Source: a virus
Virus record (IMG/VR): IMGVR_UViG_3300027788_000004
Location: 62,001-126,000 of that record
Direction: 5' to 3' (one strand)
DNA length: 64,000 bases
Below are positions 1 through 64,000 of the stretch, one piece after another; positions within the stretch are counted from its first letter, which is position 1; every line of letters starts with the position of its first letter. The position numbers were made by a program, and so were the translations under genes. The notes under the pieces were generated by a model, which was not told the DNA's origin, did not search any database, and saw nothing but the letters and a program-made list of their open reading frames with translations.

Positions 1-1
1 T

Positions 2-1318
2 AAATTAAAGGATTATAAATTAGGAACACTTCAAAATTGGGCAGTCTGCTCAGAAACAGATCCACAAAAAGATGCTAGATATAGAAATTGGGATGGAAAA
101 CCAGTTAAAAAAGTTCGTGCTAAATGGCTAAATAAATGGTCAATATACGAGTTTATAAACAACAGCCTAGACATCGAAGAATTATCTGCACTTAATTTTC
201 CTAAAATTTATTCAATTGATATTGAGACTGAGGTTATCGATGGATTCCCAAACCCTGATATTTGTAGAGAAAGAATAACAACTATTGCAATTGCTACTCA
301 AGATAAAAAGGTACTTGTTTTAGGATGGAAGCCTATTACAAAAGATCAAGAAAAGAAAATATACGATAATACTAAAAAACACTTAGAAAAATTTGGTGAT
401 TGGGAATTTAAGTATAAATGTTTTGATGATGAATATAATATGTTATACACATTCATTAATAGATTCTTACCAAATATGGCATTCGTAACCGGTTGGAATT
501 TTATAGGATTTGATTGGAAATACATTTATAATCGTTGCAAAAAACTTGGAATTGATTGTGCTCAAGCAAGCCCATCTAAAAAAGTTAATCGAGATAATAT
601 ACCATTACATATCGGAATGATGGATTACTTGCAAATTTATAGACAATTTGATAGAACCGTCGCAGTTAAAGAAAATAATACATTAGATTTCGTTGCAAAC
701 GCAGTATTAGGTGTAGGAAAGATTAAATATAACGGTTCATTACAAGAACTTTACGAGAATGATTACGATAAATATGTATTCTACAATGCGGTTGATGCTG
801 CTGTGGTTACAGAAATCCATGAAAAAATTGCAACTATAAATGCGGTACTTTCCGTATCGGTTTTATGCAATATATCTATGTATAAATGTACTTCTGCAGT
901 AAACATTACTGAAGCATTTTTATGGAAAAAGTATTATGAACGAGATATGGTAGTAGCCGATGAATTTATTAGACCTGGTGAAAAACGAGGTTATGAAGGA
1001 GCTTATGTAAAAGAACCGCAAACTGGATTCTTTAAGGGTGCTGCATGTTTTGATTTTGCTTCTCTATATCCATCGATAATGAGACAAATAAATATATCTC
1101 CTGAATCGTTCGTAAAGAAAGAATCTGATCCAGAAAAATTAGAAGAATATAGGAAAGATCCTACAAAAATAGTATCAGTTACAGGTGCAGTATACGATAA
1201 TAAACCAAGTGCTATGAAAGCAATTTTAACAGAATTGTACTCTAAAAGAAAAACACACAAGAAACGACACCTAGAATTAGAAATTGAAATACAAAAATTA
1301 AAAAAAATCAAAGAATAA
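2..1318 (+). CDS. 43A: Family B DNA polymerase, N-terminal half (gp43A-like; exonuclease plus palm motif A), truncated at window edge
   Basis: Replicative DNA polymerase, 3'-5' proofreading exonuclease portion and the first part of the palm. The frame is open from the window's left edge, so the true start lies outside. All three exonuclease motifs are visible: Exo I SIDIETE (about 212-232), Exo II NFIGFDWKY (about 495-520) and Exo III YNAVDAAVV (about 780-806). Polymerase motif A, FDFASLYPSI, lies at about 1049-1078. The protein then stops after a Lys/Glu-rich helix, before motifs B and C, which are in a separate gene at 3979-5112. The next gene starts 2 bases after the stop. The break falls in the same linker where T4 gp43 leads into its fingers helices, so I read it as a natural gene split. 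Domain assignment is certain; that the two halves associate is inference. Confidence 0.95.
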   Translation, partial: KLKDYKLGTLQNWAVCSETDPQKDARYRNWDGKPVKKVRAKWLNKWSIYEFINNSLDIEELSALNFPKIYSIDIETEVIDGFPNPDICRERITTIAIATQDKKVLVLGWKPITKDQEKKIYDNTKKHLEKFGDWEFKYKCFDDEYNMLYTFINRFLPNMAFVTGWNFIGFDWKYIYNRCKKLGIDCAQASPSKKVNRDNIPLHIGMMDYLQIYRQFDRTVAVKENNTLDFVANAVLGVGKIKYNGSLQELYENDYDKYVFYNAVDAAVVTEIHEKIATINAVLSVSVLCNISMYKCTSAVNITEAFLWKKYYERDMVVADEFIRPGEKRGYEGAYVKEPQTGFFKGAACFDFASLYPSIMRQINISPESFVKKESDPEKLEEYRKDPTKIVSVTGAVYDNKPSAMKAILTELYSKRKTHKKRHLELEIEIQKLKKIKE

Positions 1319-1319
1319 A

Positions 1320-3179
1320 ATGGAGATATCAAGCAGAATTTTATCCGACATAACGGTGTATATGAAATATGCAAAGTTTAATGAAGAAAAAAATAGAAGA
1401 GAGACCTGGGAAGAAATCGTTACCAGAAACAAAGCTATGCATATAAAACATTATCCTAAATTAAAGGATGAGATTGAAAATGTTTATAAGCTAGTATATG
1501 ATAAAAAAATACTTCCATCAATGAGGAGCTTACAATTTGGAGGTAAGCCTATTGAGATTTCTCCAAATAGAATTTATAACTGTGCGTATCTTCCTATAGA
1601 TCACATTGATTCTTTTAGTGAAACAATGTTTTTGTTATTAGGAGGTACTGGGGTTGGATATTCAGTACAGAAACACCATGTTAATCAATTACCTACAATT
1701 CAAAAACCATATCCAAAAAGAAAACGAAGATTCTTAATTGGAGATTCTATTGAAGGATGGGCGGATGCCGTTAAAGTTTTAATGAAGTCTTATATGAATG
1801 GTGGTGGTAGTCGAGTTGTTTTTGATTATTCAGATATTCGTGCTAAAGGTGAAAGACTTGTAACATCTGGCGGTAAAGCTCCAGGACCTCAACCACTTAA
1901 GGAATGTATATTAAAAGTAACTGGTATTTTAGAAGAAAAGGAAAATGGAGATTCATTATCAACCTTAGAAGTACATGATATTATATGTCATATAGCTGAT
2001 GCTGTTCTTGCTGGTGGTATTAGAAGAGCTGCTCTTATTAGTTTATTTAGCGCAGATGATAATGAAATGATTTCTTGTAAATCTGGAAATTGGTGGGAAT
2101 TAAACCCTCAACGAGGTAGATCTAATAACTCTGCTTGTTTAATGAGACATAAAATCACTAAAGAATTCTTTATGGAGTTATGGAAGAGAGTCGAATTATC
2201 AGGATCTGGTGAACCTGGCATTTATCTAAATAATGATAAAGATTGGGGAACAAATCCATGTTGTGAGATTGCGTTAAGACCATATCAATTCTGTAATTTA
2301 TGTGAAGTAAATGTATCTAATATAGAAGATCAAGATGATCTAAACGAAAGAGTAAAAGGCGCTGCATTTATAGGAACTCTTCAAGCAGGCTATACTGAAT
2401 TTCATTATCTAAGAGAAATATGGAGAGAAACTACCGAGAAAGATGCTTTAGTTGGTGTATCAATGACTGGAATTGGTAGTGGTAAAGTTTTAGGTTACGA
2501 TATGAAAAAGGCTGCAGACGTAGTTAAAAGAGAAAATTCTAGAGTTGCGAAACTAATTGGAGTAAATAAAGCAGCACGATCAACTACTGTTAAACCTGCA
2601 GGAACTACATCATTAGTTTTAGGTACATCATCTGGAATTCATGCATGGCATAATGATTATTATATTAGAAGATTACGAGTTGGTAAAAACGAATCTATGT
2701 ATCATCATCTTTTAACAAATCATCCTGAACTAATAGAAGACGATTATTTTAGACCACATGATACGGCAGTAATTAGTATACCACAAAAAGCTCCTGAAGG
2801 TTCAATTATGAGAACAGAATCTCCATTTCAACTTTTAGATAGAGTTAAACAAGTTGCAACAGAATGGGTTAGACCAGGACATAGAAAAGGTTCTAATACA
2901 CATAATGTTTCTGCAACGATATCATTAAGAGATAATGAATGGGATTTAGCCGGAGAATGGATGTGGGAGAATAGAAACCATTATAATGGACTTTCAGTAT
3001 TACCATACAATGGCGGAACCTATGTACAAGCACCTTTTGAAGATATCACAAAATCTAAATATAACGAAATGATGAAAACGTTATCAGAAGTTAATATAGA
3101 TCAAATAACAGAGGTTGATGATAACACTGCATTAAGTGAAGAATTAGCTTGTGCAGGTGGTGCATGTGAAATCACATAA
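1320..3179 (+). CDS. nrdJ: Class II (adenosylcobalamin-dependent) ribonucleotide reductase
   Basis: Reduces ribonucleotides to deoxyribonucleotides for phage DNA synthesis, using coenzyme B12 as radical source. The 619-residue length fits the compact monomeric class II (RTPR-like) family. Visible features are the first active-site cysteine (C88 in YNCAYLP), the catalytic segment NPCCEI (N312, C314/C315, E316) followed by FCNLC (C325, C328), and a C-terminal redox pair C611/C616 in CAGGACEI. No class I beta subunit or class III activase lies nearby. It sits between the two DNA polymerase halves, 2 bases after the first half's stop, so it is probably co-transcribed with it. Dependence on B12 means the host must supply or salvage cobalamin (family knowledge). 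Substrate level (NDP or NTP) cannot be decided from sequence alone. Confidence 0.93.
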   Translation: MEISSRILSDITVYMKYAKFNEEKNRRETWEEIVTRNKAMHIKHYPKLKDEIENVYKLVYDKKILPSMRSLQFGGKPIEISPNRIYNCAYLPIDHIDSFSETMFLLLGGTGVGYSVQKHHVNQLPTIQKPYPKRKRRFLIGDSIEGWADAVKVLMKSYMNGGGSRVVFDYSDIRAKGERLVTSGGKAPGPQPLKECILKVTGILEEKENGDSLSTLEVHDIICHIADAVLAGGIRRAALISLFSADDNEMISCKSGNWWELNPQRGRSNNSACLMRHKITKEFFMELWKRVELSGSGEPGIYLNNDKDWGTNPCCEIALRPYQFCNLCEVNVSNIEDQDDLNERVKGAAFIGTLQAGYTEFHYLREIWRETTEKDALVGVSMTGIGSGKVLGYDMKKAADVVKRENSRVAKLIGVNKAARSTTVKPAGTTSLVLGTSSGIHAWHNDYYIRRLRVGKNESMYHHLLTNHPELIEDDYFRPHDTAVISIPQKAPEGSIMRTESPFQLLDRVKQVATEWVRPGHRKGSNTHNVSATISLRDNEWDLAGEWMWENRNHYNGLSVLPYNGGTYVQAPFEDITKSKYNEMMKTLSEVNIDQITEVDDNTALSEELACAGGACEIT

Positions 3180-3181
3180 TT

Positions 3182-3210
3182 GAAACCAATTAGCTATAAG
3201 TTCATATAAT
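3182..3210 (+). promoter_or_regulatory. ECF-type phage promoter (GAAAC-N16-CATATAAT) before the clamp gene
   Basis: GAAAC at 3182-3186, 16 bases, then CATATAAT at 3203-3210. The same bipartite element with the same spacing recurs before other genes in the window. It starts just after the nrdJ stop codon and 23 bases before the clamp-like start, so it would drive the clamp and the second polymerase half. Confidence 0.7.
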
Positions 3211-3232
3211 AATAAAACAAATATATTATTAA

Positions 3233-3979
3233 ATGAATTTAGAAATCACAAAAATTTACCCAGCTCCACTTACAGCAATGGTTAAAAAGCTATTGTTAAT
3301 GGACAGTGCAATTTATCTTAATTTAACGGAAGATAGAATTTTTTCGAACTCATACTTACCTACAAAGGATGTGGCTAAGATAGTTACTGTCGATACTAAA
3401 GATATTATGGAATTTGAAAATTCTGATGATATTGGTACAAACATTAAAGTTTCGTTTTTCGCAGGACAGAAACTAATTGATTGTCTTAAGTATTTTGATA
3501 TTCATAATCTTACTGGTACATTACATTGTTACGAAGAAGGCGACGAAAAATTTGCAGAAAAATTAGTTATTAGAGACCATTCATTAGAAATAACATTGCA
3601 TTGTGCGGATGTTTCTTTAGGATTTACTACAATGTCCGATGCACAAGTAACGGCAGCATTCGGTAAAGATAACGAAGTTTATTCTTTCGGTCTTTCACAA
3701 GAAACTTTAATTAAATTAAATAACCTTATCACACTTGATAAAAATGAATTATTCAGAATTTATTCAGATGATCGAGGAATCCATGTTGCTGGTGATACAT
3801 ATGATATTGTAATCGATGATACACACACAGAAAAACACGAAGAAGTTACTTTATTCAAAAGCTTCTTTTCTAGAATTGCAAAGGAATCATATAACGTTTC
3901 AGTATGTCAAAATAAATTAGTTTTAGATTCGGAAGATTCTAACACAAATATCGCACTGAATTTAGCAATCAAAGCTTAA
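3233..3979 (+). CDS. 45: Sliding clamp-like protein (gp45-like)
   Basis: Probable DNA polymerase processivity clamp. The 248-residue protein has alternating beta strands and short helices, consistent with a two-domain PCNA/gp45-type subunit; T4 gp45 is 228 residues. I see no diagnostic motif, so the call rests on size, fold pattern and position: it lies directly between the two DNA polymerase genes and its stop codon overlaps the start of the second half (TAATG at 3977-3981), indicating translational coupling. Clamp, clamp loader and polymerase genes are also neighbours in T4, and a gp44-like loader is present at 28326. The second polymerase half ends in a clamp-binding-like tail, which supports a clamp partner. 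An ECF-type promoter precedes it. Confidence 0.6.
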   Translation: MNLEITKIYPAPLTAMVKKLLLMDSAIYLNLTEDRIFSNSYLPTKDVAKIVTVDTKDIMEFENSDDIGTNIKVSFFAGQKLIDCLKYFDIHNLTGTLHCYEEGDEKFAEKLVIRDHSLEITLHCADVSLGFTTMSDAQVTAAFGKDNEVYSFGLSQETLIKLNNLITLDKNELFRIYSDDRGIHVAGDTYDIVIDDTHTEKHEEVTLFKSFFSRIAKESYNVSVCQNKLVLDSEDSNTNIALNLAIKA

Positions 3980-5112
3980 TGACTGAATTACAAACTAAAA
4001 TAATTGCACTAGAAAAGGAAAGTCTCCAAAACTATAATTTAGAACAAGCAATAAAGCTTTGTATTAACTCTATTTATGGTGCGTTTGCAAACGATTATTT
4101 TCATTTTAGAAGTACTGATATAGCAGAAACAGTTACGTTACAAGGTCAAGATGCTATTAAATATACAGAAAGGGCGGTTGAAAAGTATTTCAAAGAACAT
4201 TGGCATAAAGATAAAAAATTACACGAAGCTTTAGGTGTAACATGTGAAGTTACTCCGTTAACATCTCATGTATGGAAATATACAGATACGGATTCAGGAT
4301 ATATTATCTTTGAAGAAGTTATGGAATCTTGTCAATGGGAAGGTACGGTTACAGACTTTATTCTAAAAATGAATAAATTAAGGTTATCATCGTACATTCA
4401 GATGACCTTGCAAAAATACGCAGATTCTTATAATTCCGAAAACTTCTTAGATTTTGAATTAGAAACAATTGCAAATAACGCTATTTGGGTTGCAAAAAAG
4501 AAATATGTACAAAACATTGTTTGGAAAGATGGTAAAGAATATGAACCACTTTCTTACATATCTACAAAAGGTTTAGAAATTATACAATCATCTACTCCAG
4601 CATTTTGTAGAGATAAACTTACGGATCTAGTTAAGTTCTTATTTTCTAAAGATAAATTAGATAACGATGCAATTAGTGGACTAACTCAAGTACTTAAAGA
4701 TATTAAAACACAATTCAAACTAGCTGATATTGAACAAATATCTTCTAATCGTAGAATAGGTGATTATAATAAATTTATGATTAATGATACTAATGAATTT
4801 GAAATTGCTAAAGGATGTCCTATTCATGTTAGAGCTGGTGGTTACCATAATTACTTAGTAAATAATTCTAAACATAAAAATAATTATGATCTAACAAAAT
4901 CTAGCGACAAGATTCGATGGTACTATGCTAAAGATCAATTTTGCGATGTGTTCGGTTATTTACCTGGAGCATATCCATATCAACTCGCTCCTAAAATTGA
5001 TGTTGAGAGACAATTTGAAATGTTTATATTAGAACCATTAAACAGAATTATAATACCTTCAGGAATGCCAAGATTAAATAGAAGCTTAGCATATACACTA
5101 TCACTATTCTAA
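3979..5112 (+). CDS. 43B: Family B DNA polymerase, C-terminal half (gp43B-like; fingers, motifs B and C, thumb)
   Basis: Completes the polymerase begun at the left edge. Motif B (K26 to N30-S-I-Y-G34) and motif C (YTDTDS, D103 and D105) supply the fingers and the second catalytic carboxylates; the remainder forms palm and thumb. The protein starts at a helix that in intact enzymes directly follows the motif A region, so the two genes together cover one polymerase with almost no missing segment. The last residues, SLAYTLSLF, resemble the C-terminal clamp-binding peptide of T4 gp43. The ATG overlaps the clamp stop codon. Split gene 43 is known in some T4-like phages such as Aeromonas phages 44RR and 25; here two unrelated genes separate the halves. 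Confidence 0.95.
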   Translation: MTELQTKIIALEKESLQNYNLEQAIKLCINSIYGAFANDYFHFRSTDIAETVTLQGQDAIKYTERAVEKYFKEHWHKDKKLHEALGVTCEVTPLTSHVWKYTDTDSGYIIFEEVMESCQWEGTVTDFILKMNKLRLSSYIQMTLQKYADSYNSENFLDFELETIANNAIWVAKKKYVQNIVWKDGKEYEPLSYISTKGLEIIQSSTPAFCRDKLTDLVKFLFSKDKLDNDAISGLTQVLKDIKTQFKLADIEQISSNRRIGDYNKFMINDTNEFEIAKGCPIHVRAGGYHNYLVNNSKHKNNYDLTKSSDKIRWYYAKDQFCDVFGYLPGAYPYQLAPKIDVERQFEMFILEPLNRIIIPSGMPRLNRSLAYTLSLF

Positions 5113-5126
5113 AATAAATTAAAATT

Positions 5127-5207
5127 ATGAAATACTGGATAACAACTACAACATTCGGAGATTACGAAATAATTTACGAAATTACAAACAATAAAAACAA
5201 AAATTAA
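5127..5207 (+). CDS. Possible 26-residue peptide between polymerase and uvsX
   Basis: A short reading frame, starting MKYWITTTTFGDYEI and ending in an Asn/Lys-rich tail, fills the gap between the polymerase stop and uvsX. It leaves 14 bases before and 2 bases after, which is the tight spacing of real genes here. The A-rich leader resembles those of neighbouring starts. There is no recognisable domain and it may simply be spacer. Confidence 0.3.
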   Translation: MKYWITTTTFGDYEIIYEITNNKNKN

Positions 5208-5209
5208 AT

Positions 5210-6412
5210 ATGGCAAAAGAATTTTCATTCGACGATTTGAACAAATCTCTATCTAAACATTCTCTTTATGGAGAAACTATGGATAGGAGTACATTCTCAA
5301 AAATAGATGAATTTATTGGTACAGGAAACTACTTATTAAATGCATGCCTTTCAGGTAGTGTATTTGGAGGAGTACCTAACAATAGATCCGTTTGTTTCGC
5401 TGGTCCTTCTGGAACAGGTAAAACATTCTTATTACTTAATGTAGTAAGACAAGCACAAGCTCAAGGATATCAAATTGTATTCTACGATTCAGAGACTGCA
5501 ATAGATATAGATCTAATAGAAAAATTTGGTATTGATCCTAAATTATTTAGATATGAACCTTGTAATACAATTCAAGAATTTAGAACATCTATAACTAATT
5601 TAGTTAAGATCTTAAGTGAACAAAAACGAAAAGGAGCGAAAGTTCCTAAAATTATGGTTTGCTTAGATTCCTTAGGTAATCTTGCTTCTCAAAAAGAAAT
5701 TGATGATGCAATGAGTGGTAGTGAAAAAGCCGATATGACAAGAGCAAAAACTATCAAATCATTGTTTAGAATTCTCGGAACTCAATTGGCAGAATGTAAA
5801 ATTCCATTTGTGTTTACTAACCATACCTACTCCGGTCAATCGTTTATCCCTATGGTTACTGCTGGTGGTGGTACTGGACCCGAATACTTCGCCTCTATTA
5901 TTCTCTTTTTGAGAAAGGCACAGTTAAAGGAGGGTCAAGAAAAGGCCGGTATTGTGGTGACAGCGACTCCAAATAAAAATAGATTTGCTAAACCTACTCC
6001 CGTTAAATTTGTTATACATTTTAGTAAAGGAATGAACCGATATATGGGTCTTCAAGATTACATATCCTGGGAGAATTGTGGAATTGCAAAAGGAAACATT
6101 ATTCAAGCTAAAGATATCGATAAACAAAAAATATCAGATAAAGAAAAGGATAAACTTAGGGAAACTATTTGGACATCGAAAAAGAATGGACTCGAACTTG
6201 CATTTATGGAAAAAGAAACTGCTAGAAAATATGTTGCTCGTCACCATGATGATACAATAGATATTCAACAATTGTTTTCTTCAACCGGATTTCCTATGGA
6301 GGTTTTAACAGAATTAGATAATACTATTATTCAACCTAGCTTTTCATACGGTACAAATGAAAATATAGCCGACGAATTAGAGGCTATCGTAGAAAGCTCA
6401 GAGGATGAATAA
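5210..6412 (+). CDS. uvsX: UvsX/RecA-like recombinase
   Basis: Strand-exchange protein for recombination-dependent replication and repair. The RecA-type ATPase core is clear: Walker A GPSGTGKT at residues 65-72, a FYDSETA segment following it, Walker B-like IMVCLDSLGN near residue 147, and the FVFTNHTY strand that ends in the DNA-binding loop region. Length (400) matches T4 UvsX (391). The acidic C-terminal tail (ESSEDE) resembles the regulatory acidic tail of RecA/UvsX proteins. The stop overlaps the next start by 8 bases, so it begins a coupled run leading to the helicase. Confidence 0.93.
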   Translation: MAKEFSFDDLNKSLSKHSLYGETMDRSTFSKIDEFIGTGNYLLNACLSGSVFGGVPNNRSVCFAGPSGTGKTFLLLNVVRQAQAQGYQIVFYDSETAIDIDLIEKFGIDPKLFRYEPCNTIQEFRTSITNLVKILSEQKRKGAKVPKIMVCLDSLGNLASQKEIDDAMSGSEKADMTRAKTIKSLFRILGTQLAECKIPFVFTNHTYSGQSFIPMVTAGGGTGPEYFASIILFLRKAQLKEGQEKAGIVVTATPNKNRFAKPTPVKFVIHFSKGMNRYMGLQDYISWENCGIAKGNIIQAKDIDKQKISDKEKDKLRETIWTSKKNGLELAFMEKETARKYVARHHDDTIDIQQLFSSTGFPMEVLTELDNTIIQPSFSYGTNENIADELEAIVESSEDE

Positions 6413-6716
6413 AAATGATTTCAAAATTAAGTATGTAATAGGAACTTATAAAGATGATCCTGATTATCCATCTAAAGAAGATTTGTTTGCAATGGCAGAT
6501 ATGTGGTATCATATAGAAGGAGGCCATGCATTTATCCATAGTTATCGAGGTTTAGAAAACGCAGGAGAAACTATTTTTACAGAAGACTTAATTTCACACA
6601 AAGGATTACCTAAAGAAAAAACAAAACTTTTATTATCAGAATTATTAGACTCTGGTGATATATCGGTATTCAAGGAAACCAAACACACTAGATATCATAT
6701 AATAAACAAAAGATAA
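6405..6716 (+). CDS. Small hypothetical protein, possible winged helix
   Basis: A 103-residue protein I do not recognise. Its second half (helix LPKEKTKLLLSELLDSG followed by two short strands ending RYHII) has the look of a winged-helix module, which is inference from pattern only. It overlaps the uvsX stop by 8 bases and is followed after 3 bases by the helicase, so it is translated within the recombination and replication cluster and might assist one of these enzymes. It is not similar to T4 gp40 or gp59 as far as I can see. Confidence 0.7.
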   Translation: MNKNDFKIKYVIGTYKDDPDYPSKEDLFAMADMWYHIEGGHAFIHSYRGLENAGETIFTEDLISHKGLPKEKTKLLLSELLDSGDISVFKETKHTRYHIINKR

Positions 6717-6719
6717 TAT

Positions 6720-8021
6720 ATGTTAGATATTGTAGAATTTGAAAAGGTATTTTACCTTTACACATTAGAGAATCCCAAATACTTTAAGTCGATAAAACAA
6801 CAGTTTTTCGATAATGAAGAGCTTGGTTTAATGTATAAGGTATCTTCAGTTTTCTTTGAACGATTCAAAGAATCACCTTCCCAAGACCAAATAAAATTAT
6901 TAACTAGACAAAAACAATTTAAGGAAAGATTAACAGAATCGTTAGTAGATCTTGTATTTGATCAGAATATGAAATCATATGACGATGAATGGTTGATGGA
7001 AACTACAGAAGCTTGGATACTATGGAAGAACTTAGATAAAACAATTGTTGATACAATTGAATATGTAAAATCAGCTAAAGTTACACCACAGAATATAAAA
7101 GAGATTGTAAGTAAAACTAAAGGTCTTTTTGTTGAAAATAATTCTATTGTTTTTGATGAATCTTTAGGACTTAATTTCTTTGATCCAGAATCTCACAAAG
7201 TATCAAGTGAAAATAGAATAACATCAACACACAATTGGGTAGATGATCGAAGTTCTGGTGGATATTCAACCAAAACTTTAATTGTATATGCCGGTGAACA
7301 AAATATAGGAAAATCTATTTGGTTAGCTAATGATGCTGTTAAATATATTAAAGAAGGTATGGATGTTGCATTCATATCTGCAGAAATGGCTGAAGGTGAT
7401 GTGGTTCAAAGAATAGGTGCAAATATGTTAAATATCCCTATGTCTAAATATGAACAATTTGCAAAGAATCCTGAAAAACTTAAAAAGAAATTATCTGCGT
7501 TATCTGGTGCTATCATACCACCAGGAAATTTATATGTAAAGGAGTTTCCAACTTCTCAGGCAACCGTTGGAGATTTAGAAAGTTACTTACGAACATTGGA
7601 AGATTCCAAAGGTATTAAATTGAAAGTAATTATAGTTGATTACATCAATATACTAGCAAATCAACGAAATCCAAATACTGAAAATACATATATGAAGATT
7701 AAGCAAATTGCAGAAGATCTTCGAGCAATGGCACAAAGAAACGAATGGATAATAATCACAGGTACTCAAATTAACAGAAGTGGTTATGATTCATCAGAAA
7801 TTAACATGGGTAACATCGCTGAATCTGCAGGTTTATCTCACACTGCCGATATGATGTACGGTATTATACAAGATTCATCGATGCATTTAGAAAATGAATA
7901 CTGGTTAAAGATTCTAAAAATTAGAAAAGGATCAGGTAAAAATTCAAAATGTCGTTATCTAATAAATTATGATTATATGCGACTAGAAGAAACAGATGAG
8001 ATATTAAATTCACTATTATAA
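6720..8021 (+). CDS. 41: Replicative DNA helicase, DnaB family (gp41-like)
   Basis: Hexameric 5'-3' helicase of the replication fork. The RecA-like C-terminal motor shows Walker A GEQNIGKS (residues 192-199), the FISAEM strand with the conserved Glu of DnaB motif H1a, Walker B VIIVDYINIL, and a sensor strand IIITGTQINRSG. The N-terminal 150 residues are helical as in gp41/DnaB. Length 433 against 475 in T4. It lies between uvsX and the gp47/gp46 pair, as part of a compact replication block. A primase partner (gp61) was not found in this window. Confidence 0.93.
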   Translation: MLDIVEFEKVFYLYTLENPKYFKSIKQQFFDNEELGLMYKVSSVFFERFKESPSQDQIKLLTRQKQFKERLTESLVDLVFDQNMKSYDDEWLMETTEAWILWKNLDKTIVDTIEYVKSAKVTPQNIKEIVSKTKGLFVENNSIVFDESLGLNFFDPESHKVSSENRITSTHNWVDDRSSGGYSTKTLIVYAGEQNIGKSIWLANDAVKYIKEGMDVAFISAEMAEGDVVQRIGANMLNIPMSKYEQFAKNPEKLKKKLSALSGAIIPPGNLYVKEFPTSQATVGDLESYLRTLEDSKGIKLKVIIVDYINILANQRNPNTENTYMKIKQIAEDLRAMAQRNEWIIITGTQINRSGYDSSEINMGNIAESAGLSHTADMMYGIIQDSSMHLENEYWLKILKIRKGSGKNSKCRYLINYDYMRLEETDEILNSLL

Positions 8022-8031
8022 AACAAACATT

Positions 8032-8553
8032 ATGAGTATATTCGAAGACGAAGAAAATCCAGACATAGAGCCTGCAAAATCACAGACTCCTGATCCACTA
8101 GATCAAACAACTGATTTACAAAAAGATAAGATATTCAATAATAATTATGAATCAACTGATATTGACACAACTCCGATAAAATTCAAAGTATCTGATGATT
8201 ATCAAGGAGGAGCTTCTAATTTATCTTTTGAGGATAGATTAGAACAAGATATGGCGTTTGAGGTTATATCAGCGATTTTAGATAAAAGCAAATTCACTGC
8301 ATATAATAAACCAGATTCTGAAGGAAGTTTTAAGAAATTAAATAAACTACAGATCAACGAAGTATATTCATTCACTGCAATGCAATTACCAAATTTTTCT
8401 AGAATTAAAATGTTTTCGATATTACAAGAATACTTCGATGTAAATTCTAATAAGTTCTACGATTCTCTATCAAATACATTCAAAAAGGAATTAGTTGAAG
8501 AATTAAGAGCAGACGGATATTTAGAAGATAAATTAGGCGGACCTTTATTTTAG
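8032..8553 (+). CDS. Hypothetical protein between helicase and gp47
   Basis: A 173-residue protein without a recognised family. The first 60 residues are acidic, Asp/Pro/Thr-rich and probably disordered; residues 70-173 look like a helical domain. It sits 10 bases after the helicase stop and 2 bases before the nuclease gene, so it belongs to the replication operon. A helicase-loading or regulatory role would be a guess. Confidence 0.7.
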   Translation: MSIFEDEENPDIEPAKSQTPDPLDQTTDLQKDKIFNNNYESTDIDTTPIKFKVSDDYQGGASNLSFEDRLEQDMAFEVISAILDKSKFTAYNKPDSEGSFKKLNKLQINEVYSFTAMQLPNFSRIKMFSILQEYFDVNSNKFYDSLSNTFKKELVEELRADGYLEDKLGGPLF

Positions 8554-8555
8554 AT

Positions 8556-9632
8556 ATGACTGAAAATAAAAACGCAAAACGAGTTTGGATCATATCCGAT
8601 TCACATTTCGGAGCTAGAAATAATAGTGTAGAATGGTTAGAGCGAATGATATCGTATTTTGAAGATTTTTTCATTCCTACTGTTAAAGAACATTATAAAC
8701 CAGGAGATATACTTATTCATTGTGGAGATGTTTACGATAATAGACAATCGATTAATTTATTAGTATTACATAAAACGTTATCTCTTTTCGAAAGCTTTAC
8801 TAAGTTATTTGAAGATGGTGTTTATGTTATCGCAGGTAATCATGATATAATGAGAAAGAATTCTAATGATATTTGTTCTCTAGATAGTTTGAAATATATT
8901 CCTGGTGTAAATATACATAAAGAACCAATAACTCTAAAAACTAATTATGCAGATTGTTTATTAATGCCATGGAGAAAATCAGAGGCTGATGAATCTGTGG
9001 TAGTTAACGGCTCTAACGCAGATTATTTATTTTGCCACACTACAATAATGGGTGCTAAATTCGATAAGTATAGACATAGTGGTGCAGGTATTGATTCAAC
9101 TGAATGCAAACAGTTTAAGAAAGTTTATACTGGACATATTCATACATCACAAGATTATAAGAATATATGTTATGTAGGTAATCCTTACCAAATGACTCGA
9201 TCAGATACTAACAATATGAAAGGATTTAGATGCTTAGATTTAGAATCAGGAAAAGAACTATTTTTTGAAAATACATACTCACCAAAGTTCGTAAAAATAT
9301 ACGTAAATAAAGCATTAGAAAATACTACTGAGGATATAGTTAAAGTATCTAATAATAACTTTGTTGATGTGTATGTGCCTAATGATTATTTAATGAAATA
9401 TCAGGTAACTCCTTTAATAGACGAAATTAGTAAAGTATCAAAACGATTGGATGTTATTCCATTTGAATTAGACGAAGAATCTAATATGCAAGAATATGAT
9501 ATTGATTACGATAAAACTTTAGATACCTATAATTTATGTGAAAAATTTGTAGGTGGTATGAGTTTAGATGATGGAACAAAAAAGAAGGTGCTAAAAAAAC
9601 TTAAACAAGCTTATTTAGAAGCGTTAAAATAA
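8556..9632 (+). CDS. 47: SbcD/Mre11-like nuclease subunit (gp47-like)
   Basis: Metal-dependent nuclease of the recombination complex that resects DNA ends and degrades host DNA. All phosphoesterase motifs are present: ISDSHFG (D and H near residue 14), HCGDVYDN (about 56), AGNHDI (about 93), a FCHTT segment and GHIHT (about 194). Length 358 is close to T4 gp47 (339). One base separates its stop from the gp46-like ATPase, the usual pair order in T4-like phages. The intact motifs make a useful contrast with the degenerate phosphoesterase at 46899. Confidence 0.93.
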   Translation: MTENKNAKRVWIISDSHFGARNNSVEWLERMISYFEDFFIPTVKEHYKPGDILIHCGDVYDNRQSINLLVLHKTLSLFESFTKLFEDGVYVIAGNHDIMRKNSNDICSLDSLKYIPGVNIHKEPITLKTNYADCLLMPWRKSEADESVVVNGSNADYLFCHTTIMGAKFDKYRHSGAGIDSTECKQFKKVYTGHIHTSQDYKNICYVGNPYQMTRSDTNNMKGFRCLDLESGKELFFENTYSPKFVKIYVNKALENTTEDIVKVSNNNFVDVYVPNDYLMKYQVTPLIDEISKVSKRLDVIPFELDEESNMQEYDIDYDKTLDTYNLCEKFVGGMSLDDGTKKKVLKKLKQAYLEALK

Positions 9633-9633
9633 T

Positions 9634-11304
9634 ATGAGAATACAAAGTATAGAATGGAAAAATTTTAATGGCTATGGTAACATAGCACAACATATAGATT
9701 TTTCTAAAGATGGACAACTATATTTATTAGTTGGACAAAACGGAGCTGGTAAGAGTACAATTGCAGAAGTAATCACATACGGCTTATATGGTAAAGTTGA
9801 AGGTAAACGTTTAGGCGACTTAGCTAATAGAATAAACAAGGGTATGGAAGTTGTTATCAATGTAAAATGTAAAGGAAAAGACGTTACATTAAAACGTGGT
9901 ATTGGCCCAAATTATTTTGAAGCATTTATTGACGGAAAACAATATGATCAAGCTGGTAATAAAAATGTTCAAGAGTATTTAGAAACAGAATTATATGATA
10001 TACCATATCAAGTCTTTAAGAATATAATTATATTATCTGTTAATGATTTCAAATCGTTTTTAACAATGAACAGTCATGATAAACGAAATATCGTTGATAG
10101 ATTATTCGGATTCACAGTTATCAATCATATGCGAGAATCAATACGAGAAAATCGTAGAGAAGTTAAACAACACATAAGAACTTTATACGATGAGCTTAAT
10201 ATATTAGATGATACTGTTATTTCTATCAACGAAAAGATAGATTTATTAAAGAAGGAAAAGAAAGTAGATCAGAAAAAACTGATAAAAGAATATGAAGAAA
10301 AACTTACTCAGGTAAGATCAAAACATATAGAAACGTCAGAGAAATTGAAAAACCTCAATAATAAATATATCGAATTCGAAAACATCGTTCAAGAGAAGTC
10401 ACCGCTTGAATCAAATTTAGTCACTAATTTGAAAGATACTAAACGTCGCTTAGATTTGTTTGAAAAAGACTGTTGTCCTACATGTGGAGGCATTTTCGAT
10501 ATGGCTGGTGAACATGGCCATATTAAAGAAAATTTAATCAAAGGCGCTAAAGACGATAAAAAGATTCTATTAAGCGTTCGAGAAGAAATCAAATCAGCTA
10601 GAACGAATCTAAATAAATGTGATGGTTATGTTAGAACATGTAAAGATTCTATAACTAGATTAGAAACATTAATTGGTCAATATCAATTTGAGTTAGATGG
10701 TATAATATCTAAATCAGAAAAGAAAGACTTTCAATACTTAAAACAACTCATTTCAGAAAATACTACAACAACAAAATCTAAATCAAAGGAAAAATATAAA
10801 GAAGAAAATAACGATAAATTCCTAGAAGTAGTTGAAACGATATTAGGAGAAGATGGTGTAAAAAACTTAGCATTAAAAACTATACTGCCTCCATTAAACG
10901 CATCAATAGACTCTATGGTTAAACAAATGCACATACCACATAGAATTAGATTTGATGAAAAGTTTAATTGTAAAGTTACTGCACTTGGAGAGGAAATCAA
11001 CCCTAAAACAATGAGTACAGGTGAACGCAAAAAAACAGACTTTATTATTATCATTGCAATGATCAAATTGTTAAAGGTTAGATATCCAAGTATTAACCTT
11101 CTTTTCTTAGATGAAATTTTCTCATCAATCGATGGAGCTGGGATACATGAAATAATTGCAATTCTTAAAGAAACTATTAACGATACAAAATTAAATACAT
11201 GGGTAATTAATCATTCTGAATTACCAGTTAATTTATTTGATATCAAAGCAGAAGCCTATAAAGAAGGCGGATTCTCCAAATTATCTTTGGAGACGATATC
11301 TTAA
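9634..11304 (+). CDS. 46: SbcC/Rad50-like ATPase subunit (gp46-like)
   Basis: ABC-type ATPase partner of gp47. Walker A GQNGAGKST occurs at about residues 34-42. Long coiled-coil arms flank a zinc hook CCPTCGG near residue 280. The C-terminal lobe has the signature STGERKK, Walker B LLFLDEIFSS and a histidine switch INHSE. Length 556 against 560 in T4. Translation is probably coupled to gp47. A late-type promoter begins 2 bases after its stop and marks the change to virion genes. Confidence 0.94.
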   Translation: MRIQSIEWKNFNGYGNIAQHIDFSKDGQLYLLVGQNGAGKSTIAEVITYGLYGKVEGKRLGDLANRINKGMEVVINVKCKGKDVTLKRGIGPNYFEAFIDGKQYDQAGNKNVQEYLETELYDIPYQVFKNIIILSVNDFKSFLTMNSHDKRNIVDRLFGFTVINHMRESIRENRREVKQHIRTLYDELNILDDTVISINEKIDLLKKEKKVDQKKLIKEYEEKLTQVRSKHIETSEKLKNLNNKYIEFENIVQEKSPLESNLVTNLKDTKRRLDLFEKDCCPTCGGIFDMAGEHGHIKENLIKGAKDDKKILLSVREEIKSARTNLNKCDGYVRTCKDSITRLETLIGQYQFELDGIISKSEKKDFQYLKQLISENTTTTKSKSKEKYKEENNDKFLEVVETILGEDGVKNLALKTILPPLNASIDSMVKQMHIPHRIRFDEKFNCKVTALGEEINPKTMSTGERKKTDFIIIIAMIKLLKVRYPSINLLFLDEIFSSIDGAGIHEIIAILKETINDTKLNTWVINHSELPVNLFDIKAEAYKEGGFSKLSLETIS

Positions 11305-11306
11305 TG

Positions 11307-11315
11307 GATATATAA
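11307..11315 (+). promoter_or_regulatory. Late-type promoter GATATATAA before gp15-like gene
   Basis: GATATATAA at 11307-11315, 27 bases upstream of the tail terminator start. It is one of more than a dozen near-identical boxes that stand alone, without a conserved -35 element, before mostly virion genes, as T4 late promoters (TATAAATA) do. Confidence 0.6.
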
Positions 11316-11333
11316 AAAAACTACAAATTATAG

Positions 11334-12209
11334 ATGGCTCAATTATATGACTTAGAATTTAATAAAAACGATGTTGTCTTACGGAATATCTTAGTTGGTG
11401 TATTAGCTACATTAAACAACAGGATGTACTGGTATAATCAAATTTCTCAAACGGAAAAGAAGAAAATCAACGTACCTTTTTATTTTAGCACTACCGGTGA
11501 TGAACGATTCTTAATGGATTCTTTTATGAACGATGTTGCATACGAAGATCCGACATTACCGAGTGGTAAAGCTGAAGGACCTTATAATAAAATACCTAGA
11601 GGAATTATACAATTAGATGGAATCAATATAGACGCAGGTTCTATGACTAATAAATTTGTAAGAGCCTTTTATCAAAGAGTTCAAGCAGATGGAACATTAA
11701 AAACATTAAATTCTGAAGTATTTATGATACCATTAAAACTTCCATTTTCGTGTGAAATTTATGTGGATTCTAATTTAGATATATTTAAGGCTATTCAGAG
11801 AGTTATTGAAATTTTCTATAAACATCAGGTTTTTCAAGTAGATATAGACGGAACTAGAATACCAGCAATGGCAAGCTTACCAGAAGATTACGAAAAGGAA
11901 AGACCATTAGAATATACTTTTAGCGATAAAAAAACATGGAAAGTTTCGTTTGCTATAGAAGTAAACACATTTATGCCTATATTCAAAAATGAAGAAAATG
12001 GATTTACTGGTGCTGCTAATACAGAAATGGATGCATCTAATATAGTTCAAGCATGGAATTTGAGTACAAATGTAACAGGAAGTACACAGGGCATAAAAAA
12101 TACTCTTGCAACAAGTCCTTATATTGGAGAAGATGCTTGGCCAATCAATCCACCTGGTGGATCTAATCCACTTCATCCAACTGGTGGATCGCATTCTAAG
12201 AACCCTTAA
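11334..12209 (+). CDS. 15: Tail sheath stabiliser / tail terminator (gp15-like)
   Basis: Probable gp15 homologue, the ring that caps the tube and sheath and joins tail to head. Segments line up in order with T4 gp15 as I know it: an N-terminal R-N-I-L-V-G helix, VPFYFSTTGDERF (T4 VPITYASKEHF), a long middle strand, a helix DIFKAIQRVIEIFYKH (T4 DDMFQIVEQILPYF) and WKVSFAIEVNTFMPIF (T4 IEWSLTFEVNGWMYP). Length 291 against 272. The C-terminus is Gly/Pro/Ser-rich, as in T4. Its own late-type promoter precedes it. The match was made by eye. Confidence 0.7.
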   Translation: MAQLYDLEFNKNDVVLRNILVGVLATLNNRMYWYNQISQTEKKKINVPFYFSTTGDERFLMDSFMNDVAYEDPTLPSGKAEGPYNKIPRGIIQLDGINIDAGSMTNKFVRAFYQRVQADGTLKTLNSEVFMIPLKLPFSCEIYVDSNLDIFKAIQRVIEIFYKHQVFQVDIDGTRIPAMASLPEDYEKERPLEYTFSDKKTWKVSFAIEVNTFMPIFKNEENGFTGAANTEMDASNIVQAWNLSTNVTGSTQGIKNTLATSPYIGEDAWPINPPGGSNPLHPTGGSHSKNP

Positions 12210-12234
12210 TAAAATAGTATGCAAACAATAGATA

Positions 12235-12243
12235 AATATATAA
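12235..12243 (+). promoter_or_regulatory. Late-type promoter AATATATAA
   Basis: AATATATAA box 22 bases upstream of the packaged-type head protein start, a variant of the GATATATAA late box. Confidence 0.45.
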
Positions 12244-12264
12244 ACAAAATAAAACTACAGAAAA

Positions 12265-14001
12265 ATGGCTAAAATTAAAAGCTTTGATGAGTTTGTAAAC
12301 GAGAACTTGGTACTCCAAGGTAATTATAGATATTTCGGACCTGGTTCACTAGACCCGATAATTCAACAATTACTAGGTGAAGGTAAAAATGTATCAATTA
12401 TACGTTCATATTTAACATCAATAGGTGTTGATGCTCAGCGAATAAATAAAGCAATGGCAAAATTCGAAATGGAATTAGCTATCGGCGAAAAGAAAGTAAA
12501 TGAAAAATCAGTTAATGAAGGTCCTGATTATGATGAAGCAAAATATCAAATGGATAAAATCTTCGGAGATGATCAAGAATCTATTGAGAAGTTTCAAGAT
12601 ATCGAAGATAACGGAAACGTTAAAGATATGATCGAGTATATAAATGGATATGGAGATGAGGATAGATTAGCTGACTATGGCATAAAAACTAATGCTCATG
12701 TTAAAGGTTTTGCTAAACGTATAATGGAAAGCAAACCAGTTACTGAAGGTAAGGTTTGGACATTAGTATCTAGCGGAAATGGTTTCTATGGAGGAAGTGG
12801 AACGAGTAGAACTGAAACTACACATGACTTAAAACTTGCTATGAAATTTAAGAACATAAAACAAGCTACAAAGGTTTCTAAAGAACTTGCTAAGGAAGGT
12901 TTTCCTAATATGGTTCATGTAATGAATGAATCAGAAGTAAATGAAGGAATTGTTAAAAAAGACAAAGATAAAGAATCTGCGGCTAAAGGCGGTGCCGATG
13001 TTTATGTTGATGGAAACGATGTTGATTTTGTAGAAGCATTCCAATATAAAGAATGGAATAAAAAAGAAAAGGATTTAGATCCTACAAATGCTAATAAATA
13101 TAAAGCTGGTTCAAACGACATAGTTTTTGCTGTAAGCAATATAGATAATGGCGATATAACTTTTTATCCTGGTAATGCACTAGAAGTTGTAGAATCTAAA
13201 AAAGTAAAATCTACTTTTGAAGAAAATGCTACTAAACTTCTAAAGGATATAAACGAAGAAGAAGAGCCTAAAAAAGCTGCATTTGAAGAAGTTGCTGATA
13301 AATTCTTAAAAACTCTTAATGAAGATGATGATGAAAAGGTTGAAGAGAAATTAAATAAAAAAACTCTTCAAGTTGAAGCTGACGGAGAAGATATCGATGA
13401 TATGATCGACGATTTAGTTGATGGCGATGAAGATGAAACTCAAGGACCTGACGATGATGCACCTGATGATTCTCCAGAAGAAAAAATTAAAGATGGTGAA
13501 TCTCCAGCTGATGCAGTTGAAGGTGACGAAGATGATAATGCATCACCAAGCGATAAACTTCAAAATGCTGCTAAGGAATTAGCTAAAGATTCTAAAAAAT
13601 TAGAGAAGATTAAAAAACTTTTAGGAGAGGCTAACGAACTTATTGAAGCAGATACTATAGAATTGGATGACGACGGAGAAGAGGTTGAAGATGCTGAAAA
13701 TATGGAAGTTGCTGATAACGGTGATGAGGTTGAGGTGATGAAGATGAAAAAAGGACCTAAACTAACTAAAGAATCTGATGAATGGAGCGACGATGTAAAA
13801 ACTAAATGGACTCCACCTGCAGGATTATTTACAGAACCAGCTACTAAGATCGCAACCGTTTTAGCTGATGCAAGTAAAGATTTAGACCAAGCAATGTCGA
13901 GAATAGATTTCTATATAAACAGAGCTGGTAAATTACTTAAACCTAAGGATAAACAAAACTTAGAAGCAGTTAAACCTTTATTGAGAAAAAAGTTCGCTTA
14001 A
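12265..14001 (+). CDS. Probable capsid-targeted internal head protein with multiple prohead-protease sites
   Basis: A 578-residue acidic protein of unknown function. It starts with MAKIKSFDEFVNEN, closely resembling the T4 capsid-targeting peptide (MKTYQEFIAEA), which routes internal proteins into the prohead and is removed by gp21 after [IL]xE. Further candidate cleavage sites (KVNE, SVNE, PVTE, EVNE) recur through residues 70-220, so the protein is probably cut into several pieces in the head. Residues about 370-440 are extremely Asp/Glu-rich and probably disordered. A late-type promoter precedes it. Targeting is inferred from the shared peptide; the function of the mature fragments is unknown. 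Confidence 0.75.
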   Translation: MAKIKSFDEFVNENLVLQGNYRYFGPGSLDPIIQQLLGEGKNVSIIRSYLTSIGVDAQRINKAMAKFEMELAIGEKKVNEKSVNEGPDYDEAKYQMDKIFGDDQESIEKFQDIEDNGNVKDMIEYINGYGDEDRLADYGIKTNAHVKGFAKRIMESKPVTEGKVWTLVSSGNGFYGGSGTSRTETTHDLKLAMKFKNIKQATKVSKELAKEGFPNMVHVMNESEVNEGIVKKDKDKESAAKGGADVYVDGNDVDFVEAFQYKEWNKKEKDLDPTNANKYKAGSNDIVFAVSNIDNGDITFYPGNALEVVESKKVKSTFEENATKLLKDINEEEEPKKAAFEEVADKFLKTLNEDDDEKVEEKLNKKTLQVEADGEDIDDMIDDLVDGDEDETQGPDDDAPDDSPEEKIKDGESPADAVEGDEDDNASPSDKLQNAAKELAKDSKKLEKIKKLLGEANELIEADTIELDDDGEEVEDAENMEVADNGDEVEVMKMKKGPKLTKESDEWSDDVKTKWTPPAGLFTEPATKIATVLADASKDLDQAMSRIDFYINRAGKLLKPKDKQNLEAVKPLLRKKFA

Positions 14002-14017
14002 TCAAAATAGGGTTGAA

Positions 14018-14027
14018 GATATATAAT
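14018..14027 (+). promoter_or_regulatory. Late-type promoter GATATATAAT
   Basis: GATATATAAT at 14018-14027, 39 bases before the next start, between two head-protein-like genes. Confidence 0.6.
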
Positions 14028-14056
14028 AAATAATAATAAAAAAAACTATTCAAAAA

Positions 14057-15535
14057 ATGTCAAAAGCGATTAAAGATCTAGATTTGAGATCAAGACTAGA
14101 AAACCTTTACGGATCATTAAGTGATGCAAATGGTTCTTCTAAAGCTATTGTTGAAAAATATATAGGACAGATTGATCTTGCAAGTGATTACTTCATAATG
14201 AGAGATATTTGTTTTGAAATGAAACAATACGATTGGATTCCTAGTGTAGATGCATTTATTAATGAAACCGTTACTTATGTACGAGAAAATGCGGTCTCTA
14301 TTGGTGTTTCTAATACTTTAGAAAATCTAAGAAAAGATAAAAATCATCGTTCTTATATAGGAGCGATAAACACTCTAGAAGAATTAAAGGATTTAAGTGA
14401 ATCCGATCTTCAAAAGAGATTACCAAACAAAATGAGAACTCATGCATGGGTTCCAGGTATTAAAGAATTAGTTTCTGAAACAGAAGCTCTTTTAGGAAAC
14501 AACGATACCAGTGATAAACGATTTACTCACAAATCTCCAATTTCTCCTATCATGGAATGCGAACAAGGTAACACATTATTTTGTGTAGGAAATAGAGTTT
14601 ATTCAATGAATGAAGCTGAGGAATTAAGATTAGCTAGCAGAGATGAAGTTAGTGATAAATTCTTAAGTCTAGTTGGTTTATCAGAAAACTTTACTGCAAC
14701 AGAAAATGGATTACGTTTAACAACACATAATAAAATTGTAGACTTAATCATTTCTGAATCTGAAGGTGTGAAATCAATTTCAGTAGAATTAGACGGAGCT
14801 AAAATAAATGAAAATCATTTATCAGCGGCTTTAATGTCAAGTGGAAAATTTAGAACAGATGAATATAGTTCAATACGAGTTTTAGAACATGCAGTATCTG
14901 AATATAAAAACTTATATGAATTAGATTTTGTAGATACAATTACTTCTAATGTCTATGAAGGCGTTCAAGTAAATGTTATCAAAACCGATAATGGAGTTTA
15001 TATCAACAAGATAAATTCACACATGAACGAAAATACATTAATCAAACCAGATTCTACAAGAGATGCAATTAATTTAGTTTCTGAATTCGTTGATTATGAT
15101 ATTACTAATAGCGTACAAGATTTACTTGAGGCTGAGAAAACTGAAGATGAAGCTAAAGAGCAACAAGAAACTGATGTTTATGAAAGAATCGATCATATTA
15201 AAAATGAAATTTCTAAATTATCTTCTTTAGATATGGAAGATATGCAAGAAATTAAAGAAGCTAAAAAACTTCTTAACGATGCATTACTTAAAGAACAAGA
15301 TAGATTAAACACAATGTTCAAATCTAAAAACGTTGTAATGCACGAAGATTCTTCTGATGGTGATTATGTACCTGGTGAAATAAAAATTAAAGTTGATACT
15401 TTTGGTCCTGGAACTAAAGTACAGGTTTCTGCTGGACAATATGCTGAAAGAGGCGCTAAAGATTCTATAGCAATTATTTTACCAGATAATAAAATGGAAA
15501 ACATTCAAAAGAAATATCTTTCTGTTGAAATCTAA
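14057..15535 (+). CDS. Hypothetical head-associated protein
   Basis: A 492-residue protein not recognised from a family. It is mixed alpha/beta with a coiled-coil-like stretch at about residues 360-420 (Glu/Lys-rich) and a small beta-rich C-terminal domain. Possible prohead-protease sites occur (FINE near residue 77, KINE, LLEAE), but the N-terminal targeting peptide is absent. It lies between an internal head protein and the gp55/gp4/portal block, has its own late-type promoter and ends just before a terminator, so it is expressed as a single late unit. A virion or prohead-core role is inference. Confidence 0.7.
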   Translation: MSKAIKDLDLRSRLENLYGSLSDANGSSKAIVEKYIGQIDLASDYFIMRDICFEMKQYDWIPSVDAFINETVTYVRENAVSIGVSNTLENLRKDKNHRSYIGAINTLEELKDLSESDLQKRLPNKMRTHAWVPGIKELVSETEALLGNNDTSDKRFTHKSPISPIMECEQGNTLFCVGNRVYSMNEAEELRLASRDEVSDKFLSLVGLSENFTATENGLRLTTHNKIVDLIISESEGVKSISVELDGAKINENHLSAALMSSGKFRTDEYSSIRVLEHAVSEYKNLYELDFVDTITSNVYEGVQVNVIKTDNGVYINKINSHMNENTLIKPDSTRDAINLVSEFVDYDITNSVQDLLEAEKTEDEAKEQQETDVYERIDHIKNEISKLSSLDMEDMQEIKEAKKLLNDALLKEQDRLNTMFKSKNVVMHEDSSDGDYVPGEIKIKVDTFGPGTKVQVSAGQYAERGAKDSIAIILPDNKMENIQKKYLSVEI

Positions 15536-15570
15536 GAATTGAATATAAATTTTAGATATAATATAAATAG

Positions 15571-15603
15571 AATCGAGGTCTCTGGCCTCGATTTTGTTGT
15601 TTC
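15571..15603 (+). terminator. Rho-independent terminator
   Basis: Perfect 8-bp stem AATCGAGG/CCTCGATT (15571-15578 with 15586-15593), extendable inward, followed by TTTGTTGTTTC. It ends the late unit before the gp55-like gene, which has its own promoter. Confidence 0.8.
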
Positions 15604-15615
15604 TGGCTAAGGAAT

Positions 15616-15644
15616 GAAACAATTCTTTTGGATCTGCATATAAT
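15616..15644 (+). promoter_or_regulatory. ECF-type phage promoter (GAAAC-N16-CATATAAT) before gp55-like sigma
   Basis: GAAAC at 15616-15620, exactly 16 bases, then CATATAAT at 15637-15644, 28 bases before the late sigma start and just after a terminator. It overlaps a late-like ATATATAA box at 15642-15650. This places the late sigma factor gene under the ECF-type class. Confidence 0.75.
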
Positions 15645-15671
15645 ATATAACTAATAAAAACATCGGACCAC

Positions 15672-16031
15672 ATGGCAAAAGTATATTTAAGAAACAAAGA
15701 TTTATTAGCAGAAATAATCTTATCAAAAGAACAAGGCAAATTAACACCAGAAGGCGTTAGGATGTTAGTTTTATTATCGGAAAGAGCAATACGACGATTG
15801 CAATATAGAAACCCAGATGATCGAGATGATTGTTTAGCATTTGCACAGTTAGATCTATTTAAGTATTGGGATCGTTTCAAACCTGAAAAATCCACAAATG
15901 CATTTGCATATTTTACACAAATTGCAAAAAAAGGATATGCAAAAGGATGGAATAAATTATATCCAAAAAAATACTCAAATACCATTAGATTATCAGGATC
16001 CAGCGATGATGGTGGTATTTATTCTCTATAA
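15672..16031 (+). CDS. 55: Late-transcription sigma factor, gp55-like
   Basis: Probable RNA polymerase specificity factor for late promoters. The 119-residue protein follows the pattern of T4 gp55: a start like YLRNKDLLAEI (T4 YVNNKELLQAI), a helix with RMLVLLSERAIRRL, a D-ExxD-like segment with RDDCLAFAQLDLFKYWDRF and then STNAFAYFTQIAKKGY (T4 NPHAYITQACFNAF), which is the sigma region 2 -10 recognition helix. There is no region 4, as in gp55; this fits the late boxes that lack a -35. It is shorter than T4 gp55 (185). It is transcribed from an ECF-type promoter and starts a run with gp4 and the portal region. Confidence 0.8.
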   Translation: MAKVYLRNKDLLAEIILSKEQGKLTPEGVRMLVLLSERAIRRLQYRNPDDRDDCLAFAQLDLFKYWDRFKPEKSTNAFAYFTQIAKKGYAKGWNKLYPKKYSNTIRLSGSSDDGGIYSL

Positions 16032-16036
16032 TCTGC

Positions 16037-16510
16037 TTGATGGATATTAAAAACAATAAACCTAAAAAGAACTCAGGATTTAGTCAAGGCTATTTTCCTT
16101 TGAATGAATGTAAAAAATATGTCGGTAAAGGACCTATTATTTATAGATCTTCATGGGAAAGAAAGTTTTGTATGTATTGTGAATCAAATCCATCCGTTAT
16201 GCATTGGTCATCGGAACCTTGTAAAATTGAGTATATAAATTCTTTAGATGGTAGAAAACATAATTACTTTCCTGATTATTATATGAAATTGGATAGCGGT
16301 AAAGAATATCTTATAGAAGTTAAGCCATCTGCTCAATTAAAAAAACCAACCCATCCTAAAAGAAAAACTACTAAAGCAGTTAAAAATTATAAGTATGCAT
16401 ATGAAATGTATGTAACAAATATGTGTAAAGCTTCTTACGCAGAAGAGTATTGTAGAAAACGAGGATGGCAATATAAGATAGTAACCGAAGCATTTTTCAA
16501 AACACTTTAA
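16037..16510 (+). CDS. 4: Head completion nuclease-like protein (gp4-like)
   Basis: Homologue of T4 gp4 (150 residues), which completes packaged heads before tail joining. Residues 35-110 show a nuclease-like core: YRSSWERKF with the conserved Glu, FPDYYMKL with the metal-binding Asp, and YLIEVKPS (ExK), the arrangement of restriction-endonuclease-like folds. It begins 5 bases after the gp55-like stop and ends 3 bases before the next gene. Confidence 0.85.
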   Translation: MMDIKNNKPKKNSGFSQGYFPLNECKKYVGKGPIIYRSSWERKFCMYCESNPSVMHWSSEPCKIEYINSLDGRKHNYFPDYYMKLDSGKEYLIEVKPSAQLKKPTHPKRKTTKAVKNYKYAYEMYVTNMCKASYAEEYCRKRGWQYKIVTEAFFKTL

Positions 16511-16513
16511 GAT

Positions 16514-17200
16514 ATGGCAGATAATTACGTCGGAAGAGCTTTTGCAGAATTACCAGAACTAAGTGAAATCAACAGAGATTTCGAAGGGTATGTTAATAAT
16601 TGGGAAAAGAAATATGGTGGTGGTAAACAAGCTGAGCAATATGCATTAACGTGGTTTGAAGAGGCATTAGCTGATAAAGATGAAACTGCTGTAGAAGAAT
16701 TTTCAGATAGAGAATTAACATGGGGTAAAATGTTTCATTTCGAATATGATCCTGTTACTGCAGATCGATTAGCGTATTGGGACAAATCTCCTATGGTTAT
16801 TTCATTAGGACGTCACCCAAATGGAAACATATTAGGAATGAACATAAATTTCTTACCAAAGACCGTTAGATACTGGATGGTAGGTAAGGTGTTTCAGGTA
16901 TATGAAGGTATGATTATTGCTGCAGCTGCAGGAAAGAATTATAGAAGAGCAACTGCACAACAACAAGTACAAATCGATTATGAGACAATTAAAAGATGGT
17001 TGGGTAAATTTGGTTTAGACTTTTGTGTTAGACAATATCACATAAATAAAATGAGTAAATTAGCAGTAATTTGCTATGAAGATTGGGTTAGAGCCGTTAT
17101 GATAAATTGGAATGACTTTCATCCTATACAAGAAAATGAATTAAAACGTCTTTACGATGAATACTTACAAAAGGTTAGAAAACCAAAGAAAAAACGTTAA
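16514..17200 (+). CDS. Virion-associated hypothetical protein between gp4 and portal
   Basis: A 228-residue protein with a beta-rich middle segment (YWDKSPMVISLGRH, then GMNINFLP). This recalls a group of T4-like cyanophage proteins with a PLV-x-LxxxNxHYLP pattern, a resemblance from memory only. The C-terminus is highly basic (KPKKKR). It shows no similarity to T4 gp53, which occupies this place in T4. Its position between gp4 and the portal suggests a head or neck role. Confidence 0.7.
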   Translation: MADNYVGRAFAELPELSEINRDFEGYVNNWEKKYGGGKQAEQYALTWFEEALADKDETAVEEFSDRELTWGKMFHFEYDPVTADRLAYWDKSPMVISLGRHPNGNILGMNINFLPKTVRYWMVGKVFQVYEGMIIAAAAGKNYRRATAQQQVQIDYETIKRWLGKFGLDFCVRQYHINKMSKLAVICYEDWVRAVMINWNDFHPIQENELKRLYDEYLQKVRKPKKKR

Positions 17201-17209
17201 GATATATAA
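17201..17209 (+). promoter_or_regulatory. Late-type promoter GATATATAA before portal
   Basis: GATATATAA directly after the preceding stop codon and 30 bases upstream of the portal start. Confidence 0.6.
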
Positions 17210-17230
17210 ACTAATAAAAATAAAAATGAA

Positions 17231-18814
17231 ATGGCTGGATTTGTAGAAAGAGGCGATTCAAACGCAGGTAACCGATTTGTTGCTTCAGGTGCGTTAAAAC
17301 AATTAAGTTCGTTTGGAATGAAGTACGATGATATGGTACTTCGAAATTCTCAAGCGGTTGGTATAGTTGAAGATCAATTTGGTTGGACTTACGATCCAAG
17401 AGGGTTAGTTGGTGGAGATTATGATGATTATGCATTATTTGCTAACTTAGCATTATCTGATATAGCACTTAAAAAATCAATATCAGTATTTGATAAATCA
17501 TATCCTAAGAAACGAGAAGAACTTCGTAGATTTGCGGTACAAGATGAAATTGAAGAAATTCTAGATACTTTGTGTGATGAATGTATTGTATATGATGATA
17601 AAAACTATTTTGCAGATCCTTTATTATTTGATGATGATTTATTAGCAAACGATAAAGTAGATGAAATTAGAGGAGCTATTTCTATAAACTTCAAACGAAT
17701 TTATCAGTACTTTGGTTTTAATAATGATATCACAGCATGGTCATACTTTAGAAAATTTTTAGTTGATGGATATCTTGCGTTTGAGATTATATTTGATAAT
17801 GAACAAAGAAACATTATCGGTTTCAAAGAATTAGATCCAATTTCTTTAGAACCTGGAATTGATGATCAAGGAAAACGAGTATGGAAACAATTCAAAGATA
17901 TTCCAGCAAAAGCTAGAACCTTATATGATTCACAAATTATATACCTATCGTATGCAAACTTAAATTCGCCAACTAGAATTTCTTATGTTGAACGTCTTAT
18001 TAGATCTTTTAATCTTCTTAGAATTATGGAACATTCTAGAATTATATGGTCGGTGGTTAATTCATCATTCAAAACTAAATTTATTATACCTGTAGGTGGT
18101 AAGTCAAAAACAAGAGCAAAACAATCTCTTGGTGTTCTTATGCAAAACTATCGAGAACAAGTTGACTTTAACTTTGATTCTGGAGAATTAAAAACTAATG
18201 GACGTCCGATGATGCCATTTAATAAAGAATATTGGTTACCTGAAGGTGATGCTGGTTCTCCACAAATAGAAACAATTGGTGGAGATGGACCAGATTTATC
18301 AGATACAGATTCTCTAAATTACTTCAAAGAAAATTTACGTAGAGTATCTAAAATACCTATGAATAGATTCGATGTTGAAAATCCTCCATCATGGGAAATC
18401 AATGCAGAAGGAATGACTAGAGATGAAATCAAATTTGGTAGATTCATTAATAGACTTAGATCTGTATTTCAAGAAATCATAGTAAAACCACTATGGATTC
18501 AAATGACTTTAGATTATCCAGATCTTATGAATGATGATTCATTCAAAGCTCAAGTCGGTGTTAAATTTAATAAATATAACATCTTCGAGGAAATGAAGGA
18601 AATGGAATTATTGCAGAAACGAATTGACTTTGTAACTGCAATGAAAGATGGACTTGTCGATTACGATCCTAATGGAAATGAAATTAAATACTTCTCTTCC
18701 GAATGGTTAATTCGACGATTTATGGGACTTAACGAAGAAGAAATCAAGTCAAATGATCTTATGAAGAAAAAGGAACAAGATCATTTAGATCAGATGGCCG
18801 ACGAAGAAATGTAA
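17231..18814 (+). CDS. 20: Portal vertex protein (gp20-like)
   Basis: Dodecameric portal through which DNA enters and leaves the head, and the base for prohead assembly. Length 527 against 524 in T4. Typical features are the early LALSDIALKKSISVF segment, the wing region with GFKELDPISLEP, and the crown/stem stretch DLSDTDSLNYFKENLRR followed by SKIPMNRFD. The C-terminus has the helical MTRDEIKFGRFINRLR segment common to T4-type portals. It is followed by the protease/scaffold and capsid genes in the conserved T4 order. Confidence 0.93.
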   Translation: MAGFVERGDSNAGNRFVASGALKQLSSFGMKYDDMVLRNSQAVGIVEDQFGWTYDPRGLVGGDYDDYALFANLALSDIALKKSISVFDKSYPKKREELRRFAVQDEIEEILDTLCDECIVYDDKNYFADPLLFDDDLLANDKVDEIRGAISINFKRIYQYFGFNNDITAWSYFRKFLVDGYLAFEIIFDNEQRNIIGFKELDPISLEPGIDDQGKRVWKQFKDIPAKARTLYDSQIIYLSYANLNSPTRISYVERLIRSFNLLRIMEHSRIIWSVVNSSFKTKFIIPVGGKSKTRAKQSLGVLMQNYREQVDFNFDSGELKTNGRPMMPFNKEYWLPEGDAGSPQIETIGGDGPDLSDTDSLNYFKENLRRVSKIPMNRFDVENPPSWEINAEGMTRDEIKFGRFINRLRSVFQEIIVKPLWIQMTLDYPDLMNDDSFKAQVGVKFNKYNIFEEMKEMELLQKRIDFVTAMKDGLVDYDPNGNEIKYFSSEWLIRRFMGLNEEEIKSNDLMKKKEQDHLDQMADEEM

Positions 18815-18832
18815 TTTCAATAGAATCCCAAA

Positions 18833-18841
18833 GATATATAA
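18833..18841 (+). promoter_or_regulatory. Late-type promoter GATATATAA before protease/scaffold
   Basis: GATATATAA at 18833-18841, followed by TTAAAATAA, 43 bases upstream of the protease/scaffold start. Confidence 0.6.
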
Positions 18842-18875
18842 TTAAAATAATACAAAAATAAAATAATCTTTCAAA

Positions 18876-20633
18876 ATGAATGAAGCAAATTTATTAGTAC
18901 TGGAAAGATCTACCTGTGTACTAGAAGCAAACGGAACTGGTGACGACAAGTACGTTTTAGAAGGAACTTTTTCAGAGATCGGAAAGAAGAATAAGAATAA
19001 TCGTATTTACGATGAGAAAGAACTTATTCCTCATATCGACGAGTTACAGGAAAAAATCAAAAGCGGAAAGCTATTAGGGGAATTAGATCACCCGAAACAA
19101 TTTGACATATCGTTAAAGAACGTATCCCATGTTATAGAAGAAATCAAATACGATAAAGCTAATAAAAAAGTTACTGGAAAGATTCGATTATTAGATACTG
19201 ATGCTGGAAAGCAAGCTAAGGCTTTAGTTGATGGAGGTATCCCTATTCACATATCTAGCAGAGCTGCTGGTGTTGTAGAAAGCAACGGTCATGTAAAAAT
19301 TAAGAAACTATTTACTTATGATTTAGTTGCAGATCCTGGTTTTGAGAATGCAGAACTAAAACGTGTTAACGAATCATTTGGTTTTGATAATCACGGTGAT
19401 ATACAGATATATGAGTTGAATGGATATATAGAACAGAATAACAAAGAAATTCAAAAAGAATTAACTACCATGGAAAAAAACGATACATCTATAAATGAAT
19501 CAACTGGCAATTATGTTACAGTAGATGATTTTAACGAATACTCAAAAATTATTAAAGAAGAAATCGAAAAGGCTAAAGGCGAATTAATTGACTTATCCGA
19601 ATCTTCTAAAAATGATGATCTTGTAAAATACTCAGAGCAAATCGCGTCGAGAGTAAATAAAATATCTGAATATGTTGAAGGTGTTGCTGAAAACGTAGAT
19701 AATCTTATTTCACATAACGATTATATTATAGAGAACCTTTCTAAAGTTAAAGATTACGCAGAATATGTGGGATTAAAAACAGATCAAAATATAGAATACT
19801 CTAAACATATTGCTGAGAACGTTAATACAAGAACATCTTATCAAGATTATGTTAATGAACATGTTGATAAAGTAATAGATTACCAAAACTATATAGTTGA
19901 AGGTCTTGATGCTACAACAAATTATGCAGAATATCTAAAAGAAAATTTAGAAAAACTTGGTAATTATACAGATTATGTAGTTTCTTCATTAAACGAAACG
20001 AAAGTTGAAGATAATAAAGAAGAAACTAAAGAAACAATAAATGAATCAGAAACAGTTGAATCAACTAACGTTGAAGAACTAGTTACTGAAAACGAAACAT
20101 TCAAATCAGAATTAAACGAAAAAATTACAGCGTTGGTCGAATCAGCTAAGAAGCAAAAAGTTGAAGAAACATCTGTAAATACACATTTCTTACATTTCTT
20201 GAATGAAGATCGCAGATCTAACTATAAGGATTTAGACGATGAGGCTAAGGCGAAAGTCATTAGAGCTTATGAATCTACCGATTGGTTTGGATCTAACGAT
20301 GCTTCAGGAATATGGGAAAGTGTATTCGCCGAACCTATAAAAAAAATCGATTGGTTAGAAAGTAGACCTGAGAAATTCGATAGTCTTTGGGAGTCCTTAA
20401 ATGAGGATTCTAAAAATTCTATCAAAGCTCAAGCAACTATGAGAGATCTTGATACACAGTACAAGATCGATCACTTCTGGGCAACACGAGATTTAAGAGG
20501 TTCAAACCCATCTGAACAAATTGATGAATCTAAGAAAATGGTTAACGAAAGTGAATCATCTACTTATGAAACACAAGGTGTTTACATGGACTCTGTTACA
20601 GAGGGGCTTAAAAAACGCTTTAACAGAAGTTAA
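18876..20633 (+). CDS. 21: Prohead protease fused to scaffold-like domain (gp21-gp22 fusion)
   Basis: Residues 1-190 form a herpes/T4-type prohead protease: GELDHP contains the catalytic His and HISSRAAG the catalytic Ser region, with a TYDLVADPGF strand after it. It cuts head proteins after [ILV]xE; its own N-terminus has such a site (VLE-A). Residues about 252-378 carry a 14-residue repeat (YxxYxxExLxxxxx), a long helical array as expected of a scaffold core. The rest is acidic with more candidate cut sites. T4 encodes protease (gp21) and scaffold (gp22) separately. An internal Met at residue 199 (19470) lies exactly at the junction and could start a separate scaffold. At 585 residues it is more than twice the size of T4 gp21. 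Confidence 0.85.
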   Translation: MNEANLLVLERSTCVLEANGTGDDKYVLEGTFSEIGKKNKNNRIYDEKELIPHIDELQEKIKSGKLLGELDHPKQFDISLKNVSHVIEEIKYDKANKKVTGKIRLLDTDAGKQAKALVDGGIPIHISSRAAGVVESNGHVKIKKLFTYDLVADPGFENAELKRVNESFGFDNHGDIQIYELNGYIEQNNKEIQKELTTMEKNDTSINESTGNYVTVDDFNEYSKIIKEEIEKAKGELIDLSESSKNDDLVKYSEQIASRVNKISEYVEGVAENVDNLISHNDYIIENLSKVKDYAEYVGLKTDQNIEYSKHIAENVNTRTSYQDYVNEHVDKVIDYQNYIVEGLDATTNYAEYLKENLEKLGNYTDYVVSSLNETKVEDNKEETKETINESETVESTNVEELVTENETFKSELNEKITALVESAKKQKVEETSVNTHFLHFLNEDRRSNYKDLDDEAKAKVIRAYESTDWFGSNDASGIWESVFAEPIKKIDWLESRPEKFDSLWESLNEDSKNSIKAQATMRDLDTQYKIDHFWATRDLRGSNPSEQIDESKKMVNESESSTYETQGVYMDSVTEGLKKRFNRS

Positions 20634-20676
20634 AAACTTCAACAAACCAAACCCAATAAAAAATAATTAGACAATT

Positions 20677-22401
20677 ATGAATTTAATTAATGAATCTGAA
20701 ATTTTTTCTAAGTGGACTCCGATTATCGAGAGCACTACTGGAATTGAAGACAGATCTAAACTAGAATGGATGTCTAAGTATTGTCATAACCATGAGTTGT
20801 ACGAGAATAATTCGACTGCAACTGTAGGTTCTGTTAATGGTATGGGTGCCGTACGTTTCCCAGCTCCTCCTGGAGCTCAGACTGCGTTCGCTACTCAAAC
20901 TACTGGATCTGGTGATAAGCCTTACACTTTGCTTCCTCTTGCTATGCAAGTTGCTGCTCAGACTGTAGGTTTAGACCTTGTACCAGTTGTACCAATGAAT
21001 GGACCAATGGGAGTGCTTACTTATTTAGACTTCGTCTACGGCGGTGGTAAAGTACCACAAACCGGACAAACTGCTGCATTTAACGCTACAACAGCTGGAG
21101 ATGCACCAAACATGCCACTACTTATTAAAGTAGACTGGCCGACGGGAGCTTCTTCTTTTGGAAGTGTACCTAAAGGAACAGTTGGTGGACTTAATGCTGT
21201 AGGTAACGTTCCTGGTGGAACTGTTACTTTTGTAGGACAATCAAGAATTGACGGTTACCCAATCTTCAAAGTTGACTCTCTTACTGCAGGATTATCAATC
21301 GCTGACTTATTCGGAACTGCAACTGGTGTAACTTTCTCTGGAGGTATTGCAACTGCCGGTATCGGTAGTGTAGCAATTTCTGTAGGAAATGCAACATTAG
21401 TAAAAGCTCTTGAAGATCATGTTCAAGGATTCTCATCTAACGATTACACTGGTTCTACTGAGCCAATGTCAAGAGTACAAGGTGAGGGTACTGTAGATAA
21501 CGTAATGAATTTAAGTTTATTCAACAAATCTGTTGAAGCACAAACTTTCCAAGTTGCTGCTGCAGTAACTAGAGAGCAAGTACAAGACTTAAAACAATTC
21601 GGTATCGATGCTGTTGCTCAAGTTGAATCAGTTCTTATTAACGAATTGACTCAATCAATTAACAGAAACATCTTAGGAAGAGTAAGAAGATTAGGTTATT
21701 CTAATGCTCAAGGTATTTTTGCTTCACAAGGTGTACAATTCAACCTATGGGTTGGATCTATATTAGGTGCTACAACTTATTCGACTGTATATGGAACTTA
21801 CGGTGCTAGTGCAACTGCATTAGATACTGCTCAAGGTAACGGACTACAAGCGTTTGGTATTGGTGCATCTTCTAATCCTGTTATAAACAACTCTGAAACT
21901 AATTCTAACGCAGAGAACTTACATACTAGACAACGTAAAGTAATGTCTAAATGTTTAGCTGCTGCAAATATGATTGCGATCAGAGGTAGAAGAGGTCCTG
22001 CTACTTTCGTAGTAACTAACGGACAACTTGGTACTGCACTTCAAGATTGTGCTGGATTCGTTCCTGCACCATTGATGAATACACTAAACCAACAAACTGG
22101 CTCATTATACCCTATCGGTACTTTAGCTGGATTGGTTGTTTACGTAGATCCATTAATGTCATGGGGTGATACTCGAGTGACTGTAGGTAGAAAAGGTGAC
22201 GGAAACTCTCCAGGTATTGTATTTATGCCATACTTAATGGCTGAATCAGTACAAACTATTGCTGAAGGAACAATGGCGCCGAAAATCGCTGTGAAATCTA
22301 GATATGCATTAGTTGAGGCTGGATTCCATCCTGAAACTATGTACTTATCATTCGGTGTTGTTTATGGTGATAATATCTTAGCTGGTGGTGGTCTTGCGTA
22401 A
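20677..22401 (+). CDS. 23: Major capsid protein (gp23-like)
   Basis: Main shell protein of the head; HK97-fold family of T4 gp23. The N-terminal delta region starts with LINES and has a probable maturation cut after LYE43 (HNHELYE-N), analogous to gp23 processing. It is followed by the Gly/Ala-rich MCP body with conserved blocks FPAPPGAQTAFATQTTG, PLAMQVAAQTVGLDLV and AAAVTREQVQDLKQFGIDA. Length 574 against 521. Codon use is more regular, with fewer rare-looking codons than its neighbours, consistent with very high expression. A strong terminator follows directly. Confidence 0.96.
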   Translation: MNLINESEIFSKWTPIIESTTGIEDRSKLEWMSKYCHNHELYENNSTATVGSVNGMGAVRFPAPPGAQTAFATQTTGSGDKPYTLLPLAMQVAAQTVGLDLVPVVPMNGPMGVLTYLDFVYGGGKVPQTGQTAAFNATTAGDAPNMPLLIKVDWPTGASSFGSVPKGTVGGLNAVGNVPGGTVTFVGQSRIDGYPIFKVDSLTAGLSIADLFGTATGVTFSGGIATAGIGSVAISVGNATLVKALEDHVQGFSSNDYTGSTEPMSRVQGEGTVDNVMNLSLFNKSVEAQTFQVAAAVTREQVQDLKQFGIDAVAQVESVLINELTQSINRNILGRVRRLGYSNAQGIFASQGVQFNLWVGSILGATTYSTVYGTYGASATALDTAQGNGLQAFGIGASSNPVINNSETNSNAENLHTRQRKVMSKCLAAANMIAIRGRRGPATFVVTNGQLGTALQDCAGFVPAPLMNTLNQQTGSLYPIGTLAGLVVYVDPLMSWGDTRVTVGRKGDGNSPGIVFMPYLMAESVQTIAEGTMAPKIAVKSRYALVEAGFHPETMYLSFGVVYGDNILAGGGLA

Positions 22402-22448
22402 TTGAGCAATCAATAACGTAATACATCATTACACTAATTTACATTATG

Positions 22449-22482
22449 CAAAAGGTCTCCTTCGGGAGACCTTTTGTTTTTT
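22449..22482 (+). terminator. Strong Rho-independent terminator after major capsid gene
   Basis: Twelve-base-pair stem CAAAAGGTCTCC/GGAGACCTTTTG around a UUCG tetraloop (22449-22460 with 22465-22476), followed by six T. This is a classical extra-stable terminator. Confidence 0.93.
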
Positions 22483-22488
22483 GTAACG

Positions 22489-22497
22489 AATATATAG
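22489..22497 (+). promoter_or_regulatory. Late-type promoter AATATATAG
   Basis: AATATATAG box immediately after the capsid terminator and 34 bases before the next head-protein start; a weaker variant of the late box. Confidence 0.45.
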
Positions 22498-22522
22498 TAA
22501 TATAAAACAAAAAAGACATTCA

Positions 22523-24907
22523 ATGAAAATTATTTCTAGAAATTCATTCAATCATATAAATGAAGCGGTTTTTGGTGTACGTTTATCAGGATATTCAAAA
22601 GAAGATTTTGAAAGACTTAATCATACCGAACTATCAGATGCACTTAAACAGATATTATTACTATCAGGCGGAGGATTCACGACCGAATCCATTTCATGTC
22701 TAAAACAATCTTTACTAAAACATAATTTATTAGAAGAATCAAGATTTGATAAAGTTATTTTTGATAAATCAGTCAATGAAGAAAACCTTAATGAGGATGA
22801 CCATTTAGCAATGATTGATGATCTTATTAAAGGTACTGCAGCAATTGGACTAGCTGGTGCTGTTGGTATGGGAGCATACATAAACTTTTTAGGTAAAAAG
22901 AAAAAGATCAAAAAGGCTTGGACTAATGTATATAAAGCAAAGGGAGATGAATCTGATATTGATTTAGAAACGTGGCAAGAGAAACAAGCGTTAAAAGCTG
23001 AATTAACTAAAGATGAAGTTACTGATAAGACAGGACAAGTTGAAACAACTATAACTAATAAGAAAGAAGAATTAACGAACGTTGATAAAACATGGGATGA
23101 AGATAAAAAGGAAGCTAAGCAAAAACTTGATGATACTAAGAAGTTATTATATGAATTAGATCCTAAAACATATAACGACCCAGAAGCAAAATCTTCAGTA
23201 AAACCAGCAAAGGAAAGTTTGAAAGAAGAAGAAACCGAAAAGGAAGATAAAAAGGATGATGGACCTGAAGGAGATTTACAAAAAGCACAAAACGCAGTTA
23301 AAGATGCAAGACCTGATGAAAAGGAAATAGAAAAGGAATTAATACCAATTGATAAACAAATTCAAGGAGGTATTGATAAAATGGCAGATTTCAAAGGAGA
23401 TAAGAAAGAAAAGGCTGCGGCTGGTAAAAAATGGGCAAAAGAAAAATCTAAATTACAAGATAATAAAGAAAAGATTAAAGATGGATCTTCTAATAAAAAA
23501 TTACAAGCTGCTAAAAAGGAGTTAGAAGGAATAAAAAAACAACTCGAATCTGAACAAAAGAGATTAGAAAAAAGAAAGGCAGATTACGCAGAATACGCTG
23601 ATGGATCTACTAAAGAAACGAAATCAAAATTAAAGGACGAGATAGATGATCTTCGAGGAGAAATTGATAAGATAAAGGAAAGAGGCCAACCAAAGGGAGA
23701 TGCTAGTGATGTTCAAAAAATAGATGATATCGGTAAGCAAAAGAAAGAGAACGTTAAGCAAGAAATTCAAGCTTTAGCAGATGAGGCTGATCGAGTAAGT
23801 GGAACTAAAGATGGAGGTAAGGAGGCTGCTGGTTTAGCTGGTAAAGCTCTTGGTATGAAATCAGGATTTACTAAAAAGGTAAAAGGTGAATTAGAAAAGG
23901 ATCTAATAAAACAGAAAAAGTCTAACATTGAAAAAATGGGAGATGATAAACGAGCAGAATCATTAGATATATTAGCTAAAGAAGCCGATAAAAAAGCTGC
24001 AGAAGGAGATAAAAAATTCCAAGACGAAAAGAAAAAGGTTGATGCATCTGATAAAGAAAAGCAAGAAGCTGAGGATAAGGTGGCTGCAAAATTAGCTAAA
24101 GATGCTGAGGATAAAAAAGCAAAGAATACGGAAAAGACCGCTGAGTTAAATAAAGAAATCGCTAATTTACAATCAGGCGATTCAAAGGGTAAGGAAGAAC
24201 AAATTGCTAATCTACAAACTCAGATTAATAAATTACAAACAGAACACCGTTCGGTTACAACAAAATTCAAAATTGCAATTTTAGAAGCTGAGCTTAGGAA
24301 AATAACGGAAGAAGATAAAGATGCAAAAAGTAGTAATGATAATACATTATTAAACAAAACGGTTATACTGAGTGATCTCTCAGGAACCGATATGAGTCAT
24401 CTAGATGGAGCTGAGGGAGTTGTTACTAAGTCTTTCAAAGAAGGCGAACGAGAACCTGAAGGAGATATGCCAAGAAGATCAGGAGATCCTGAATTATTCA
24501 AAATAGAATTAAAGGATCCTCAAGATCCTATGTATCCAGATGTTAACTTACCAGCAAAAAACATAAAAATTCTTGATAAAAAGGCTGATGATAGTGAAGA
24601 AGAAGAAACAAAAACCGAAGAAAGTTTTAGATCTAAATTTAATTCGGCAATGAACGAAGAGAATAATAAGATGAATCATCAAGCTGAACTCGAACAAAGT
24701 GCAGATAATAATAAAGAATTAGCAGAACTTAAAAAGTATAAGCAAAGATTATATGATTCTGGAGAATCTGCAGCGGTTAGTACTTGGGAATCGTTTGAAA
24801 AACGAGTTATAGGTAAAGATGGCACATGGGAGCTTGCACCTACACAATCATATGCAAAAGCTATAACACAACTAAAAGATCTTATAGGTAAATATAGTAT
24901 AAAATGA
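22523..24907 (+). CDS. Large charged coiled-coil protein, probably capsid-targeted
   Basis: A 794-residue protein with no recognised enzyme domain. The N-terminus (SFNHINEA) carries a capsid-targeting-like peptide with a predicted cut after INE. Residues about 100-130 form a short hydrophobic Gly/Ala-rich segment that could span or disturb a membrane. Residues about 140-610 are an extreme Lys/Glu/Asp/Ala-rich coiled coil. A small beta domain follows, then a helical C-terminus with more possible cut sites (SAMNEE). The neighbours downstream overlap and also include a targeted protein. It may be a head-filling or ejected protein; this is inference. Confidence 0.75.
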   Translation: MKIISRNSFNHINEAVFGVRLSGYSKEDFERLNHTELSDALKQILLLSGGGFTTESISCLKQSLLKHNLLEESRFDKVIFDKSVNEENLNEDDHLAMIDDLIKGTAAIGLAGAVGMGAYINFLGKKKKIKKAWTNVYKAKGDESDIDLETWQEKQALKAELTKDEVTDKTGQVETTITNKKEELTNVDKTWDEDKKEAKQKLDDTKKLLYELDPKTYNDPEAKSSVKPAKESLKEEETEKEDKKDDGPEGDLQKAQNAVKDARPDEKEIEKELIPIDKQIQGGIDKMADFKGDKKEKAAAGKKWAKEKSKLQDNKEKIKDGSSNKKLQAAKKELEGIKKQLESEQKRLEKRKADYAEYADGSTKETKSKLKDEIDDLRGEIDKIKERGQPKGDASDVQKIDDIGKQKKENVKQEIQALADEADRVSGTKDGGKEAAGLAGKALGMKSGFTKKVKGELEKDLIKQKKSNIEKMGDDKRAESLDILAKEADKKAAEGDKKFQDEKKKVDASDKEKQEAEDKVAAKLAKDAEDKKAKNTEKTAELNKEIANLQSGDSKGKEEQIANLQTQINKLQTEHRSVTTKFKIAILEAELRKITEEDKDAKSSNDNTLLNKTVILSDLSGTDMSHLDGAEGVVTKSFKEGEREPEGDMPRRSGDPELFKIELKDPQDPMYPDVNLPAKNIKILDKKADDSEEEETKTEESFRSKFNSAMNEENNKMNHQAELEQSADNNKELAELKKYKQRLYDSGESAAVSTWESFEKRVIGKDGTWELAPTQSYAKAITQLKDLIGKYSIK

Positions 24908-25383
24908 AAATAACAAGAAGTAAGGCTGGTAAAAATCCAACTAGACATGGTATTGTTTTACGTGGACTTAAACCAACTTATAAAGAGGTATTAAAGAAAC
25001 ATGAATTTATAAAGGACCATTGTAAAGATGATAATTTTGTACATCTTTTATTTAGTCTTATTGATAGAGAAAATATACAAAAAAATAAAAGCAAATACTT
25101 TATAGATCCTACTGATGGAGAAGTTAAAGATAGAAAAATTCTTATAGATGAAATAAAAATAGTTCCTTGGAAATGTTCTTATTGTGAATGTAAAATAAAA
25201 TCTAAAATGGAAGATTTTTCTACAAAGAATTTTACATGTAAAAAATGCTATAAGGCATACGTTAAAGATGAGAAAAAAATAAGTCAATTAGTTTTAGAAA
25301 ATTCAGTAGAATTTGCTGAACTTTGTAAAAGATTAATAAATAGAGATAGAAAAACATTCCTTAAATATATACAAAATAAATGA
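24904..25383 (+). CDS. Hypothetical protein with four-cysteine zinc-ribbon-like motif
   Basis: A 159-residue basic protein. Two CxxC pairs (CSYC and CKKC, about 22 residues apart around residues 98-120) suggest one zinc-ribbon knuckle pair, a nucleic-acid or protein-binding module. The start overlaps the upstream stop (ATGA) and its own stop overlaps the start of the ATP-grasp gene (AATGA), so these three genes are translationally coupled. The function is unknown; an adaptor or chaperone for one of the two packaged neighbours is possible. Confidence 0.75.
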   Translation: MKITRSKAGKNPTRHGIVLRGLKPTYKEVLKKHEFIKDHCKDDNFVHLLFSLIDRENIQKNKSKYFIDPTDGEVKDRKILIDEIKIVPWKCSYCECKIKSKMEDFSTKNFTCKKCYKAYVKDEKKISQLVLENSVEFAELCKRLINRDRKTFLKYIQNK

Positions 25384-26846
25384 AACACTTCGAAAAATAC
25401 CAAATGATAACAGAAGCCTTATCATTGAATAAAGTTCAAGTAGTTATCTTGTCTAATTTAGACTCGAAATCTACAACAGTAGACTCTATAAAATCTGAAT
25501 GCAATAAGCGAGGAATTCCTTGTAATGCATTAGATGTTAAAACATCTCATATAAAAGAATACGTAAATAAGAGAAACGATATTAAGATAGGCGATGCTAA
25601 AACAAAACCATTCGCAATTAATAGATTAAACACTGTTGTAATAGCAAGAAGAGGAGTAGTATCTACAACATACACTCAAAAATTATTACAAGATTTAGAA
25701 AAGGCAAACTTCTTTTGTGTAAATGGCCTTGAACCTACAATGATTTGTGAAAATAAAAATACAACTAATACTATATTAGAAGCTGCTGGATTACCAACAC
25801 CAAAAAACACAATCATTAGCGATGTCGAAGGAGTTGATTTAGCGCTTAAAACTATTGGTGGAAAATTTCCAGTTATTGTAAAACTTCTTTCAGGATCTCA
25901 AGGTATAGGAGTTTCTCAGGTAGATTCTTACGAATCGTTGGTTTCTGTATTACAAACTTTATGGAAAGCTAGCGGAAAGAATGAAGTACTCTTACAAGAA
26001 AAGGTACCTGCAGATGGTGATGTTAGAATCCAAGTATTATCTAGGAAATTCTTTAGTCCCGATGATGAATCTTCTGAAATAGTTGCAGCGATGAAAAGAA
26101 CTTCAGCTAAAAAAGATTTTAGAACTAATTATTCTATTGGTGGAGGCGTTAAAAAGATTAAGTTAACTAAAGAAATGGAAGAAATATCTAAAGGTGCCGC
26201 TAAAGCAGTTGACTGTGCATGGTGTGCAGTAGATTTAATTATAGACAAAGAAACTAAAAAACCATATATATTAGAAGTTAACGCTTCACCAGGAACTAAA
26301 GGTATTACAGAAGCAACTGGTATTAATGTTGTTGGAGAAGTTATGGACTATGTATTAAATAAAGATAATTGGACTTATCCAACTATCAATTGTGGTTATA
26401 GAGAATGTTTAACATTACCTGGAGTTGGAGAATTGGTGGTAAAGATGGATACCGGTAATGGTGCTAAAGGGATGGCATTTCATGGAGATAAAATTGAAGA
26501 AGATGGTAAATATCTTAATTGGGAAATTGGAGATAATAAATTCAGAGATAAAATAGTTGGATATTCAGAGCCTATGGATACTCATGGTGAGACAATGAAA
26601 AGACCGATAATAGAAAGGGATTTAGTATTTGCTGGAAAACTAGTTCCTAAAGTTCCTATTTCAATTGTAGATAGAACGGCTAAAAGCACACCAGTATTAG
26701 CAAATAGAAAATTCATGGATAGACTAGGTATTGTTGTGAGTCCTTCTAAAGCCTTTAAGGCTACTCAATTCACTGGAGAATTTGATTGGTCTAAATCTCA
26801 AGGTGATAAACACGGCGGAATAAATTTTGACACCAAAGAGAAATAA
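25380..26846 (+). CDS. RimK-like ATP-grasp ligase fused to a RimB/COG4067-type retropepsin-like domain, with capsid-targeting N-terminus
   Basis: Predicted ATP-dependent amino-acid (glutamate) ligase, the family of RimK that adds glutamate to ribosomal protein S6. Residues about 20-330 are ATP-grasp: RRG at 90-92, PVIVKLLSGSQGIGVSQ with the nucleotide Lys168, LLQEKVP, and the metal-binding D284, E299 and N301 (ILEVNASPG). Residues about 338-462 match the small retropepsin-like domain found next to RimK genes: KMDTGNGAKG (DTG 357-359), then R-P-I-IERD and the NRKFMDRLGIVVSPSKAF ending. The first 13 residues (MKHFEKYQMITEA) resemble the T4 capsid-targeting peptide with a cut after ITE12, so the enzyme may be packaged and injected, as T4 Alt is. 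The substrate is unknown. Confidence 0.88.
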   Translation: MKHFEKYQMITEALSLNKVQVVILSNLDSKSTTVDSIKSECNKRGIPCNALDVKTSHIKEYVNKRNDIKIGDAKTKPFAINRLNTVVIARRGVVSTTYTQKLLQDLEKANFFCVNGLEPTMICENKNTTNTILEAAGLPTPKNTIISDVEGVDLALKTIGGKFPVIVKLLSGSQGIGVSQVDSYESLVSVLQTLWKASGKNEVLLQEKVPADGDVRIQVLSRKFFSPDDESSEIVAAMKRTSAKKDFRTNYSIGGGVKKIKLTKEMEEISKGAAKAVDCAWCAVDLIIDKETKKPYILEVNASPGTKGITEATGINVVGEVMDYVLNKDNWTYPTINCGYRECLTLPGVGELVVKMDTGNGAKGMAFHGDKIEEDGKYLNWEIGDNKFRDKIVGYSEPMDTHGETMKRPIIERDLVFAGKLVPKVPISIVDRTAKSTPVLANRKFMDRLGIVVSPSKAFKATQFTGEFDWSKSQGDKHGGINFDTKEK

Positions 26847-26967
26847 ACCCAAAACAAAGATTATAACTAATCCTCTTATCGATCCAGATAAGTGGTCTAG
26901 GGATAAGCAAGGTAATCTTATACCTAAGAAGAAAATAGTTGTTAATAAGTTTTTGAAAAATAAGTGA
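26827..26967 (+). CDS. Possible small basic protein (TTG start) or +1-frame extension of the ATP-grasp gene
   Basis: A 46-residue, Lys-rich frame (core NPLIDPDKWSRDKQGNLIPK) runs in the +1 frame across the end of the ATP-grasp gene. No ATG is available; TTG at 26827 lies 20 bases before the upstream stop. The amino-acid composition looks protein-like. It could be a short coupled gene or a +1 frameshift tail. Its end overlaps the first copy of the 80-bp repeat. Confidence 0.35.
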   Translation: MTPKRNKPKTKIITNPLIDPDKWSRDKQGNLIPKKKIVVNKFLKNK

Positions 26968-27022
26968 TCAAAAGTTTTTTTATTCCACTTATTTTTATTA
27001 TATTTATATTATAATAACAATA
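26941..27022 (+). repeat. Regulatory repeat, copy A (likely early promoter)
   Basis: First of three related AT-rich elements (others at 27498 and 47416). Shared parts: GTTAATAA, TTTTGAAAAATAAGTGATC, AAAAGTTTTT and, nearest the gene, TATATTTATATTATAATAA. The TTTTGA/TCAAAAG arms form an imperfect operator-like inverted repeat with 18 bp between centres. It ends 20 bases before an unknown gene. Confidence 0.75.
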
Positions 27023-27041
27023 ACACAATAAACAAAACACT

Positions 27042-27488
27042 ATGGCTAAAATCAAATCACTAATCACCGATGTAATAGTCGATGTTCATTGCATAACTTC
27101 ATACCCTAAACATATTGTAAATGCCGATCAATATCTTGATATTATCGATGCAATCTCAGAGTACAAAAAATCTAACGAATGGATTTCGGCAGAAAAACCT
27201 GATTATATGTATTATGAAGGAAGGAGATTCAATGATAATGAACGTATATGCGATGCTATACTAGGTAATATAAGACTCGGTATAAACAAATCTATATTTG
27301 ATGGAAATAAACATGCAGATATTTCCGATCCACTTAAACAACAAATTATGGAAGATTCCTTCTTAGTTTATCTTCAATACTTAATTTGTGCTAATGATCT
27401 TCAAAAACTTAACGAATGGATCAAATCCTCACTTCTTTATTCAGCAGGAAGCGATTACTGGTACAAATACGAAAAAGATTGGAATTAA
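27042..27488 (+). CDS. Hypothetical protein under repeat-A promoter
   Basis: A 148-residue, apparently soluble, mostly helical protein of unknown function. It contains several Trp and Tyr residues and ends in a WYKYEKDWN-type aromatic tail. It is flanked on both sides by copies of the same regulatory repeat, so it is controlled as a unit of its own. Together with the small genes that follow, this looks like an early accessory region; that is inference from the regulatory arrangement. Confidence 0.7.
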   Translation: MAKIKSLITDVIVDVHCITSYPKHIVNADQYLDIIDAISEYKKSNEWISAEKPDYMYYEGRRFNDNERICDAILGNIRLGINKSIFDGNKHADISDPLKQQIMEDSFLVYLQYLICANDLQKLNEWIKSSLLYSAGSDYWYKYEKDWN

Positions 27489-27497
27489 CATTCAATT

Positions 27498-27580
27498 GTT
27501 AATAACTTTTGAAAAATAAGTGATCAAAAGTTTTTATTTACCACCAAAAAGTATTATATTTATATTATAATAATTAAAAC
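27498..27580 (+). repeat. Regulatory repeat, copy B (likely early promoter)
   Basis: Second copy, almost identical to copy C in GTTAATAACTTTTGAAAAATAA and CCACCAAAAAGTATTATATT and in the TTATATTATAATAATTAAAA end, which contains a TATAAT box. The CTTTTGA (27506-27512) and TCAAAAG (27524-27530) arms are a perfect 7-bp inverted repeat. It ends 18 bases before a small membrane protein gene. Confidence 0.8.
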
Positions 27581-27597
27581 AATAAAAAACAAATTTT

Positions 27598-27816
27598 ATG
27601 AATTCAGCTTATCAAAATCTTTTAACACTCATCGGAGGAATCTTCTCAATTTACATTGCATATTTAACAGCGCAAGGAATTTTACAAAATTACATATCTT
27701 TCCAAGATCCACTTAACGAAATGGCATTCTTTATGTGTGCTTTATTCATGGGAGTATCTTGTATTTACATAGGTATTCCACAAAGGCATTGGAATAAACT
27801 TAACCCATTCTCATAA
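27598..27816 (+). CDS. Small two-helix membrane protein
   Basis: A 72-residue protein with two predicted transmembrane segments (about residues 9-29 and 42-61) and a short basic C-terminal tail (PQRHWNKLNPF). No family is recognised. It is driven by repeat copy B, suggesting early expression and action at the host inner membrane, for example in superinfection control; that role is a guess. Confidence 0.65.
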   Translation: MNSAYQNLLTLIGGIFSIYIAYLTAQGILQNYISFQDPLNEMAFFMCALFMGVSCIYIGIPQRHWNKLNPFS

Positions 27817-27842
27817 TAACAATAAAACAAAAACAACAAATC

Positions 27843-28166
27843 ATGAAAAAAACAATTTCAACAATCATCAATCTTTCTCACACTTCCTTCTTAGGAGGTT
27901 ATCTTCAATTTGGTATAAATTACAATCCCGATAATATGACATGCGGTGGAGGTACAAAATGCTCGAGATTTGCACTTGCACTAGGATTCATTACATTAGA
28001 GTTTTACGCAAACACAAAAACGTTTAAGCAATTATCATTCAAATTAAACGGAACTGATAAAGAAATTCAAATCGAGTTCGGATGGAAAAACATCATGTAT
28101 AATTACAGAAAAATGGAGCAAGGTAATTACAATCACAAATGTGAATTACTTTATTCTTGGAGCTAA
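27843..28166 (+). CDS. Hypothetical protein
   Basis: A 107-residue protein of unknown function, starting 26 bases after the small membrane protein and probably in its transcript. It is beta-rich with a CGGGTKC segment near the middle (two Cys four residues apart) and an aromatic C-terminus. I see no signal peptide or known motif. Confidence 0.6.
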   Translation: MKKTISTIINLSHTSFLGGYLQFGINYNPDNMTCGGGTKCSRFALALGFITLEFYANTKTFKQLSFKLNGTDKEIQIEFGWKNIMYNYRKMEQGNYNHKCELLYSWS

Positions 28167-28173
28167 TAACACT

Positions 28174-28202
28174 GAAACAATTGAAAAAGTTTAACATATA
28201 AT
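28174..28202 (+). promoter_or_regulatory. ECF-type phage promoter (GAAAC-N16-CATATAAT)
   Basis: GAAAC at 28174-28178, 16 bases, CATATAAT at 28195-28202. It lies 17 bases before the 34-residue membrane peptide and would also drive the clamp loader gene. Confidence 0.7.
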
Positions 28203-28218
28203 AATTAAAGTAAATAAC

Positions 28219-28323
28219 ATGGACACAATAATAATAATAAGCGGAATTCTATGGTGCGTAATATGTGTATCCGCTGCAGTAGGAGCTATGATTTGCTACA
28301 TAGAAAATAAATACAAAAAATAA
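28219..28323 (+). CDS. 34-residue single-span membrane microprotein
   Basis: Reads MDTIIIISGILWCVICVSAA, then GAMICYIENKYKK. One strongly hydrophobic segment is followed by a basic tail, giving an N-out/C-in topology by the positive-inside rule. It is the first gene after a well-formed ECF-type promoter and ends 2 bases before the clamp loader start, so the spacing supports a real gene. Function unknown. Confidence 0.6.
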   Translation: MDTIIIISGILWCVICVSAAVGAMICYIENKYKK

Positions 28324-28325
28324 AT

Positions 28326-29279
28326 ATGACTCATTTAGAAACACTTTTATGGACCGAGCGATATCGGCCAAAAGAATTAAAGGACTTAATTGTTCCAGAA
28401 AGAATATACAAAAAATTAGATAAAGGAGTCTATCAAAACTTGCTCTTTTATGGTGGTCCTGGTAGTGGAAAAACTTCTTCTGCAAAAATACTTGCAAATG
28501 GCCATCCATATATGTACATTAATTGTTCTAGCGAAACTGGTGTAGATACGGTTAGAACTAAGATATCAGAGTTTTGTTCTACTCTATCTCTACTTGATGG
28601 CGAACGTAAATTAAAAGTAGTTATATTAGATGAGTTCGATGGAGTATCTGATGCATATATGAAAGCGCTTAGAGGAACTATCGAACAATTTCATATGAGT
28701 GCAAGATTCATAGCAACTTGTAATTATTTTAATAAGATTCCAGATAATATACAATCTAGATTTGAATGTATAAATTTTGACTTTACTGATGTTGAAGAAA
28801 CAGAAATTCTTAAAATGTATCTTAGGCGAATTTACGAAATCTGCAAACTAGAAGGAATGGAAATCGAAAAGGATGCTTTATTAGAATTAGTTAAAAGGAA
28901 GTTTCCAGATCTAAGAAATACAATTAATGTATTACAAGGATATCACGCTCAAGGAATAAGCAAAATATCATTAACCGATGTAACTACATTCCATGGAGTA
29001 TTTAAGGATTTGTTCGATATGATATTTTCTGAAATGGCATCATCTCATAAAAATTATCAGTATTTAGTAGGAACATATGGTCATAGAGTTGATGATGTAA
29101 TTAAATCATTAGGAAGTGATTTTGTAGAATATATTCAAACCGAACATCCTGCAAAAATTAAAAATTTAGGTGAAATATGTTATGAAGTAAACAAACATTC
29201 ATACGAATCTAGATTTGCAATTGATCCAGTAGTAACTATGTTATCATTGGTTTATAAATTACAACAGATCGTTAAATAG
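28326..29279 (+). CDS. 44: Clamp loader ATPase subunit (gp44-like)
   Basis: AAA+ ATPase that opens and loads the sliding clamp. Walker A GGPGSGKTSS at about residues 43-52, Walker B VVILDEFDG at about 98-106, sensor 1 near FIATCNYFNKIP and the arginine finger in IQSRFE (144-146) are all visible. The start WTERYRPKEL is typical of gp44/RFC small subunits. Length 317 against 319 in T4. The gp62-like small subunit is not recognised, although unknown genes follow closely. It is transcribed from the ECF-type promoter at 28174. Confidence 0.94.
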   Translation: MTHLETLLWTERYRPKELKDLIVPERIYKKLDKGVYQNLLFYGGPGSGKTSSAKILANGHPYMYINCSSETGVDTVRTKISEFCSTLSLLDGERKLKVVILDEFDGVSDAYMKALRGTIEQFHMSARFIATCNYFNKIPDNIQSRFECINFDFTDVEETEILKMYLRRIYEICKLEGMEIEKDALLELVKRKFPDLRNTINVLQGYHAQGISKISLTDVTTFHGVFKDLFDMIFSEMASSHKNYQYLVGTYGHRVDDVIKSLGSDFVEYIQTEHPAKIKNLGEICYEVNKHSYESRFAIDPVVTMLSLVYKLQQIVK

Positions 29280-29307
29280 AAACTTTTGCAAAACTTCGTC
29301 ATATAAA
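29279..29307 (+). promoter_or_regulatory. ECF-type phage promoter (GAAAC-N16-CATATAAA)
   Basis: GAAAC starts on the last base of the clamp loader stop codon (29279-29283), 16 bases, CATATAAA at 29300-29307; 17 bases to the exonuclease start. Confidence 0.7.
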
Positions 29308-29324
29308 ATTAAAATAACATTATA

Positions 29325-30521
29325 ATGAAAAGGTATACTTTAATAGTAGATGGTAATTATTTCTTACATAAGACATTCTTTATTTCTGGTAGAATTAAAG
29401 GAAATAAAGGTGCACTAAATTTTATCGATGATCCAGAAAAGGATGCAGATATTTTAATAAACAAATTAGCAACTGACTTTGCATACGAAGTTAGGCGATT
29501 TGCTCCAGTATTAGATGGAATTGTTTATTGCATAGATTCATCTTCATGGCGAAAGGATTTTTATCCAGAATCTAATGAATCTCCAAATGCGGTATCTAAG
29601 GAATATAAAGGCCAACGTAAACGAGATAACACTATAAATTGGAAAGCTATATATGATGTACATGATAAATTCGCAGCATCTCTTAAAAAATTAGGTTGTA
29701 CTATTTCTCGAGTTAGTGGAGCCGAAGCCGATGATCTTATATTCGCATGGTCAGCTTATCTTAATATGAACGAAAAAAATTCTTTAATCTTTTCTGGTGA
29801 TAACGATTTAATTCAATTAGTTTGTAATAACGAATCAAACGATACAAATACAGTATATTACAATAAATTTTCAAAGCGATTATATTCTCCATTAGGTTTT
29901 AGCGAATGGCTATCACAAACAACTACAGAAACTATCGATATATTTGATCAACCTTTAGATCTAACTAGTAATACTAAAATAGGTTTACAAGGTGTTTTAC
30001 GTGGTGTAGAAATTGCGGAAGTAGATACATTAGAATTTGTTTTCAAAAAGATTTTAACCGGCGATTCAGGTGATAATGTTTCTCCTTTACATCAATTCGT
30101 TAAAAAGTTAAAAACTGGAAAAACAAGAGTTTATGGAATAACCGATAAAAAAGCTACTATGATTCTAGAAAAATTCACAAGTAAAAATGGCGATCTAACA
30201 GAATCAACATTCTTTAATCAAAAAACAATTAACGAAATATGTCAAATAACTAGAGATACTTTAGGTATTCATAATAAAACTTTACCAGAACTAGTTGAAA
30301 AATACGAAGCTAATAGAAACTTAATGTATTTACATAACCGAGCTTTACCTGCTGCAATTATGGATGTTATGTTAAAATCTATCGAAGATGCAAAACATAC
30401 TACAATACATGCGATAGATCAAATAAATAAAACAAACATATCTACACCAATTTTGAATAACGAAAAAAACATAACTACCACTAACGAAGCTTCATTCTTT
30501 GGTGGAATAAAATTCGACTAA
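29325..30521 (+). CDS. rnh: 5'-3' exonuclease of FEN/T4 RNase H family
   Basis: Flap/RNA primer-removing nuclease for lagging-strand maturation. The N-terminal strand LIVDGNYFLHK holds the first metal-binding Asp. KEYKGQRKRD resembles the arch region, and GAEADDLIF and FSGDNDLIQL hold the central acidic cluster. LTGDSGDNVSP contains the second-site aspartates and begins the helix-hairpin-helix region. Length 398 is longer than T4 RNase H (305), mostly through a longer middle and a C-terminal extension. It has its own ECF-type promoter. Confidence 0.9.
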   Translation: MKRYTLIVDGNYFLHKTFFISGRIKGNKGALNFIDDPEKDADILINKLATDFAYEVRRFAPVLDGIVYCIDSSSWRKDFYPESNESPNAVSKEYKGQRKRDNTINWKAIYDVHDKFAASLKKLGCTISRVSGAEADDLIFAWSAYLNMNEKNSLIFSGDNDLIQLVCNNESNDTNTVYYNKFSKRLYSPLGFSEWLSQTTTETIDIFDQPLDLTSNTKIGLQGVLRGVEIAEVDTLEFVFKKILTGDSGDNVSPLHQFVKKLKTGKTRVYGITDKKATMILEKFTSKNGDLTESTFFNQKTINEICQITRDTLGIHNKTLPELVEKYEANRNLMYLHNRALPAAIMDVMLKSIEDAKHTTIHAIDQINKTNISTPILNNEKNITTTNEASFFGGIKFD

Positions 30522-30523
30522 TT

Positions 30524-30706
30524 ATGAGCACACCAGACTTCCACAAAACACCAATGGGTAAAAAATACTATGAGTATGATTTACCTCGTCTAATTGAATC
30601 TAATCAACAACTAGCCAAAGAATTAAAAAGACAGAATGATCTAAACGAAAAGATATCAAGGAAAAAGAAACCTGCTCAAGAACTTAAGAGAGGAAGGAAT
30701 CTATAA
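30524..30706 (+). CDS. Small basic hypothetical protein
   Basis: A 60-residue, helical and strongly basic protein (KKKPAQELKRGRN at the C-terminus), starting 2 bases after the exonuclease stop. It may bind nucleic acid; no family is recognised. Confidence 0.6.
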   Translation: MSTPDFHKTPMGKKYYEYDLPRLIESNQQLAKELKRQNDLNEKISRKKKPAQELKRGRNL

Positions 30707-30725
30707 ACAATTTTTTTCATATAAT
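30697..30725 (+). promoter_or_regulatory. ECF-type promoter, variant (GAATC-N16-CATATAAT)
   Basis: GAATC (one mismatch to GAAAC) at 30697-30701, 16 bases, CATATAAT at 30718-30725; 9 bases to the next start. The exact spacing supports it despite the mismatch. Confidence 0.5.
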
Positions 30726-30734
30726 AAATAAACT

Positions 30735-31157
30735 ATGCAACTATTCGATTTAGTTAGGGTTATGTTTACAAATCCTAAAAAGTATTCAGATATTAAAAAC
30801 TCAGATAAGGCTAAAAATCATTTTATGATTCAGCGCTTTATGTCTATAAATTATCCTGCACAAGCTCAACAATTAAATAGAAACGGTATTAATGGTGTAG
30901 GTGTTATTGATACTTGGCAATTTATTACATCAAGATTCAAACGTGTCCCTGGTTGGATATATACTAAAACAAAGAAAACTAAAAAACAACAGGCTAAGGA
31001 ATTTACATATTCTCCTGAATTAGTAGATTTGTATATAAGTAAAAACGAAACTTCTAAAAAGGATTTCGATATCTTAACCAAACTTTATCCTAGCGAAATG
31101 CAATCGTATTTCACGAAGCTAAGAAAACAATATGACACTTATGTTAGAAACGAATAA
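30735..31157 (+). CDS. Hypothetical protein of the replication region
   Basis: A 140-residue basic, helical protein: NPKKYSDIKNSDKAKNHF, then MIQRFMSINYPAQAQ and VPGWIYTKTKKTKKQ. I do not recognise the family with certainty. The missing clamp loader small subunit (gp62 in T4, 187 residues) could be here or in the next gene, since both follow gp44 and the exonuclease under an ECF-type promoter, but I see no sequence similarity to T4 gp62. The stop overlaps the next gene by 26 bases. Confidence 0.7.
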   Translation: MQLFDLVRVMFTNPKKYSDIKNSDKAKNHFMIQRFMSINYPAQAQQLNRNGINGVGVIDTWQFITSRFKRVPGWIYTKTKKTKKQQAKEFTYSPELVDLYISKNETSKKDFDILTKLYPSEMQSYFTKLRKQYDTYVRNE

Positions 31158-31794
31158 CCAATATCCTTTAGTTGTAGAAGTTACTATGTATCGCCATAAT
31201 TGGACAGATAATAAAATACTTAATGAAATCAAACGTAGTGCAAGGCTTAATAAGGTAGGTAGTTCTAATTCTCATTTTTTTGTTTCTACTAAAGATATTA
31301 AACAAATACTAAATAATAAATTTAGCGAAGATATAGAATATCAAGGAGGATTAACCCAAGAAAAGCTAGTTAAGAATATAACTTCTCCATTCTTCTTACA
31401 TAGTGTTGTGCATACATTTTCAAATTTACGATTTGTAAAATTTAATGTTTCTAATGATAAAGATTATACTAGAAAATCTGGTGATACAGTAACCTTTGAT
31501 TATAAAATTTTACATGCAAGAATAAATTTACCAGAATTAGTAGAATCTAAAACTGAACTTAAGCAATTTCAAAAGTTATTTAAGTTTATTAAATTTTGGA
31601 GTCCTAATAAATTTAATCCTGTTCCATATATTGAAGTGTCTTCTAGGGATCTAATATCTACTATAAATTATCATGAAGGTATGGGAGAAGATTTTGTAAA
31701 GACCTATGCAGATACTATAAACAAATTACTACAATACATAGATCTTAAATTAGAAAGCGATAATTCAGCGCTTCATATTATTTTACTAGATTGA
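31132..31794 (+). CDS. Hypothetical protein
   Basis: A 220-residue protein, mixed alpha/beta, with no recognised motif. It starts inside the preceding gene (26-base overlap; a second Met three codons later would shorten the overlap to 17 bases), so it is translationally coupled. It ends at the border between replication-type genes and the late virion block, where a late-type box begins. Confidence 0.65.
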   Translation: MTLMLETNNQYPLVVEVTMYRHNWTDNKILNEIKRSARLNKVGSSNSHFFVSTKDIKQILNNKFSEDIEYQGGLTQEKLVKNITSPFFLHSVVHTFSNLRFVKFNVSNDKDYTRKSGDTVTFDYKILHARINLPELVESKTELKQFQKLFKFIKFWSPNKFNPVPYIEVSSRDLISTINYHEGMGEDFVKTYADTINKLLQYIDLKLESDNSALHIILLD

Positions 31795-31801
31795 TATATA
31801 G
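31793..31801 (+). promoter_or_regulatory. Late-type promoter GATATATAG
   Basis: GATATATAG overlaps the preceding stop codon and lies 29 bases before the holin-like gene. Confidence 0.5.
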
Positions 31802-31821
31802 TTAAAAATAACCTTTTAATT

Positions 31822-32097
31822 ATGTCAAACAATACGAAAACAGGATTTGTCCACAATATGTTAAGCAAAAATGGAAAAGTCTCTAGTAAGAGATTCTGTA
31901 CATTTACTTGTTTATTCTTTATGATGATTGGGTATATAGCTAATTTATTCTGGGGATTTGAAGTACAAGAACATTTGTTTAATTCTTTACAATGGATCGT
32001 TATGGCTGGACTAGGATTTACTGCATCAGAAAACTTTGCTCCAAACAATACTGAATCAGACAAAACAAAAGATGAATTCCCATCAGATAGTGTATAA
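31822..32097 (+). CDS. Small two-span membrane protein, holin-like
   Basis: A 91-residue protein with two hydrophobic segments (about residues 28-45 and 54-71), a basic N-terminus (NGKVSSKRF) and an acidic polar C-terminus. Size and topology fit small phage holins, but no family signature is certain. A late-type promoter precedes it, which is the expected timing for lysis. No endolysin is recognised in this window to confirm a lysis cassette. Confidence 0.5.
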   Translation: MSNNTKTGFVHNMLSKNGKVSSKRFCTFTCLFFMMIGYIANLFWGFEVQEHLFNSLQWIVMAGLGFTASENFAPNNTESDKTKDEFPSDSV

Positions 32098-32105
32098 TTT
32101 TGTTT

Positions 32106-32116
32106 GAATATATAAT
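32106..32116 (+). promoter_or_regulatory. Late-type promoter GAATATATAAT
   Basis: GAATATATAAT followed by AAAACAAAC, 28 bases before the large structural gene. Confidence 0.5.
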
Positions 32117-32133
32117 AAAACAAACAACGTAAT

Positions 32134-34113
32134 ATGGCTACTGAAACCATTAAGATAGACTTTACTACGAACAACATTACATATAAAGATGGAGATTCTC
32201 TCATCATTACGTTTAATGGTGCATTTAATAAAGTCGATAAATTCTTATCTTATACAGAGACACAATCACCTAGTGTGTCATCTACTGATTATTTAATGAC
32301 TAACGTTCGATGGTCTAGTGATGATCAAGTATGGTCTGCTTGGCAGCAAATGCCGATCGATTCAGCAGGAAATAAAACATTACCATCTGCGTTAACTACA
32401 CCAGACTTTACTACAGGATCAAACATATCTTTACAATTTAAGTATATAAGAGTTCAACAAAACCCAGATCCATCTATATCAATAAATAGAACCTTAGATT
32501 CAATTGAGATAAGTTTATCTCCAAGTGCACCAGAAACACCATACAAAGCTCCATCAAGTCAAATATGTCCTACTGGAGATTATTTCAAAGGAATAAATGT
32601 TGATTGTGATGGTGGACTTTTTAGAGTTTATGATTTAATGGCTCCGGCAATAGATCTTAATAGAGAATTGGCTTTAGCAGTTAGCGAAATGTTTGGACAT
32701 CAAGTATGTTATTTCAAAACTACTGCAGATCAACGATCTAAAGACTTTATCTTAAAAGAATACTCGTTATATGACGTAACCGATGTAAAAAATGTTAGAA
32801 TTGTAGTACCTGATAATGTATTCCCTGATAATGCTATTCAGTTCACACCTTTTGACATGGATTTTGAAGCACCATTTGAAGTTCAGATTGTTAAAGAAGA
32901 TTTTGAAAAGGCCTTTGGTTATTGTGTAAGACCAGAAGAACGAGATTATCTTTTCTTTCCTTTAGAAAATAGATTATACGAAATACAATCGGCTTACTTA
33001 TTCAAAGACTTTATGAGAAGCGCAACATATTATAAAGTTGCATTATGGAAATGGCAAGATAAAGATAATGTAATGAGACCTGCTGGTAGTACTGCACAAA
33101 CACTTACCGATAGTCTTACTGAAAATTTCGATGATTTATTTAAGGAATCCAATGAATTAGAATTCAAACAAATAACAAAGCCTTTACAATATAATACTAT
33201 AAACATTGGTGATTGGGATTTTGTTAGATCAGAAATTGATGCAAAATTAGATATTAGAAAACATGATATCAATAATTATTTTACGATAGTTGCAAAATAT
33301 GCATATGACCTTAATACAGTAAACTATAACGATAATGCTATTGTGTATAAAACTCCAGTAAGTATCGGAGCTACCGAAGATAGAGTTTATATAACTTGGT
33401 TTAGGGCTAATAGAACTTCGTTTGTTAACCGAGATTTAGGTCCAACTTCTATAAATGAATATCCAACTGGTAGTACAATGCATGGACTAAAATATGATAC
33501 GATTTTAGATGGTTGGGTTGACGGAATACCTGGAACAACAGGACCGAATCCATCTAAAGGAGTTCAAATAAATTTACAGTATGGACCTACTTCTATAGGA
33601 TCTACTAGTACATATTCTACACAAGGTATTGAAGTAAAGGTTAATGATGATATATTTAGATTTAATACTAATTACCTAGAAGCATGGCCAGGAAATGTAT
33701 TTCCAGATTTATTAGTTGATGCAAAACAATATAACAAAACAGTATTAGAAGATTCTAGAAAATGGTATGCATTAGTACTTAATGTTTCTAATACACACGG
33801 AACTATAAATTGCAATGTATGGGAAATGGAATTTGATGCAACTAAACCAGCATACACACAACAAACTACGCAATTAAAATTAGTGTTTGGAGAAACTAAA
33901 ACGTTTAATAAACAAATAGTAGATTCAGGATCTTTTTATCAATTAAAGGGAGTACCGTTAGAGGTAACAAACCTTAGAATACTAACTGAACTAATAAACG
34001 AAGAAAACCAACCATTGATGTTAAATAGATACACAGTCAGAGATAATCAATACGCAGAAATGATCGATAACGCATTACCACCACTTCGAATGACTAGAGA
34101 AAGCGGCAGGTAA
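32134..34113 (+). CDS. Virion structural protein upstream of terminase (neck/baseplate type, unassigned)
   Basis: A 659-residue, beta-rich protein with Thr/Ser/Asn-rich segments and a Gly-Pro-rich stretch (GIPGTTGPNPSKG) typical of phage structural proteins. A central block, YLFFPLENRLYEIQSAYLF followed by an aromatic strand, looks like a conserved structural core, but I cannot name the T4 counterpart. In T4 the neck genes 13 and 14 stand at this place before gene 16, so a neck role is possible. It has its own late-type promoter and ends 14 bases before gp16. Confidence 0.7.
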   Translation: MATETIKIDFTTNNITYKDGDSLIITFNGAFNKVDKFLSYTETQSPSVSSTDYLMTNVRWSSDDQVWSAWQQMPIDSAGNKTLPSALTTPDFTTGSNISLQFKYIRVQQNPDPSISINRTLDSIEISLSPSAPETPYKAPSSQICPTGDYFKGINVDCDGGLFRVYDLMAPAIDLNRELALAVSEMFGHQVCYFKTTADQRSKDFILKEYSLYDVTDVKNVRIVVPDNVFPDNAIQFTPFDMDFEAPFEVQIVKEDFEKAFGYCVRPEERDYLFFPLENRLYEIQSAYLFKDFMRSATYYKVALWKWQDKDNVMRPAGSTAQTLTDSLTENFDDLFKESNELEFKQITKPLQYNTINIGDWDFVRSEIDAKLDIRKHDINNYFTIVAKYAYDLNTVNYNDNAIVYKTPVSIGATEDRVYITWFRANRTSFVNRDLGPTSINEYPTGSTMHGLKYDTILDGWVDGIPGTTGPNPSKGVQINLQYGPTSIGSTSTYSTQGIEVKVNDDIFRFNTNYLEAWPGNVFPDLLVDAKQYNKTVLEDSRKWYALVLNVSNTHGTINCNVWEMEFDATKPAYTQQTTQLKLVFGETKTFNKQIVDSGSFYQLKGVPLEVTNLRILTELINEENQPLMLNRYTVRDNQYAEMIDNALPPLRMTRESGR

Positions 34114-34127
34114 TTAAAAATTTAGAT

Positions 34128-34727
34128 ATGAAAGACGAAAACAAAGACGACGCAAGAGAATCAATTAAAGACCTTTTACAAGATGATGGTATGAACTTAC
34201 CGATAGTTAAAGAAGGAGATTTACCATCATTTCATCAAGTAGATAGTTATGATTATATGGATAATCAAACTAAGTCAATAGCAAAGGCTAAGAAAATGAT
34301 GGATTCTGTTATGAAATTATATTTGAGTGCAGAAATAATTGAGAAGAATGAATACGTAAAAATGAAACAACGTATTGGTGAAATGCAATTATCTACTTTA
34401 CTTACTCAGATGAATCAAATGCAACATTCAATAGAAACCTTAATGAGAACCATCGATAGTGGAGAATTATCTCCAAGAATGTTTGAGGTTTTAGGTGGCT
34501 TACAAAAGACTATGTTAGAAATCAATAAACATACAACTTTACATATAATGGCTGCTGAAGAGAACACTAAAAAATTAAAGCATGATATAGATGTATATAG
34601 TAATATGACAACGATATCAAATAGCCAAAAGGATAAAGGAAAGACTGCTAGAGGTAATCGTGACTTTATGAAAGATATTCAAGAAGAAATACAAGATATA
34701 GATTTTAACGACGATAACGATGAGTAG
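34128..34727 (+). CDS. 16: Terminase small subunit (gp16-like)
   Basis: Probable DNA-recognition and regulatory subunit of the packaging motor. The 199-residue protein has a central pair of long helices (about residues 50-165), like the oligomerising coiled coil of T4 gp16 (164 residues), with acidic ends. The stop overlaps the large terminase start by 8 bases, the same coupled arrangement as in T4. The identification relies on position and helix pattern. Confidence 0.7.
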   Translation: MKDENKDDARESIKDLLQDDGMNLPIVKEGDLPSFHQVDSYDYMDNQTKSIAKAKKMMDSVMKLYLSAEIIEKNEYVKMKQRIGEMQLSTLLTQMNQMQHSIETLMRTIDSGELSPRMFEVLGGLQKTMLEINKHTTLHIMAAEENTKKLKHDIDVYSNMTTISNSQKDKGKTARGNRDFMKDIQEEIQDIDFNDDNDE

Positions 34728-36528
34728 TATAGTAAAGAAATTTCAAGATCCTAGCGAAAATGATGATAATAGAATTGTATGGGACTCAGATAAGGTTCAA
34801 CATGCAATCGAAGCTATGGAGAAGGGTTATCAAATTCCAAATGCACCATTTTACGAAGGAGATATAAATTATAGAAAGGGTAATACCGTCTATGATTTTT
34901 CTGATGAGGAAATATCAGAAATTAAAAAGTGTGCAAGGGATATTGTATATTTTGCTAATAACTATTGCCATGCAATGACCGATGAAGGTGTTAGAAAGAT
35001 AACAGTTAGAGATTATCAAGCGGATATGCTTAGACAATATCAACAAAATCGATGGAATGTTTGTTTAGCTGCAAGACAAATTGGTAAAACAATATGTTCA
35101 GGTATTTTTATAGCTTGGTATTCTTTATTTAATTTTGATAAGAATGCGATGATTATGTCTAATAAAGGAGCTACAACAAAAGAGATCCTTATGAAGACTA
35201 AACATATATATGAGAATCTTCCTTTCTTTTTGAAACCAGGTGTTATGAAAAAGGATGTAATGGAGATGAGGTTTGATAATGGCTGTAGAGTTATCGGACA
35301 GAACACAACTAAAACTGGTGGTATATCATTTACTATTCATTTATTATACTTAGATGAGTTTGCTCATATTATGCCTAGTATTATTAACCCTTTTTACGAG
35401 AACGTTTATCCAACGTTATCATCATCTAAGATATCCAGAGTTATCATAACTTCTACGCCTAATGGGTATAATAAGTTCCATGAAATTTATCAAGGAGCTT
35501 CTGAAGGAATTAACGAATATGCACCATTTCGAGTAGATTGGTGGCAAGTTCCTGGTAGAGACGAAGATTGGAAAAAACAGGAAGTTGCTAATTTAGGTTC
35601 TATCGAAGCATTTAATCAACAATATGGTAATCAATTCTTATCGGCATCTGCTTTATTGTTAAGTTCTATTGAAATGAAAAAAATTAAAAATACAGAGAAA
35701 GAATTTGTATTTAGAGAATTCGATGATTTGGATGACTTAGGTTTAGATTATTCTTGTTTAAGATGGGATCCTGATGTGGATGTCGATATGTTAGATGGAA
35801 AACAAGATTTTTATTTATTTTCAATTGATTTGGCAGAGGGTGTAGGTAAAGATTATTCAGTTATCAATATATTCAAAATCGTACCTACTGATCTTAAATT
35901 TCATAGAGATCTTATTTCACCTAGTGATATAACAGATTTTTTTAGGATGGAACAAATAGGTGTGTTTAGATCTAACGTACATTCATTAAAAGATTTTAGT
36001 ATGATTCTATATGAATTATGTGTAAACATCTTTAATCAAGAAAATTTAAGAAATATAATTGAATATAATGCGTTTGGTCAAGAAGTTATAAATAATTTAA
36101 TAGCTTTATATCCTACACGAAACGATTTTGATGAAGAGACTTTAGTAAGGTATGCACACAGAGTTGGTAGTACTATAAAGAAGCCTGGAATAAAGATAAA
36201 TAGAGACAATAAAAGAATACTAACAACTAAGGTTAAAAATTACATAAGAACTAGTAGAGTTATACTTAAAGATAAGAACACTATTAGTGAAGCTTCTATG
36301 TTTTCTAGAAACGAAAATGGCACATATTCTGCACAATCAGGAAATGATGACTTAATGATGACTGTGGTTAATGCAACAAGCTTTTTTGATACCGTTGATT
36401 ATTCTGAAACAGTAGAAGAACTTTTTGATTACATTCCTCAAATATATAAAGATAAAATAGAAGAAACATTAGAGAGGAGTGGAAACCTATCTGGTGATTC
36501 ATTTAACATTTACGACATAATCGACTAG
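34720..36528 (+). CDS. 17: Terminase large subunit (gp17-like)
   Basis: Packaging motor ATPase and headful nuclease. ATPase: Walker A AARQIGKT at residues 117-124, Walker B LLYLDEFAH near 207, coupling motif TSTPNG shortly after. Nuclease: FSIDLAEGVGKDYSV near 365 holds the first catalytic Asp, with further acidic residues downstream. Length 602 against 610 in T4. T4-type headful packaging is expected, so the genome is probably circularly permuted. Confidence 0.95.
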   Translation: MSSIVKKFQDPSENDDNRIVWDSDKVQHAIEAMEKGYQIPNAPFYEGDINYRKGNTVYDFSDEEISEIKKCARDIVYFANNYCHAMTDEGVRKITVRDYQADMLRQYQQNRWNVCLAARQIGKTICSGIFIAWYSLFNFDKNAMIMSNKGATTKEILMKTKHIYENLPFFLKPGVMKKDVMEMRFDNGCRVIGQNTTKTGGISFTIHLLYLDEFAHIMPSIINPFYENVYPTLSSSKISRVIITSTPNGYNKFHEIYQGASEGINEYAPFRVDWWQVPGRDEDWKKQEVANLGSIEAFNQQYGNQFLSASALLLSSIEMKKIKNTEKEFVFREFDDLDDLGLDYSCLRWDPDVDVDMLDGKQDFYLFSIDLAEGVGKDYSVINIFKIVPTDLKFHRDLISPSDITDFFRMEQIGVFRSNVHSLKDFSMILYELCVNIFNQENLRNIIEYNAFGQEVINNLIALYPTRNDFDEETLVRYAHRVGSTIKKPGIKINRDNKRILTTKVKNYIRTSRVILKDKNTISEASMFSRNENGTYSAQSGNDDLMMTVVNATSFFDTVDYSETVEELFDYIPQIYKDKIEETLERSGNLSGDSFNIYDIID

Positions 36529-36549
36529 AATAAAACTATATAGTCGAGA

Positions 36550-36559
36550 GATATATAAT
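36550..36559 (+). promoter_or_regulatory. Late-type promoter GATATATAAT before tail sheath
   Basis: GATATATAAT followed by TAAAATAAAA, 34 bases upstream of the sheath start; one of the best matches to the late consensus. Confidence 0.65.
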
Positions 36560-36583
36560 TAAAATAAAAAAAACTAATTAAAA

Positions 36584-39500
36584 ATGGCTTTACCAGCGAA
36601 TATACAACAATTCAAGTCAAGTGGCGTTTACCGTTTAGAGTTTGATAAGAGTCAACTGATAAACATACCAGCTGAAACTATCAGATTGGTAATTGGTTAT
36701 TCAAATAAAGGACCTTTCAATACACCTATTTTCTGTGAGGATGCTAACTTCTTTAACGAAGTTTATGGCGGAATCGACACTGGATTGGAATTAAAAGGAT
36801 CTTACTTTCATAGATCATGTTTAACTGCTTTAGATAGAGGACCTATCCTTGCGTTAAACTTATGGAACATTACGGAGACCGTTACTGCAGACTTCAGAGC
36901 ATTAAGTGCAGAATCAAATCTTGCAAACAGAGCAGTTAATTCAACTTCTCCAGTTTCAAAATTCTTTAACCAAGATAAATTCTGGTTTATTGATGACGAT
37001 GCAGTAATATCTGCAATCAACACATATCAAGGTACTTGGGATGCACAATCTGCACCTAATGGATCTTCGATATTTAATTTAGCAAATACAGGAAAGAAAA
37101 CAATTTCAGTATTTGTAGTAAAATCCGATATGTCAGGTTACGATGCAACGGCAGAGGTATGGTACGGAACTGGAAAGGTACCTCCATATTTAGATAAATC
37201 AAGTTTAATTTCTGACTTTAATGTTAGAGTACTAATTATTCAAGGAGACTTTAGTAATTACAGCGCGTTAGCAATTGACCCTGTTTATGGAGCATACTTC
37301 GATTCAAAAGGACTTAAATCTACATACACAGATGCATTTGGAAATACAACTGATGGAATAACTGCTTTATTGCAACTTCCTGAAGTTACTGCACTTGCAG
37401 AATACCATGGTTCTTTACTACCAGAATTTGTAGATAAAGACGGAACAAACTTATTTATTGAAGATATAATAAATAACGAAACTTCTAGAACTGGTCTTGT
37501 TTGTGCAATGAACGATGAATGGTTCTACGATAATCCAGCCGGATCTACAAAAATAGTTGATGGTTTACAAATCGACTTAATTGGTCATGGATTGGAAGAA
37601 AATGAACATGGAATCTCAGTAATAGATTTCTTATCTTATTACGGAGCATTAAATGCATATCAACCATACAGACAACGAGTATATAATAATAACTTAGGCC
37701 TCACGGGTGTTACCGGTTCAACTGCATTAAACCCATATATCTTCGAAGGATACAGTGGAGCAGTAGGTGCTTCTCAATTTGAATTAGAGCAATCATCTAC
37801 ATATTCAACTGCTGCAATGGTTGGATGTTACGATATCTTAAATATCTATGGACCTAACCATCCATATGTTTTAGGTGGAACTGCCGGTTCTTATTGGGCA
37901 TCAGGAACTACTGCCGGACAATCTGCATTCGAAACTTTTGCTGGAGCAATAGTTGCAAACAACTCTTATGTAAGTGTAGGTGTTTCAGGTGCTTCTTCTT
38001 CAGCAGCTGCTGCTGGAGCTTCCGGTTATGAAGGTTGGCTACTTGGTGGAACCGCTGCTAGATACTCTTATGCAAAAGTAACATCAGTAACTACAGTATC
38101 TACAGTTAATCAGAAAGATTTACTTAAAATACAAATTGCACACACAGATGAAGCTGCAAATACAGGTATTGCTTTACCAGGTCCAAGTGCTGGAGGATTA
38201 GGTCAATGCTTTACATTAGGTTACAAACAAGGATTTGCTGGAAGTACATGGTTCGCTGCGGTAGGAACTACAAGTTCTGCAGTAAAAATTGAGGTTATTC
38301 CAAGCATTAACTATTGTGTTAATCCGGTTGGAATAGGCGCTTCTCATAATACAATGTATGGAGGTCCTGCTTCTCAATTAGGAGTAGATACAACTTCTGG
38401 AACTATTACTACTGGAGATAAAATACAAGGTATCAATACATCTACATGGAACTTTGCTCAAATACAAGCAGTTAATGCATTCGATTTACGAACTGTAGCT
38501 GCTGGACCTACATGGGGTATGGGTGCTGGAGTTGATGGATCGATGGCCGGTGGAGATGCATTTAATGCTTCTTCGGTTAATATGGTACTATCACACCAAG
38601 TTGCAAATGCAAGAGTAATATCTTATTCAGATGAAACTTATTCAACTGGAGCATCTATTGGAATTCTACCAGGAATGACTGGTTTCGTAGATCAATTTCT
38701 TTCGATACCTCAAAACGGTGCAACCGGTGCTACTTATAACGAAACGGTTTCTATTAGTACTTTCACTGGAGATATTAACGAAGTATTCCCTACACCTGCA
38801 AATGCATTAACAGCAGTTAATACAGTTATACTAGGTAATGGAACTACAGGAGGTGCAACAGCATACACTGGAAAAATCGAAGTTGGACAATATCTTGTAA
38901 GAGGTTTTGAAACGGTTGCTGGAAGTGGTGATTACAATAGTAAAATTGATCCTAGAACCGACACAACACGTTTAACTAGAATTAACAAAGCAATTGTTCA
39001 ATCTGGCGCAACACCATATTTTGAAATTACGACGGAAGATCCTATATATGTTTATCCAAATGTATCAGGTAATCCAACAGCGGTTGAAAGATATAAAAGT
39101 TTGAATGGATTTATTTCTAACTATACAGTGAGTGCACTTACAGGTTATACGGTTCCACTTACCGGAACTAAACCTGATGGTTCAAACATACAAATGAATA
39201 AGATTCTCGATGTAATGTATAATACTAACATCGCAGCAACCTTAACAGATAGAGATGCAATTACATTTAGATATATCGTTGATACATTTAATAATGGAAT
39301 TGAACCTTCATCTAAATCAAGGTTATCTAAAATATGTAAAAATAGACAAAATGCATTTGCGATACTTAATGCTCCTTCAATTAAGGAGTTTAAGAATTCA
39401 ACAAATCCATTATTCAAATTGAATTCTACTTCTACATTCAATCCACAATATATAGCAACTGGTGGTAATATGTCACTTAACCCTAGTAATATCTACTCAT

Positions 39501-40159
39501 TACCTGGAATTGCTGATGGAGCTAATTACTGTGGATTCTATACACCAAACCTTAGAATAAGAGAAAACGGTGCTACAAAGTTTGTTCCACCGGCTGCTCA
39601 TATTTCTAACCTATACATCGACAAATACCAAATGGCTTTACCATGGTCGATCGTTGCAGGACCTAGGAGAGGTGTAGTGAGTGGAACAGGAGTTGCAGGT
39701 CTTGAGTATAATTATGATAGAACTGATTTAGATAACGTTGAACCATTTGGACTAAATGCAATTGTTAATAAGAGAGGATTTGGATTAGTGATTAATGCTA
39801 ATCAAACTGCTCAACAAAATGTACAATCTGCATTATCTCAAATTCATGTTAGAGAATTACTTATCTACATTGAAGATGGAATCGCTGAAATTCTTAAGAA
39901 TTACAGATGGGAGTTCAATACTGCACAAAACAGATTAGAAATTAAAACATTATGTGATAACTTCTTATCTCAAATCCTAAACGATGGAGGTCTTTATGAT
40001 TTCCAAAACATTATGGATTCATCTAACAATACATCAGAAGTTATTGATAGTAACATTGGAATTATCGACACTTACGTAGAACCAGTAAGAGGAATGGGTA
40101 TCTTGGTTAATCGAGTAACTATTCTAAAAACCGGTGATATACAAGCTGGAAACTTCTAA
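36584..40159 (+). CDS. 18: Contractile tail sheath protein (gp18-like), unusually long
   Basis: Subunit of the contractile sheath. The N-terminal segment (SSGVYRLEFDKSQ, then VIGYSNKGPFNTP) and the C-terminal domain (WSIVAGPRRG, RGFGLVINANQT, QIHVRELLIYIEDG, RWEFNTAQNR) are typical sheath cores. T4 gp18 has 659 residues; this one has 1191. The extra length lies in the middle, about residues 350-850, and is rich in Ala, Gly, Ser and Thr, which suggests inserted surface domains on the outside of the sheath. The gene has its own late promoter and ends before a stem-loop. Confidence 0.94.
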   Translation: MALPANIQQFKSSGVYRLEFDKSQLINIPAETIRLVIGYSNKGPFNTPIFCEDANFFNEVYGGIDTGLELKGSYFHRSCLTALDRGPILALNLWNITETVTADFRALSAESNLANRAVNSTSPVSKFFNQDKFWFIDDDAVISAINTYQGTWDAQSAPNGSSIFNLANTGKKTISVFVVKSDMSGYDATAEVWYGTGKVPPYLDKSSLISDFNVRVLIIQGDFSNYSALAIDPVYGAYFDSKGLKSTYTDAFGNTTDGITALLQLPEVTALAEYHGSLLPEFVDKDGTNLFIEDIINNETSRTGLVCAMNDEWFYDNPAGSTKIVDGLQIDLIGHGLEENEHGISVIDFLSYYGALNAYQPYRQRVYNNNLGLTGVTGSTALNPYIFEGYSGAVGASQFELEQSSTYSTAAMVGCYDILNIYGPNHPYVLGGTAGSYWASGTTAGQSAFETFAGAIVANNSYVSVGVSGASSSAAAAGASGYEGWLLGGTAARYSYAKVTSVTTVSTVNQKDLLKIQIAHTDEAANTGIALPGPSAGGLGQCFTLGYKQGFAGSTWFAAVGTTSSAVKIEVIPSINYCVNPVGIGASHNTMYGGPASQLGVDTTSGTITTGDKIQGINTSTWNFAQIQAVNAFDLRTVAAGPTWGMGAGVDGSMAGGDAFNASSVNMVLSHQVANARVISYSDETYSTGASIGILPGMTGFVDQFLSIPQNGATGATYNETVSISTFTGDINEVFPTPANALTAVNTVILGNGTTGGATAYTGKIEVGQYLVRGFETVAGSGDYNSKIDPRTDTTRLTRINKAIVQSGATPYFEITTEDPIYVYPNVSGNPTAVERYKSLNGFISNYTVSALTGYTVPLTGTKPDGSNIQMNKILDVMYNTNIAATLTDRDAITFRYIVDTFNNGIEPSSKSRLSKICKNRQNAFAILNAPSIKEFKNSTNPLFKLNSTSTFNPQYIATGGNMSLNPSNIYSLPGIADGANYCGFYTPNLRIRENGATKFVPPAAHISNLYIDKYQMALPWSIVAGPRRGVVSGTGVAGLEYNYDRTDLDNVEPFGLNAIVNKRGFGLVINANQTAQQNVQSALSQIHVRELLIYIEDGIAEILKNYRWEFNTAQNRLEIKTLCDNFLSQILNDGGLYDFQNIMDSSNNTSEVIDSNIGIIDTYVEPVRGMGILVNRVTILKTGDIQAGNF

Positions 40160-40170
40160 AAAATAATTTT

Positions 40171-40209
40171 CGAGATTCTTAAGGAGAGCAATCTCCTTAA
40201 GAAATCTTG
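40171..40209 (+). other. Stem-loop between sheath and tube genes
   Basis: CTTAAGGAGA/TCTCCTTAAG stem extended by flanking pairs with one bulge, closed by a GCAA (GNRA) tetraloop. There is no T-run after it on the + strand, so it does not look like a normal terminator. It could be an RNA processing or stability element in the gap between sheath and tube. Confidence 0.6.
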
Positions 40210-40217
40210 AGATTAGA

Positions 40218-40226
40218 GATATATAA
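40218..40226 (+). promoter_or_regulatory. Late-type promoter GATATATAA before tail tube
   Basis: GATATATAA at 40218-40226, 48 bases before the tail tube start. Confidence 0.6.
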
Positions 40227-40265
40227 ATTATAATAAATAAAGAAAACAAACAAAAGATATAAATT

Positions 40266-40823
40266 ATGCCTGGATTACCACACTTTACAAATAGTTTAGC
40301 GGCTACTAAGTATTACGAACCATTTTATCAGAACTTGTTCGAAGTTAGTATCCTTCCTCCTTCTGCAGTTTCTGGAGGAGAAATTCTACTAGAGCATGTA
40401 AGAAAAATTGGTGGACTTACCAATGAAAAAATGGAAGCTGTAGTTGAACAAAAATATAAGTTCGCTACTAGATCTTATGCGAAATCTGCACCAGATTCTA
40501 CTACAGTAGATTTGGCTATTGGATTTAGTTTGAACCTTAACGATGCAAACGAATTATACGTTTACAAAACTCTGAGAGATTGGAATAGACTTATCTATAA
40601 CAATTTAACGGGTGAACAAGGTCTTAAAAAAGATTATGTAGGAACTATCGTTGTTTCAAATTATAATAGAGCAGGCGATATATTCTGGCAAAGAACCTTT
40701 TATGGTTGCTTCCCTACTGGCTCCGAAATGGCCGCTGCAGCAGAGCTGAGTTACGACACAGCTGAACCAGCTGAGTTGGAAATGACATGGAGAGCGGATT
40801 GGTGGTCAGAAGATATGGTTTAA
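40266..40823 (+). CDS. 19: Tail tube protein (gp19-like)
   Basis: Forms the inner tube inside the sheath. Length 185 against 163 in T4. Recognisable are the N-terminal NLFEVSILPP strand, the conserved basic/aromatic YKFATRSYAK region, LRDWNRLIYN and the C-terminal FWQRTFYGCFPTGSE followed by LEMTWRADWW, all typical for T4-type tubes. It is a single late unit with a promoter before it and a strong terminator after it. Confidence 0.94.
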   Translation: MPGLPHFTNSLAATKYYEPFYQNLFEVSILPPSAVSGGEILLEHVRKIGGLTNEKMEAVVEQKYKFATRSYAKSAPDSTTVDLAIGFSLNLNDANELYVYKTLRDWNRLIYNNLTGEQGLKKDYVGTIVVSNYNRAGDIFWQRTFYGCFPTGSEMAAAAELSYDTAEPAELEMTWRADWWSEDMV

Positions 40824-40856
40824 TTGCTTCAATTTTAACTCCTTAATATAACCCAT

Positions 40857-40895
40857 AAAGGTACTCATTATAATAATGGGTACCTTTTGTTGTTT
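40857..40895 (+). terminator. Strong Rho-independent terminator after tail tube
   Basis: Fourteen-bp stem (40857-40870 with 40874-40887, one G-T pair) with a 3-base loop, followed by TGTTGTTT. It closes the sheath/tube unit. Confidence 0.9.
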
Positions 40896-40918
40896 GTATG
40901 GTACATATAAGATCAATA

Positions 40919-40947
40919 GATACACCATCTATAATAGTACATATAAA
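40919..40947 (+). promoter_or_regulatory. ECF-type promoter, variant (GATAC-N16-CATATAAA), in a 227-base non-coding gap
   Basis: GATAC (one mismatch) at 40919-40923, 16 bases, CATATAAA at 40940-40947. The gap 40824-41050 holds only the tube terminator, this site and a late-type box; no gene is seen. The CATATAAATA also contains the exact T4 late box TATAAATA at 40942-40949. Confidence 0.4.
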
Positions 40948-41024
40948 TACTTAATACAAATATGCACATTACTCAACATACTATATATGATTCAAATCTG
41001 CTGTAAATTACTCGATGGATCTTA

Positions 41025-41034
41025 GATATATAAT
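41025..41034 (+). promoter_or_regulatory. Late-type promoter GATATATAAT
   Basis: GATATATAAT 26 bases before the next start codon; drives the gp26 block. Confidence 0.55.
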
Positions 41035-41050
41035 CTAATACTACTATAAT

Positions 41051-41326
41051 ATGTTAATACAAAAAAATAATTTCATTATGGCAAGGGACAAAAAAATCCA
41101 AGTCCTTCTTAATGGAGATGATGAACTAAGATTAAATAGAATAATAACGTCGGCTTCGATGCATACCGGTAGATTGATCGCAACGTCGACATACGTTAGA
41201 GACTTAATTTTACATCATATTCAAAATTACGAAGGCGAACAAAAATCGTTCGTTAACGAACACGTTAAAAAAATCTTAAAAGATTTCAAATCAAAAACAA
41301 ACCTAAAAACTACAAACAATGAGTAA
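41051..41326 (+). CDS. Small protein with ribbon-helix-helix-like pattern
   Basis: A 91-residue basic protein. The strand KKIQVLLNGDDE followed by two helices (ELRLNRIITSASM and TSTYVRDLILHHI) resembles a ribbon-helix-helix DNA-binding domain; this is pattern-based inference. An internal ATG at 41078 (MARDKK) just before the strand may be the true start. The stop overlaps the gp26-like start by 8 bases. It might regulate late tail genes. Confidence 0.65.
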   Translation: MLIQKNNFIMARDKKIQVLLNGDDELRLNRIITSASMHTGRLIATSTYVRDLILHHIQNYEGEQKSFVNEHVKKILKDFKSKTNLKTTNNE

Positions 41327-42338
41327 AGAAAACGAAAACAATTTCGAAGATGCCGCTAAAAAGGCACTAACCGAAAAAGAATCTGAAAGCGGATTGTTTA
41401 ATAAAGCTGCAGAAGAGACAGAAAAAAACAATCCAGTTACTGCTGGTGAAGCTGCACCAACTACATTGGGTAAAAGCTCTGATTGGCAAAAAAAGAACGA
41501 AGATCATGGTGAAGAATATAAAATGGGATGGCATATTGTAAATCCTGCAGGTTTTCCATCTAAAGGAGTCTTTTATCCAGAAGGAACTAAAGTTTCTATT
41601 AGACCAGCTACCGTTAAGGAGATTAGACAATTTTCTATTGTACAAGATGATGATCCATTTTCGATAGATGAGGCGATGAATCATATCATGTCTTCATGTG
41701 TAAATGTTAATATACCTGGAAAAATTTCTAACTTTAAGGATTTGTTAGAGGAAGATAGAATACATGCAGTTTTATCTGTTAGAGAATTGACTTTCGTTAA
41801 AGGTGAAAATAAACTAAACGTTCCTTGTGAATGTGAAGAATGTGGAGCTGCTAATGGAATAGACTTCTCTAATGAAAATTTAAGACCTGGAGAGGTTGAT
41901 GATAAAATCATGAAGTATTTTGATTATGATACTAAGGAATTTAATGTACTAACTAAAAGTTCTGGAGGTTTAAGACTTAGACCACCGACAATTGGTGTTA
42001 TGAGAGTTATTACGAAATATATCCAAGACAGAACACAAACACCAGGTCAACGAAAAAAGTTAGATCAAGGATTCGTTAAGATTTTGCCATATATCGTAGA
42101 ATCTTGGAGAGGCTTTAATACCGAAAAGATACAAGAGTTAGAAGTAGAATTTCAACGTTGGGATGCAACTAAGTATTCAACGTATTTCTCATTAGTAGAT
42201 ATGATAAGAGTTGGGGTAGATGAAAAAGTGCACTCAACTTGCACGACTTGTGGAGCGGAGATCCATGCACCAATATCATTTCCCAGAGGAATCAAGTCTC
42301 TTTTCGTTGTTTCAGATATCGCTGGAGAACTACTTTAA
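41319..42338 (+). CDS. 26: Baseplate hub assembly protein (gp26-like) with zinc fingers
   Basis: Related to the T4 baseplate protein family of gp26 (208 residues). The core GFPSKGVFYPEGTKVSIRP and the following helical segment (SIDEAMNHIMSSCV) are typical of this family. Two cysteine pairs, CECEEC near residue 171 and CTTC near 311, suggest a zinc-binding site made of distant knuckles. The N-terminal 70 residues are acidic and low-complexity, absent in T4. The 3' end overlaps another frame that carries a conserved helical module. Confidence 0.75.
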   Translation: MSKENENNFEDAAKKALTEKESESGLFNKAAEETEKNNPVTAGEAAPTTLGKSSDWQKKNEDHGEEYKMGWHIVNPAGFPSKGVFYPEGTKVSIRPATVKEIRQFSIVQDDDPFSIDEAMNHIMSSCVNVNIPGKISNFKDLLEEDRIHAVLSVRELTFVKGENKLNVPCECEECGAANGIDFSNENLRPGEVDDKIMKYFDYDTKEFNVLTKSSGGLRLRPPTIGVMRVITKYIQDRTQTPGQRKKLDQGFVKILPYIVESWRGFNTEKIQELEVEFQRWDATKYSTYFSLVDMIRVGVDEKVHSTCTTCGAEIHAPISFPRGIKSLFVVSDIAGELL

Positions 42339-42639
42339 GACCATTACTCAACTGTTATATCACTTGAGATTACAACCAAGTGAAGTCATGGTAATGCCGT
42401 ATTATGAATATGAATATATACTACAGAATCTAATAGATATATTAGAGAAAAAGAAAGATGCAGAAGAAGGACAAGGTGAACAACAGAAAGAAGAACAGAG
42501 CTCTATGATGGCTAAATCAAGGTCTATGATGCCAAGCAATATGCCACAAGGTGGTAATATGTCTAGCGGAAGTATGCCTAAAATGCCTAATATGAGTTCA
42601 CCTTCATTCCCATCGATGCCTTCTAACTTAAAAATATAG
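42307..42639 (+). CDS. Hub assembly / tail chaperone-like protein overlapping gp26 in +1 frame (gp51-like position)
   Basis: The segment ISLENYFKTITQLLYHLRL with MPYYEYEYILQNL after it resembles the short helical module found after gp26 in other T4-like phages. The frame has no suitable ATG before this module: the upstream ATGs at 42220 and 42265 lie in the zinc-finger coding of gp26 and read as nonsense. I chose TTG at 42307, giving about 110 residues and a 32-base overlap. The alternative is +1 frameshifting from gp26 near CTCTTTTCG or at its CTT-TAA stop. The C-terminal 50 residues are Met/Ser/Pro-rich and probably disordered. Confidence 0.6.
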   Translation: MFQISLENYFKTITQLLYHLRLQPSEVMVMPYYEYEYILQNLIDILEKKKDAEEGQGEQQKEEQSSMMAKSRSMMPSNMPQGGNMSSGSMPKMPNMSSPSFPSMPSNLKI

Positions 42640-42651
42640 TATAATGACTAA

Positions 42652-45600
42652 ATGGCTCAGCAACAGAATATAAACACTGCTATTTTAGGAACTCTCCAAA
42701 ACATCGAAAGTCTTTTGGAGACTGGAGAAGTAAGAGGACAAAAACTAGAAACCGACTTAGCCGGAATGAGCGAAACCGGTGTAGTTGGTGCTAGTGAATG
42801 GAAAGACTTTTCTAAATTCTTCGGTGAAATGGCTAAAGGGATATCTGCTTTAGTAAAATCTGCTGAGAAAATGTCACCTAAGGCTGCTAAAAACATTAAA
42901 AGTTTATTAGTCGGTATTGGTGAAGCTATTCAAGGATTTTTTGAGGAGGTTTCTGTAAAAGAAGCACAAACCTTTACTATGTTATTAAAAGGATTAGCTA
43001 GTAATATATTAAAGTTCGCAATAAGCATCGTGATAGCAATACCATTCTTATTAATAGCTCCAATAGGAGCATTATTATTTGGTTTTACTGTTAGGTTACT
43101 AATGTGGGCAATGGGAGCTGTTGGTAGAGGAGCAAGAAAACAAGCAAAAGCAATAAGAGCTATATTATCATTGGCTAGAGGTATATTTTTATTCTCACTA
43201 GCTATGGTTGCAGTAACACTTTTAGCTCCATTTATTTTAATTGGTGCAGTGGTATTTGCGTTAACTTTATTTATATTAAGTATAGGACTTAGATTTGTTT
43301 CTAATAGAAAAACTAAACAAGGTATGAGATCTTTACTAGGTATGACCCTAGTAATTTTATTATTAGGACTTACTGTGTATTTCTTAGGTCAATTACTTAC
43401 ATGGAAGGCTATTGCTTTAGTTACAGTATTAGTTATTGGATTAGCTCTTGCATTCTTCGTTGCTGGTATATTCAAATCCCAGATTATGGGAGGTTCTTTA
43501 GCGATGCTATTAGGAGCTATCGCAGTTATATTCTTAGCGTTTGCAATGACTATATGGAAAAGTGCAAAAGTCGGATGGATGGATATTGCAATGGTCGGTG
43601 CTTTAATTTTAGGTCTTGGTATAGTATTTGCATTAGCTGGAATACCAGTTGTAGCTGGATTTATTGCATTAGGTGCTGCGGTAATGATGCTGGCTGCTTT
43701 ACCAATTATTATGATATCCGGTGCTTTACTTATATTTAAGACAGCAAATTGGCAGAAAAAAGATGGAGCATTATTAGAAGGTGCGTTAGGATCTATAGTT
43801 ACTGGTTTCTTAGGTGGTCCTATGCCTGGAGGTATAATGTCCGGAATTAAATTTGCTGCTAAGCTAGCTGCTAGAACAGCGTTCATGTTTATTGCAATCC
43901 CTGCTTTTATACTAGCATCCGTAGCGTTATTACCAATTTCACTTGCATTATTAACATTCAAAAAAGCAAATTTCCAAAAGAAAGATGGAAAGGCTTTAGA
44001 ATTCGTAATGGGTTCTATAATAAGTGCATTTGGTTTAGTTGGTGATAAAAAACGTCAAAAGAAAATGGGTATAGATGTTGATCCTTGGGAATTATACTTA
44101 GGTACTATATCTTTAAGTAGAGCAGGAAACACACTTGCTAATTTAGCAGAAGGTATACAAGCTTTTGCTAATTTGAATGTACCTATATATGAATTTAATG
44201 AATCTAAAGGTGAATTAGTAGTTGTTGAAAAACGACCAATGACCGAATCCGATTTTGATATGGCTGCTTATGGAATGGGAAAAGTTATTAGTTCTATTGC
44301 CGAACCATTTGCATTCGTAGGAAAATTAGATAAAGGAGAATCTAGTGGTAATTCTTTTTATGATGCAATTTTTGGTGGTGGACTTATTAAACGAGGTGTT
44401 AAATCGCTTCAAGGAGCTGGAGAAGTATTAGTTGGTTTAGCAAAAGGAGTTAAAGATTTTGCAAATTTAACTATTTCTCAATGGGAAATGAGAGAGGTTG
44501 ATGGAAAGATGACAATGGTTGAAATTGCTCGTACTCCTATGACAGAAGGAGACTTCACATCGGCAACAAATAATATAAGACGCGTTGTATCTAACGTTGC
44601 AGATGTATTTGCAGCAGTTGGTAAAGCTGAGGCTGATGGTGGATGGTTCTTTTCAAATAACTATACCAGAAAAGGTGTAGCAGCGTTAGCTGGTTCTGGA
44701 CAAATAATATCACAATTATCTATAGGATTAAAAAACTTTGCAAATCTTACCGTTTCTACATACGGTATGGTGAAGAATAAAGATGGAGTAATGGAGTTAA
44801 AAGAAATCAGTAGAAAAACACTGACTAATTCAGATTTTAAGAAAGCTACTCAAAACATGAGAAAGGTTATAAATGTAGCTGCTGGTATATTTGGTGATGT
44901 TGGTGAGGCTCAAGCAAAAGGAACCTGGTTCTTTGCTAATAATTATACACAGAAAGGTATTAAAGCAGTATCCGGTGCTGGTGATGTTATGGTTGCATTG
45001 GCTAAAGGTATACAATCAATGGCTAATTTAACCTTTCCTACATACGAAGTTAGAAGGGGTAAAATGGTAATGACTGGAGTAACGACTATAACTGGTGGAG
45101 GTCTTGCAAAAGCTGGTGCATCTATTAGATCTATTATTACAACATCAGTGAGTGGAATTACATTTGCGGCAATGATGATTGCTGGACAAGAGAAAAATAT
45201 GAAACTTGTTTATGAAAATGCACCTAAAATTTCAAAGGCATTAGTAGATATAGCTAAAGGCTTCTCAAAGGCATATAAAGCAGGTATAGATCCAAATATG
45301 TTAGTCCCTATGGCAGTTCTTATGAGATCTTGGAGATTTGTTATCGATGGTTTAGTTAGATCTGCTTGGCAAATGGGATTTGCACAAGAACACCTACCAA
45401 CATTGTATGAGCATACACCTCAGATATTAAAGAATTTACAATCAATTGCAAGAGGCTTTAATAAGATGGTTAAAATAGGAGTAGATCCTATGTTAATGAT
45501 GCATACCCGAATTCTTACTTGGTCTTGGTCTCTTGTTGTAAAAACATTTACGAAGGCTGCATTAAAGGTTGCTATATTCCAAAGACATCTTATGATACTT

Positions 45601-46515
45601 TATAGACATACTCCTATTATACTTGCAAAATTAGCAGAAATAACTGAAGGATTTAAGACTGCCTTTTCTAAAGGATGGTCTAACTATACAGGAAGATTAG
45701 TAATAACACTTAGAATGTTTAACATTACTTTACAGTATTTCAGAGAGTATTCGCTTCAAATCATGGATAACTTAGATGCTATGGTTAATGTTTATCATCA
45801 TATACCAATCGTATCTAAAATGTTAGTTATTATGTCTAAATCATTTAGAAAATGGATGGATCTTAAAATGACTGATAAAGTGGTTCAAACATTTACTAAT
45901 TGGCATATGGCTTTAGCTAATTTGTTTAATCCAAGAGTTTATAAAGGAGCTTGGCAACAAAGTAGATTATTTGGTAAATTTACTAAAAATGTAGAAGCTC
46001 TTGCAAGAGTAGCTCCTATGTGGAAACTGATGGCTAAAGGAATGAACGATACTGCTACCGGTATGGAACGTTACGCAGTGGCTGTTAATAGTTTTAATCC
46101 AGAAAAATTACAAATGGTTGAAGGACTTATGGCTCACTTAGCTGCAATTAGTAAAAGGAATTATAGTATGGATATGATGGGTAAAAATTTAGGTGATGGA
46201 ATTGAACGAGGATTTGAGTTACTTGCAGAAAAGGTTATGGAGATAATACAAGAACAACAAAACAATTTAACTGTTTTAGAAAAGGTTGGAAACGCTCTTT
46301 TACCTGGAGATCCATTTGGAAAAGCTAACGATTATAGCGGTGATGGAAAGGCACAAACAGGAACTGAGAAAAAAGGTGGTGGTGGTAATCAAATGGCTAA
46401 ATCTATTGCAAGTGCGGTAGGAAAAGCGGTGAGTAAATCAATGAATGAACTTACTACAAAAACGTTAACTGTTAAATCTGCTAGTCAGTATGGCGGAGAT
46501 AAAGTTACGTTCTAA
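42652..46515 (+). CDS. Tape-measure-like large tail protein with membrane segments and repeats
   Basis: A 1287-residue protein at the position after the gp26/gp51 block where T4 has its length-determining gp29 (590 residues). Residues about 110-440 contain several strongly hydrophobic helices (for example FAISIVIAIPFLLIAPIG), typical of tape measures that contact the host membrane. Residues about 490-840 hold four degenerate repeats of about 100-110 residues; each has a LAxGIxxFANL segment, a T-M-T-E-x-DF segment and GWFF-NNYTxKG (in two of the copies almost identical). A second family of repeats (YEHTPQILKNL, YRHTPIILAKL) follows at about 850-1020. The tape-measure role is inferred. Confidence 0.8.
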   Translation: MAQQQNINTAILGTLQNIESLLETGEVRGQKLETDLAGMSETGVVGASEWKDFSKFFGEMAKGISALVKSAEKMSPKAAKNIKSLLVGIGEAIQGFFEEVSVKEAQTFTMLLKGLASNILKFAISIVIAIPFLLIAPIGALLFGFTVRLLMWAMGAVGRGARKQAKAIRAILSLARGIFLFSLAMVAVTLLAPFILIGAVVFALTLFILSIGLRFVSNRKTKQGMRSLLGMTLVILLLGLTVYFLGQLLTWKAIALVTVLVIGLALAFFVAGIFKSQIMGGSLAMLLGAIAVIFLAFAMTIWKSAKVGWMDIAMVGALILGLGIVFALAGIPVVAGFIALGAAVMMLAALPIIMISGALLIFKTANWQKKDGALLEGALGSIVTGFLGGPMPGGIMSGIKFAAKLAARTAFMFIAIPAFILASVALLPISLALLTFKKANFQKKDGKALEFVMGSIISAFGLVGDKKRQKKMGIDVDPWELYLGTISLSRAGNTLANLAEGIQAFANLNVPIYEFNESKGELVVVEKRPMTESDFDMAAYGMGKVISSIAEPFAFVGKLDKGESSGNSFYDAIFGGGLIKRGVKSLQGAGEVLVGLAKGVKDFANLTISQWEMREVDGKMTMVEIARTPMTEGDFTSATNNIRRVVSNVADVFAAVGKAEADGGWFFSNNYTRKGVAALAGSGQIISQLSIGLKNFANLTVSTYGMVKNKDGVMELKEISRKTLTNSDFKKATQNMRKVINVAAGIFGDVGEAQAKGTWFFANNYTQKGIKAVSGAGDVMVALAKGIQSMANLTFPTYEVRRGKMVMTGVTTITGGGLAKAGASIRSIITTSVSGITFAAMMIAGQEKNMKLVYENAPKISKALVDIAKGFSKAYKAGIDPNMLVPMAVLMRSWRFVIDGLVRSAWQMGFAQEHLPTLYEHTPQILKNLQSIARGFNKMVKIGVDPMLMMHTRILTWSWSLVVKTFTKAALKVAIFQRHLMILYRHTPIILAKLAEITEGFKTAFSKGWSNYTGRLVITLRMFNITLQYFREYSLQIMDNLDAMVNVYHHIPIVSKMLVIMSKSFRKWMDLKMTDKVVQTFTNWHMALANLFNPRVYKGAWQQSRLFGKFTKNVEALARVAPMWKLMAKGMNDTATGMERYAVAVNSFNPEKLQMVEGLMAHLAAISKRNYSMDMMGKNLGDGIERGFELLAEKVMEIIQEQQNNLTVLEKVGNALLPGDPFGKANDYSGDGKAQTGTEKKGGGGNQMAKSIASAVGKAVSKSMNELTTKTLTVKSASQYGGDKVTF

Positions 46516-46525
46516 GATATATAAT
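46516..46525 (+). promoter_or_regulatory. Late-type promoter GATATATAAT
   Basis: GATATATAAT directly after the tape-measure stop codon, 87 bases before the next gene; overlaps the region of an ECF-type site. Confidence 0.45.
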
Positions 46526-46532
46526 AAAATAT

Positions 46533-46561
46533 GAAACAAAGTTGATTTGTGTTCATATAAC
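46533..46561 (+). promoter_or_regulatory. ECF-type phage promoter (GAAAC-N16-CATATAAC)
   Basis: GAAAC at 46533-46537, 16 bases, CATATAAC at 46554-46561; 41 bases before the start of the accessory island. Confidence 0.6.
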
Positions 46562-46602
46562 TATAAAGTTAATAAAGTAATCAAGGTTAAAACGTCTATT
46601 TA

Positions 46603-46911
46603 ATGGCAAAAGAACATTTCACTACAATGGAGTTAAAGTCTCCATCAGGATTTTCATATTGTGCATACGACAATATAAAGGATTCGTCTATACTTAAGGG
46701 CGAACATATTGGCAAAAGAGTTATGGTCGCTGGTTATAAAACCACGTCCAAATTTTATTTGAAGAGCTGCCATAATAAAGGAGATCAATACCATCCAACA
46801 AATAATGCATATACAGTAAAGACTAACACAGGAATGGAAAGGGTTTTTTACTCAGAACAATGTAGATTGCATCCAGCAGAATACAGAAAAGGTAAAAGAT
46901 GGCAACGATGA
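46603..46911 (+). CDS. Hypothetical protein
   Basis: A 102-residue basic protein, beta-rich, with three Cys and four His residues spread along it (CHNKGDQYH and CRLHP among them), which may bind a metal. No family is recognised. It is the first gene of the accessory island under an ECF-type promoter, and its stop overlaps the next gene. Confidence 0.65.
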   Translation: MAKEHFTTMELKSPSGFSYCAYDNIKDSSILKGEHIGKRVMVAGYKTTSKFYLKSCHNKGDQYHPTNNAYTVKTNTGMERVFYSEQCRLHPAEYRKGKRWQR

Positions 46912-47420
46912 TATATGTAATCTCAGATACTTTTTTTGGAAGGTACTCTAAAGCTAAAGAGCGTGGTTTTGATAATACTCACGATATGCAAAAACATCTT
47001 ATAGAAGCATGGAATGCTAAAGTAAACCCTAACGATATAGTATATCATTTGGGTAATTTTGCATGGGATATTATTTCGGCAGAACATGCATTACTTAATC
47101 TTAATGGCAATATAAACTTCTTACCATCAACTTATGATTCAGCTTTAATGGAAACTGTAGATGTTTTTGATAATCTAAAAGTTATCGATAATAGTATATA
47201 TGTTATAGAAAGTTTAGAATGGGTACTTTCTCCATGGCCATTAAAAGATTGGCCAGGTAAGAAACATGGAGCTATGCATGTACATGGAGGAGATAAACGA
47301 TACAAAGCTCAGTTGCAAAAAGAATTAAGATTTAATTCAAATTGTGATTTATGGAGTTATGCTCCAGTATCATTAGAATCATTAACTGAAGTGATAGAGA
47401 TGGCAAAAGAAAATTGTTAA
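46899..47420 (+). CDS. Calcineurin-like phosphoesterase with lost catalytic residues (pseudoenzyme)
   Basis: The overall pattern of the small phosphohydrolase family is clear (ISDT-F-FG, FDNTHDMQKHLIEAWN, VYHLGNFAWD, LNGNINFL). However, the metal ligands are changed: H12 of the D-x-H motif is Phe, the Asp of LGD is Asn53, and GNHD is STYD (77-80). The C-terminal GHxH is HVHGGD. With at least three ligands lost it is unlikely to hydrolyse phosphates and may act as a binding protein. The likely start is the third Met codon at 46908, where ATGA overlaps the previous stop. The gene ends against repeat copy C. Confidence 0.8.
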   Translation: MATMIYVISDTFFGRYSKAKERGFDNTHDMQKHLIEAWNAKVNPNDIVYHLGNFAWDIISAEHALLNLNGNINFLPSTYDSALMETVDVFDNLKVIDNSIYVIESLEWVLSPWPLKDWPGKKHGAMHVHGGDKRYKAQLQKELRFNSNCDLWSYAPVSLESLTEVIEMAKENC

Positions 47421-47513
47421 TAACTTTTGAAAAATAAATGAAAAATAAGTGACTAAAAGTTTTTTTATTCCACCAAAAAGTATTATATTTATATTATAAT
47501 AATTAAAACAATA
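47416..47513 (+). repeat. Regulatory repeat, copy C, before the ECF sigma gene
   Basis: Third copy, nearly identical to copy B in GTTAATAACTTTTGAAAAATAA and in CCACCAAAAAGTATTATATT onward. It differs by an 11-bp tandem duplication (AAAAATAAATG / AAAAATAAGTG) between the inverted arms, so the arms are one helical turn further apart. It ends 22 bases before the sigma factor gene. Confidence 0.8.
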
Positions 47514-47534
47514 ATAAACAAAAACAAAAACAGT

Positions 47535-48149
47535 ATGACATTAAAAACATTAGGATTAGAATTCGCCGAAACAAAATCAGAAAAGATTTACAACGATCTT
47601 TATCATCGAATTAAACCAGGATTAAAAAATTATATCAATCAAATAGTTAAAGATAATCAAGCATCCGATGATTTATTCTCTATGACAATGGCTATTGTAT
47701 ATAATAAAATAGAACAATATAAACCAGAATTTCATATATCTACTTGGATTTATCGTATAGCATACCATGAAGCTATCATGCACTTAAGGAGAAAAAAACG
47801 AGCAGCAACTACACCATTCTCCGTTTTCGATTCATATTATGATGGTGATAATTCAAGAGCATCCGAAACGTTAATTTTTAATAATACAGATCAAGAACCT
47901 TTTGAAGATGATTTTCTAACAAGAGAAGAAAAAGAAAAGGAACAAGAAATAGTTCAAATCGCAATTAAAGAAGCGATATCTAATCTAGATCCTTTATATA
48001 AAGAAATTGTAGAAGATCGTTTATTAAACGAAATGAAATATAACGCAATTTCTCTTAAACATAAATTACCTTTACATACAATTAAAAATAGAATTGCGAG
48101 AGGTAAACGAATTTTACAATCAGGACTTAAAAACTATCAGAATATATAA
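47535..48149 (+). CDS. ECF-type sigma factor with regions 2 and 4
   Basis: RNA polymerase specificity factor. Region 2: ASDDLFSMTMAIVYNKIEQY then FHISTWIYRIAYHEAIMHL and RRKKR, the canonical core-binding and -10-reading helices. Region 4: ISNLDPLYKEIVEDRL then YNAISLKHKLPLHTIKNRI and ARGKRIL, the helix-turn-helix that reads the -35. An acidic linker (about residues 100-140) separates them. Length 204 is normal for ECF sigmas. No anti-sigma gene follows. It is distinct from the gp55-like protein, which lacks region 4. The GAAAC-N16-CATATAAT elements in this window have ECF promoter architecture and are its obvious candidate targets. Confidence 0.9.
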   Translation: MTLKTLGLEFAETKSEKIYNDLYHRIKPGLKNYINQIVKDNQASDDLFSMTMAIVYNKIEQYKPEFHISTWIYRIAYHEAIMHLRRKKRAATTPFSVFDSYYDGDNSRASETLIFNNTDQEPFEDDFLTREEKEKEQEIVQIAIKEAISNLDPLYKEIVEDRLLNEMKYNAISLKHKLPLHTIKNRIARGKRILQSGLKNYQNI

Positions 48150-48150
48150 T
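48140..48150 (+). promoter_or_regulatory. Late-type box GAATATATAAT at end of ECF sigma gene
   Basis: The last codons of the sigma gene form GAATATATAAT, 15 bases before the next start. It may be a real late promoter or a coincidence of an AT-rich Asn-Ile-stop ending. Confidence 0.3.
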
Positions 48151-48164
48151 TAAATTACAAAACT

Positions 48165-48692
48165 ATGGCACAAAAAGATAACGCATTTTTCGACTTTTTC
48201 AAATGGCTAATCCGACCTTTCGATTGGCCTAAATCAACTTACCAAGAATTAAAAGATTGGTATATTATGAAGAACGTTTGTAAGGAAGTAGGGATACAAC
48301 AAATGTTTAAGAAGAACGATCCAGAAATTAGATATGATAAACTTTATAGACTATATACAGTTATTAACATACCCGAAGAATTATATGACAAACAACATGA
48401 ACAAGCTAGACAAACATTTTTAATCGATCAATTAAGAAAAATTGATGAATTTACAGTGTCTTTAGGTATTAGCGAAATCTTATACCCAGAGTATAATATC
48501 ATTACCGATGTTCCAGATTCCTTTGCTTATTTATTAACATTAGAAACTGATAAAGAAAGTTTAACCATTTGGAAATTTTTAGGATGGATATTAAAATTAT
48601 CTATATGGACAATCATTTATTTAGCTATCAATTCTATTATTTTTAATACTACAGGAAATTCAATCATCGGTTGGATATCCTCTTTAATATAA
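48165..48692 (+). CDS. Hypothetical protein with C-terminal membrane anchor
   Basis: A 175-residue protein. The N-terminal 130 residues are soluble and charged; a hydrophobic stretch near residues 142-165 (LGWILKLSIWTIIYLAINSI) would anchor the C-terminus in a membrane. No family is recognised. It lies 15 bases after the ECF sigma gene, so a membrane-bound partner such as an anti-sigma could be imagined, but there is no zinc or anti-sigma motif to support that. Confidence 0.65.
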   Translation: MAQKDNAFFDFFKWLIRPFDWPKSTYQELKDWYIMKNVCKEVGIQQMFKKNDPEIRYDKLYRLYTVINIPEELYDKQHEQARQTFLIDQLRKIDEFTVSLGISEILYPEYNIITDVPDSFAYLLTLETDKESLTIWKFLGWILKLSIWTIIYLAINSIIFNTTGNSIIGWISSLI

Positions 48693-48696
48693 TTAT

Positions 48697-49428
48697 ATGA
48701 AAACAACTACAGGGCCTAACGGTAAGGGCAGATATTATATCATAAACAAAGATATTCAATTACCATCAGTAACAACGATATTAGGAGAAATGACTGATAA
48801 ATCAGGCATAGAACGTTGGAAAAAACGAGTAGGAGAAGAAAAGGCAAACGAAATTTCAAAGAATGGGTGTGATAGAGGAACATTTATGCACGAATTAAAT
48901 GAGCGTTATCAGTACCTCTTAGTGAATGAAAAGGATGATAGTGGTATATTAAAGAAAACATTCGAAGATGTACTAGCCAATCCTGAAATGTCCAAGATTA
49001 GTCCAGAAAACAAAGAGAGAGGTAAAAATTTATTCGTAAAAATGCTTAATTACGGGTTGTTTAATCGAGTAGAAAAATTAGAATTACAAGAAGAAGCAGT
49101 GTGGTCAGGACGTGGAGGAGGTTATGCAGGTAGATTAGATAAAGCCGCTAGAATAGATGGAAAATTAAAAATTGTAGATTATAAAAGTTCTAGCAAACCT
49201 AAACGAGAAGAATGGATAGAAAATTATAAAATGCAAGGAGCTGCTTATAGCGTAGCTTATTTTGATCGTTATGGAGAGATGCCAGATGGATTTGAAATAT
49301 GGATTGCAAATGATGTTCAAGATAAGCCACAAGTATTCAAAGGAAATCAACAAGATATAAGAAAGTATTTCAAAATGTTCCACGACTTAGTAATAGAATA
49401 TCATTCACTTAACACAGTTAGTAATTAA
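48697..49428 (+). CDS. PD-(D/E)XK nuclease, RecB/Cas4-like
   Basis: Metal-dependent exonuclease domain. LPSVTTIL near the start, GTFMHELNE with the conserved His, GYAGRLDKAARIDG with the catalytic Asp, LKIVDYKSSSKPK with the D-x-K core and YKMQGAAYSVAY with the downstream Gln/Tyr motif occur in the order of RecB-type nucleases. Length 243, without helicase domains or an iron-sulfur cysteine cluster. A role in DNA degradation or recombination is likely; the exact partner is unknown. It is followed without a gap by the glycosyltransferase-like gene. Confidence 0.88.
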   Translation: MKTTTGPNGKGRYYIINKDIQLPSVTTILGEMTDKSGIERWKKRVGEEKANEISKNGCDRGTFMHELNERYQYLLVNEKDDSGILKKTFEDVLANPEMSKISPENKERGKNLFVKMLNYGLFNRVEKLELQEEAVWSGRGGGYAGRLDKAARIDGKLKIVDYKSSSKPKREEWIENYKMQGAAYSVAYFDRYGEMPDGFEIWIANDVQDKPQVFKGNQQDIRKYFKMFHDLVIEYHSLNTVSN

Positions 49429-50064
49429 ATGAAGTACACATTTGGGTATATAAAACATAACAAAGAAATAAATGAATATCATTTAGGTGCGTGTTTAGAT
49501 AATTTAGACGGAGACTATTCTATAATAACAACATCAGATAAGAAATTTCCTGCAGAAAACTATAATGATATCTTAGAACAATGCACAACAGATTACTTAA
49601 TACTTTCCCATGAAGATGTAACATTACCAAAAGATTTCTTAAAAAAATTAGAAATAACTATTAAACATGTGCCAGACTTTGGTTGTTTAGGTATGGTTGG
49701 CGTAGATAATAATAGAAACTATCATTGGTCTCAAAGCGATAATTTATTTGAAGTTGATACTCTTGATTGTTGCTTCTTAGTAATAAATATGAAAAACTTA
49801 AATGGAGCAAAATTCGATACAGAATCGTTTGGTGAATATCATTTATATGTAGAAGATTTTTGTGCACAAATGAATAGAATCAATAAGAAAACTAACTACA
49901 CCATCGCAGTAAATGCAAGCGAAAAACCTCTTTATATGACTGATGATTTATCTTCAATGGGCCATCATAGTGCAACAGTAAAAGAACGTGGATACTGTTG
50001 GGGAAGATATCAAGAATTTAGAACCGTCTTAGAAAACAAATGGCCAAATATAAAAACTACATAA
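49429..50064 (+). CDS. Family 2-like glycosyltransferase (short)
   Basis: A 211-residue GT-A-type protein. It has SIITTSDKKF near the donor site, an acidic ILSHEDVTLP in place of the DxD motif, and FGCLGMVGVDNN typical of phage and bacterial GT2 relatives. The C-terminus has HHSATVKERGYCW. Donor and acceptor are unknown. It starts directly after the nuclease stop. It belongs to a cluster of sugar genes (49.4-54.3 kb). Confidence 0.7.
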   Translation: MKYTFGYIKHNKEINEYHLGACLDNLDGDYSIITTSDKKFPAENYNDILEQCTTDYLILSHEDVTLPKDFLKKLEITIKHVPDFGCLGMVGVDNNRNYHWSQSDNLFEVDTLDCCFLVINMKNLNGAKFDTESFGEYHLYVEDFCAQMNRINKKTNYTIAVNASEKPLYMTDDLSSMGHHSATVKERGYCWGRYQEFRTVLENKWPNIKTT

Positions 50065-50065
50065 A

Positions 50066-50371
50066 ATGACTTATAGACCACTTCCGTATTATCTAACAAT
50101 CAAAGAATCCAAAGTAGAAGGACTTGGCTTATTTACAAAAGATGATTGCACAATTGCAAATGGTGTTTTCTTAGGAACCACACATATTAAAAATGAAGAT
50201 TTTGAAAACGGATATATTAGAACTCCTTTAGGTGGATTCATAAATCACTCGGAAACTCCTAATTGCGAAAAAATAGAATCTACTGATACTGTTTCAATAA
50301 GGACTATTAAAAAAGTAAAGGCTAACGAAGAATTAACCTTAAAATATACATGGTATAATACAAACAAATAA
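50066..50371 (+). CDS. Minimal SET-domain protein (putative lysine methyltransferase)
   Basis: A 101-residue protein with the SET-fold signature: KESKVEGLGLFTKDD at residues 13-27 (SAM-side GxGLF motif), GGFINHSETPNCEK at 56-69 (NHS and PNC, the knot motif) and VKANEELTLKYTWY at 84-97 (E-E-L-T-x-x-Y, catalytic Tyr region). It lacks pre-SET, post-SET and iSET parts, which makes it close to the smallest possible enzyme. It sits between two glycosyltransferase genes, with 1 and 3 bases of spacing. A protein-methylating role is family knowledge; the target is unknown. Confidence 0.85.
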   Translation: MTYRPLPYYLTIKESKVEGLGLFTKDDCTIANGVFLGTTHIKNEDFENGYIRTPLGGFINHSETPNCEKIESTDTVSIRTIKKVKANEELTLKYTWYNTNK

Positions 50372-50374
50372 ATT

Positions 50375-51091
50375 ATGACAAGACATCTTGCACACGATAA
50401 AATTAAAGGTTATGAAGTTGATATGGTTATTATTAGCTGGGCTAAAACCGATGCATTAAGAAAGGTTACCGAAGATGGTATTCTATCTTGTATTGAATCT
50501 GATAAATTAGTTAAATTTAACTTTTTTGTAGTTGAAACAAATAAAGATGTTACTTATGATTTACCAAACACAGAAACAATCCACCCCGAAGTAAGTTATG
50601 GATATCATAGATACTTAAATATAGGAAGAAAGGCTGGTAATTCTAAATATGTTTGTTTATGTAATAACGATCTAACTTATGAAAATATATGGTCAACCGA
50701 AATAATGGACTTTATGGAATCTAGACCTGATATAAAATCTGCGAGTCCTTGGTGCCCACAAACTCAAGGATCTAATATAGAACATACTGACAAAGCTTAT
50801 GTAGGTTATCAAGTACGTGGAGAATTAGCTGGTTGGTGTATATTTCAACAACGAAGTATATATGAAACCATTGGAGATCTTGATGAGCGATTTGAATTTT
50901 GGTATTGTGATAATGATTATGGAAAGACTTTAGAATCTAAAAAAATACTACATGCACTAATCCCACCGTCAGTAGTTAATCATCATGCAGAAATGATAGG
51001 AGAAACTGGTAAAACATTAGACGAATCTTCTAAAACCGATATGACTATCGGTCAAACGGATGTATTTAACAAAAAATGGAATATACAATAA
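50375..51091 (+). CDS. Family 2 glycosyltransferase (WbbL/rhamnosyltransferase-like)
   Basis: A 238-residue GT2 protein. VDMVIISWAK starts the nucleotide-binding strand, CLCNNDLTYE is the DxD-type motif (NND), and GWCIFQQRSIYETIGDLDER then FEFWYCDNDYG is the acceptor-side motif that is well conserved in rhamnosyltransferase-like GT2 enzymes. It follows the SET gene after 3 bases. The neighbouring dTDP-glucose dehydratase suggests that a deoxysugar may be the donor; this is inference. Confidence 0.85.
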   Translation: MTRHLAHDKIKGYEVDMVIISWAKTDALRKVTEDGILSCIESDKLVKFNFFVVETNKDVTYDLPNTETIHPEVSYGYHRYLNIGRKAGNSKYVCLCNNDLTYENIWSTEIMDFMESRPDIKSASPWCPQTQGSNIEHTDKAYVGYQVRGELAGWCIFQQRSIYETIGDLDERFEFWYCDNDYGKTLESKKILHALIPPSVVNHHAEMIGETGKTLDESSKTDMTIGQTDVFNKKWNIQ

Positions 51092-51097
51092 AAAATG

Positions 51098-51126
51098 GAA
51101 ACTTTTTTTATCATAATTCATATAAT
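51098..51126 (+). promoter_or_regulatory. ECF-type phage promoter (GAAAC-N16-CATATAAT)
   Basis: GAAAC at 51098-51102, 16 bases, CATATAAT at 51119-51126; 16 bases to the epimerase start. Confidence 0.7.
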
Positions 51127-51141
51127 ATCTAAAATAACATT

Positions 51142-52032
51142 ATGGGTATAACAGATACTACAAAAATCTTAGTTACAGGTGGAGCTGGTTATGTTGGTTC
51201 TAATCTTATAAAAACATTACTTGACACCGATCCAGATATACGTATAATATCTTTTGATAACTATTCTACTGGATTGCGTTCTAATCATATCGATAACCCA
51301 AAGATAACATATCTAGAAGGTGATTGTAAAGATTTACGTAGTATGAGAATTCTTAGAGATGTTAAAACCGTATTTCATTTTGGTGAATACTCTAGAATAA
51401 CTACATCATTTGAAGATATCAAAACGGTTGCAGATTCGAATATGCAAGGAACGTTTAATGTTCTTGAATTTTGTAGAGAAAACAAATGTAATCTTATTTA
51501 TTCTGCATCAAGCTCAAAATTTGGTGATGGTAATGAAAACCTTTCTCCATACGCTTGGATGAAATCAAAGAATGTAGAACTAATAAAAAATTATAATACA
51601 TGGTTTGATCTTCAATATGATATAGCATACTTCTATAATGTATATGGAAAGAACCATATAAAAACAGGAAAGTACGCAACGGTAATTGGTATATTTGAAA
51701 ACGCAGTAGAAAATAATGAACCAATTCCTATCATCGGAGATGGAGATCAAGAACGAGACTTTACTCATGTTGATGATATTACATTAGGATTGTACAAGAT
51801 CTATAAAAAAAGTTTACGGAACAAAGAATACTTTTTAGGAACCGGAGAGAATCATACGATACTCAAGGTTGCACTAATGTTTTCTAATAATATAAAACAC
51901 TTACCGAAAAAGGTTGGTGAGAGAAAATCATCTATCATACCATCAAATAAAAATAATCAAAAAATTGGATGGAAAAGCCAAATAAAACTAAAAGAATATA
52001 TAAAACAATTGAAAGTGAGTGAAACTTTCTAA
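51142..52032 (+). CDS. NAD-dependent sugar-nucleotide epimerase/dehydratase (GalE-like SDR)
   Basis: Extended short-chain dehydrogenase. TGGAGYVGSNL is the Rossmann dinucleotide motif, YSASSSKFGDG holds the catalytic Ser/Thr position, and YAWMK is the YxxxK active site. GDGDQERDFTHVDDI is the conserved sugar-nucleotide-binding block. Length 296. It probably changes a UDP- or GDP-sugar for the neighbouring glycosyltransferases. The exact reaction (epimerase or dehydratase) cannot be fixed from these motifs. Confidence 0.88.
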   Translation: MGITDTTKILVTGGAGYVGSNLIKTLLDTDPDIRIISFDNYSTGLRSNHIDNPKITYLEGDCKDLRSMRILRDVKTVFHFGEYSRITTSFEDIKTVADSNMQGTFNVLEFCRENKCNLIYSASSSKFGDGNENLSPYAWMKSKNVELIKNYNTWFDLQYDIAYFYNVYGKNHIKTGKYATVIGIFENAVENNEPIPIIGDGDQERDFTHVDDITLGLYKIYKKSLRNKEYFLGTGENHTILKVALMFSNNIKHLPKKVGERKSSIIPSNKNNQKIGWKSQIKLKEYIKQLKVSETF

Positions 52033-52048
52033 AAACTATTCATATAAT
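52021..52048 (+). promoter_or_regulatory. ECF-type promoter, 15-base spacer variant (GAAAC-N15-CATATAAT)
   Basis: GAAAC at 52021-52025 inside the end of the epimerase gene, 15 bases, CATATAAT at 52041-52048; 26 bases to the next start. The spacer is one base shorter than in the other sites. Confidence 0.55.
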
Positions 52049-52073
52049 TATTAAATAAAAAAACAAAACTAAT

Positions 52074-52652
52074 ATGGAAAAGACTACAATGAATGTAATC
52101 AAAAATGACGGTCCTATATCAGCTGACCAAGTAAAAACTCAGGGATTAACTGAGAATAACGAAAAAGCTATGAAATTTGAAGAAGAAATGGTTGAGAAAC
52201 AAAAAGAACTTACCAAAAAGAAATACAAAGTAAAAACTACAGAAAGCACTGTAAAATACCTTACTGGAGACTTTTATAATAATGTTGAATGGAACGGTTA
52301 TGAGTGTTATGCTATTAGTGAAACAAACTCAGTTATTACTAAGATGGTATCTAAACTTAAACCATCTAAAACCGGTAAAGTAACGCTTTCATTTACACCA
52401 GATATTTTACAAGCGGTATTTCACTTTATGAAAGGTCATAAAGGAACTGGAATTCAAACTGCACAAAATCACAGATTGTTATGCGAAGATTTTTCATCTG
52501 CAATGGCTGACCTAAACGGCGATCATAAATTAGTAAGAGATCTTGCTGTTGAAGCTGAAGCTGCTAAACACGGAATTACAACCGATGAGTATGAAAGAAT
52601 GGCTGCAGAAAACGCTCCACAACAACCAAACGGTGGAAGAATGCCTTCATAA
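52074..52652 (+). CDS. Hypothetical protein
   Basis: A 192-residue protein, helical and charged in the first 60 residues, then a mixed domain with two Cys, and an Ala/Glu-rich C-terminal helix ending in a Pro/Gln/Gly tail. No known motif. The ECF-type site before it suggests middle expression. Confidence 0.65.
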   Translation: MEKTTMNVIKNDGPISADQVKTQGLTENNEKAMKFEEEMVEKQKELTKKKYKVKTTESTVKYLTGDFYNNVEWNGYECYAISETNSVITKMVSKLKPSKTGKVTLSFTPDILQAVFHFMKGHKGTGIQTAQNHRLLCEDFSSAMADLNGDHKLVRDLAVEAEAAKHGITTDEYERMAAENAPQQPNGGRMPS

Positions 52653-52667
52653 AAATAAATAAGTATA

Positions 52668-52952
52668 ATGAATAAAATTATTAAATATGTAATTCCAGGA
52701 ATTGCTTTCTTTACTTTAATGTGTTTCTTTCAAACATGTGGATCTAAAGGTATCTCACGAGATATTAAAAAACAAAACATCGAATTTCAATCTAAGATAG
52801 ATTCATTAACTAACATAATAAATTCTAAACCTTCTATTGAAGACGTAGAATATACAATGGAACAAGTTATGTATAAGTATCTTATTTACGAAGATGATTT
52901 AGATAGAGGAAAGATAAGTTTATCTGCGATAAAAAACCGAATAGATGAGTAA
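52668..52952 (+). CDS. Small membrane-anchored or lipoprotein-like protein
   Basis: A 94-residue protein with a basic start, a hydrophobic segment (YVIPGIAFFTLMCFF) and then QTCGSKG, a Cys in roughly lipobox position. The remainder is a charged helix. It could be a lipoprotein under relaxed Bacteroidota rules, or simply membrane-anchored by its N-terminus. A spanin-like role is possible because a 4-helix membrane protein overlaps it by 8 bases, but no lysis gene is confirmed nearby. Confidence 0.55.
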   Translation: MNKIIKYVIPGIAFFTLMCFFQTCGSKGISRDIKKQNIEFQSKIDSLTNIINSKPSIEDVEYTMEQVMYKYLIYEDDLDRGKISLSAIKNRIDE

Positions 52953-53298
52953 TATACAAACTCTAGTAATGGGGTTATTGTTATTTGCATTAGGACAATC
53001 ATTAATTTGGATACAAACAAACGGACAATTCGTATGGAAGTGGGTTGATAAGAACCCACTTCTAATGTCCATTGGTTTAGGAATACCAATTTCTTATATG
53101 TTTATTAAAGCTACTAGATTTACAGTAGATTATTTTGATGGATCTTTATGGCCATCCAGATTTATAGGTTTTGCAATCGGTATATTTTGTTTTACTTTAC
53201 TTACATATTTTTTTAAGGATGAAGGTATAAATTACAAAACTGCTACTTGTTTATTATTAGCATTGTCTATAATTATAATACAATTATTTTGGAAATAA
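52945..53298 (+). CDS. Small multi-span membrane protein
   Basis: A 117-residue protein with four predicted transmembrane segments (about 5-22, 39-56, 72-88 and 96-114). It has no recognised family. It overlaps the lipoprotein-like gene by 8 bases upstream and the dehydratase TTG start by 10 bases downstream, so it is translated within the sugar gene cluster. A link to surface modification or to flipping a lipid-linked sugar is a guess. Confidence 0.65.
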   Translation: MSNIQTLVMGLLLFALGQSLIWIQTNGQFVWKWVDKNPLLMSIGLGIPISYMFIKATRFTVDYFDGSLWPSRFIGFAIGIFCFTLLTYFFKDEGINYKTATCLLLALSIIIIQLFWK

Positions 53299-54278
53299 AA
53301 AAGAAAATTTTAATCACAGGTGAATCAGGGTTTATTGGTTCGCATGTAATAACTCACTTTGTTAATAAATATCCTAACTATGATATACATGGTATGGATT
53401 GTTTAACGTATGCTGCTGATAAAGCTTTTACCGATAATTTACAAGAAAAACCAAATTATTTTTTCTCTAAAGTAGATATTAGAGATCGTCAAAAATTAAC
53501 AGAGTTATTTGCAAGTGAAAAATATACAGATGTGATTCATTTAGCTGCAGAATCTCATGTAGATAACTCAATAGAAAATCCACTGATTTTTGCAGAGACT
53601 AATGTTTTAGGAACTCTTAATTTACTTGATGCATTTAGAAAACATAGTACAGGAAGATTTCATCACGTTTCAACCGATGAAGTTTATGGAGATCTAGAAA
53701 TGGATGATCCGGCTTTTGAAGAAACTACACCATACGATCCAAGTTCTCCATATTCTGCATCTAAAGCGGCATCAGATCATTTTGTTAGAGCATATCACAG
53801 AACCTTTAATATAGATGTTACGATTACTAATTGTTCTAATAACTTCGGACCTCATCAACATCATGAAAAATTTATACCTACTATCATAAGATCTATAATA
53901 GAAGGAAAACAAATTCCTATTTATGGAAATGGTGAAAATGTTAGAGATTGGTTATATGTTCAAGATCATGCAGAGGCTATTGATAAAGTATTCCATGAAG
54001 GTAAGAATGGAGAAACATATAATGTAGGCGGTGATAATGAATTAACGAATATCGATATAGTGTATGCTATATGTGATAGTATGGAATGGTCTATACAAAG
54101 GGATCCTAGAAAACTAATCTCGTTTGTTAATGATAGAGCAGGTCATGATTTAAGGTATGCAATCAATGGTGAAAAACTTCGTAAAAATTTAGGATGGTGT
54201 GCTGATACAAATATGTTTAGCGACAACCTTTCAAAAACTATTGATTGGTATGTACAAATATATAATAAAACAAACTAA
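53289..54278 (+). CDS. rmlB: dTDP-glucose 4,6-dehydratase
   Basis: Converts dTDP-glucose to the 4-keto-6-deoxy sugar, the entry to dTDP-rhamnose and related sugars. Clear motifs: ITGESGFIGSH (NAD), HLAAESHVDNSI, HVSTDEVYGDL with the catalytic Thr-Asp-Glu triad and YSASK (YxxxK). NVRDWLYVQDHAEAI is also typical of RmlB. I chose TTG at 53289, which gives an N-terminus of the expected length; the ATG 42 bases upstream would add an unusual hydrophobic extension lying inside the previous gene. No RmlA, RmlC or RmlD is present in the window, so the host must provide other steps. Confidence 0.92.
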   Translation: MEIKKKILITGESGFIGSHVITHFVNKYPNYDIHGMDCLTYAADKAFTDNLQEKPNYFFSKVDIRDRQKLTELFASEKYTDVIHLAAESHVDNSIENPLIFAETNVLGTLNLLDAFRKHSTGRFHHVSTDEVYGDLEMDDPAFEETTPYDPSSPYSASKAASDHFVRAYHRTFNIDVTITNCSNNFGPHQHHEKFIPTIIRSIIEGKQIPIYGNGENVRDWLYVQDHAEAIDKVFHEGKNGETYNVGGDNELTNIDIVYAICDSMEWSIQRDPRKLISFVNDRAGHDLRYAINGEKLRKNLGWCADTNMFSDNLSKTIDWYVQIYNKTN

Positions 54279-54285
54279 TTAAATT

Positions 54286-55083
54286 ATGGAAACAAACAAA
54301 AATAGATTAGTACATTTAGGAATAATTACAGTCTTTTGTAGCTTATATTTTCTAGTTGCTACGATTTCAATGATAAATTCTGTTGCATTTTTTGATTTAG
54401 CGCATCAAGGAGCTATGAATTGGTCGTTAGCAATAGGATTTGAATTAGGTGCTGCAGCTTCGTTAGCTGCTATTATCATATTAGATAAAACAAATCGGTT
54501 TATGGTTTGGTCTTTATTTTTACTCTTAACTGCATTTCAAATGATGGCAAATTCATATCATGCATTTATTAACTTAGAGGCTTATATGGGTTGGATAGAA
54601 TTATTTGGATTAGAAGAAATGGAACCATTAGCTCAAAAACGTATACTAGCAATTGTAAGTGGTGCAGTTCTTCCTATCATTGCATTAGGCTTTATAAAAT
54701 CTCTAGTTGATTACATTAGGCCAGAAACTGCAGTAGATACACTCCGTGAAGAAAAAGTATTTAACTATCTTAACGAAAATGATAAAGACGTTAATGATTT
54801 TTTGAGTCACCCTGATAATAATAAAGAACCTCACGAAATGGGAGATACACTCCATACAGTTGGTGGTTTAACTAATGACAAAGACGGTGACTTTATGAAA
54901 TTCCAAGACAAAATAGAAAAGGATCAACCAACTCAAATAGCTAAAGATAAACCTCATGCAGGATATCCAACTGAACAGCAATCTCCATCAATTAAAGAAG
55001 ATTTAGGTAATGTTGTTGATGTAGTAGTTAAAGATAATACAACTTATGTTACTACAAGACCTAAAACGGAAGAGGATATATAA
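54286..55083 (+). CDS. Four-span membrane protein with disordered C-terminal tail
   Basis: A 265-residue protein. Hydrophobic segments lie at about 10-32, 43-65, 70-90 and 120-140; residues 155-265 are polar, acidic and probably disordered, facing one side of the membrane. No family is recognised. It has a CAAATATATAAT box just upstream, inside the end of rmlB. Its last codons (GAG GAT ATA TAA) form the late-type box of the next gene. Confidence 0.65.
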   Translation: METNKNRLVHLGIITVFCSLYFLVATISMINSVAFFDLAHQGAMNWSLAIGFELGAAASLAAIIILDKTNRFMVWSLFLLLTAFQMMANSYHAFINLEAYMGWIELFGLEEMEPLAQKRILAIVSGAVLPIIALGFIKSLVDYIRPETAVDTLREEKVFNYLNENDKDVNDFLSHPDNNKEPHEMGDTLHTVGGLTNDKDGDFMKFQDKIEKDQPTQIAKDKPHAGYPTEQQSPSIKEDLGNVVDVVVKDNTTYVTTRPKTEEDI

Positions 55084-55084
55084 T
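55075..55084 (+). promoter_or_regulatory. Late-type promoter GATATATAAT
   Basis: GATATATAAT made from the terminal codons of the preceding gene, followed by TAAAATAAAA; 28 bases before a virion-type gene. Confidence 0.6.
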
Positions 55085-55102
55085 TAAAATAAAAAATGTA
55101 TA

Positions 55103-55651
55103 ATGGCTACTAATTTAACATGTACTAATAGTGATAACCGCTTCATCTTAGAATTTATAGGATGTGATCTTGTGGTTGTGCAAAATTCAGAAACGGTTTT
55201 CAAAGCAAAAGGACTTTCTTTATGTCCGTGGTTTGATGAAGTTTGTGATTACTGTTATTGCAAACACACAATCGCAAAAAACGGTACTATATCAGTAGCC
55301 GGTCCATTAAATGCTAATTTTATTTATATGCAGATTGAATGGCCATCACATTTAGCAGAATCTAAAAGAAGAGCGGCAATACAATTACCGAAATTTAATA
55401 TAATTAACGGAGTATTTACAGATCAAGGTCTTGGAAAATATGACGATCATACATATCCATTACAAGATTTATTTATGATAAACTCGGTAGATCAATATGA
55501 AGAATATAAATTACATAATTATTCAGATGAAACAATAGTTGTTCATGTTATTACTGCAACACATTGTGATTCTACTGCTGGTATTGGTACCAGTGGAGCA
55601 ACCGGTAATTATCCAACCGGAGGTACATCAGTACCAGATTACATAGGATAG
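55103..55651 (+). CDS. Probable small virion surface protein, Cys-rich, with Gly/Thr-rich tail
   Basis: A 182-residue beta-rich protein. A CPWFDEVCDYCYCKH segment carries four cysteines close together, suggesting a metal site or disulfides. The C-terminus (GTSGATGNYPTGGTS) resembles collagen-like or linker tails of tail fibres and head decorations. It is driven by a late-type promoter. The role is inferred only from composition and timing. Confidence 0.6.
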   Translation: MATNLTCTNSDNRFILEFIGCDLVVVQNSETVFKAKGLSLCPWFDEVCDYCYCKHTIAKNGTISVAGPLNANFIYMQIEWPSHLAESKRRAAIQLPKFNIINGVFTDQGLGKYDDHTYPLQDLFMINSVDQYEEYKLHNYSDETIVVHVITATHCDSTAGIGTSGATGNYPTGGTSVPDYIG

Positions 55652-55688
55652 AAACTAATAAATAATTAACAATTCAAATTAAAGAAAG

Positions 55689-55925
55689 ATGACTAAAGAA
55701 AAATCAGACGTTACAAATATCGGAGAAGCAATCTCAGTATTAGTACAAGGAGTAAATATAGCTCAGGCTAAAGGAATTTATACATTTGGAGATTCTGCAA
55801 AAATTGCATCAGCACTAGACTTTATAGATGCAGCACAAGTAGCAGCTAAAGCAGAAATGGATAAAGGACCTGTTGGTCCTGCAACTACGATTGAAGTAGA
55901 TAAAACGGTAAAGAAAAAAAAATAA
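55689..55925 (+). CDS. Small hypothetical protein
   Basis: A 78-residue, mainly helical protein (NIGEAISVLVQGVNIAQAKG) with a flexible PVGPAT linker and a basic KKKK end. It lies 8 bases before the packaged-type protein. It may be a head protein or a chaperone; unknown. Confidence 0.55.
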   Translation: MTKEKSDVTNIGEAISVLVQGVNIAQAKGIYTFGDSAKIASALDFIDAAQVAAKAEMDKGPVGPATTIEVDKTVKKKK

Positions 55926-55933
55926 ATGAATAG

Positions 55934-56668
55934 ATGGATATTATACCTTCATTCACAGCATTCTTAAACGAAGCTGACGGATCGTACAAACCAGGAAATA
56001 TATCAGTTCCTGATGCATATAACATTAAATGGACTATTACCGACTTAGACTTAGGTAAAGGAATTTTTGCTAAGAAATACGATTTCGAATTCAAATTAGT
56101 TATTGAAGGATCTTCTATTGCAGGAGAAACAATTAAACAATCTGCTATTATGTCTATATCAAATGATTCTACTGGAGTTTTTGCTTTAGGTGATGATGTT
56201 GCAAAGTTTTCAGGACTAACTCTTAAGGATGCCAAGGCATATAAAGAAACTCCTGATGATGCATATATTTATGGATTAGTTAATATCATGAATGGAGGTA
56301 AGGATATGTACTTCTGGACAAACGGTAAACGATTAAGTGGAGCTGCAAAAGCAGTAAGTTCTATGTCTGCAGTGATTGAACAACTTGCACATGAAGTAGG
56401 AGTTCATTTTACAAGACAACTTTTAGTTAAAATGGTTGCACAAAAACTCGACGTTGATATCACAAACGAAGATTGGATCACATATGATTATGGGTCTGGT
56501 GAATATATGTGGCCAGCGGTTGGTGATCCTGATGATGATAAAAATCCTATGGTCATGATCGACGAAGAAACATTTGCTACGGCTGGATCAGCTATGATAT
56601 CTATGCTTACCGATGGGTTCTTTGAGATGGCAACTAATTACTTACCAAACTTACCTAAATTAAAATAA
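55934..56668 (+). CDS. Capsid-targeted-type protein with HEVGVH motif
   Basis: A 244-residue protein. It begins MDIIPSFTAFLNEADG, a capsid-targeting-like peptide with a predicted cut after LNE13. Residues 20-110 are beta-rich. A helix at about 144-165 reads QLAHEVGVHFTRQLL; HEVGVH recalls zincin-like helices of some phage polyvalent proteins, but it is HExxxH and not the classical HExxH, so protease activity is uncertain. The domain could equally be structural. It is expressed with late virion genes. Confidence 0.65.
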   Translation: MDIIPSFTAFLNEADGSYKPGNISVPDAYNIKWTITDLDLGKGIFAKKYDFEFKLVIEGSSIAGETIKQSAIMSISNDSTGVFALGDDVAKFSGLTLKDAKAYKETPDDAYIYGLVNIMNGGKDMYFWTNGKRLSGAAKAVSSMSAVIEQLAHEVGVHFTRQLLVKMVAQKLDVDITNEDWITYDYGSGEYMWPAVGDPDDDKNPMVMIDEETFATAGSAMISMLTDGFFEMATNYLPNLPKLK

Positions 56669-56676
56669 TCAGACCA

Positions 56677-57099
56677 ATGGATAATCAAAACCCTGGAAAA
56701 GAAAATAAAAACTTAGATGCTATAAGGCACTTCAAAGGTACTTGGAAAGATTTTGAAGATTTTTGGAAATCAAAAGGAGCTAGAATGTCTCCATGGGAAG
56801 AATGGGAACAAGAGTATCCTAAGAAAAAGAAAATGGTAAGTAAGAATCCAGTCAATATGTATAAAACATTTGATGATGAATCTAAAGTAAAGGAATCTAA
56901 TGATATAGATTTTTTATCATTTGCTGCATTTATAGGAGAGGATAATTTAGTTGCTTTAGGTGGTAGTTCTCAAGACAATCCACCAATACAAAAACCATTT
57001 GTTCTAAAGACAAATAAACGTAAAGGTAGTAATGAGGATGATGACGACGATACTGAAGAAGTAGCAGATGTGAATACGGTAGGAATCGGAACACGATAG
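56677..57099 (+). CDS. Hypothetical acidic protein
   Basis: A 140-residue protein with an aromatic, Trp-rich N-terminal part (GTWKDFEDFWKSKG and MSPWEEWEQEY) and an Asp/Glu-rich disordered C-terminus. It starts 8 bases after the preceding gene and ends just before a late-type promoter. No family is recognised. Confidence 0.6.
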   Translation: MDNQNPGKENKNLDAIRHFKGTWKDFEDFWKSKGARMSPWEEWEQEYPKKKKMVSKNPVNMYKTFDDESKVKESNDIDFLSFAAFIGEDNLVALGGSSQDNPPIQKPFVLKTNKRKGSNEDDDDDTEEVADVNTVGIGTR

Positions 57100-57100
57100 A

Positions 57101-57110
57101 GATATATAAT
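57101..57110 (+). promoter_or_regulatory. Late-type promoter GATATATAAT
   Basis: GATATATAAT followed by AAAATAAC, 45 bases before a head-protein-like gene. Confidence 0.6.
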
Positions 57111-57145
57111 AAAATAACAAACTAAATTAAACATAATAATTAAAA

Positions 57146-58066
57146 ATGAAAAATTTTAGATCAATTAAACCTAATGTTATGGGTGGTCAAAAGGCTAATC
57201 CTACAACAAATAGTAATTCAAATTGGATCAACGAATCATTGTCTAAACCAGGTACAGTTAATCATGATAAAAGATTATTCGAAGCGAATGATTTAACTTC
57301 AGATTCTTCTATGGGAACTCAATCTGGTGGTCTTATTGGAGCAGAATGGACATCGAGTTTAACTGCAGTAACTACTACACAAACAAGAACCGGTGATGCT
57401 GATTGGAATACAGTAAGAGCTGCAGCTGCATCTACTGCACAATCAGCTACTGTTGCAAATATAGATTCAATGCATGCAAATGCTCCTCATACACTTGCAA
57501 GATTAGGACTATCTTTCGATATGTATGCTGCTGGAATAAGAGCGGATCTTCACGAAATAACTTCGGCTAAAATAATTTTCTCACCTTCTACAAGTCAAGA
57601 AGTATTTGGTTGGACTAAACAAGCAGCAGGAGCTACAGCATATGCATCTAGTGGATGTTATGTAGTTAATGGATTTGTAGATAATACTGCAATGACTTCA
57701 TCTGCTAAGTATAACGATCCTTATGCACATTCTCCATCTATGGAAGAAGCGGTATCAGGAAAAGTTATGTTACCAGGTGCAACTGCAATATCTTATTGGG
57801 GAATGAATGCTAACGATCCTGCTAATCTTACTTACGAAATGCAATTAAATACTGCAGGTCTTGCGAATTTAATATCAACTGGTTATGATAGTTCTGGTTA
57901 TACTGTTCAATTTTGGGTAGTAACTCCACAAGATAAAACAGATTCTAGACTTGATTGGGACAGACACTATTCAACATTTGGCGATGTAAGTGCAAGTGGT
58001 GGAACTGTTACTTTAGATATTTCTTATAAAGTAAAGAATTCTCCATTTGAACCATTATCTAGATAA
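57146..58066 (+). CDS. Probable processed head/virion structural protein
   Basis: A 306-residue, Ala/Thr/Ser-rich, beta-rich protein. Its first 50 residues hold two candidate prohead-protease sites, WINE-S (near residue 30) and RLFE-A (near 47), similar to the LYE site of the major capsid protein here. Residues 50-306 would be the mature domain (SGGLIGAEWTSS to the end). It resembles a decoration or minor head protein in composition; I cannot match it to T4 Hoc, Soc or gp24. Confidence 0.65.
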   Translation: MKNFRSIKPNVMGGQKANPTTNSNSNWINESLSKPGTVNHDKRLFEANDLTSDSSMGTQSGGLIGAEWTSSLTAVTTTQTRTGDADWNTVRAAAASTAQSATVANIDSMHANAPHTLARLGLSFDMYAAGIRADLHEITSAKIIFSPSTSQEVFGWTKQAAGATAYASSGCYVVNGFVDNTAMTSSAKYNDPYAHSPSMEEAVSGKVMLPGATAISYWGMNANDPANLTYEMQLNTAGLANLISTGYDSSGYTVQFWVVTPQDKTDSRLDWDRHYSTFGDVSASGGTVTLDISYKVKNSPFEPLSR

Positions 58067-58087
58067 TAAAAATAAACATATAATAAA

Positions 58088-58534
58088 ATGTCGAAAGAAA
58101 TTAAAAAATACAATGATTTTGTAAACGAAAATTATTACGAAACGTCACCAACCGTAGTACCTGGTGCTGGAGTTGGTGGTGGTTTATTCCATAATGTCGG
58201 AGGAGCTAAAGTTAAACAAGATCTTTATGAAAAGGATGTTCCTCAAATAGGAGCTAACGGTATTGCTAACGATCCTGATTACGTTCCACCAGCACAAAAC
58301 ACACATGCTACATGGATGGGACAAATTGCTTTAGCAGATATGGTAGAAGACGTAAACCCAGAATGTAAATTCAAAGGTTCTATGGGTAAGGTAATAGGAA
58401 TTCTTGGATCTGGTGATTTGGCACAAGTACAATACTTAATTGCAAACGAAGGAGATGGATGGGGAGTTGGAGAAGTTGCAAAAGTATCTGCAACATCATT
58501 ACAACTACTTAAAAAACATCAAATGAACGCATAA
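58088..58534 (+). CDS. Capsid-targeted-type small protein
   Basis: A 148-residue protein starting MSKEIKKYNDFVNEN, the shared capsid-targeting-like peptide with a predicted cut after VNE. The rest includes a Gly-rich segment (GAGVGGGLFHNVGG) and a small beta domain (SMGKVIGILGSGDLAQVQY) reminiscent of an SH3-like barrel. The stop overlaps the next start (TAATG), so it is coupled to another targeted protein. Confidence 0.7.
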   Translation: MSKEIKKYNDFVNENYYETSPTVVPGAGVGGGLFHNVGGAKVKQDLYEKDVPQIGANGIANDPDYVPPAQNTHATWMGQIALADMVEDVNPECKFKGSMGKVIGILGSGDLAQVQYLIANEGDGWGVGEVAKVSATSLQLLKKHQMNA

Positions 58535-58857
58535 TGCAATTCAAGAAATTTCAAAAATTCGTTAATGAAGATTTATCATTTCTTCCTTCTGATAGCGCTG
58601 AAAGAGTTAGAAAATTTAATAATATCCAATTAGGATATAATAAAGATGCTGTTAGTGCAGAACCTAGTGTAGGAGAAGATGGACCTACTATGTTATCGAA
58701 GAGATTAGGTGATATTGAACCAGTTCTCGATGATAATGGAAATCCTGAAATGTTTCCTAGTTCTTTAGGACAGGTTAAACAAATAACGCAACCAGGAACT
58801 ACAATAGTTTCTCATGATAATATGAGAGGCGAACCAATGTTAACTAAAACAAACTAA
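58534..58857 (+). CDS. Capsid-targeted-type small protein
   Basis: A 107-residue protein starting MQFKKFQKFVNEDLSF with the same targeting-like peptide (cut expected after VNE). The remaining 90 residues are polar with several Pro and Gly and no recognised domain. It is translated from a TAATG overlap with the preceding gene and followed after 2 bases by the next. Confidence 0.7.
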   Translation: MQFKKFQKFVNEDLSFLPSDSAERVRKFNNIQLGYNKDAVSAEPSVGEDGPTMLSKRLGDIEPVLDDNGNPEMFPSSLGQVKQITQPGTTIVSHDNMRGEPMLTKTN

Positions 58858-58859
58858 TT

Positions 58860-59066
58860 ATGTCACAATCAAAAGGCCTTGGAGATAGTATAGATAAGTT
58901 TACTACAGCAACTGGTATTAAGAAAGTTGTAGAAGCTGTATCAGGTGGAGGTTGTGGATGTAATAAAAGAAAGGAAACTCTTAATACAATGTTTCCGTAT
59001 TCTCAAAATTCAACAGGTAAATCTATCCCAAAGGATCGTACAGTTGGTGGTATAACTAAAACATAA
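58860..59066 (+). CDS. Small protein with GCGC motif
   Basis: A 68-residue basic protein with GGGCGCNKRKETLN in the middle. A related GCGCDAVKLKETL segment occurs in the protein at 59363, so the two share a small Cys-x-Cys module. Function unknown; the two cysteines may bind metal or form a cross-link. Confidence 0.6.
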   Translation: MSQSKGLGDSIDKFTTATGIKKVVEAVSGGGCGCNKRKETLNTMFPYSQNSTGKSIPKDRTVGGITKT

Positions 59067-59075
59067 ATTTAAGAT

Positions 59076-59363
59076 ATGGACCATCCATTTTTCGGCGATT
59101 GGGAAAAACGCAAAAAACCTACAATGTCTCAAGGAGCTGCAGATTTTTGTAACGGAGTATCCCTTAACTCACAAAATATATCTGATAATGATAGTTTAAT
59201 TGAAGACTTTCAAGATAAGAAAAAAGCATTAAAAGAAATGGAAAGATCATTATCTCCAGAAGATCTTAAGATAATGGCACAATCTATGGGAATGGGTGGA
59301 ACCGATCCTCAAAATTCTGTTTCATCAAGATTTAGACAAGCCTTAAATAATAAACAACAATAA
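59076..59363 (+). CDS. Small helical hypothetical protein
   Basis: A 95-residue protein with a central helix (DFQDKKKALKEMERSL) and a Met-rich segment (IMAQSMGMGG). Its stop overlaps the next start (TAATG). It lies among targeted proteins but has no targeting peptide itself. Unknown. Confidence 0.6.
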   Translation: MDHPFFGDWEKRKKPTMSQGAADFCNGVSLNSQNISDNDSLIEDFQDKKKALKEMERSLSPEDLKIMAQSMGMGGTDPQNSVSSRFRQALNNKQQ

Positions 59364-59818
59364 TGAGCTTTAAGAAATTTAATACATTTGTTAACGAAAC
59401 TATTGGAACTGTTAATGCTCCAGTACATGGTGAGGCTCCTGAAGAATTTCCAGAAATTGCTCTTGAATCAGAAACTAAATATATTAAAGAAATAACGTTA
59501 ATACTAAAAGAATTATATACATCGGCATTGGGTTGTGGTTGTGATGCAGTTAAATTAAAAGAAACATTATTTCCTAAATATAAAAATACTAAGTATAAAA
59601 TGAACGTTACCGAAGATGGTGATTTTCGATTAGATACTTTTGGTAAATATCCAGATGTTCACATTAACTTATCTAATATGAAAAAAGGTAATCATAATAA
59701 AGAATCCATTAAGGAAGAGATTAAAACCCAGATTAAAAAAATACAAGAGAGAATGCCAGGAATGCCATCTATATCACAAATTTCTAGTTTCTCTAGTGCA
59801 CCTAATCTTCCAGGTTAA
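59363..59818 (+). CDS. Capsid-targeted-type protein with GCGC motif
   Basis: A 151-residue protein starting MSFKKFNTFVNETIG, the shared targeting-like peptide (cut after VNE). Residues 45-75 carry the GCGCDAVKLKETLFPKY module also seen in the 68-residue protein at 58860. The C-terminal part is basic and helical, ending in a Met/Pro/Ser tail. It is coupled to the preceding gene. Confidence 0.7.
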   Translation: MSFKKFNTFVNETIGTVNAPVHGEAPEEFPEIALESETKYIKEITLILKELYTSALGCGCDAVKLKETLFPKYKNTKYKMNVTEDGDFRLDTFGKYPDVHINLSNMKKGNHNKESIKEEIKTQIKKIQERMPGMPSISQISSFSSAPNLPG

Positions 59819-59822
59819 GATT

Positions 59823-59832
59823 AAATATATAA
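59823..59832 (+). promoter_or_regulatory. Late-type promoter AAATATATAA
   Basis: AAATATATAA followed by CTAAAATAC, 29 bases before the large targeted protein. Confidence 0.5.
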
Positions 59833-59851
59833 CTAAAATACAATTCAACAG

Positions 59852-61777
59852 ATGACACTAATAAAAAAATTCGATAACTTTATTAACGAAGCTTATAAAG
59901 GAGATCCAAAGAAATATAAACAATGGTGGGACAAAGGACCTGAAACTCAAATACGAAGAACATTTGGTAAAGAATATGAAAAGGCTATTGATAATAGAGT
60001 TAAGTTATTATTAACGTTAGTTGATGATCCAGATAAAGCAGAAGAATATGCAGAAATGGACTTTCTTTCTTTACCTAACGGAATATCAACTCAATTAGTA
60101 AATATGGACCCAAAGGAATTACATACTATATTAGATGAATCAGTTACTGAAGCTAAAGGTGAATCAAACGAAGAACTCATGTTTAACTTTCTAGAAGCAT
60201 TAAGAGCTTCTGGCGCAACTAATATGTTTGGTGCTGCTCCTTATTTACAAGACTCATTTGGCCTTAGTAAAAGTGAAGCTAAAAAAGTATTGATTAAATG
60301 GATGAAATCATATGAATCTGTTGCTGAAGGTCATGAATTCAAACACATTAATAAAGATGAGCATAAGATTAAACTTGCAATAAAGGATGTTGAGAAAAAG
60401 GTTAAGTTAAAAGCTAATCGAGGCAACCCAATAGAATACGATCAACTATCTCTTAATAAAATTATGTTATCTAAAGTGCTTGGTCGAGGAAAGTTAGATA
60501 AAGAACATCAAGATGCATGGGAAAAATTAAAGAAAGAATACGATCTTAAGGAATCTATTAACGAAGCAAGGGCAAATACTGCTAAAGAGGCTTTAAGAAA
60601 TGCATCTGATGCATTAACACAAACAATACCAGGTAGTAAATTAAACAAATCTTATGTTAAAGATTATCTTAAGTCTTTAGAAAGAATGGCTAAAAAGGCT
60701 CCTCAATTATTTGTTAAACAATACGGAGACTTTACTATAAATGATTATCTCGAAGATGTTGAATATAATATGGCTAACGAATCTGTTAATGAAGCTAAAA
60801 AAGATCTAAAGATCGGAGATACTGGTGTTGACTATAACGACAATACAGTAGAGGTTATAGAAATTGGTAATTTTAACAAAGTATCAAAAAGCTTCAAAAA
60901 GCAAATGAAAGCAGATGCTGAAGATTATGGATATGAAAAATCATCAGGTGATTTCTATCTTACTAAAAACATTGAAGCAACCGAAGGTAACGTTGGTGAT
61001 TTAGCAATATATCCAGTAAAATATGATATGGCTAATTATTGGGGACTTGAACCAATTAAAGAATCTCTAGTTACTGAAGCTAAAGTTACTGAAAAAACTA
61101 TCGACGGTCTAACTAATAAATTAGCTAAAATAGTAAAGGAATTAAAAGAGAATTTTCTATTGTATAAAGGTGCTAAAAACGATGCAGATAAAAAGAAATG
61201 GACTAAAAGAGCAGGAGAGCTTACGAAATTGAAACAACTAGTAGATAGTGAATTAGAACAAGCTATACAATCATTTCATAAAGATATTGAATATGATGAA
61301 GCTTATGAAACCTTTTCATACTATGAATCTCTTTTAGAAAGTACTATTGGTATAAAAACCGATGGTACTGCTTCTGTTAAAGGAATCCAAAAACTGAGAG
61401 ATGATTTAGACAAAGCAAAAATTAAACATAAGTTTAATAGATTATCAATGACTTTATCAGTAATAGATACGGATAAAAAATTCTTTGCCGATGCTAAGAA
61501 GATTGTAGATGATTCAGGTTTTGCAATTTTAATGGCTAAAGAATCTAAGGATGGTGTATATTCTTTTGATGAATTTTTAGAAGAGGGTAGCTTTTCCGAT
61601 TGGGAAGTTTCGTTCAAATCAATGAATTTATCAGGCACTAAATTGAATCCTAAAAATGTATATAAAGTAAAAGCAAGAGGAACTGCCGAAGCAATTAAAA
61701 AAGCTGCTAAAGACGCTGGAGTAAAGGATGATATGTGGATTGCTACTGAAACTAATTCGATTAAGAAAATTAGTTAA
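59852..61777 (+). CDS. Large capsid-targeted-type protein with many predicted prohead-protease sites
   Basis: A 641-residue protein starting MTLIKKFDNFINEAYKG, the clearest capsid-targeting-like peptide here (cut after INE13). Candidate sites with the same [ILV]xE-[AGS] form recur through the chain: SVTE-A, SVAE-G, SINE-A, SVNE-A and LVTE-A, roughly every 70-120 residues between small globular segments. It may therefore be a polyprotein that is cut into several small domains inside the head. The segments themselves are not recognised; one (GLSKSEAKKVLIKWMKSY) looks helical and possibly DNA-binding. The same design is seen at 12265. Confidence 0.72.
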   Translation: MTLIKKFDNFINEAYKGDPKKYKQWWDKGPETQIRRTFGKEYEKAIDNRVKLLLTLVDDPDKAEEYAEMDFLSLPNGISTQLVNMDPKELHTILDESVTEAKGESNEELMFNFLEALRASGATNMFGAAPYLQDSFGLSKSEAKKVLIKWMKSYESVAEGHEFKHINKDEHKIKLAIKDVEKKVKLKANRGNPIEYDQLSLNKIMLSKVLGRGKLDKEHQDAWEKLKKEYDLKESINEARANTAKEALRNASDALTQTIPGSKLNKSYVKDYLKSLERMAKKAPQLFVKQYGDFTINDYLEDVEYNMANESVNEAKKDLKIGDTGVDYNDNTVEVIEIGNFNKVSKSFKKQMKADAEDYGYEKSSGDFYLTKNIEATEGNVGDLAIYPVKYDMANYWGLEPIKESLVTEAKVTEKTIDGLTNKLAKIVKELKENFLLYKGAKNDADKKKWTKRAGELTKLKQLVDSELEQAIQSFHKDIEYDEAYETFSYYESLLESTIGIKTDGTASVKGIQKLRDDLDKAKIKHKFNRLSMTLSVIDTDKKFFADAKKIVDDSGFAILMAKESKDGVYSFDEFLEEGSFSDWEVSFKSMNLSGTKLNPKNVYKVKARGTAEAIKKAAKDAGVKDDMWIATETNSIKKIS

Positions 61778-61781
61778 AAAG

Positions 61782-61810
61782 GAAACATTTTTGAATCGTA
61801 TACATATAAT
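61782..61810 (+). promoter_or_regulatory. ECF-type phage promoter (GAAAC-N16-CATATAAT)
   Basis: GAAAC at 61782-61786, 16 bases, CATATAAT at 61803-61810; 28 bases to the glycosyltransferase start. Confidence 0.7.
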
Positions 61811-61837
61811 AATTACTAACACTTTAACACATATTAA

Positions 61838-63058
61838 ATGAAGGAAAATGAATTACCATTTTTAGGGTTAAACATAATCGTTAAAAATGAAGAAAAGGTA
61901 ATCGCAAGAATGCTGGAAACAGTAGCGCCTTTAATCGATTGGTACACTATCGTTGATACCGGTTCCACAGATCGTACAAAAGAAATCTGCAAGGAAGTTA
62001 TGGATAAACATGGCATTCCTGGTGAGATTATCGATCATAAATGGGAGAACTTTTGTGCTGCTAGAAACGCTGCATTACAAGCGGCTAAAGGTAAATGCGA
62101 ATTTGCATTTTGGATAGACGCTGATGAACAACTAATATGGCCAGATAAATTCTCTAAAGATAAACTTATTACTGGACTTAAGAATTTTGATGCAGGTGCA
62201 ATAACTGTAAATTACGGAAGTCAAACTTATTTTAGAACTCAATTTATGAGAGTATCTTGTCCATGGGAATGGAGAGGTGCTGTTCACGAAATACAATTAC
62301 CTAAGGAAGGATCTGACTTTAATCCTAGAGGAACACAAGTTGGAGGTCTTAGTGTATTAGTAACTCCAGATGGTGCTTCGTGGGGAGATGGATCAGATCC
62401 AAAGGCTGCTCAAGAAGCGAAGTATAGAGAACATGCAGAAATGTTACATGAGTATATTAAAACAGATAGTGATATTAGATGGATATTCTATTTAGCTCAA
62501 TCTTATAGAGATTCGTTTCAATGGGAATTAGCTGAAAAATACTATCAACAAAGAACCGATAGTGAAGAAGGTTATTGGGAAGAACGTTATTTTTCTGCGT
62601 TAATGGTTGCTTCTATGAGATCTAATCAAGGTAAACCAGTAAATGAAATAATGGAAGCTTACGCATATTGTTCTAGATTTGACTATCGTAGAGCTGAGCA
62701 TTTTATTCCTATCATAAGATATTATCAAGGATTGCAAAACTGGCCAATGGCTTACTCGTTATCTAAATATGTTATTGATAATTGCTCTAAAAATCCTTTC
62801 CCAACATCATCACTATTTATAGATAAAGCAACATATGATTGGCAATGTTTAGATCTACATTGTATATCAGCATTTTATATGGGTAAATTACCTGAAGCAA
62901 AAAAGATCTATAATAAATTAAGAAAGGCAATTAACGCAGGATTAGTACCAGAATCAGAACATAAGAGAATTATAGATAATGATAAGTGGTATAAGCAAGC
63001 AGCTAAGGATAAATCATCGGCACCGAGTCCTAATGTTATTCCTATTCTTAAAAAATAA
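61838..63058 (+). CDS. Family 2 glycosyltransferase with TPR-like C-terminal region
   Basis: A 406-residue protein. Residues 8-240 form a GT2 catalytic domain: LNIIVKNEEKVIARML is the classical N-terminal motif, VDTGSTDRTKEI the UDP-binding DxGSxD motif, and FWIDADEQL the DxD metal site. Residues about 240-390 are helical pairs with TPR-like pattern (IFYLAQSYRDSFQWELAEKY). The same two-domain design occurs in bacterial glycosyltransferases of unknown acceptor. It is the only sugar gene outside the 49-54 kb cluster and has its own ECF-type promoter. The stop overlaps the next start. Confidence 0.88.
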   Translation: MKENELPFLGLNIIVKNEEKVIARMLETVAPLIDWYTIVDTGSTDRTKEICKEVMDKHGIPGEIIDHKWENFCAARNAALQAAKGKCEFAFWIDADEQLIWPDKFSKDKLITGLKNFDAGAITVNYGSQTYFRTQFMRVSCPWEWRGAVHEIQLPKEGSDFNPRGTQVGGLSVLVTPDGASWGDGSDPKAAQEAKYREHAEMLHEYIKTDSDIRWIFYLAQSYRDSFQWELAEKYYQQRTDSEEGYWEERYFSALMVASMRSNQGKPVNEIMEAYAYCSRFDYRRAEHFIPIIRYYQGLQNWPMAYSLSKYVIDNCSKNPFPTSSLFIDKATYDWQCLDLHCISAFYMGKLPEAKKIYNKLRKAINAGLVPESEHKRIIDNDKWYKQAAKDKSSAPSPNVIPILKK

Positions 63059-63300
63059 TGGAACTATCCGTTAAAAAAAATATCAGAGCTTCGGTATACG
63101 TTAACAATCAACGTTTAATAGATTTAGAAAATTCATCGGTTTATTCCAAGGTTGAGAACGACGAAATCTTTATTTTTATTAAACATGCTAAAACTGGACA
63201 ATCTGTTAAATTAGTTATCCAACAATGTGCAGAAGAGTTAGATAATGGATCTACTGGTTCTACTGGAGTTGCTGGATCTACTGGTTCTACAGGAATGTAA
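63058..63300 (+). CDS. Small virion-type protein with collagen-like tail
   Basis: An 80-residue protein. The first 60 residues are beta-rich; the end is a short GSTGSTGVAGSTGSTG repeat, a collagen-like Gly-x-y tail common in phage fibres. It is coupled to the glycosyltransferase by an ATG overlap. One possibility is that it is a target of glycosylation on its Ser/Thr-rich tail, which is inference. Confidence 0.6.
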   Translation: MELSVKKNIRASVYVNNQRLIDLENSSVYSKVENDEIFIFIKHAKTGQSVKLVIQQCAEELDNGSTGSTGVAGSTGSTGM

Positions 63301-63301
63301 G

Positions 63302-63310
63302 GATATATAA
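63302..63310 (+). promoter_or_regulatory. Late-type promoter GATATATAA
   Basis: GATATATAA followed by TTAAACAAA, 27 bases before the last, truncated gene. Confidence 0.6.
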
Positions 63311-63328
63311 TTAAACAAATTCGCTTAA

Positions 63329-64000
63329 ATGAAATACTTCAAATTATTTGAAAATTGGAATGGTGATAATTTATTAGAGGCATCTTTATCAGGTCCTAAT
63401 AGAAGTGACAACTTCAATCCAAAAGTTCTACAAACCTTTCATCGGTATGTAGAGTTAAATGATAAGCATGATCCTCAAAGTCGTGAACTACCTACTGTAG
63501 ATTTTTCAACAGAGAACAAAGCAGAATTATATAAGATTGGTTTAGAAGATAATAAAGCTATTCAGGCAGGTGTACAACTTCCTAAAAATACAGATGGAAT
63601 AACAATAATCGTTAAAAATACTACTGATTTAGTTCAAGTACCTGTTTTTAAGAAGAATGGAGATCTTTCAAGTAGTAGTCCTAAGTATTATGTTCCTATT
63701 AAATATAAAGGTAAAGAATACTTAATATCATTAAAGGATCTTAGAAAACCAACTGGTAAAGCAGTAGAGGAATGGAATCCAGATTTATCTAAGAGTAAAA
63801 CTCAACAAGGTGTTGTTAGACCATTTACCGCAGGTCATCCACAAGAACAGCAAATTTGTGAGATGTTTGTTGCTAATACAAACAAAGATTGGCAATTCAA
63901 ATTCAACGATTATATATACGAAGTAACTTTAGTTGGTGGTGCTAACTATAGAGGAAAGGGTCATCCAAAAACCGATATCGAATTAAGATTATCTTGTATT
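63329..64000 (+). CDS. Capsid-targeted-type protein, cut by the window edge
   Basis: Open from ATG at 63329 to the end (224 codons seen). It starts MKYFKLFENWNGDNLLEAS, similar to the other targeting-like peptides, with a predicted cut after LLE. The last visible part contains RGKGHPKTDIELRL; a G-x-PKTD-x-x-L segment resembles the active-site start of some restriction-like nucleases, so a packaged nuclease is possible. Without the 3' part this cannot be decided. It is driven by a late-type promoter. Confidence 0.75.
   Translation, partial: MKYFKLFENWNGDNLLEASLSGPNRSDNFNPKVLQTFHRYVELNDKHDPQSRELPTVDFSTENKAELYKIGLEDNKAIQAGVQLPKNTDGITIIVKNTTDLVQVPVFKKNGDLSSSSPKYYVPIKYKGKEYLISLKDLRKPTGKAVEEWNPDLSKSKTQQGVVRPFTAGHPQEQQICEMFVANTNKDWQFKFNDYIYEVTLVGGANYRGKGHPKTDIELRLSCI

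Follow-up and report, generated by a model that had tools for sequence, protein, structure and literature searches.

A phage-encoded ECF-type sigma factor and a conserved middle-promoter family support a predicted two-sigma relay in T4-like viruses

Phage sigma cascades and single ECF-like phage sigma factors are known. In phage SPO1, host sigma, a phage middle sigma (gp28) and a phage late sigma (gp33/gp34) follow one another (PMC9429907), as proposed below for the virus studied here; however, SPO1 infects Bacillus and uses a late factor other than a T4-type gp55. This likeness is one of cascade order, judged without the gp28 sequence. Phage 7-11 gp47 and phiEco32 gp36 are likewise phage sigma factors that work with the host core RNA polymerase. 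Phage 7-11 also has a bipartite promoter, GTAAtg-(16)-aCTA (PMC8948821), and the phiEco32 group has been called ECF (PMC7881722). Unlike the present virus, these are enterobacterial podoviruses with a single phage sigma and no gp55 stage, and 7-11 lacks a middle class. Our virus resembles T4 in its gp55-like gene, in a late core resembling TATAAATA and in a middle class rich in replication genes, whereas an ECF sigma factor with a -35 box would replace the activator and anti-sigma (MotA/AsiA) of T4. Jumbo phages of group 2, among them Lak and PTm1, reportedly encode minimal and RpoD-like sigma factors plus gp33 (PMC7824862). The virus is a relative of theirs (capsid, LR756500), but for these sigma factors the relevant review passages describe neither a promoter family nor a regulon or relay (PMC7824862). 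No account of an ECF middle sigma relaying to a T4-type gp55, with sigma and promoter co-varying across a clade, turned up in the literature searched, most subscription journals lying outside its scope; within that literature the combination is probably undescribed.

The window analysed here (64,000 b) spans positions 62001 to 126000 of a viral metagenome record that is 132,786 b long. By gene content the virus is a T4-like myovirus: the record carries portal, head protease, capsid, sheath and tube genes, together with replication genes for a gp44-like clamp loader, a gp41-like helicase, a gp32-like SSB and a 5'-3' exonuclease. The capsid protein shares 53% identity with its counterpart in the 462-kb phage LR756500 and is related to the capsids of Lak, Tenacibaculum, Chryseobacterium and Flavobacterium phages. 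Start regions are A-rich and without a Shine-Dalgarno sequence, and the TTATATTT(A/G) early promoters of related phages resemble TAnnTTTG, the flavobacterial sigmaA box (PMC9723704). On these two grounds we infer that the host probably belongs to the Bacteroidota.

The product of 47535-48149 matches the Pfam models Sigma70_r2 (3.5e-12) and Sigma70_r4_2 (3.3e-6), both above the cut-offs, and the ECF superfamily model TIGR02937 (71.5 bits, cut-off 42.9). Its sigma2 (residues ~1-91) and sigma4 (~130-202) domains are joined by a linker (93-125), and no other domains are present. A 12-sequence profile of the family retrieved SigW (1.3e-21), and almost all further matches of solved structure were ECF or related sigma factors. 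In the predicted structure, two helical domains flank a linker of low confidence, and the fold matches those of sigmaE, AlgU and SigW. ECF sigma factors are recognized by having these two domains only, at ~200 aa, and by their nearest relatives being ECFs; the protein satisfies both. A further mark, an AAC-containing -35 box with ~16 b to the -10 box, is also met, the pairing of sigma and sites being inferred. The membership of the protein in this family is shown: it is an ECF (group IV) sigma factor, nearest to SigW/SigE. A close search of bacterial genomes gave no relatives of the phage ECF, and no recent host donor was therefore identified. Cognate anti-sigma factors are usual, not universal, for ECF sigma factors; the gene after the ECF gene (48165-48692) has no family match (NCBIfam only). 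Directly before the ECF gene lies a phosphoesterase gene (46899-47420), a neighbourhood also found in the distant relatives LR756500, G022, G027 and G034, where the two genes form an operon.

The motif GAAAC-N16-CATATAAT occurs exactly ten times on the forward (gene) strand of the whole record and once on the reverse strand, and all ten forward copies directly precede genes. Up to one mismatch gives 15 forward and 3 reverse matches in the record, and the pattern read backwards, used as a control, gives none. Within the window, 21 matches with up to two mismatches compare with 5.9 expected, and none of 100 shuffles reached 21. The spacing of exact sites is equally sharp, with 11 at N16, one at N15 and none at N14, N17 or N18. 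Nine of the ten exact forward sites fall in non-coding DNA, which makes up only 3.3% of the genome (binomial 5e-13); the tenth, at 6675, overlaps the final bases of the preceding ORF. Sites stand 6-71 b from the start codon. The motif and its position are thus shown, and with a frequency far above chance, a fixed spacer and a fixed position it is very likely a real promoter family. About fourteen copies are present in the virus, and pattern classes assign middle sites to 14 genes of the parent record. The geometry matches that of ECF promoters, for which TGAAAC-N16-CGTA of SigW is an example. A TATAAT-like -10 box is unusual among ECF sigma factors, which is a point against the ECF reading these sites.

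Table 1. Promoter sites and associated genes in the window (window coordinates; middle, late and early are predicted classes).
Feature	Position	Strand	Remark
Middle site, exact	3182..3210	+	23 b before sliding clamp gene
Sliding clamp (gp45/PCNA fold)	3233..3979	+	Predicted structure; fold matches include T4 gp45
Middle site, exact	6675..6703	+	17 b before start codon of helicase gene
DnaB/gp41-like helicase gene	6720-8021	+	Behind the 6675 site
Middle site, exact	15616..15644	+	28 b before gp55-like gene
gp55-like late sigma, 119 aa	15672..16031	+	phrog_234 (PHROG late sigma), 3.8e-10
Middle site, exact	28174..28202	+	17 b before 34-aa ORF at 28220
gp44 clamp loader	28326-29279	+	Preceded by 34-aa ORF; 124 b from the 28174 site
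Middle site, one mismatch	29279..29307	+	Before 5'-3' exonuclease gene 29325-30521
Middle site (GAATC), one mismatch	30697..30725	+	Before 30735-31157
140-aa gene	30735-31157	+	gp62-like by position only
Late core example, [GA]ATATATAA	36550..36558	+	Before tail sheath gene 36584-40159
Middle site (CATATAAC), one mismatch	46533..46561	+	Before 46603-46911, 102 aa, unknown
Early-type promoter core, TATTATATTTATAT	47481..47494	+	Before ECF gene
ECF-type sigma factor, 204 aa	47535..48149	+	sigma2 + sigma4; proposed middle sigma
Middle site, exact	51098..51126	+	Before nucleotide-sugar epimerase gene 51142-52032
Middle site, exact boxes, N15 spacer	52021..52048	+	Before 52074-52652, unknown
Middle site, exact	61782..61810	+	Before glycosyltransferase gene 61838-63058

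The middle genes of the record comprise those for the clamp, helicase, SSB, dUTPase, an HhH-GPD repair protein, exonuclease, the gp62-like candidate, epimerase, glycosyltransferase and gp55, together with unknowns. The gp44 site is additional to the 14 genes, since it stands before a small leader ORF: the 28174 copy belongs to the 34-aa ORF, which leads into gp44. The putative clamp gave no significant sequence match in Pfam, PHROG or PDB, and its identity rests on a predicted fold that is clearly PCNA/gp45 (one sequence was left out of the alignment for this prediction). An earlier note, made from the letters of the DNA without database searches, had taken 47535-48149 for an ECF sigma with regions 2 and 4, which held by domain models, profile and fold. 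It had also proposed a promoter family with a mostly 16-base spacer, which held in the whole-record scan, the shuffles and the spacing scan, and had named as targets the clamp, clamp loader, exonuclease, sugar genes and gp55 gene, which held as well. All ten of its sites were recovered in place; it had missed the exact site at 6675, and its site at 40919, with two mismatches and 104 b to the next sizeable ORF, is the weakest of those listed. Outside the window, two divergent middle sites lie upstream of the gp32-like SSB gene, at record positions 46957-46985 (-) and 47020-47048 (+) (L011 6957-6985 and 7020-7048), and the leftward one would give antisense RNA across the upstream gene. A similar divergent pair is found upstream of gp32 in the relative G012, at 18516-18544 (-) and 18590-18618 (+).

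The early core precedes four genes of the parent record, the ECF gene among them. It stands before the ECF gene, or before its two-gene operon with the phosphoesterase, in 12 of 12 readable genomes. LR756500, where the ECF gene lies downstream of the phosphoesterase and the promoter was not identified, is outside this count. A sigma-70 (TTGACA/TATAAT) scan of 46500-48800 gave no more than chance. Inferred from sequence alone, the ECF-gene promoter is likely to be early and of the Bacteroidota sigmaA-like type. The early promoters upstream of 27042, 27598, 47535 and record position 131029 have ~60 b in common beyond the core (GAAAAATAAGTG...AAAAGTTTTT...ATTATATTTATATTATAAT). This stretch exceeds what sigmaA contacts need, and may be an activator or operator site.

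A T4-type late stage is expected to have a gp55 homologue with a region-2-like domain and -10-only late promoters ahead of structural genes. The gp55-like protein has a weak Sigma70_r2 match (0.0043), which meets the first expectation, and no region 4 that could serve a -35 box was detected in it; gp55 is present in all relatives examined. The late core occurs 31 times forward and once in reverse in the parent record, before 25 genes, and those that can be named are all structural, as the second expectation requires. Before orthologues, the late core is found at 58 of 97 structural genes versus 3 of 103 middle genes. Hardly any gene has both middle and late sites, and in the parent record only the gp55 gene carries both patterns. 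Three promoter classes are shown in this way; their timing is inferred. At 15616-15650, the gp55 middle site and a late core (AATATATAA) overlap, an arrangement that would allow gp55 to sustain its own expression.

Related phages were gathered by capsid and clamp-loader searches. The ECF family is present in 16 of 33 related records, several of the remainder being short contigs. About a dozen of the related phages show the AAAC-N16/17-ATATAA signal, and most of these also have an orthologue of the ECF gene. A two-box search of upstream regions with no preset pattern returned boxes of this type as the top or a leading result in G000, G001, G012, G013, G018, G022, G026, G027 and G034. Spacing scans gave one sharp peak at N17 in G000, G001, G006, G007, G009, G012, G013 and G018, and one at N16 in LR756500 (W01), G022, G026, G027 and G034. 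In the ECF tree, the N16 phages for which an ECF sequence is available (four) cluster, and the N17 phages lie apart. The spacer follows this tree, which is support and not proof because a single change on the tree is involved. The -10 box varies as well: G009 has AATATAAT instead of CATATAAT, and G020, whose ECF is the most divergent examined, has lost ATATAA and carries AAAC-N18-ATTTAA upstream of its gp44, gp41, gp32 and gp55 orthologues. This retention of the targets with a changed -10 box is the single most telling observation. Conservation and co-variation are therefore shown; that the ECF reads the motif is inferred.

In five Bacteroidota phages without this ECF, motif counts were only at control level. 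None has a full ECF orthologue, and MA9V-1 and PAU have other Sigma70_r2 matches; the five therefore serve as controls only where this ECF is concerned, not sigma factors in general. Three relatives (G002, G004 and G011) have the ECF and no clear bipartite motif, which counts against the ECF reading. Three others (G012, G015 and G026) have the motif and no ECF on their partial contigs. Many CATATAA boxes without a recognisable -35 box stand before genes of G002 and G004 (L310-L318, L264-L276).

The exact clade motif precedes 32 of 105 orthologues of middle genes, 1 of 109 of structural genes and 74 of 2608 of other genes; without near relatives, the figures are 21 of 80 for middle versus 1 of 76 for structural orthologues. 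Promoter copies among related phages are not fully independent in these counts. The conserved targets are the clamp, clamp loader, helicase, SSB, exonuclease, dUTPase and gp55-like late sigma. A middle site precedes gp55 in 8 of 15 genomes (p = 2e-9 versus background), or nine genomes with G020, and seven have no clear middle site directly before gp55. In the 462-kb LR756500.1, four Sigma70_r2 matches were found, and more than one alternative sigma may act in the largest relatives. It is possible that another sigma shares or does the job of the ECF there.

A T4-like middle mode, in which GAAAC is the box of a MotA-like activator and the host primary sigma reads the -10 box, is unlikely. T4 middle promoters do pair a host-type -10 with an activator box at about -30, CATATAAT resembles a sigma-70 -10, and a diverged, undetectable activator cannot be excluded. 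However, no match to AsiA or MotA was found in 21 records (the parent record being incomplete), whereas the T4 positive control was detected; the earlier note's claim that the MotA/AsiA mode is absent held to this extent. Moreover, a Bacteroidota host sigmaA would want TAnnTTTG (PMC9723704), and the -10 box and spacer vary with the ECF. We also consider it improbable that a host ECF or primary sigma reads the sites and that the phage ECF acts otherwise, for example by altering host genes. Flavobacteria do have several ECF sigma factors (PMC9723704), but motif presence among related phages tracks the phage ECF, the changed -10 of G020 accompanies a divergent phage ECF, a CGT box is found in SM6, the ECF motif of flavobacteria (PMC9723704), and the regulon consists of phage replication genes. 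That another phage sigma such as gp55 reads the middle sites, the ECF reading another set, is very unlikely. This explanation is favoured by the presence of gp55 in all relatives examined and by the similarity of the middle CATATAAT and late ATATATAA -10 boxes, but it is opposed by the lack of a detectable region 4 for a -35 box, by the nearly separate gene sets and by MA9V-1, which has gp55 without such a motif. A chance origin of GAAAC-N16-CATATAAT in a genome of 68% A+T, where CATATAA cores are common, was rejected and is all but excluded: the shuffles and the reversed-pattern control speak against it, as do the sharp peak in spacing and the comparison of orthologues.

The most likely reading remains a relay from host sigmaA to phage ECF to gp55, for which there are no expression or binding data. 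A host sigmaA-type promoter would drive early production of the ECF, which would bind the host core RNA polymerase and initiate at GAAAC-N16-CATATAAT; binding and initiation are inferred. Its regulon would include the clamp, clamp loader, helicase, SSB, exonuclease, dUTPase, the epimerase and glycosyltransferase genes and the gp55-like late sigma gene. The late sigma, probably aided by clamp and loader as in T4, would then read [GA]ATATATAA upstream of the genes for head and tail. Transcription that depends on gp55 is activated in T4 by the clamp gp45 once gp44/62 has loaded it, so that a single ECF regulon would yield the late sigma together with its activator; this role of the clamp is also inferred. 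A relay of the SPO1 kind has an early promoter on the middle sigma and a middle promoter on the late sigma, and this is met by promoter sequence only. The two-sigma relay proposed in the earlier note is supported as a prediction: the ECF-to-gp55 step is clear in nine genomes, not in all, and without transcription or binding data the relay, however well supported, stays a prediction rather than a proven cascade. Beyond that note, relatives share motif and targets, spacer and -10 co-vary, and the ECF gene has an early-type promoter.

On balance we lean, with some reserve, towards a bolder reading. A conserved three-tier relay, with an ECF in the place of MotA/AsiA, would run throughout a clade of T4-like Bacteroidota phages that extends up to a 462-kb huge phage. 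The regulon of the ECF would be centred on the needs of late transcription (gp55, clamp and clamp loader) and on replication, and sigma and promoter would have co-diverged in spacer and -10 box into many separate pairs. The relay offers an explanation, open to test, of how a middle phase arises in T4-like phages that lack MotA/AsiA. It does so for Bacteroidota and huge phages, a group whose phage transcription is little studied. Because promoter and sigma appear to change together, the relatives may provide a natural set of sigma-promoter pairs for ECF specificity.

Follow-up and report, generated by a model that had tools for sequence, protein, structure and literature searches.

A compact SET-domain protein of marine phages, predicted to be a minimal protein lysine methyltransferase

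A short open reading frame of a phage, squeezed between two putative glycosyltransferase genes, raises the question whether it encodes a working protein lysine methyltransferase of the SET type, and whether the sugar-related genes around it tell what such an enzyme would modify. The locus (Table 1) lies in a stretch of 64,000 nucleotides, hereafter the window, which comprises bases 62001-126000 of a virus record of 132,786 bases. Among the phage genes of the window are those for a portal protein, a T4-type major head protein, a tail sheath, a tail tube, a T4-type baseplate protein, a UvsX-like recombinase and a ribonucleotide reductase, with the head protein being closest to those of a 462-kb phage and of the Prevotella Lak phages. 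Judged by this tailed-phage gene content, the host is a bacterium. The virion gene block also includes a 488-residue RimK-like ATP-grasp protein (25380-26846, + strand; PF08443, E=2e-30; PHROG 2599, ribosomal protein S6 glutaminyl transferase-like), possibly a second protein-modifying enzyme of this phage. Two separate reading frames (440-1318 and 3979-5112, both + strand) contain family B DNA polymerase segments; a ribonucleotide reductase frame and another one lie between them, and the pair looks like a split polymerase gene.

Table 1. Features of the SET locus; coordinates count from the first base of the window, residues from the start of the SET protein
Feature	Coordinates	Strand	Description
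Upstream neighbour	49429..50064	+	glycosyltransferase-2-like, 211 aa; PF13712 E=2.4e-8; ends 1 base before the SET reading frame
SET gene	50066..50371	+	SET protein of 101 aa with a single domain; predicted to be a SAM-dependent protein lysine methyltransferase; member of PHROG 28741
GLGLF, residues 19-23	50120..50134	+	SAM-binding GxG loop of SET domains (predicted, by motif)
LGTTH, residues 36-40	50171..50185	+	family-specific; G37 and H40 invariant
RTPLGGFINHSETPN, residues 52-66	50219..50263	+	SET motif III; RTP and E63 family-specific, NHSxxPN canonical
EELTLKY, residues 88-94	50327..50347	+	SET motif IV; presumed catalytic Tyr94; Leu92 at Phe/Tyr-switch position
Downstream neighbour	50375..51091	+	glycosyltransferase-like, 238 aa; PHROG 22332 E=2.3e-17; starts 3 bases after the SET reading frame
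NAD-dependent sugar-nucleotide epimerase/dehydratase	51142..52032	+	296 aa; PF01370 E=3.7e-35

The 101-residue protein matches the Pfam SET family (PF00856) with an E-value of 4.2e-9 and 37.2 bits, compared to a curated cut-off of 22.4, and its residues 1-98 align with positions 1-97 of the 100 positions of PHROG 28741 (E=4.5e-24), a family annotated as "unknown function". The sole match in a scan against NCBIfam was a spurious, weak one to GatD, far under the cut-off. The ATG start is backed by the N-terminus M-x-Y-K/R-P-L-P, which is common to the family. An earlier, sequence-only reading of this DNA had described three SET motifs in the right order within a protein consisting of little more than the SET core, and both statements hold: GLGLF, FINHSETPNCE (residues 58-68) and EELTLKY follow one another as described, the core starts at about residue 9 and the chain ends 7 residues past Tyr94, which leaves no room for pre-SET or post-SET segments.

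Across 62 diverse relatives 18 residues are invariant, namely Y3, L6, S15, G21, G37 and H40, then R52, T53, P54, G56, G57, F58, N60, H61, S62 and N66 in the RTPLGGFINHSETPN segment, and finally E89 and Y94; G19 is conserved in at least 90%. In profile alignments GLGLF coincides with GLGLYA of KMT2D and KMT2C, and EELTLKY with GEELTYDY of KMT2D, with Y94 opposite the last Tyr of ELTYDY and L92 opposite the Tyr two positions earlier. Following established SET enzymology, we take these two positions to be the catalytic tyrosine and the Phe/Tyr switch, respectively, and a Leu at the switch suggests that more than one methyl group could be added per lysine. Marks of the family itself are the N-terminal Y-K/R-P-L-P, LGxTH, the near-absent C-terminal flank and RTPLGGFINHSE, which occupies the place of the Cys that follows NHS in many SET domains. 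The median dN/dS over 290 pairs of family members is 0.09, and purifying selection on the family is thus strong. Together with the Pfam score, the PHROG match and the 18 invariant columns, this value places the SET assignment beyond chance.

Structure prediction, which the sequence-only reading had proposed as a check that another fold would speak against, returned a SET fold. The AF2 model has a pLDDT of 92.1 and a pTM of 0.80, with the last residues being poorly modelled, and structure searches with it (Foldseek, VIA-align) returned SET enzymes; each of the 50 VIA-align rows listed is a SET/PR-domain protein, with Z-scores of 10.0-11.3. The top match is vSET (Z 11.3, rmsd 2.4 over 88 residues, 23% identity), with which MLL1 ties (Z 11.3, rmsd 2.9 over 92 residues). 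A profile built from the 62 relatives matched KMT2D (5e-10), KMT2-type SET domains and vSET (1n3j; 1e-7) in the PDB, with alignments spanning almost the entire domain. The assessment of the SAM pocket relies on the motifs and the fold match.

The lysine methyltransferase activity that had been considered likely from the letters alone is supported, as a prediction, by the Pfam match, the motifs, the profile, the AF2 model and the fold matches. We put the probability that the gene product is an active, minimal SAM-dependent protein lysine methyltransferase at roughly 0.78. Such an enzyme would use SAM to methylate a lysine side chain in another protein, with the GxG and NH motifs holding the cofactor and Tyr94 presumably being the catalytic tyrosine; with Leu instead of Tyr at the switch it may methylate multiply, and it may dimerise as vSET does. 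A counter-point is the C-terminal flank, which in larger SET enzymes helps to cover SAM and to close the lysine channel. It is nearly absent here and would have to be supplied by a partner, a dimer or the substrate. Many SET enzymes furthermore have a tyrosine two positions before the motif glycine (Y-x-G), and in the 62 relatives the residue two before G37 is not conserved as an aromatic one. Both features would fit a SET fold that has no methyltransferase activity and serves as a binding protein or inhibitor. This appears unlikely, as these diverse sequences keep Tyr94, the GxG loop and NHSxxPN without exception or for the most part, which would not be expected for a dead enzyme.

If the product is an active methyltransferase, its neighbours might indicate the substrate. 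The earlier claim that the gene stands between two glycosyltransferase genes with almost no spacing is borne out by gaps of 1 and 3 bases and by profile matches on both sides, and the downstream product shares 28-31% identity with annotated glycosyltransferases of Gordonia phages. The glycosylation island itself is short and also contains genes for a sigma factor and an exonuclease as well as unknown genes. The sigma factor is a phage sigma-70-like protein with regions 2 and 4 (47535-48149, + strand), encoded shortly upstream of the glycosyltransferase-SET cassette. With all three cassette genes on the same strand, the SET protein could work within this sugar or glycan cassette, for example by methylating a glycosyltransferase or a glycosylated acceptor protein, and one group of relatives (L002/L003) does have a GT25-like glycosyltransferase gene directly upstream.

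The neighbourhoods of the relatives make this function quite improbable. When 165 phage and viral loci were condensed to 47 groups at 85% SET similarity, with the window counted in and a range of two genes, a glycosyltransferase neighbour was identified in the window and in just 1 of the 46 other groups; this count used a GT25-like reference alone, and the other identified neighbours were otherwise not glycosyltransferases. In L001, the window's sister in the tree (support 97/86), the place of such a neighbour is taken by PKD-like, type IX-signal and PEP-utilising genes. A glycosylation context conserved across the family was rejected on these neighbour counts; the context is therefore less informative than the sequence-only reading had assumed, and the glycosylation link is probably local. 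The PKD-like and type IX secretion domains near L001 hint at Bacteroidota as hosts of both L001 and the window phage. The tree comprises 84 sequences and 102 columns and has many open forks; used from it were the pairing of the window with L001, a single clade of loci next to gp25 and gp6, and the mixing of cellular and viral rows.

Nor is a SET gene exceptional in a phage, as had been supposed. A scan of IMG/VR with the window protein yielded at least 576 confirmed relatives, and a scan with a cyanophage member yielded 251, counted separately and possibly overlapping with the former. Six phage records matched, from the cyanophages P-SSM7 (two) and P-RSM6 (two), the Pelagibacter phage Kolga and the marine virus AG-345-P14. 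The proteins of the three isolates (PSSM7_204, CPXG_00131 and gp27 of Kolga) are annotated as "hypothetical protein"; for some other SET proteins of phages, UniProt already uses the SET name. A search of plasmids for the family gave no match. Searches of the open PMC literature yielded no article on SET proteins of phages, and such an absence is weak evidence. The window protein is thus a member of a compact phage SET subfamily and not something peculiar to a single glycosylation island.

Relatives are also found in cells. A strict pattern search of 84,980 species genomes gave 24 loci, all from MAGs or uncultured single-cell type records, part of which may be phage contigs, while at least some look chromosomal. 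A SAR86 locus lies near carboxyltransferase and glyoxalase genes, and a Porticoccaceae locus adjoins FabF-like and redoxin genes. In three Bacteroidota MAGs (L166, L167 and L168; SET at 4659, 3768 and 5001) the gene is part of an arginine operon in the order argG-argC-SET-proC-argD-argF'. The homologues between argC and proC share 56-58% identity, similar length and the same motifs with the window protein but, unlike the window gene, sit in a bacterial biosynthesis operon. Sampling of 299 genomes from the family to which L168 belongs gave a match in 16. Eleven of these 16 carriers (L191-L201) form a distinct flavobacterial chromosomal clade of proteins of ~120 aa with a longer C-terminus, in which NHHxxPN replaces NHSxxPN and a C-terminal NPxWE tail is for the most part conserved; the neighbouring genes differ, with an acyl-CoA thioesterase in several. 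Throughout the phylum of L168, SET-profile matches, mostly distant ones, occur in 92 of 395 sampled genomes. The view that SET proteins are mainly eukaryotic and often effectors in bacteria does not fit this number, nor the nearest cellular relatives, which look like ordinary chromosomal genes. Acquisition from a eukaryote was considered and set aside: the nearest sequences found, in a search that excluded eukaryotic genomes, are from phages and marine bacteria, and bacterial SET genes are common. A eukaryotic origin is thus not indicated by these sequences. A mobile single-domain SET methyltransferase, as predicted from sequence and model, is well supported, and the subfamily would move between marine phages as well as between phages and bacterial chromosomes.

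What the predicted enzyme would modify can be narrowed tentatively. The baseplate wedge genes gp25 and gp6 lie within two genes of SET in 15 of the 47 groups, which are T4-like marine phages. Further neighbours in this range are TerL (3 groups), portal (2), TerS (2), DNA polymerase (2), clamp loader (1) and the GT25-like glycosyltransferase (1), and the TerL, portal and TerS loci add 5 groups to those with gp25-gp6. A late phage protein, of the virion or its assembly, is weakly favoured as substrate because 20 of 47 groups have a baseplate, terminase or portal gene within two genes and because the SET gene of the window follows the tail/baseplate block; we regard this assignment as a tentative one. 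The linkage to gp25-gp6 may be inherited synteny and not functional coupling, since it is concentrated in one clade of the tree. As the SET gene of P-SSM7, within that same clade, adjoins nrdB, its position appears inherited yet movable. Contexts differ even among the isolates (nrdB in P-SSM7, gp25-gp6 in P-RSM6, an AAA gene in Kolga), and members that have nrdB, a DNA polymerase gene or a clamp loader gene as a neighbour speak against a link to the virion.

These contexts, to which an anti-restriction gene can be added, and the very different hosts of the phages would suit a conserved host protein of translation, transcription or metabolism as target, with methylation serving host takeover or counter-defence. 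That Bacteroidota, Porticoccaceae and SAR86 have close relatives on their chromosomes suggests that the substrate is also present in cells, and the position within the arginine operon in three MAGs points the same way. Against such a target, there is no conserved linkage to a known takeover gene, the sequence indicates no substrate, and the gene is uncommon on chromosomes, with 16 carriers among the 299 genomes sampled from a single flavobacterial family. A host protein is accordingly a possible substrate, almost as likely as a late phage protein. With similar reserve it may be proposed that a widespread marine phage family spanning cyanophages, pelagiphages and phages with other marine bacterial hosts writes lysine methylation on baseplate or packaging proteins of the virion, or on a conserved host protein, during infection.

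If the enzyme is active, protein lysine methylation would be a common and hitherto overlooked activity of marine phages. As the isolated phages P-SSM7, P-RSM6 and Kolga carry the gene under the name "hypothetical protein", this can be tested at once. The very small domain would also be useful for asking what a minimal methyltransferase core needs.

Among known systems, the chlamydial and Burkholderia SET proteins are prokaryotic SET domains like that of the window, a likeness drawn by description alone. Bacterial SET proteins of this type act on histones or on chlamydial histone-like proteins (PMC3980110, PMC10117894). Much closer are the PHROG 28741 members of P-SSM7, P-RSM6 and Kolga, with 47-48% identity to the window protein. 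To our knowledge, histone H3 is not to be expected in the bacterial host of the window phage. It is histone H3K27 of a eukaryotic host that is targeted by vSET (PMC3089700), the A612L protein of Paramecium bursaria chlorella virus 1, which is likewise a virus-encoded, stand-alone minimal SET protein (119 aa in the PDB entry) of the same fold. The window protein shares 23% identity with vSET, from which it differs by being shorter at the C-terminus and by its own RTPLGGFINHSE and LGxTH signatures.
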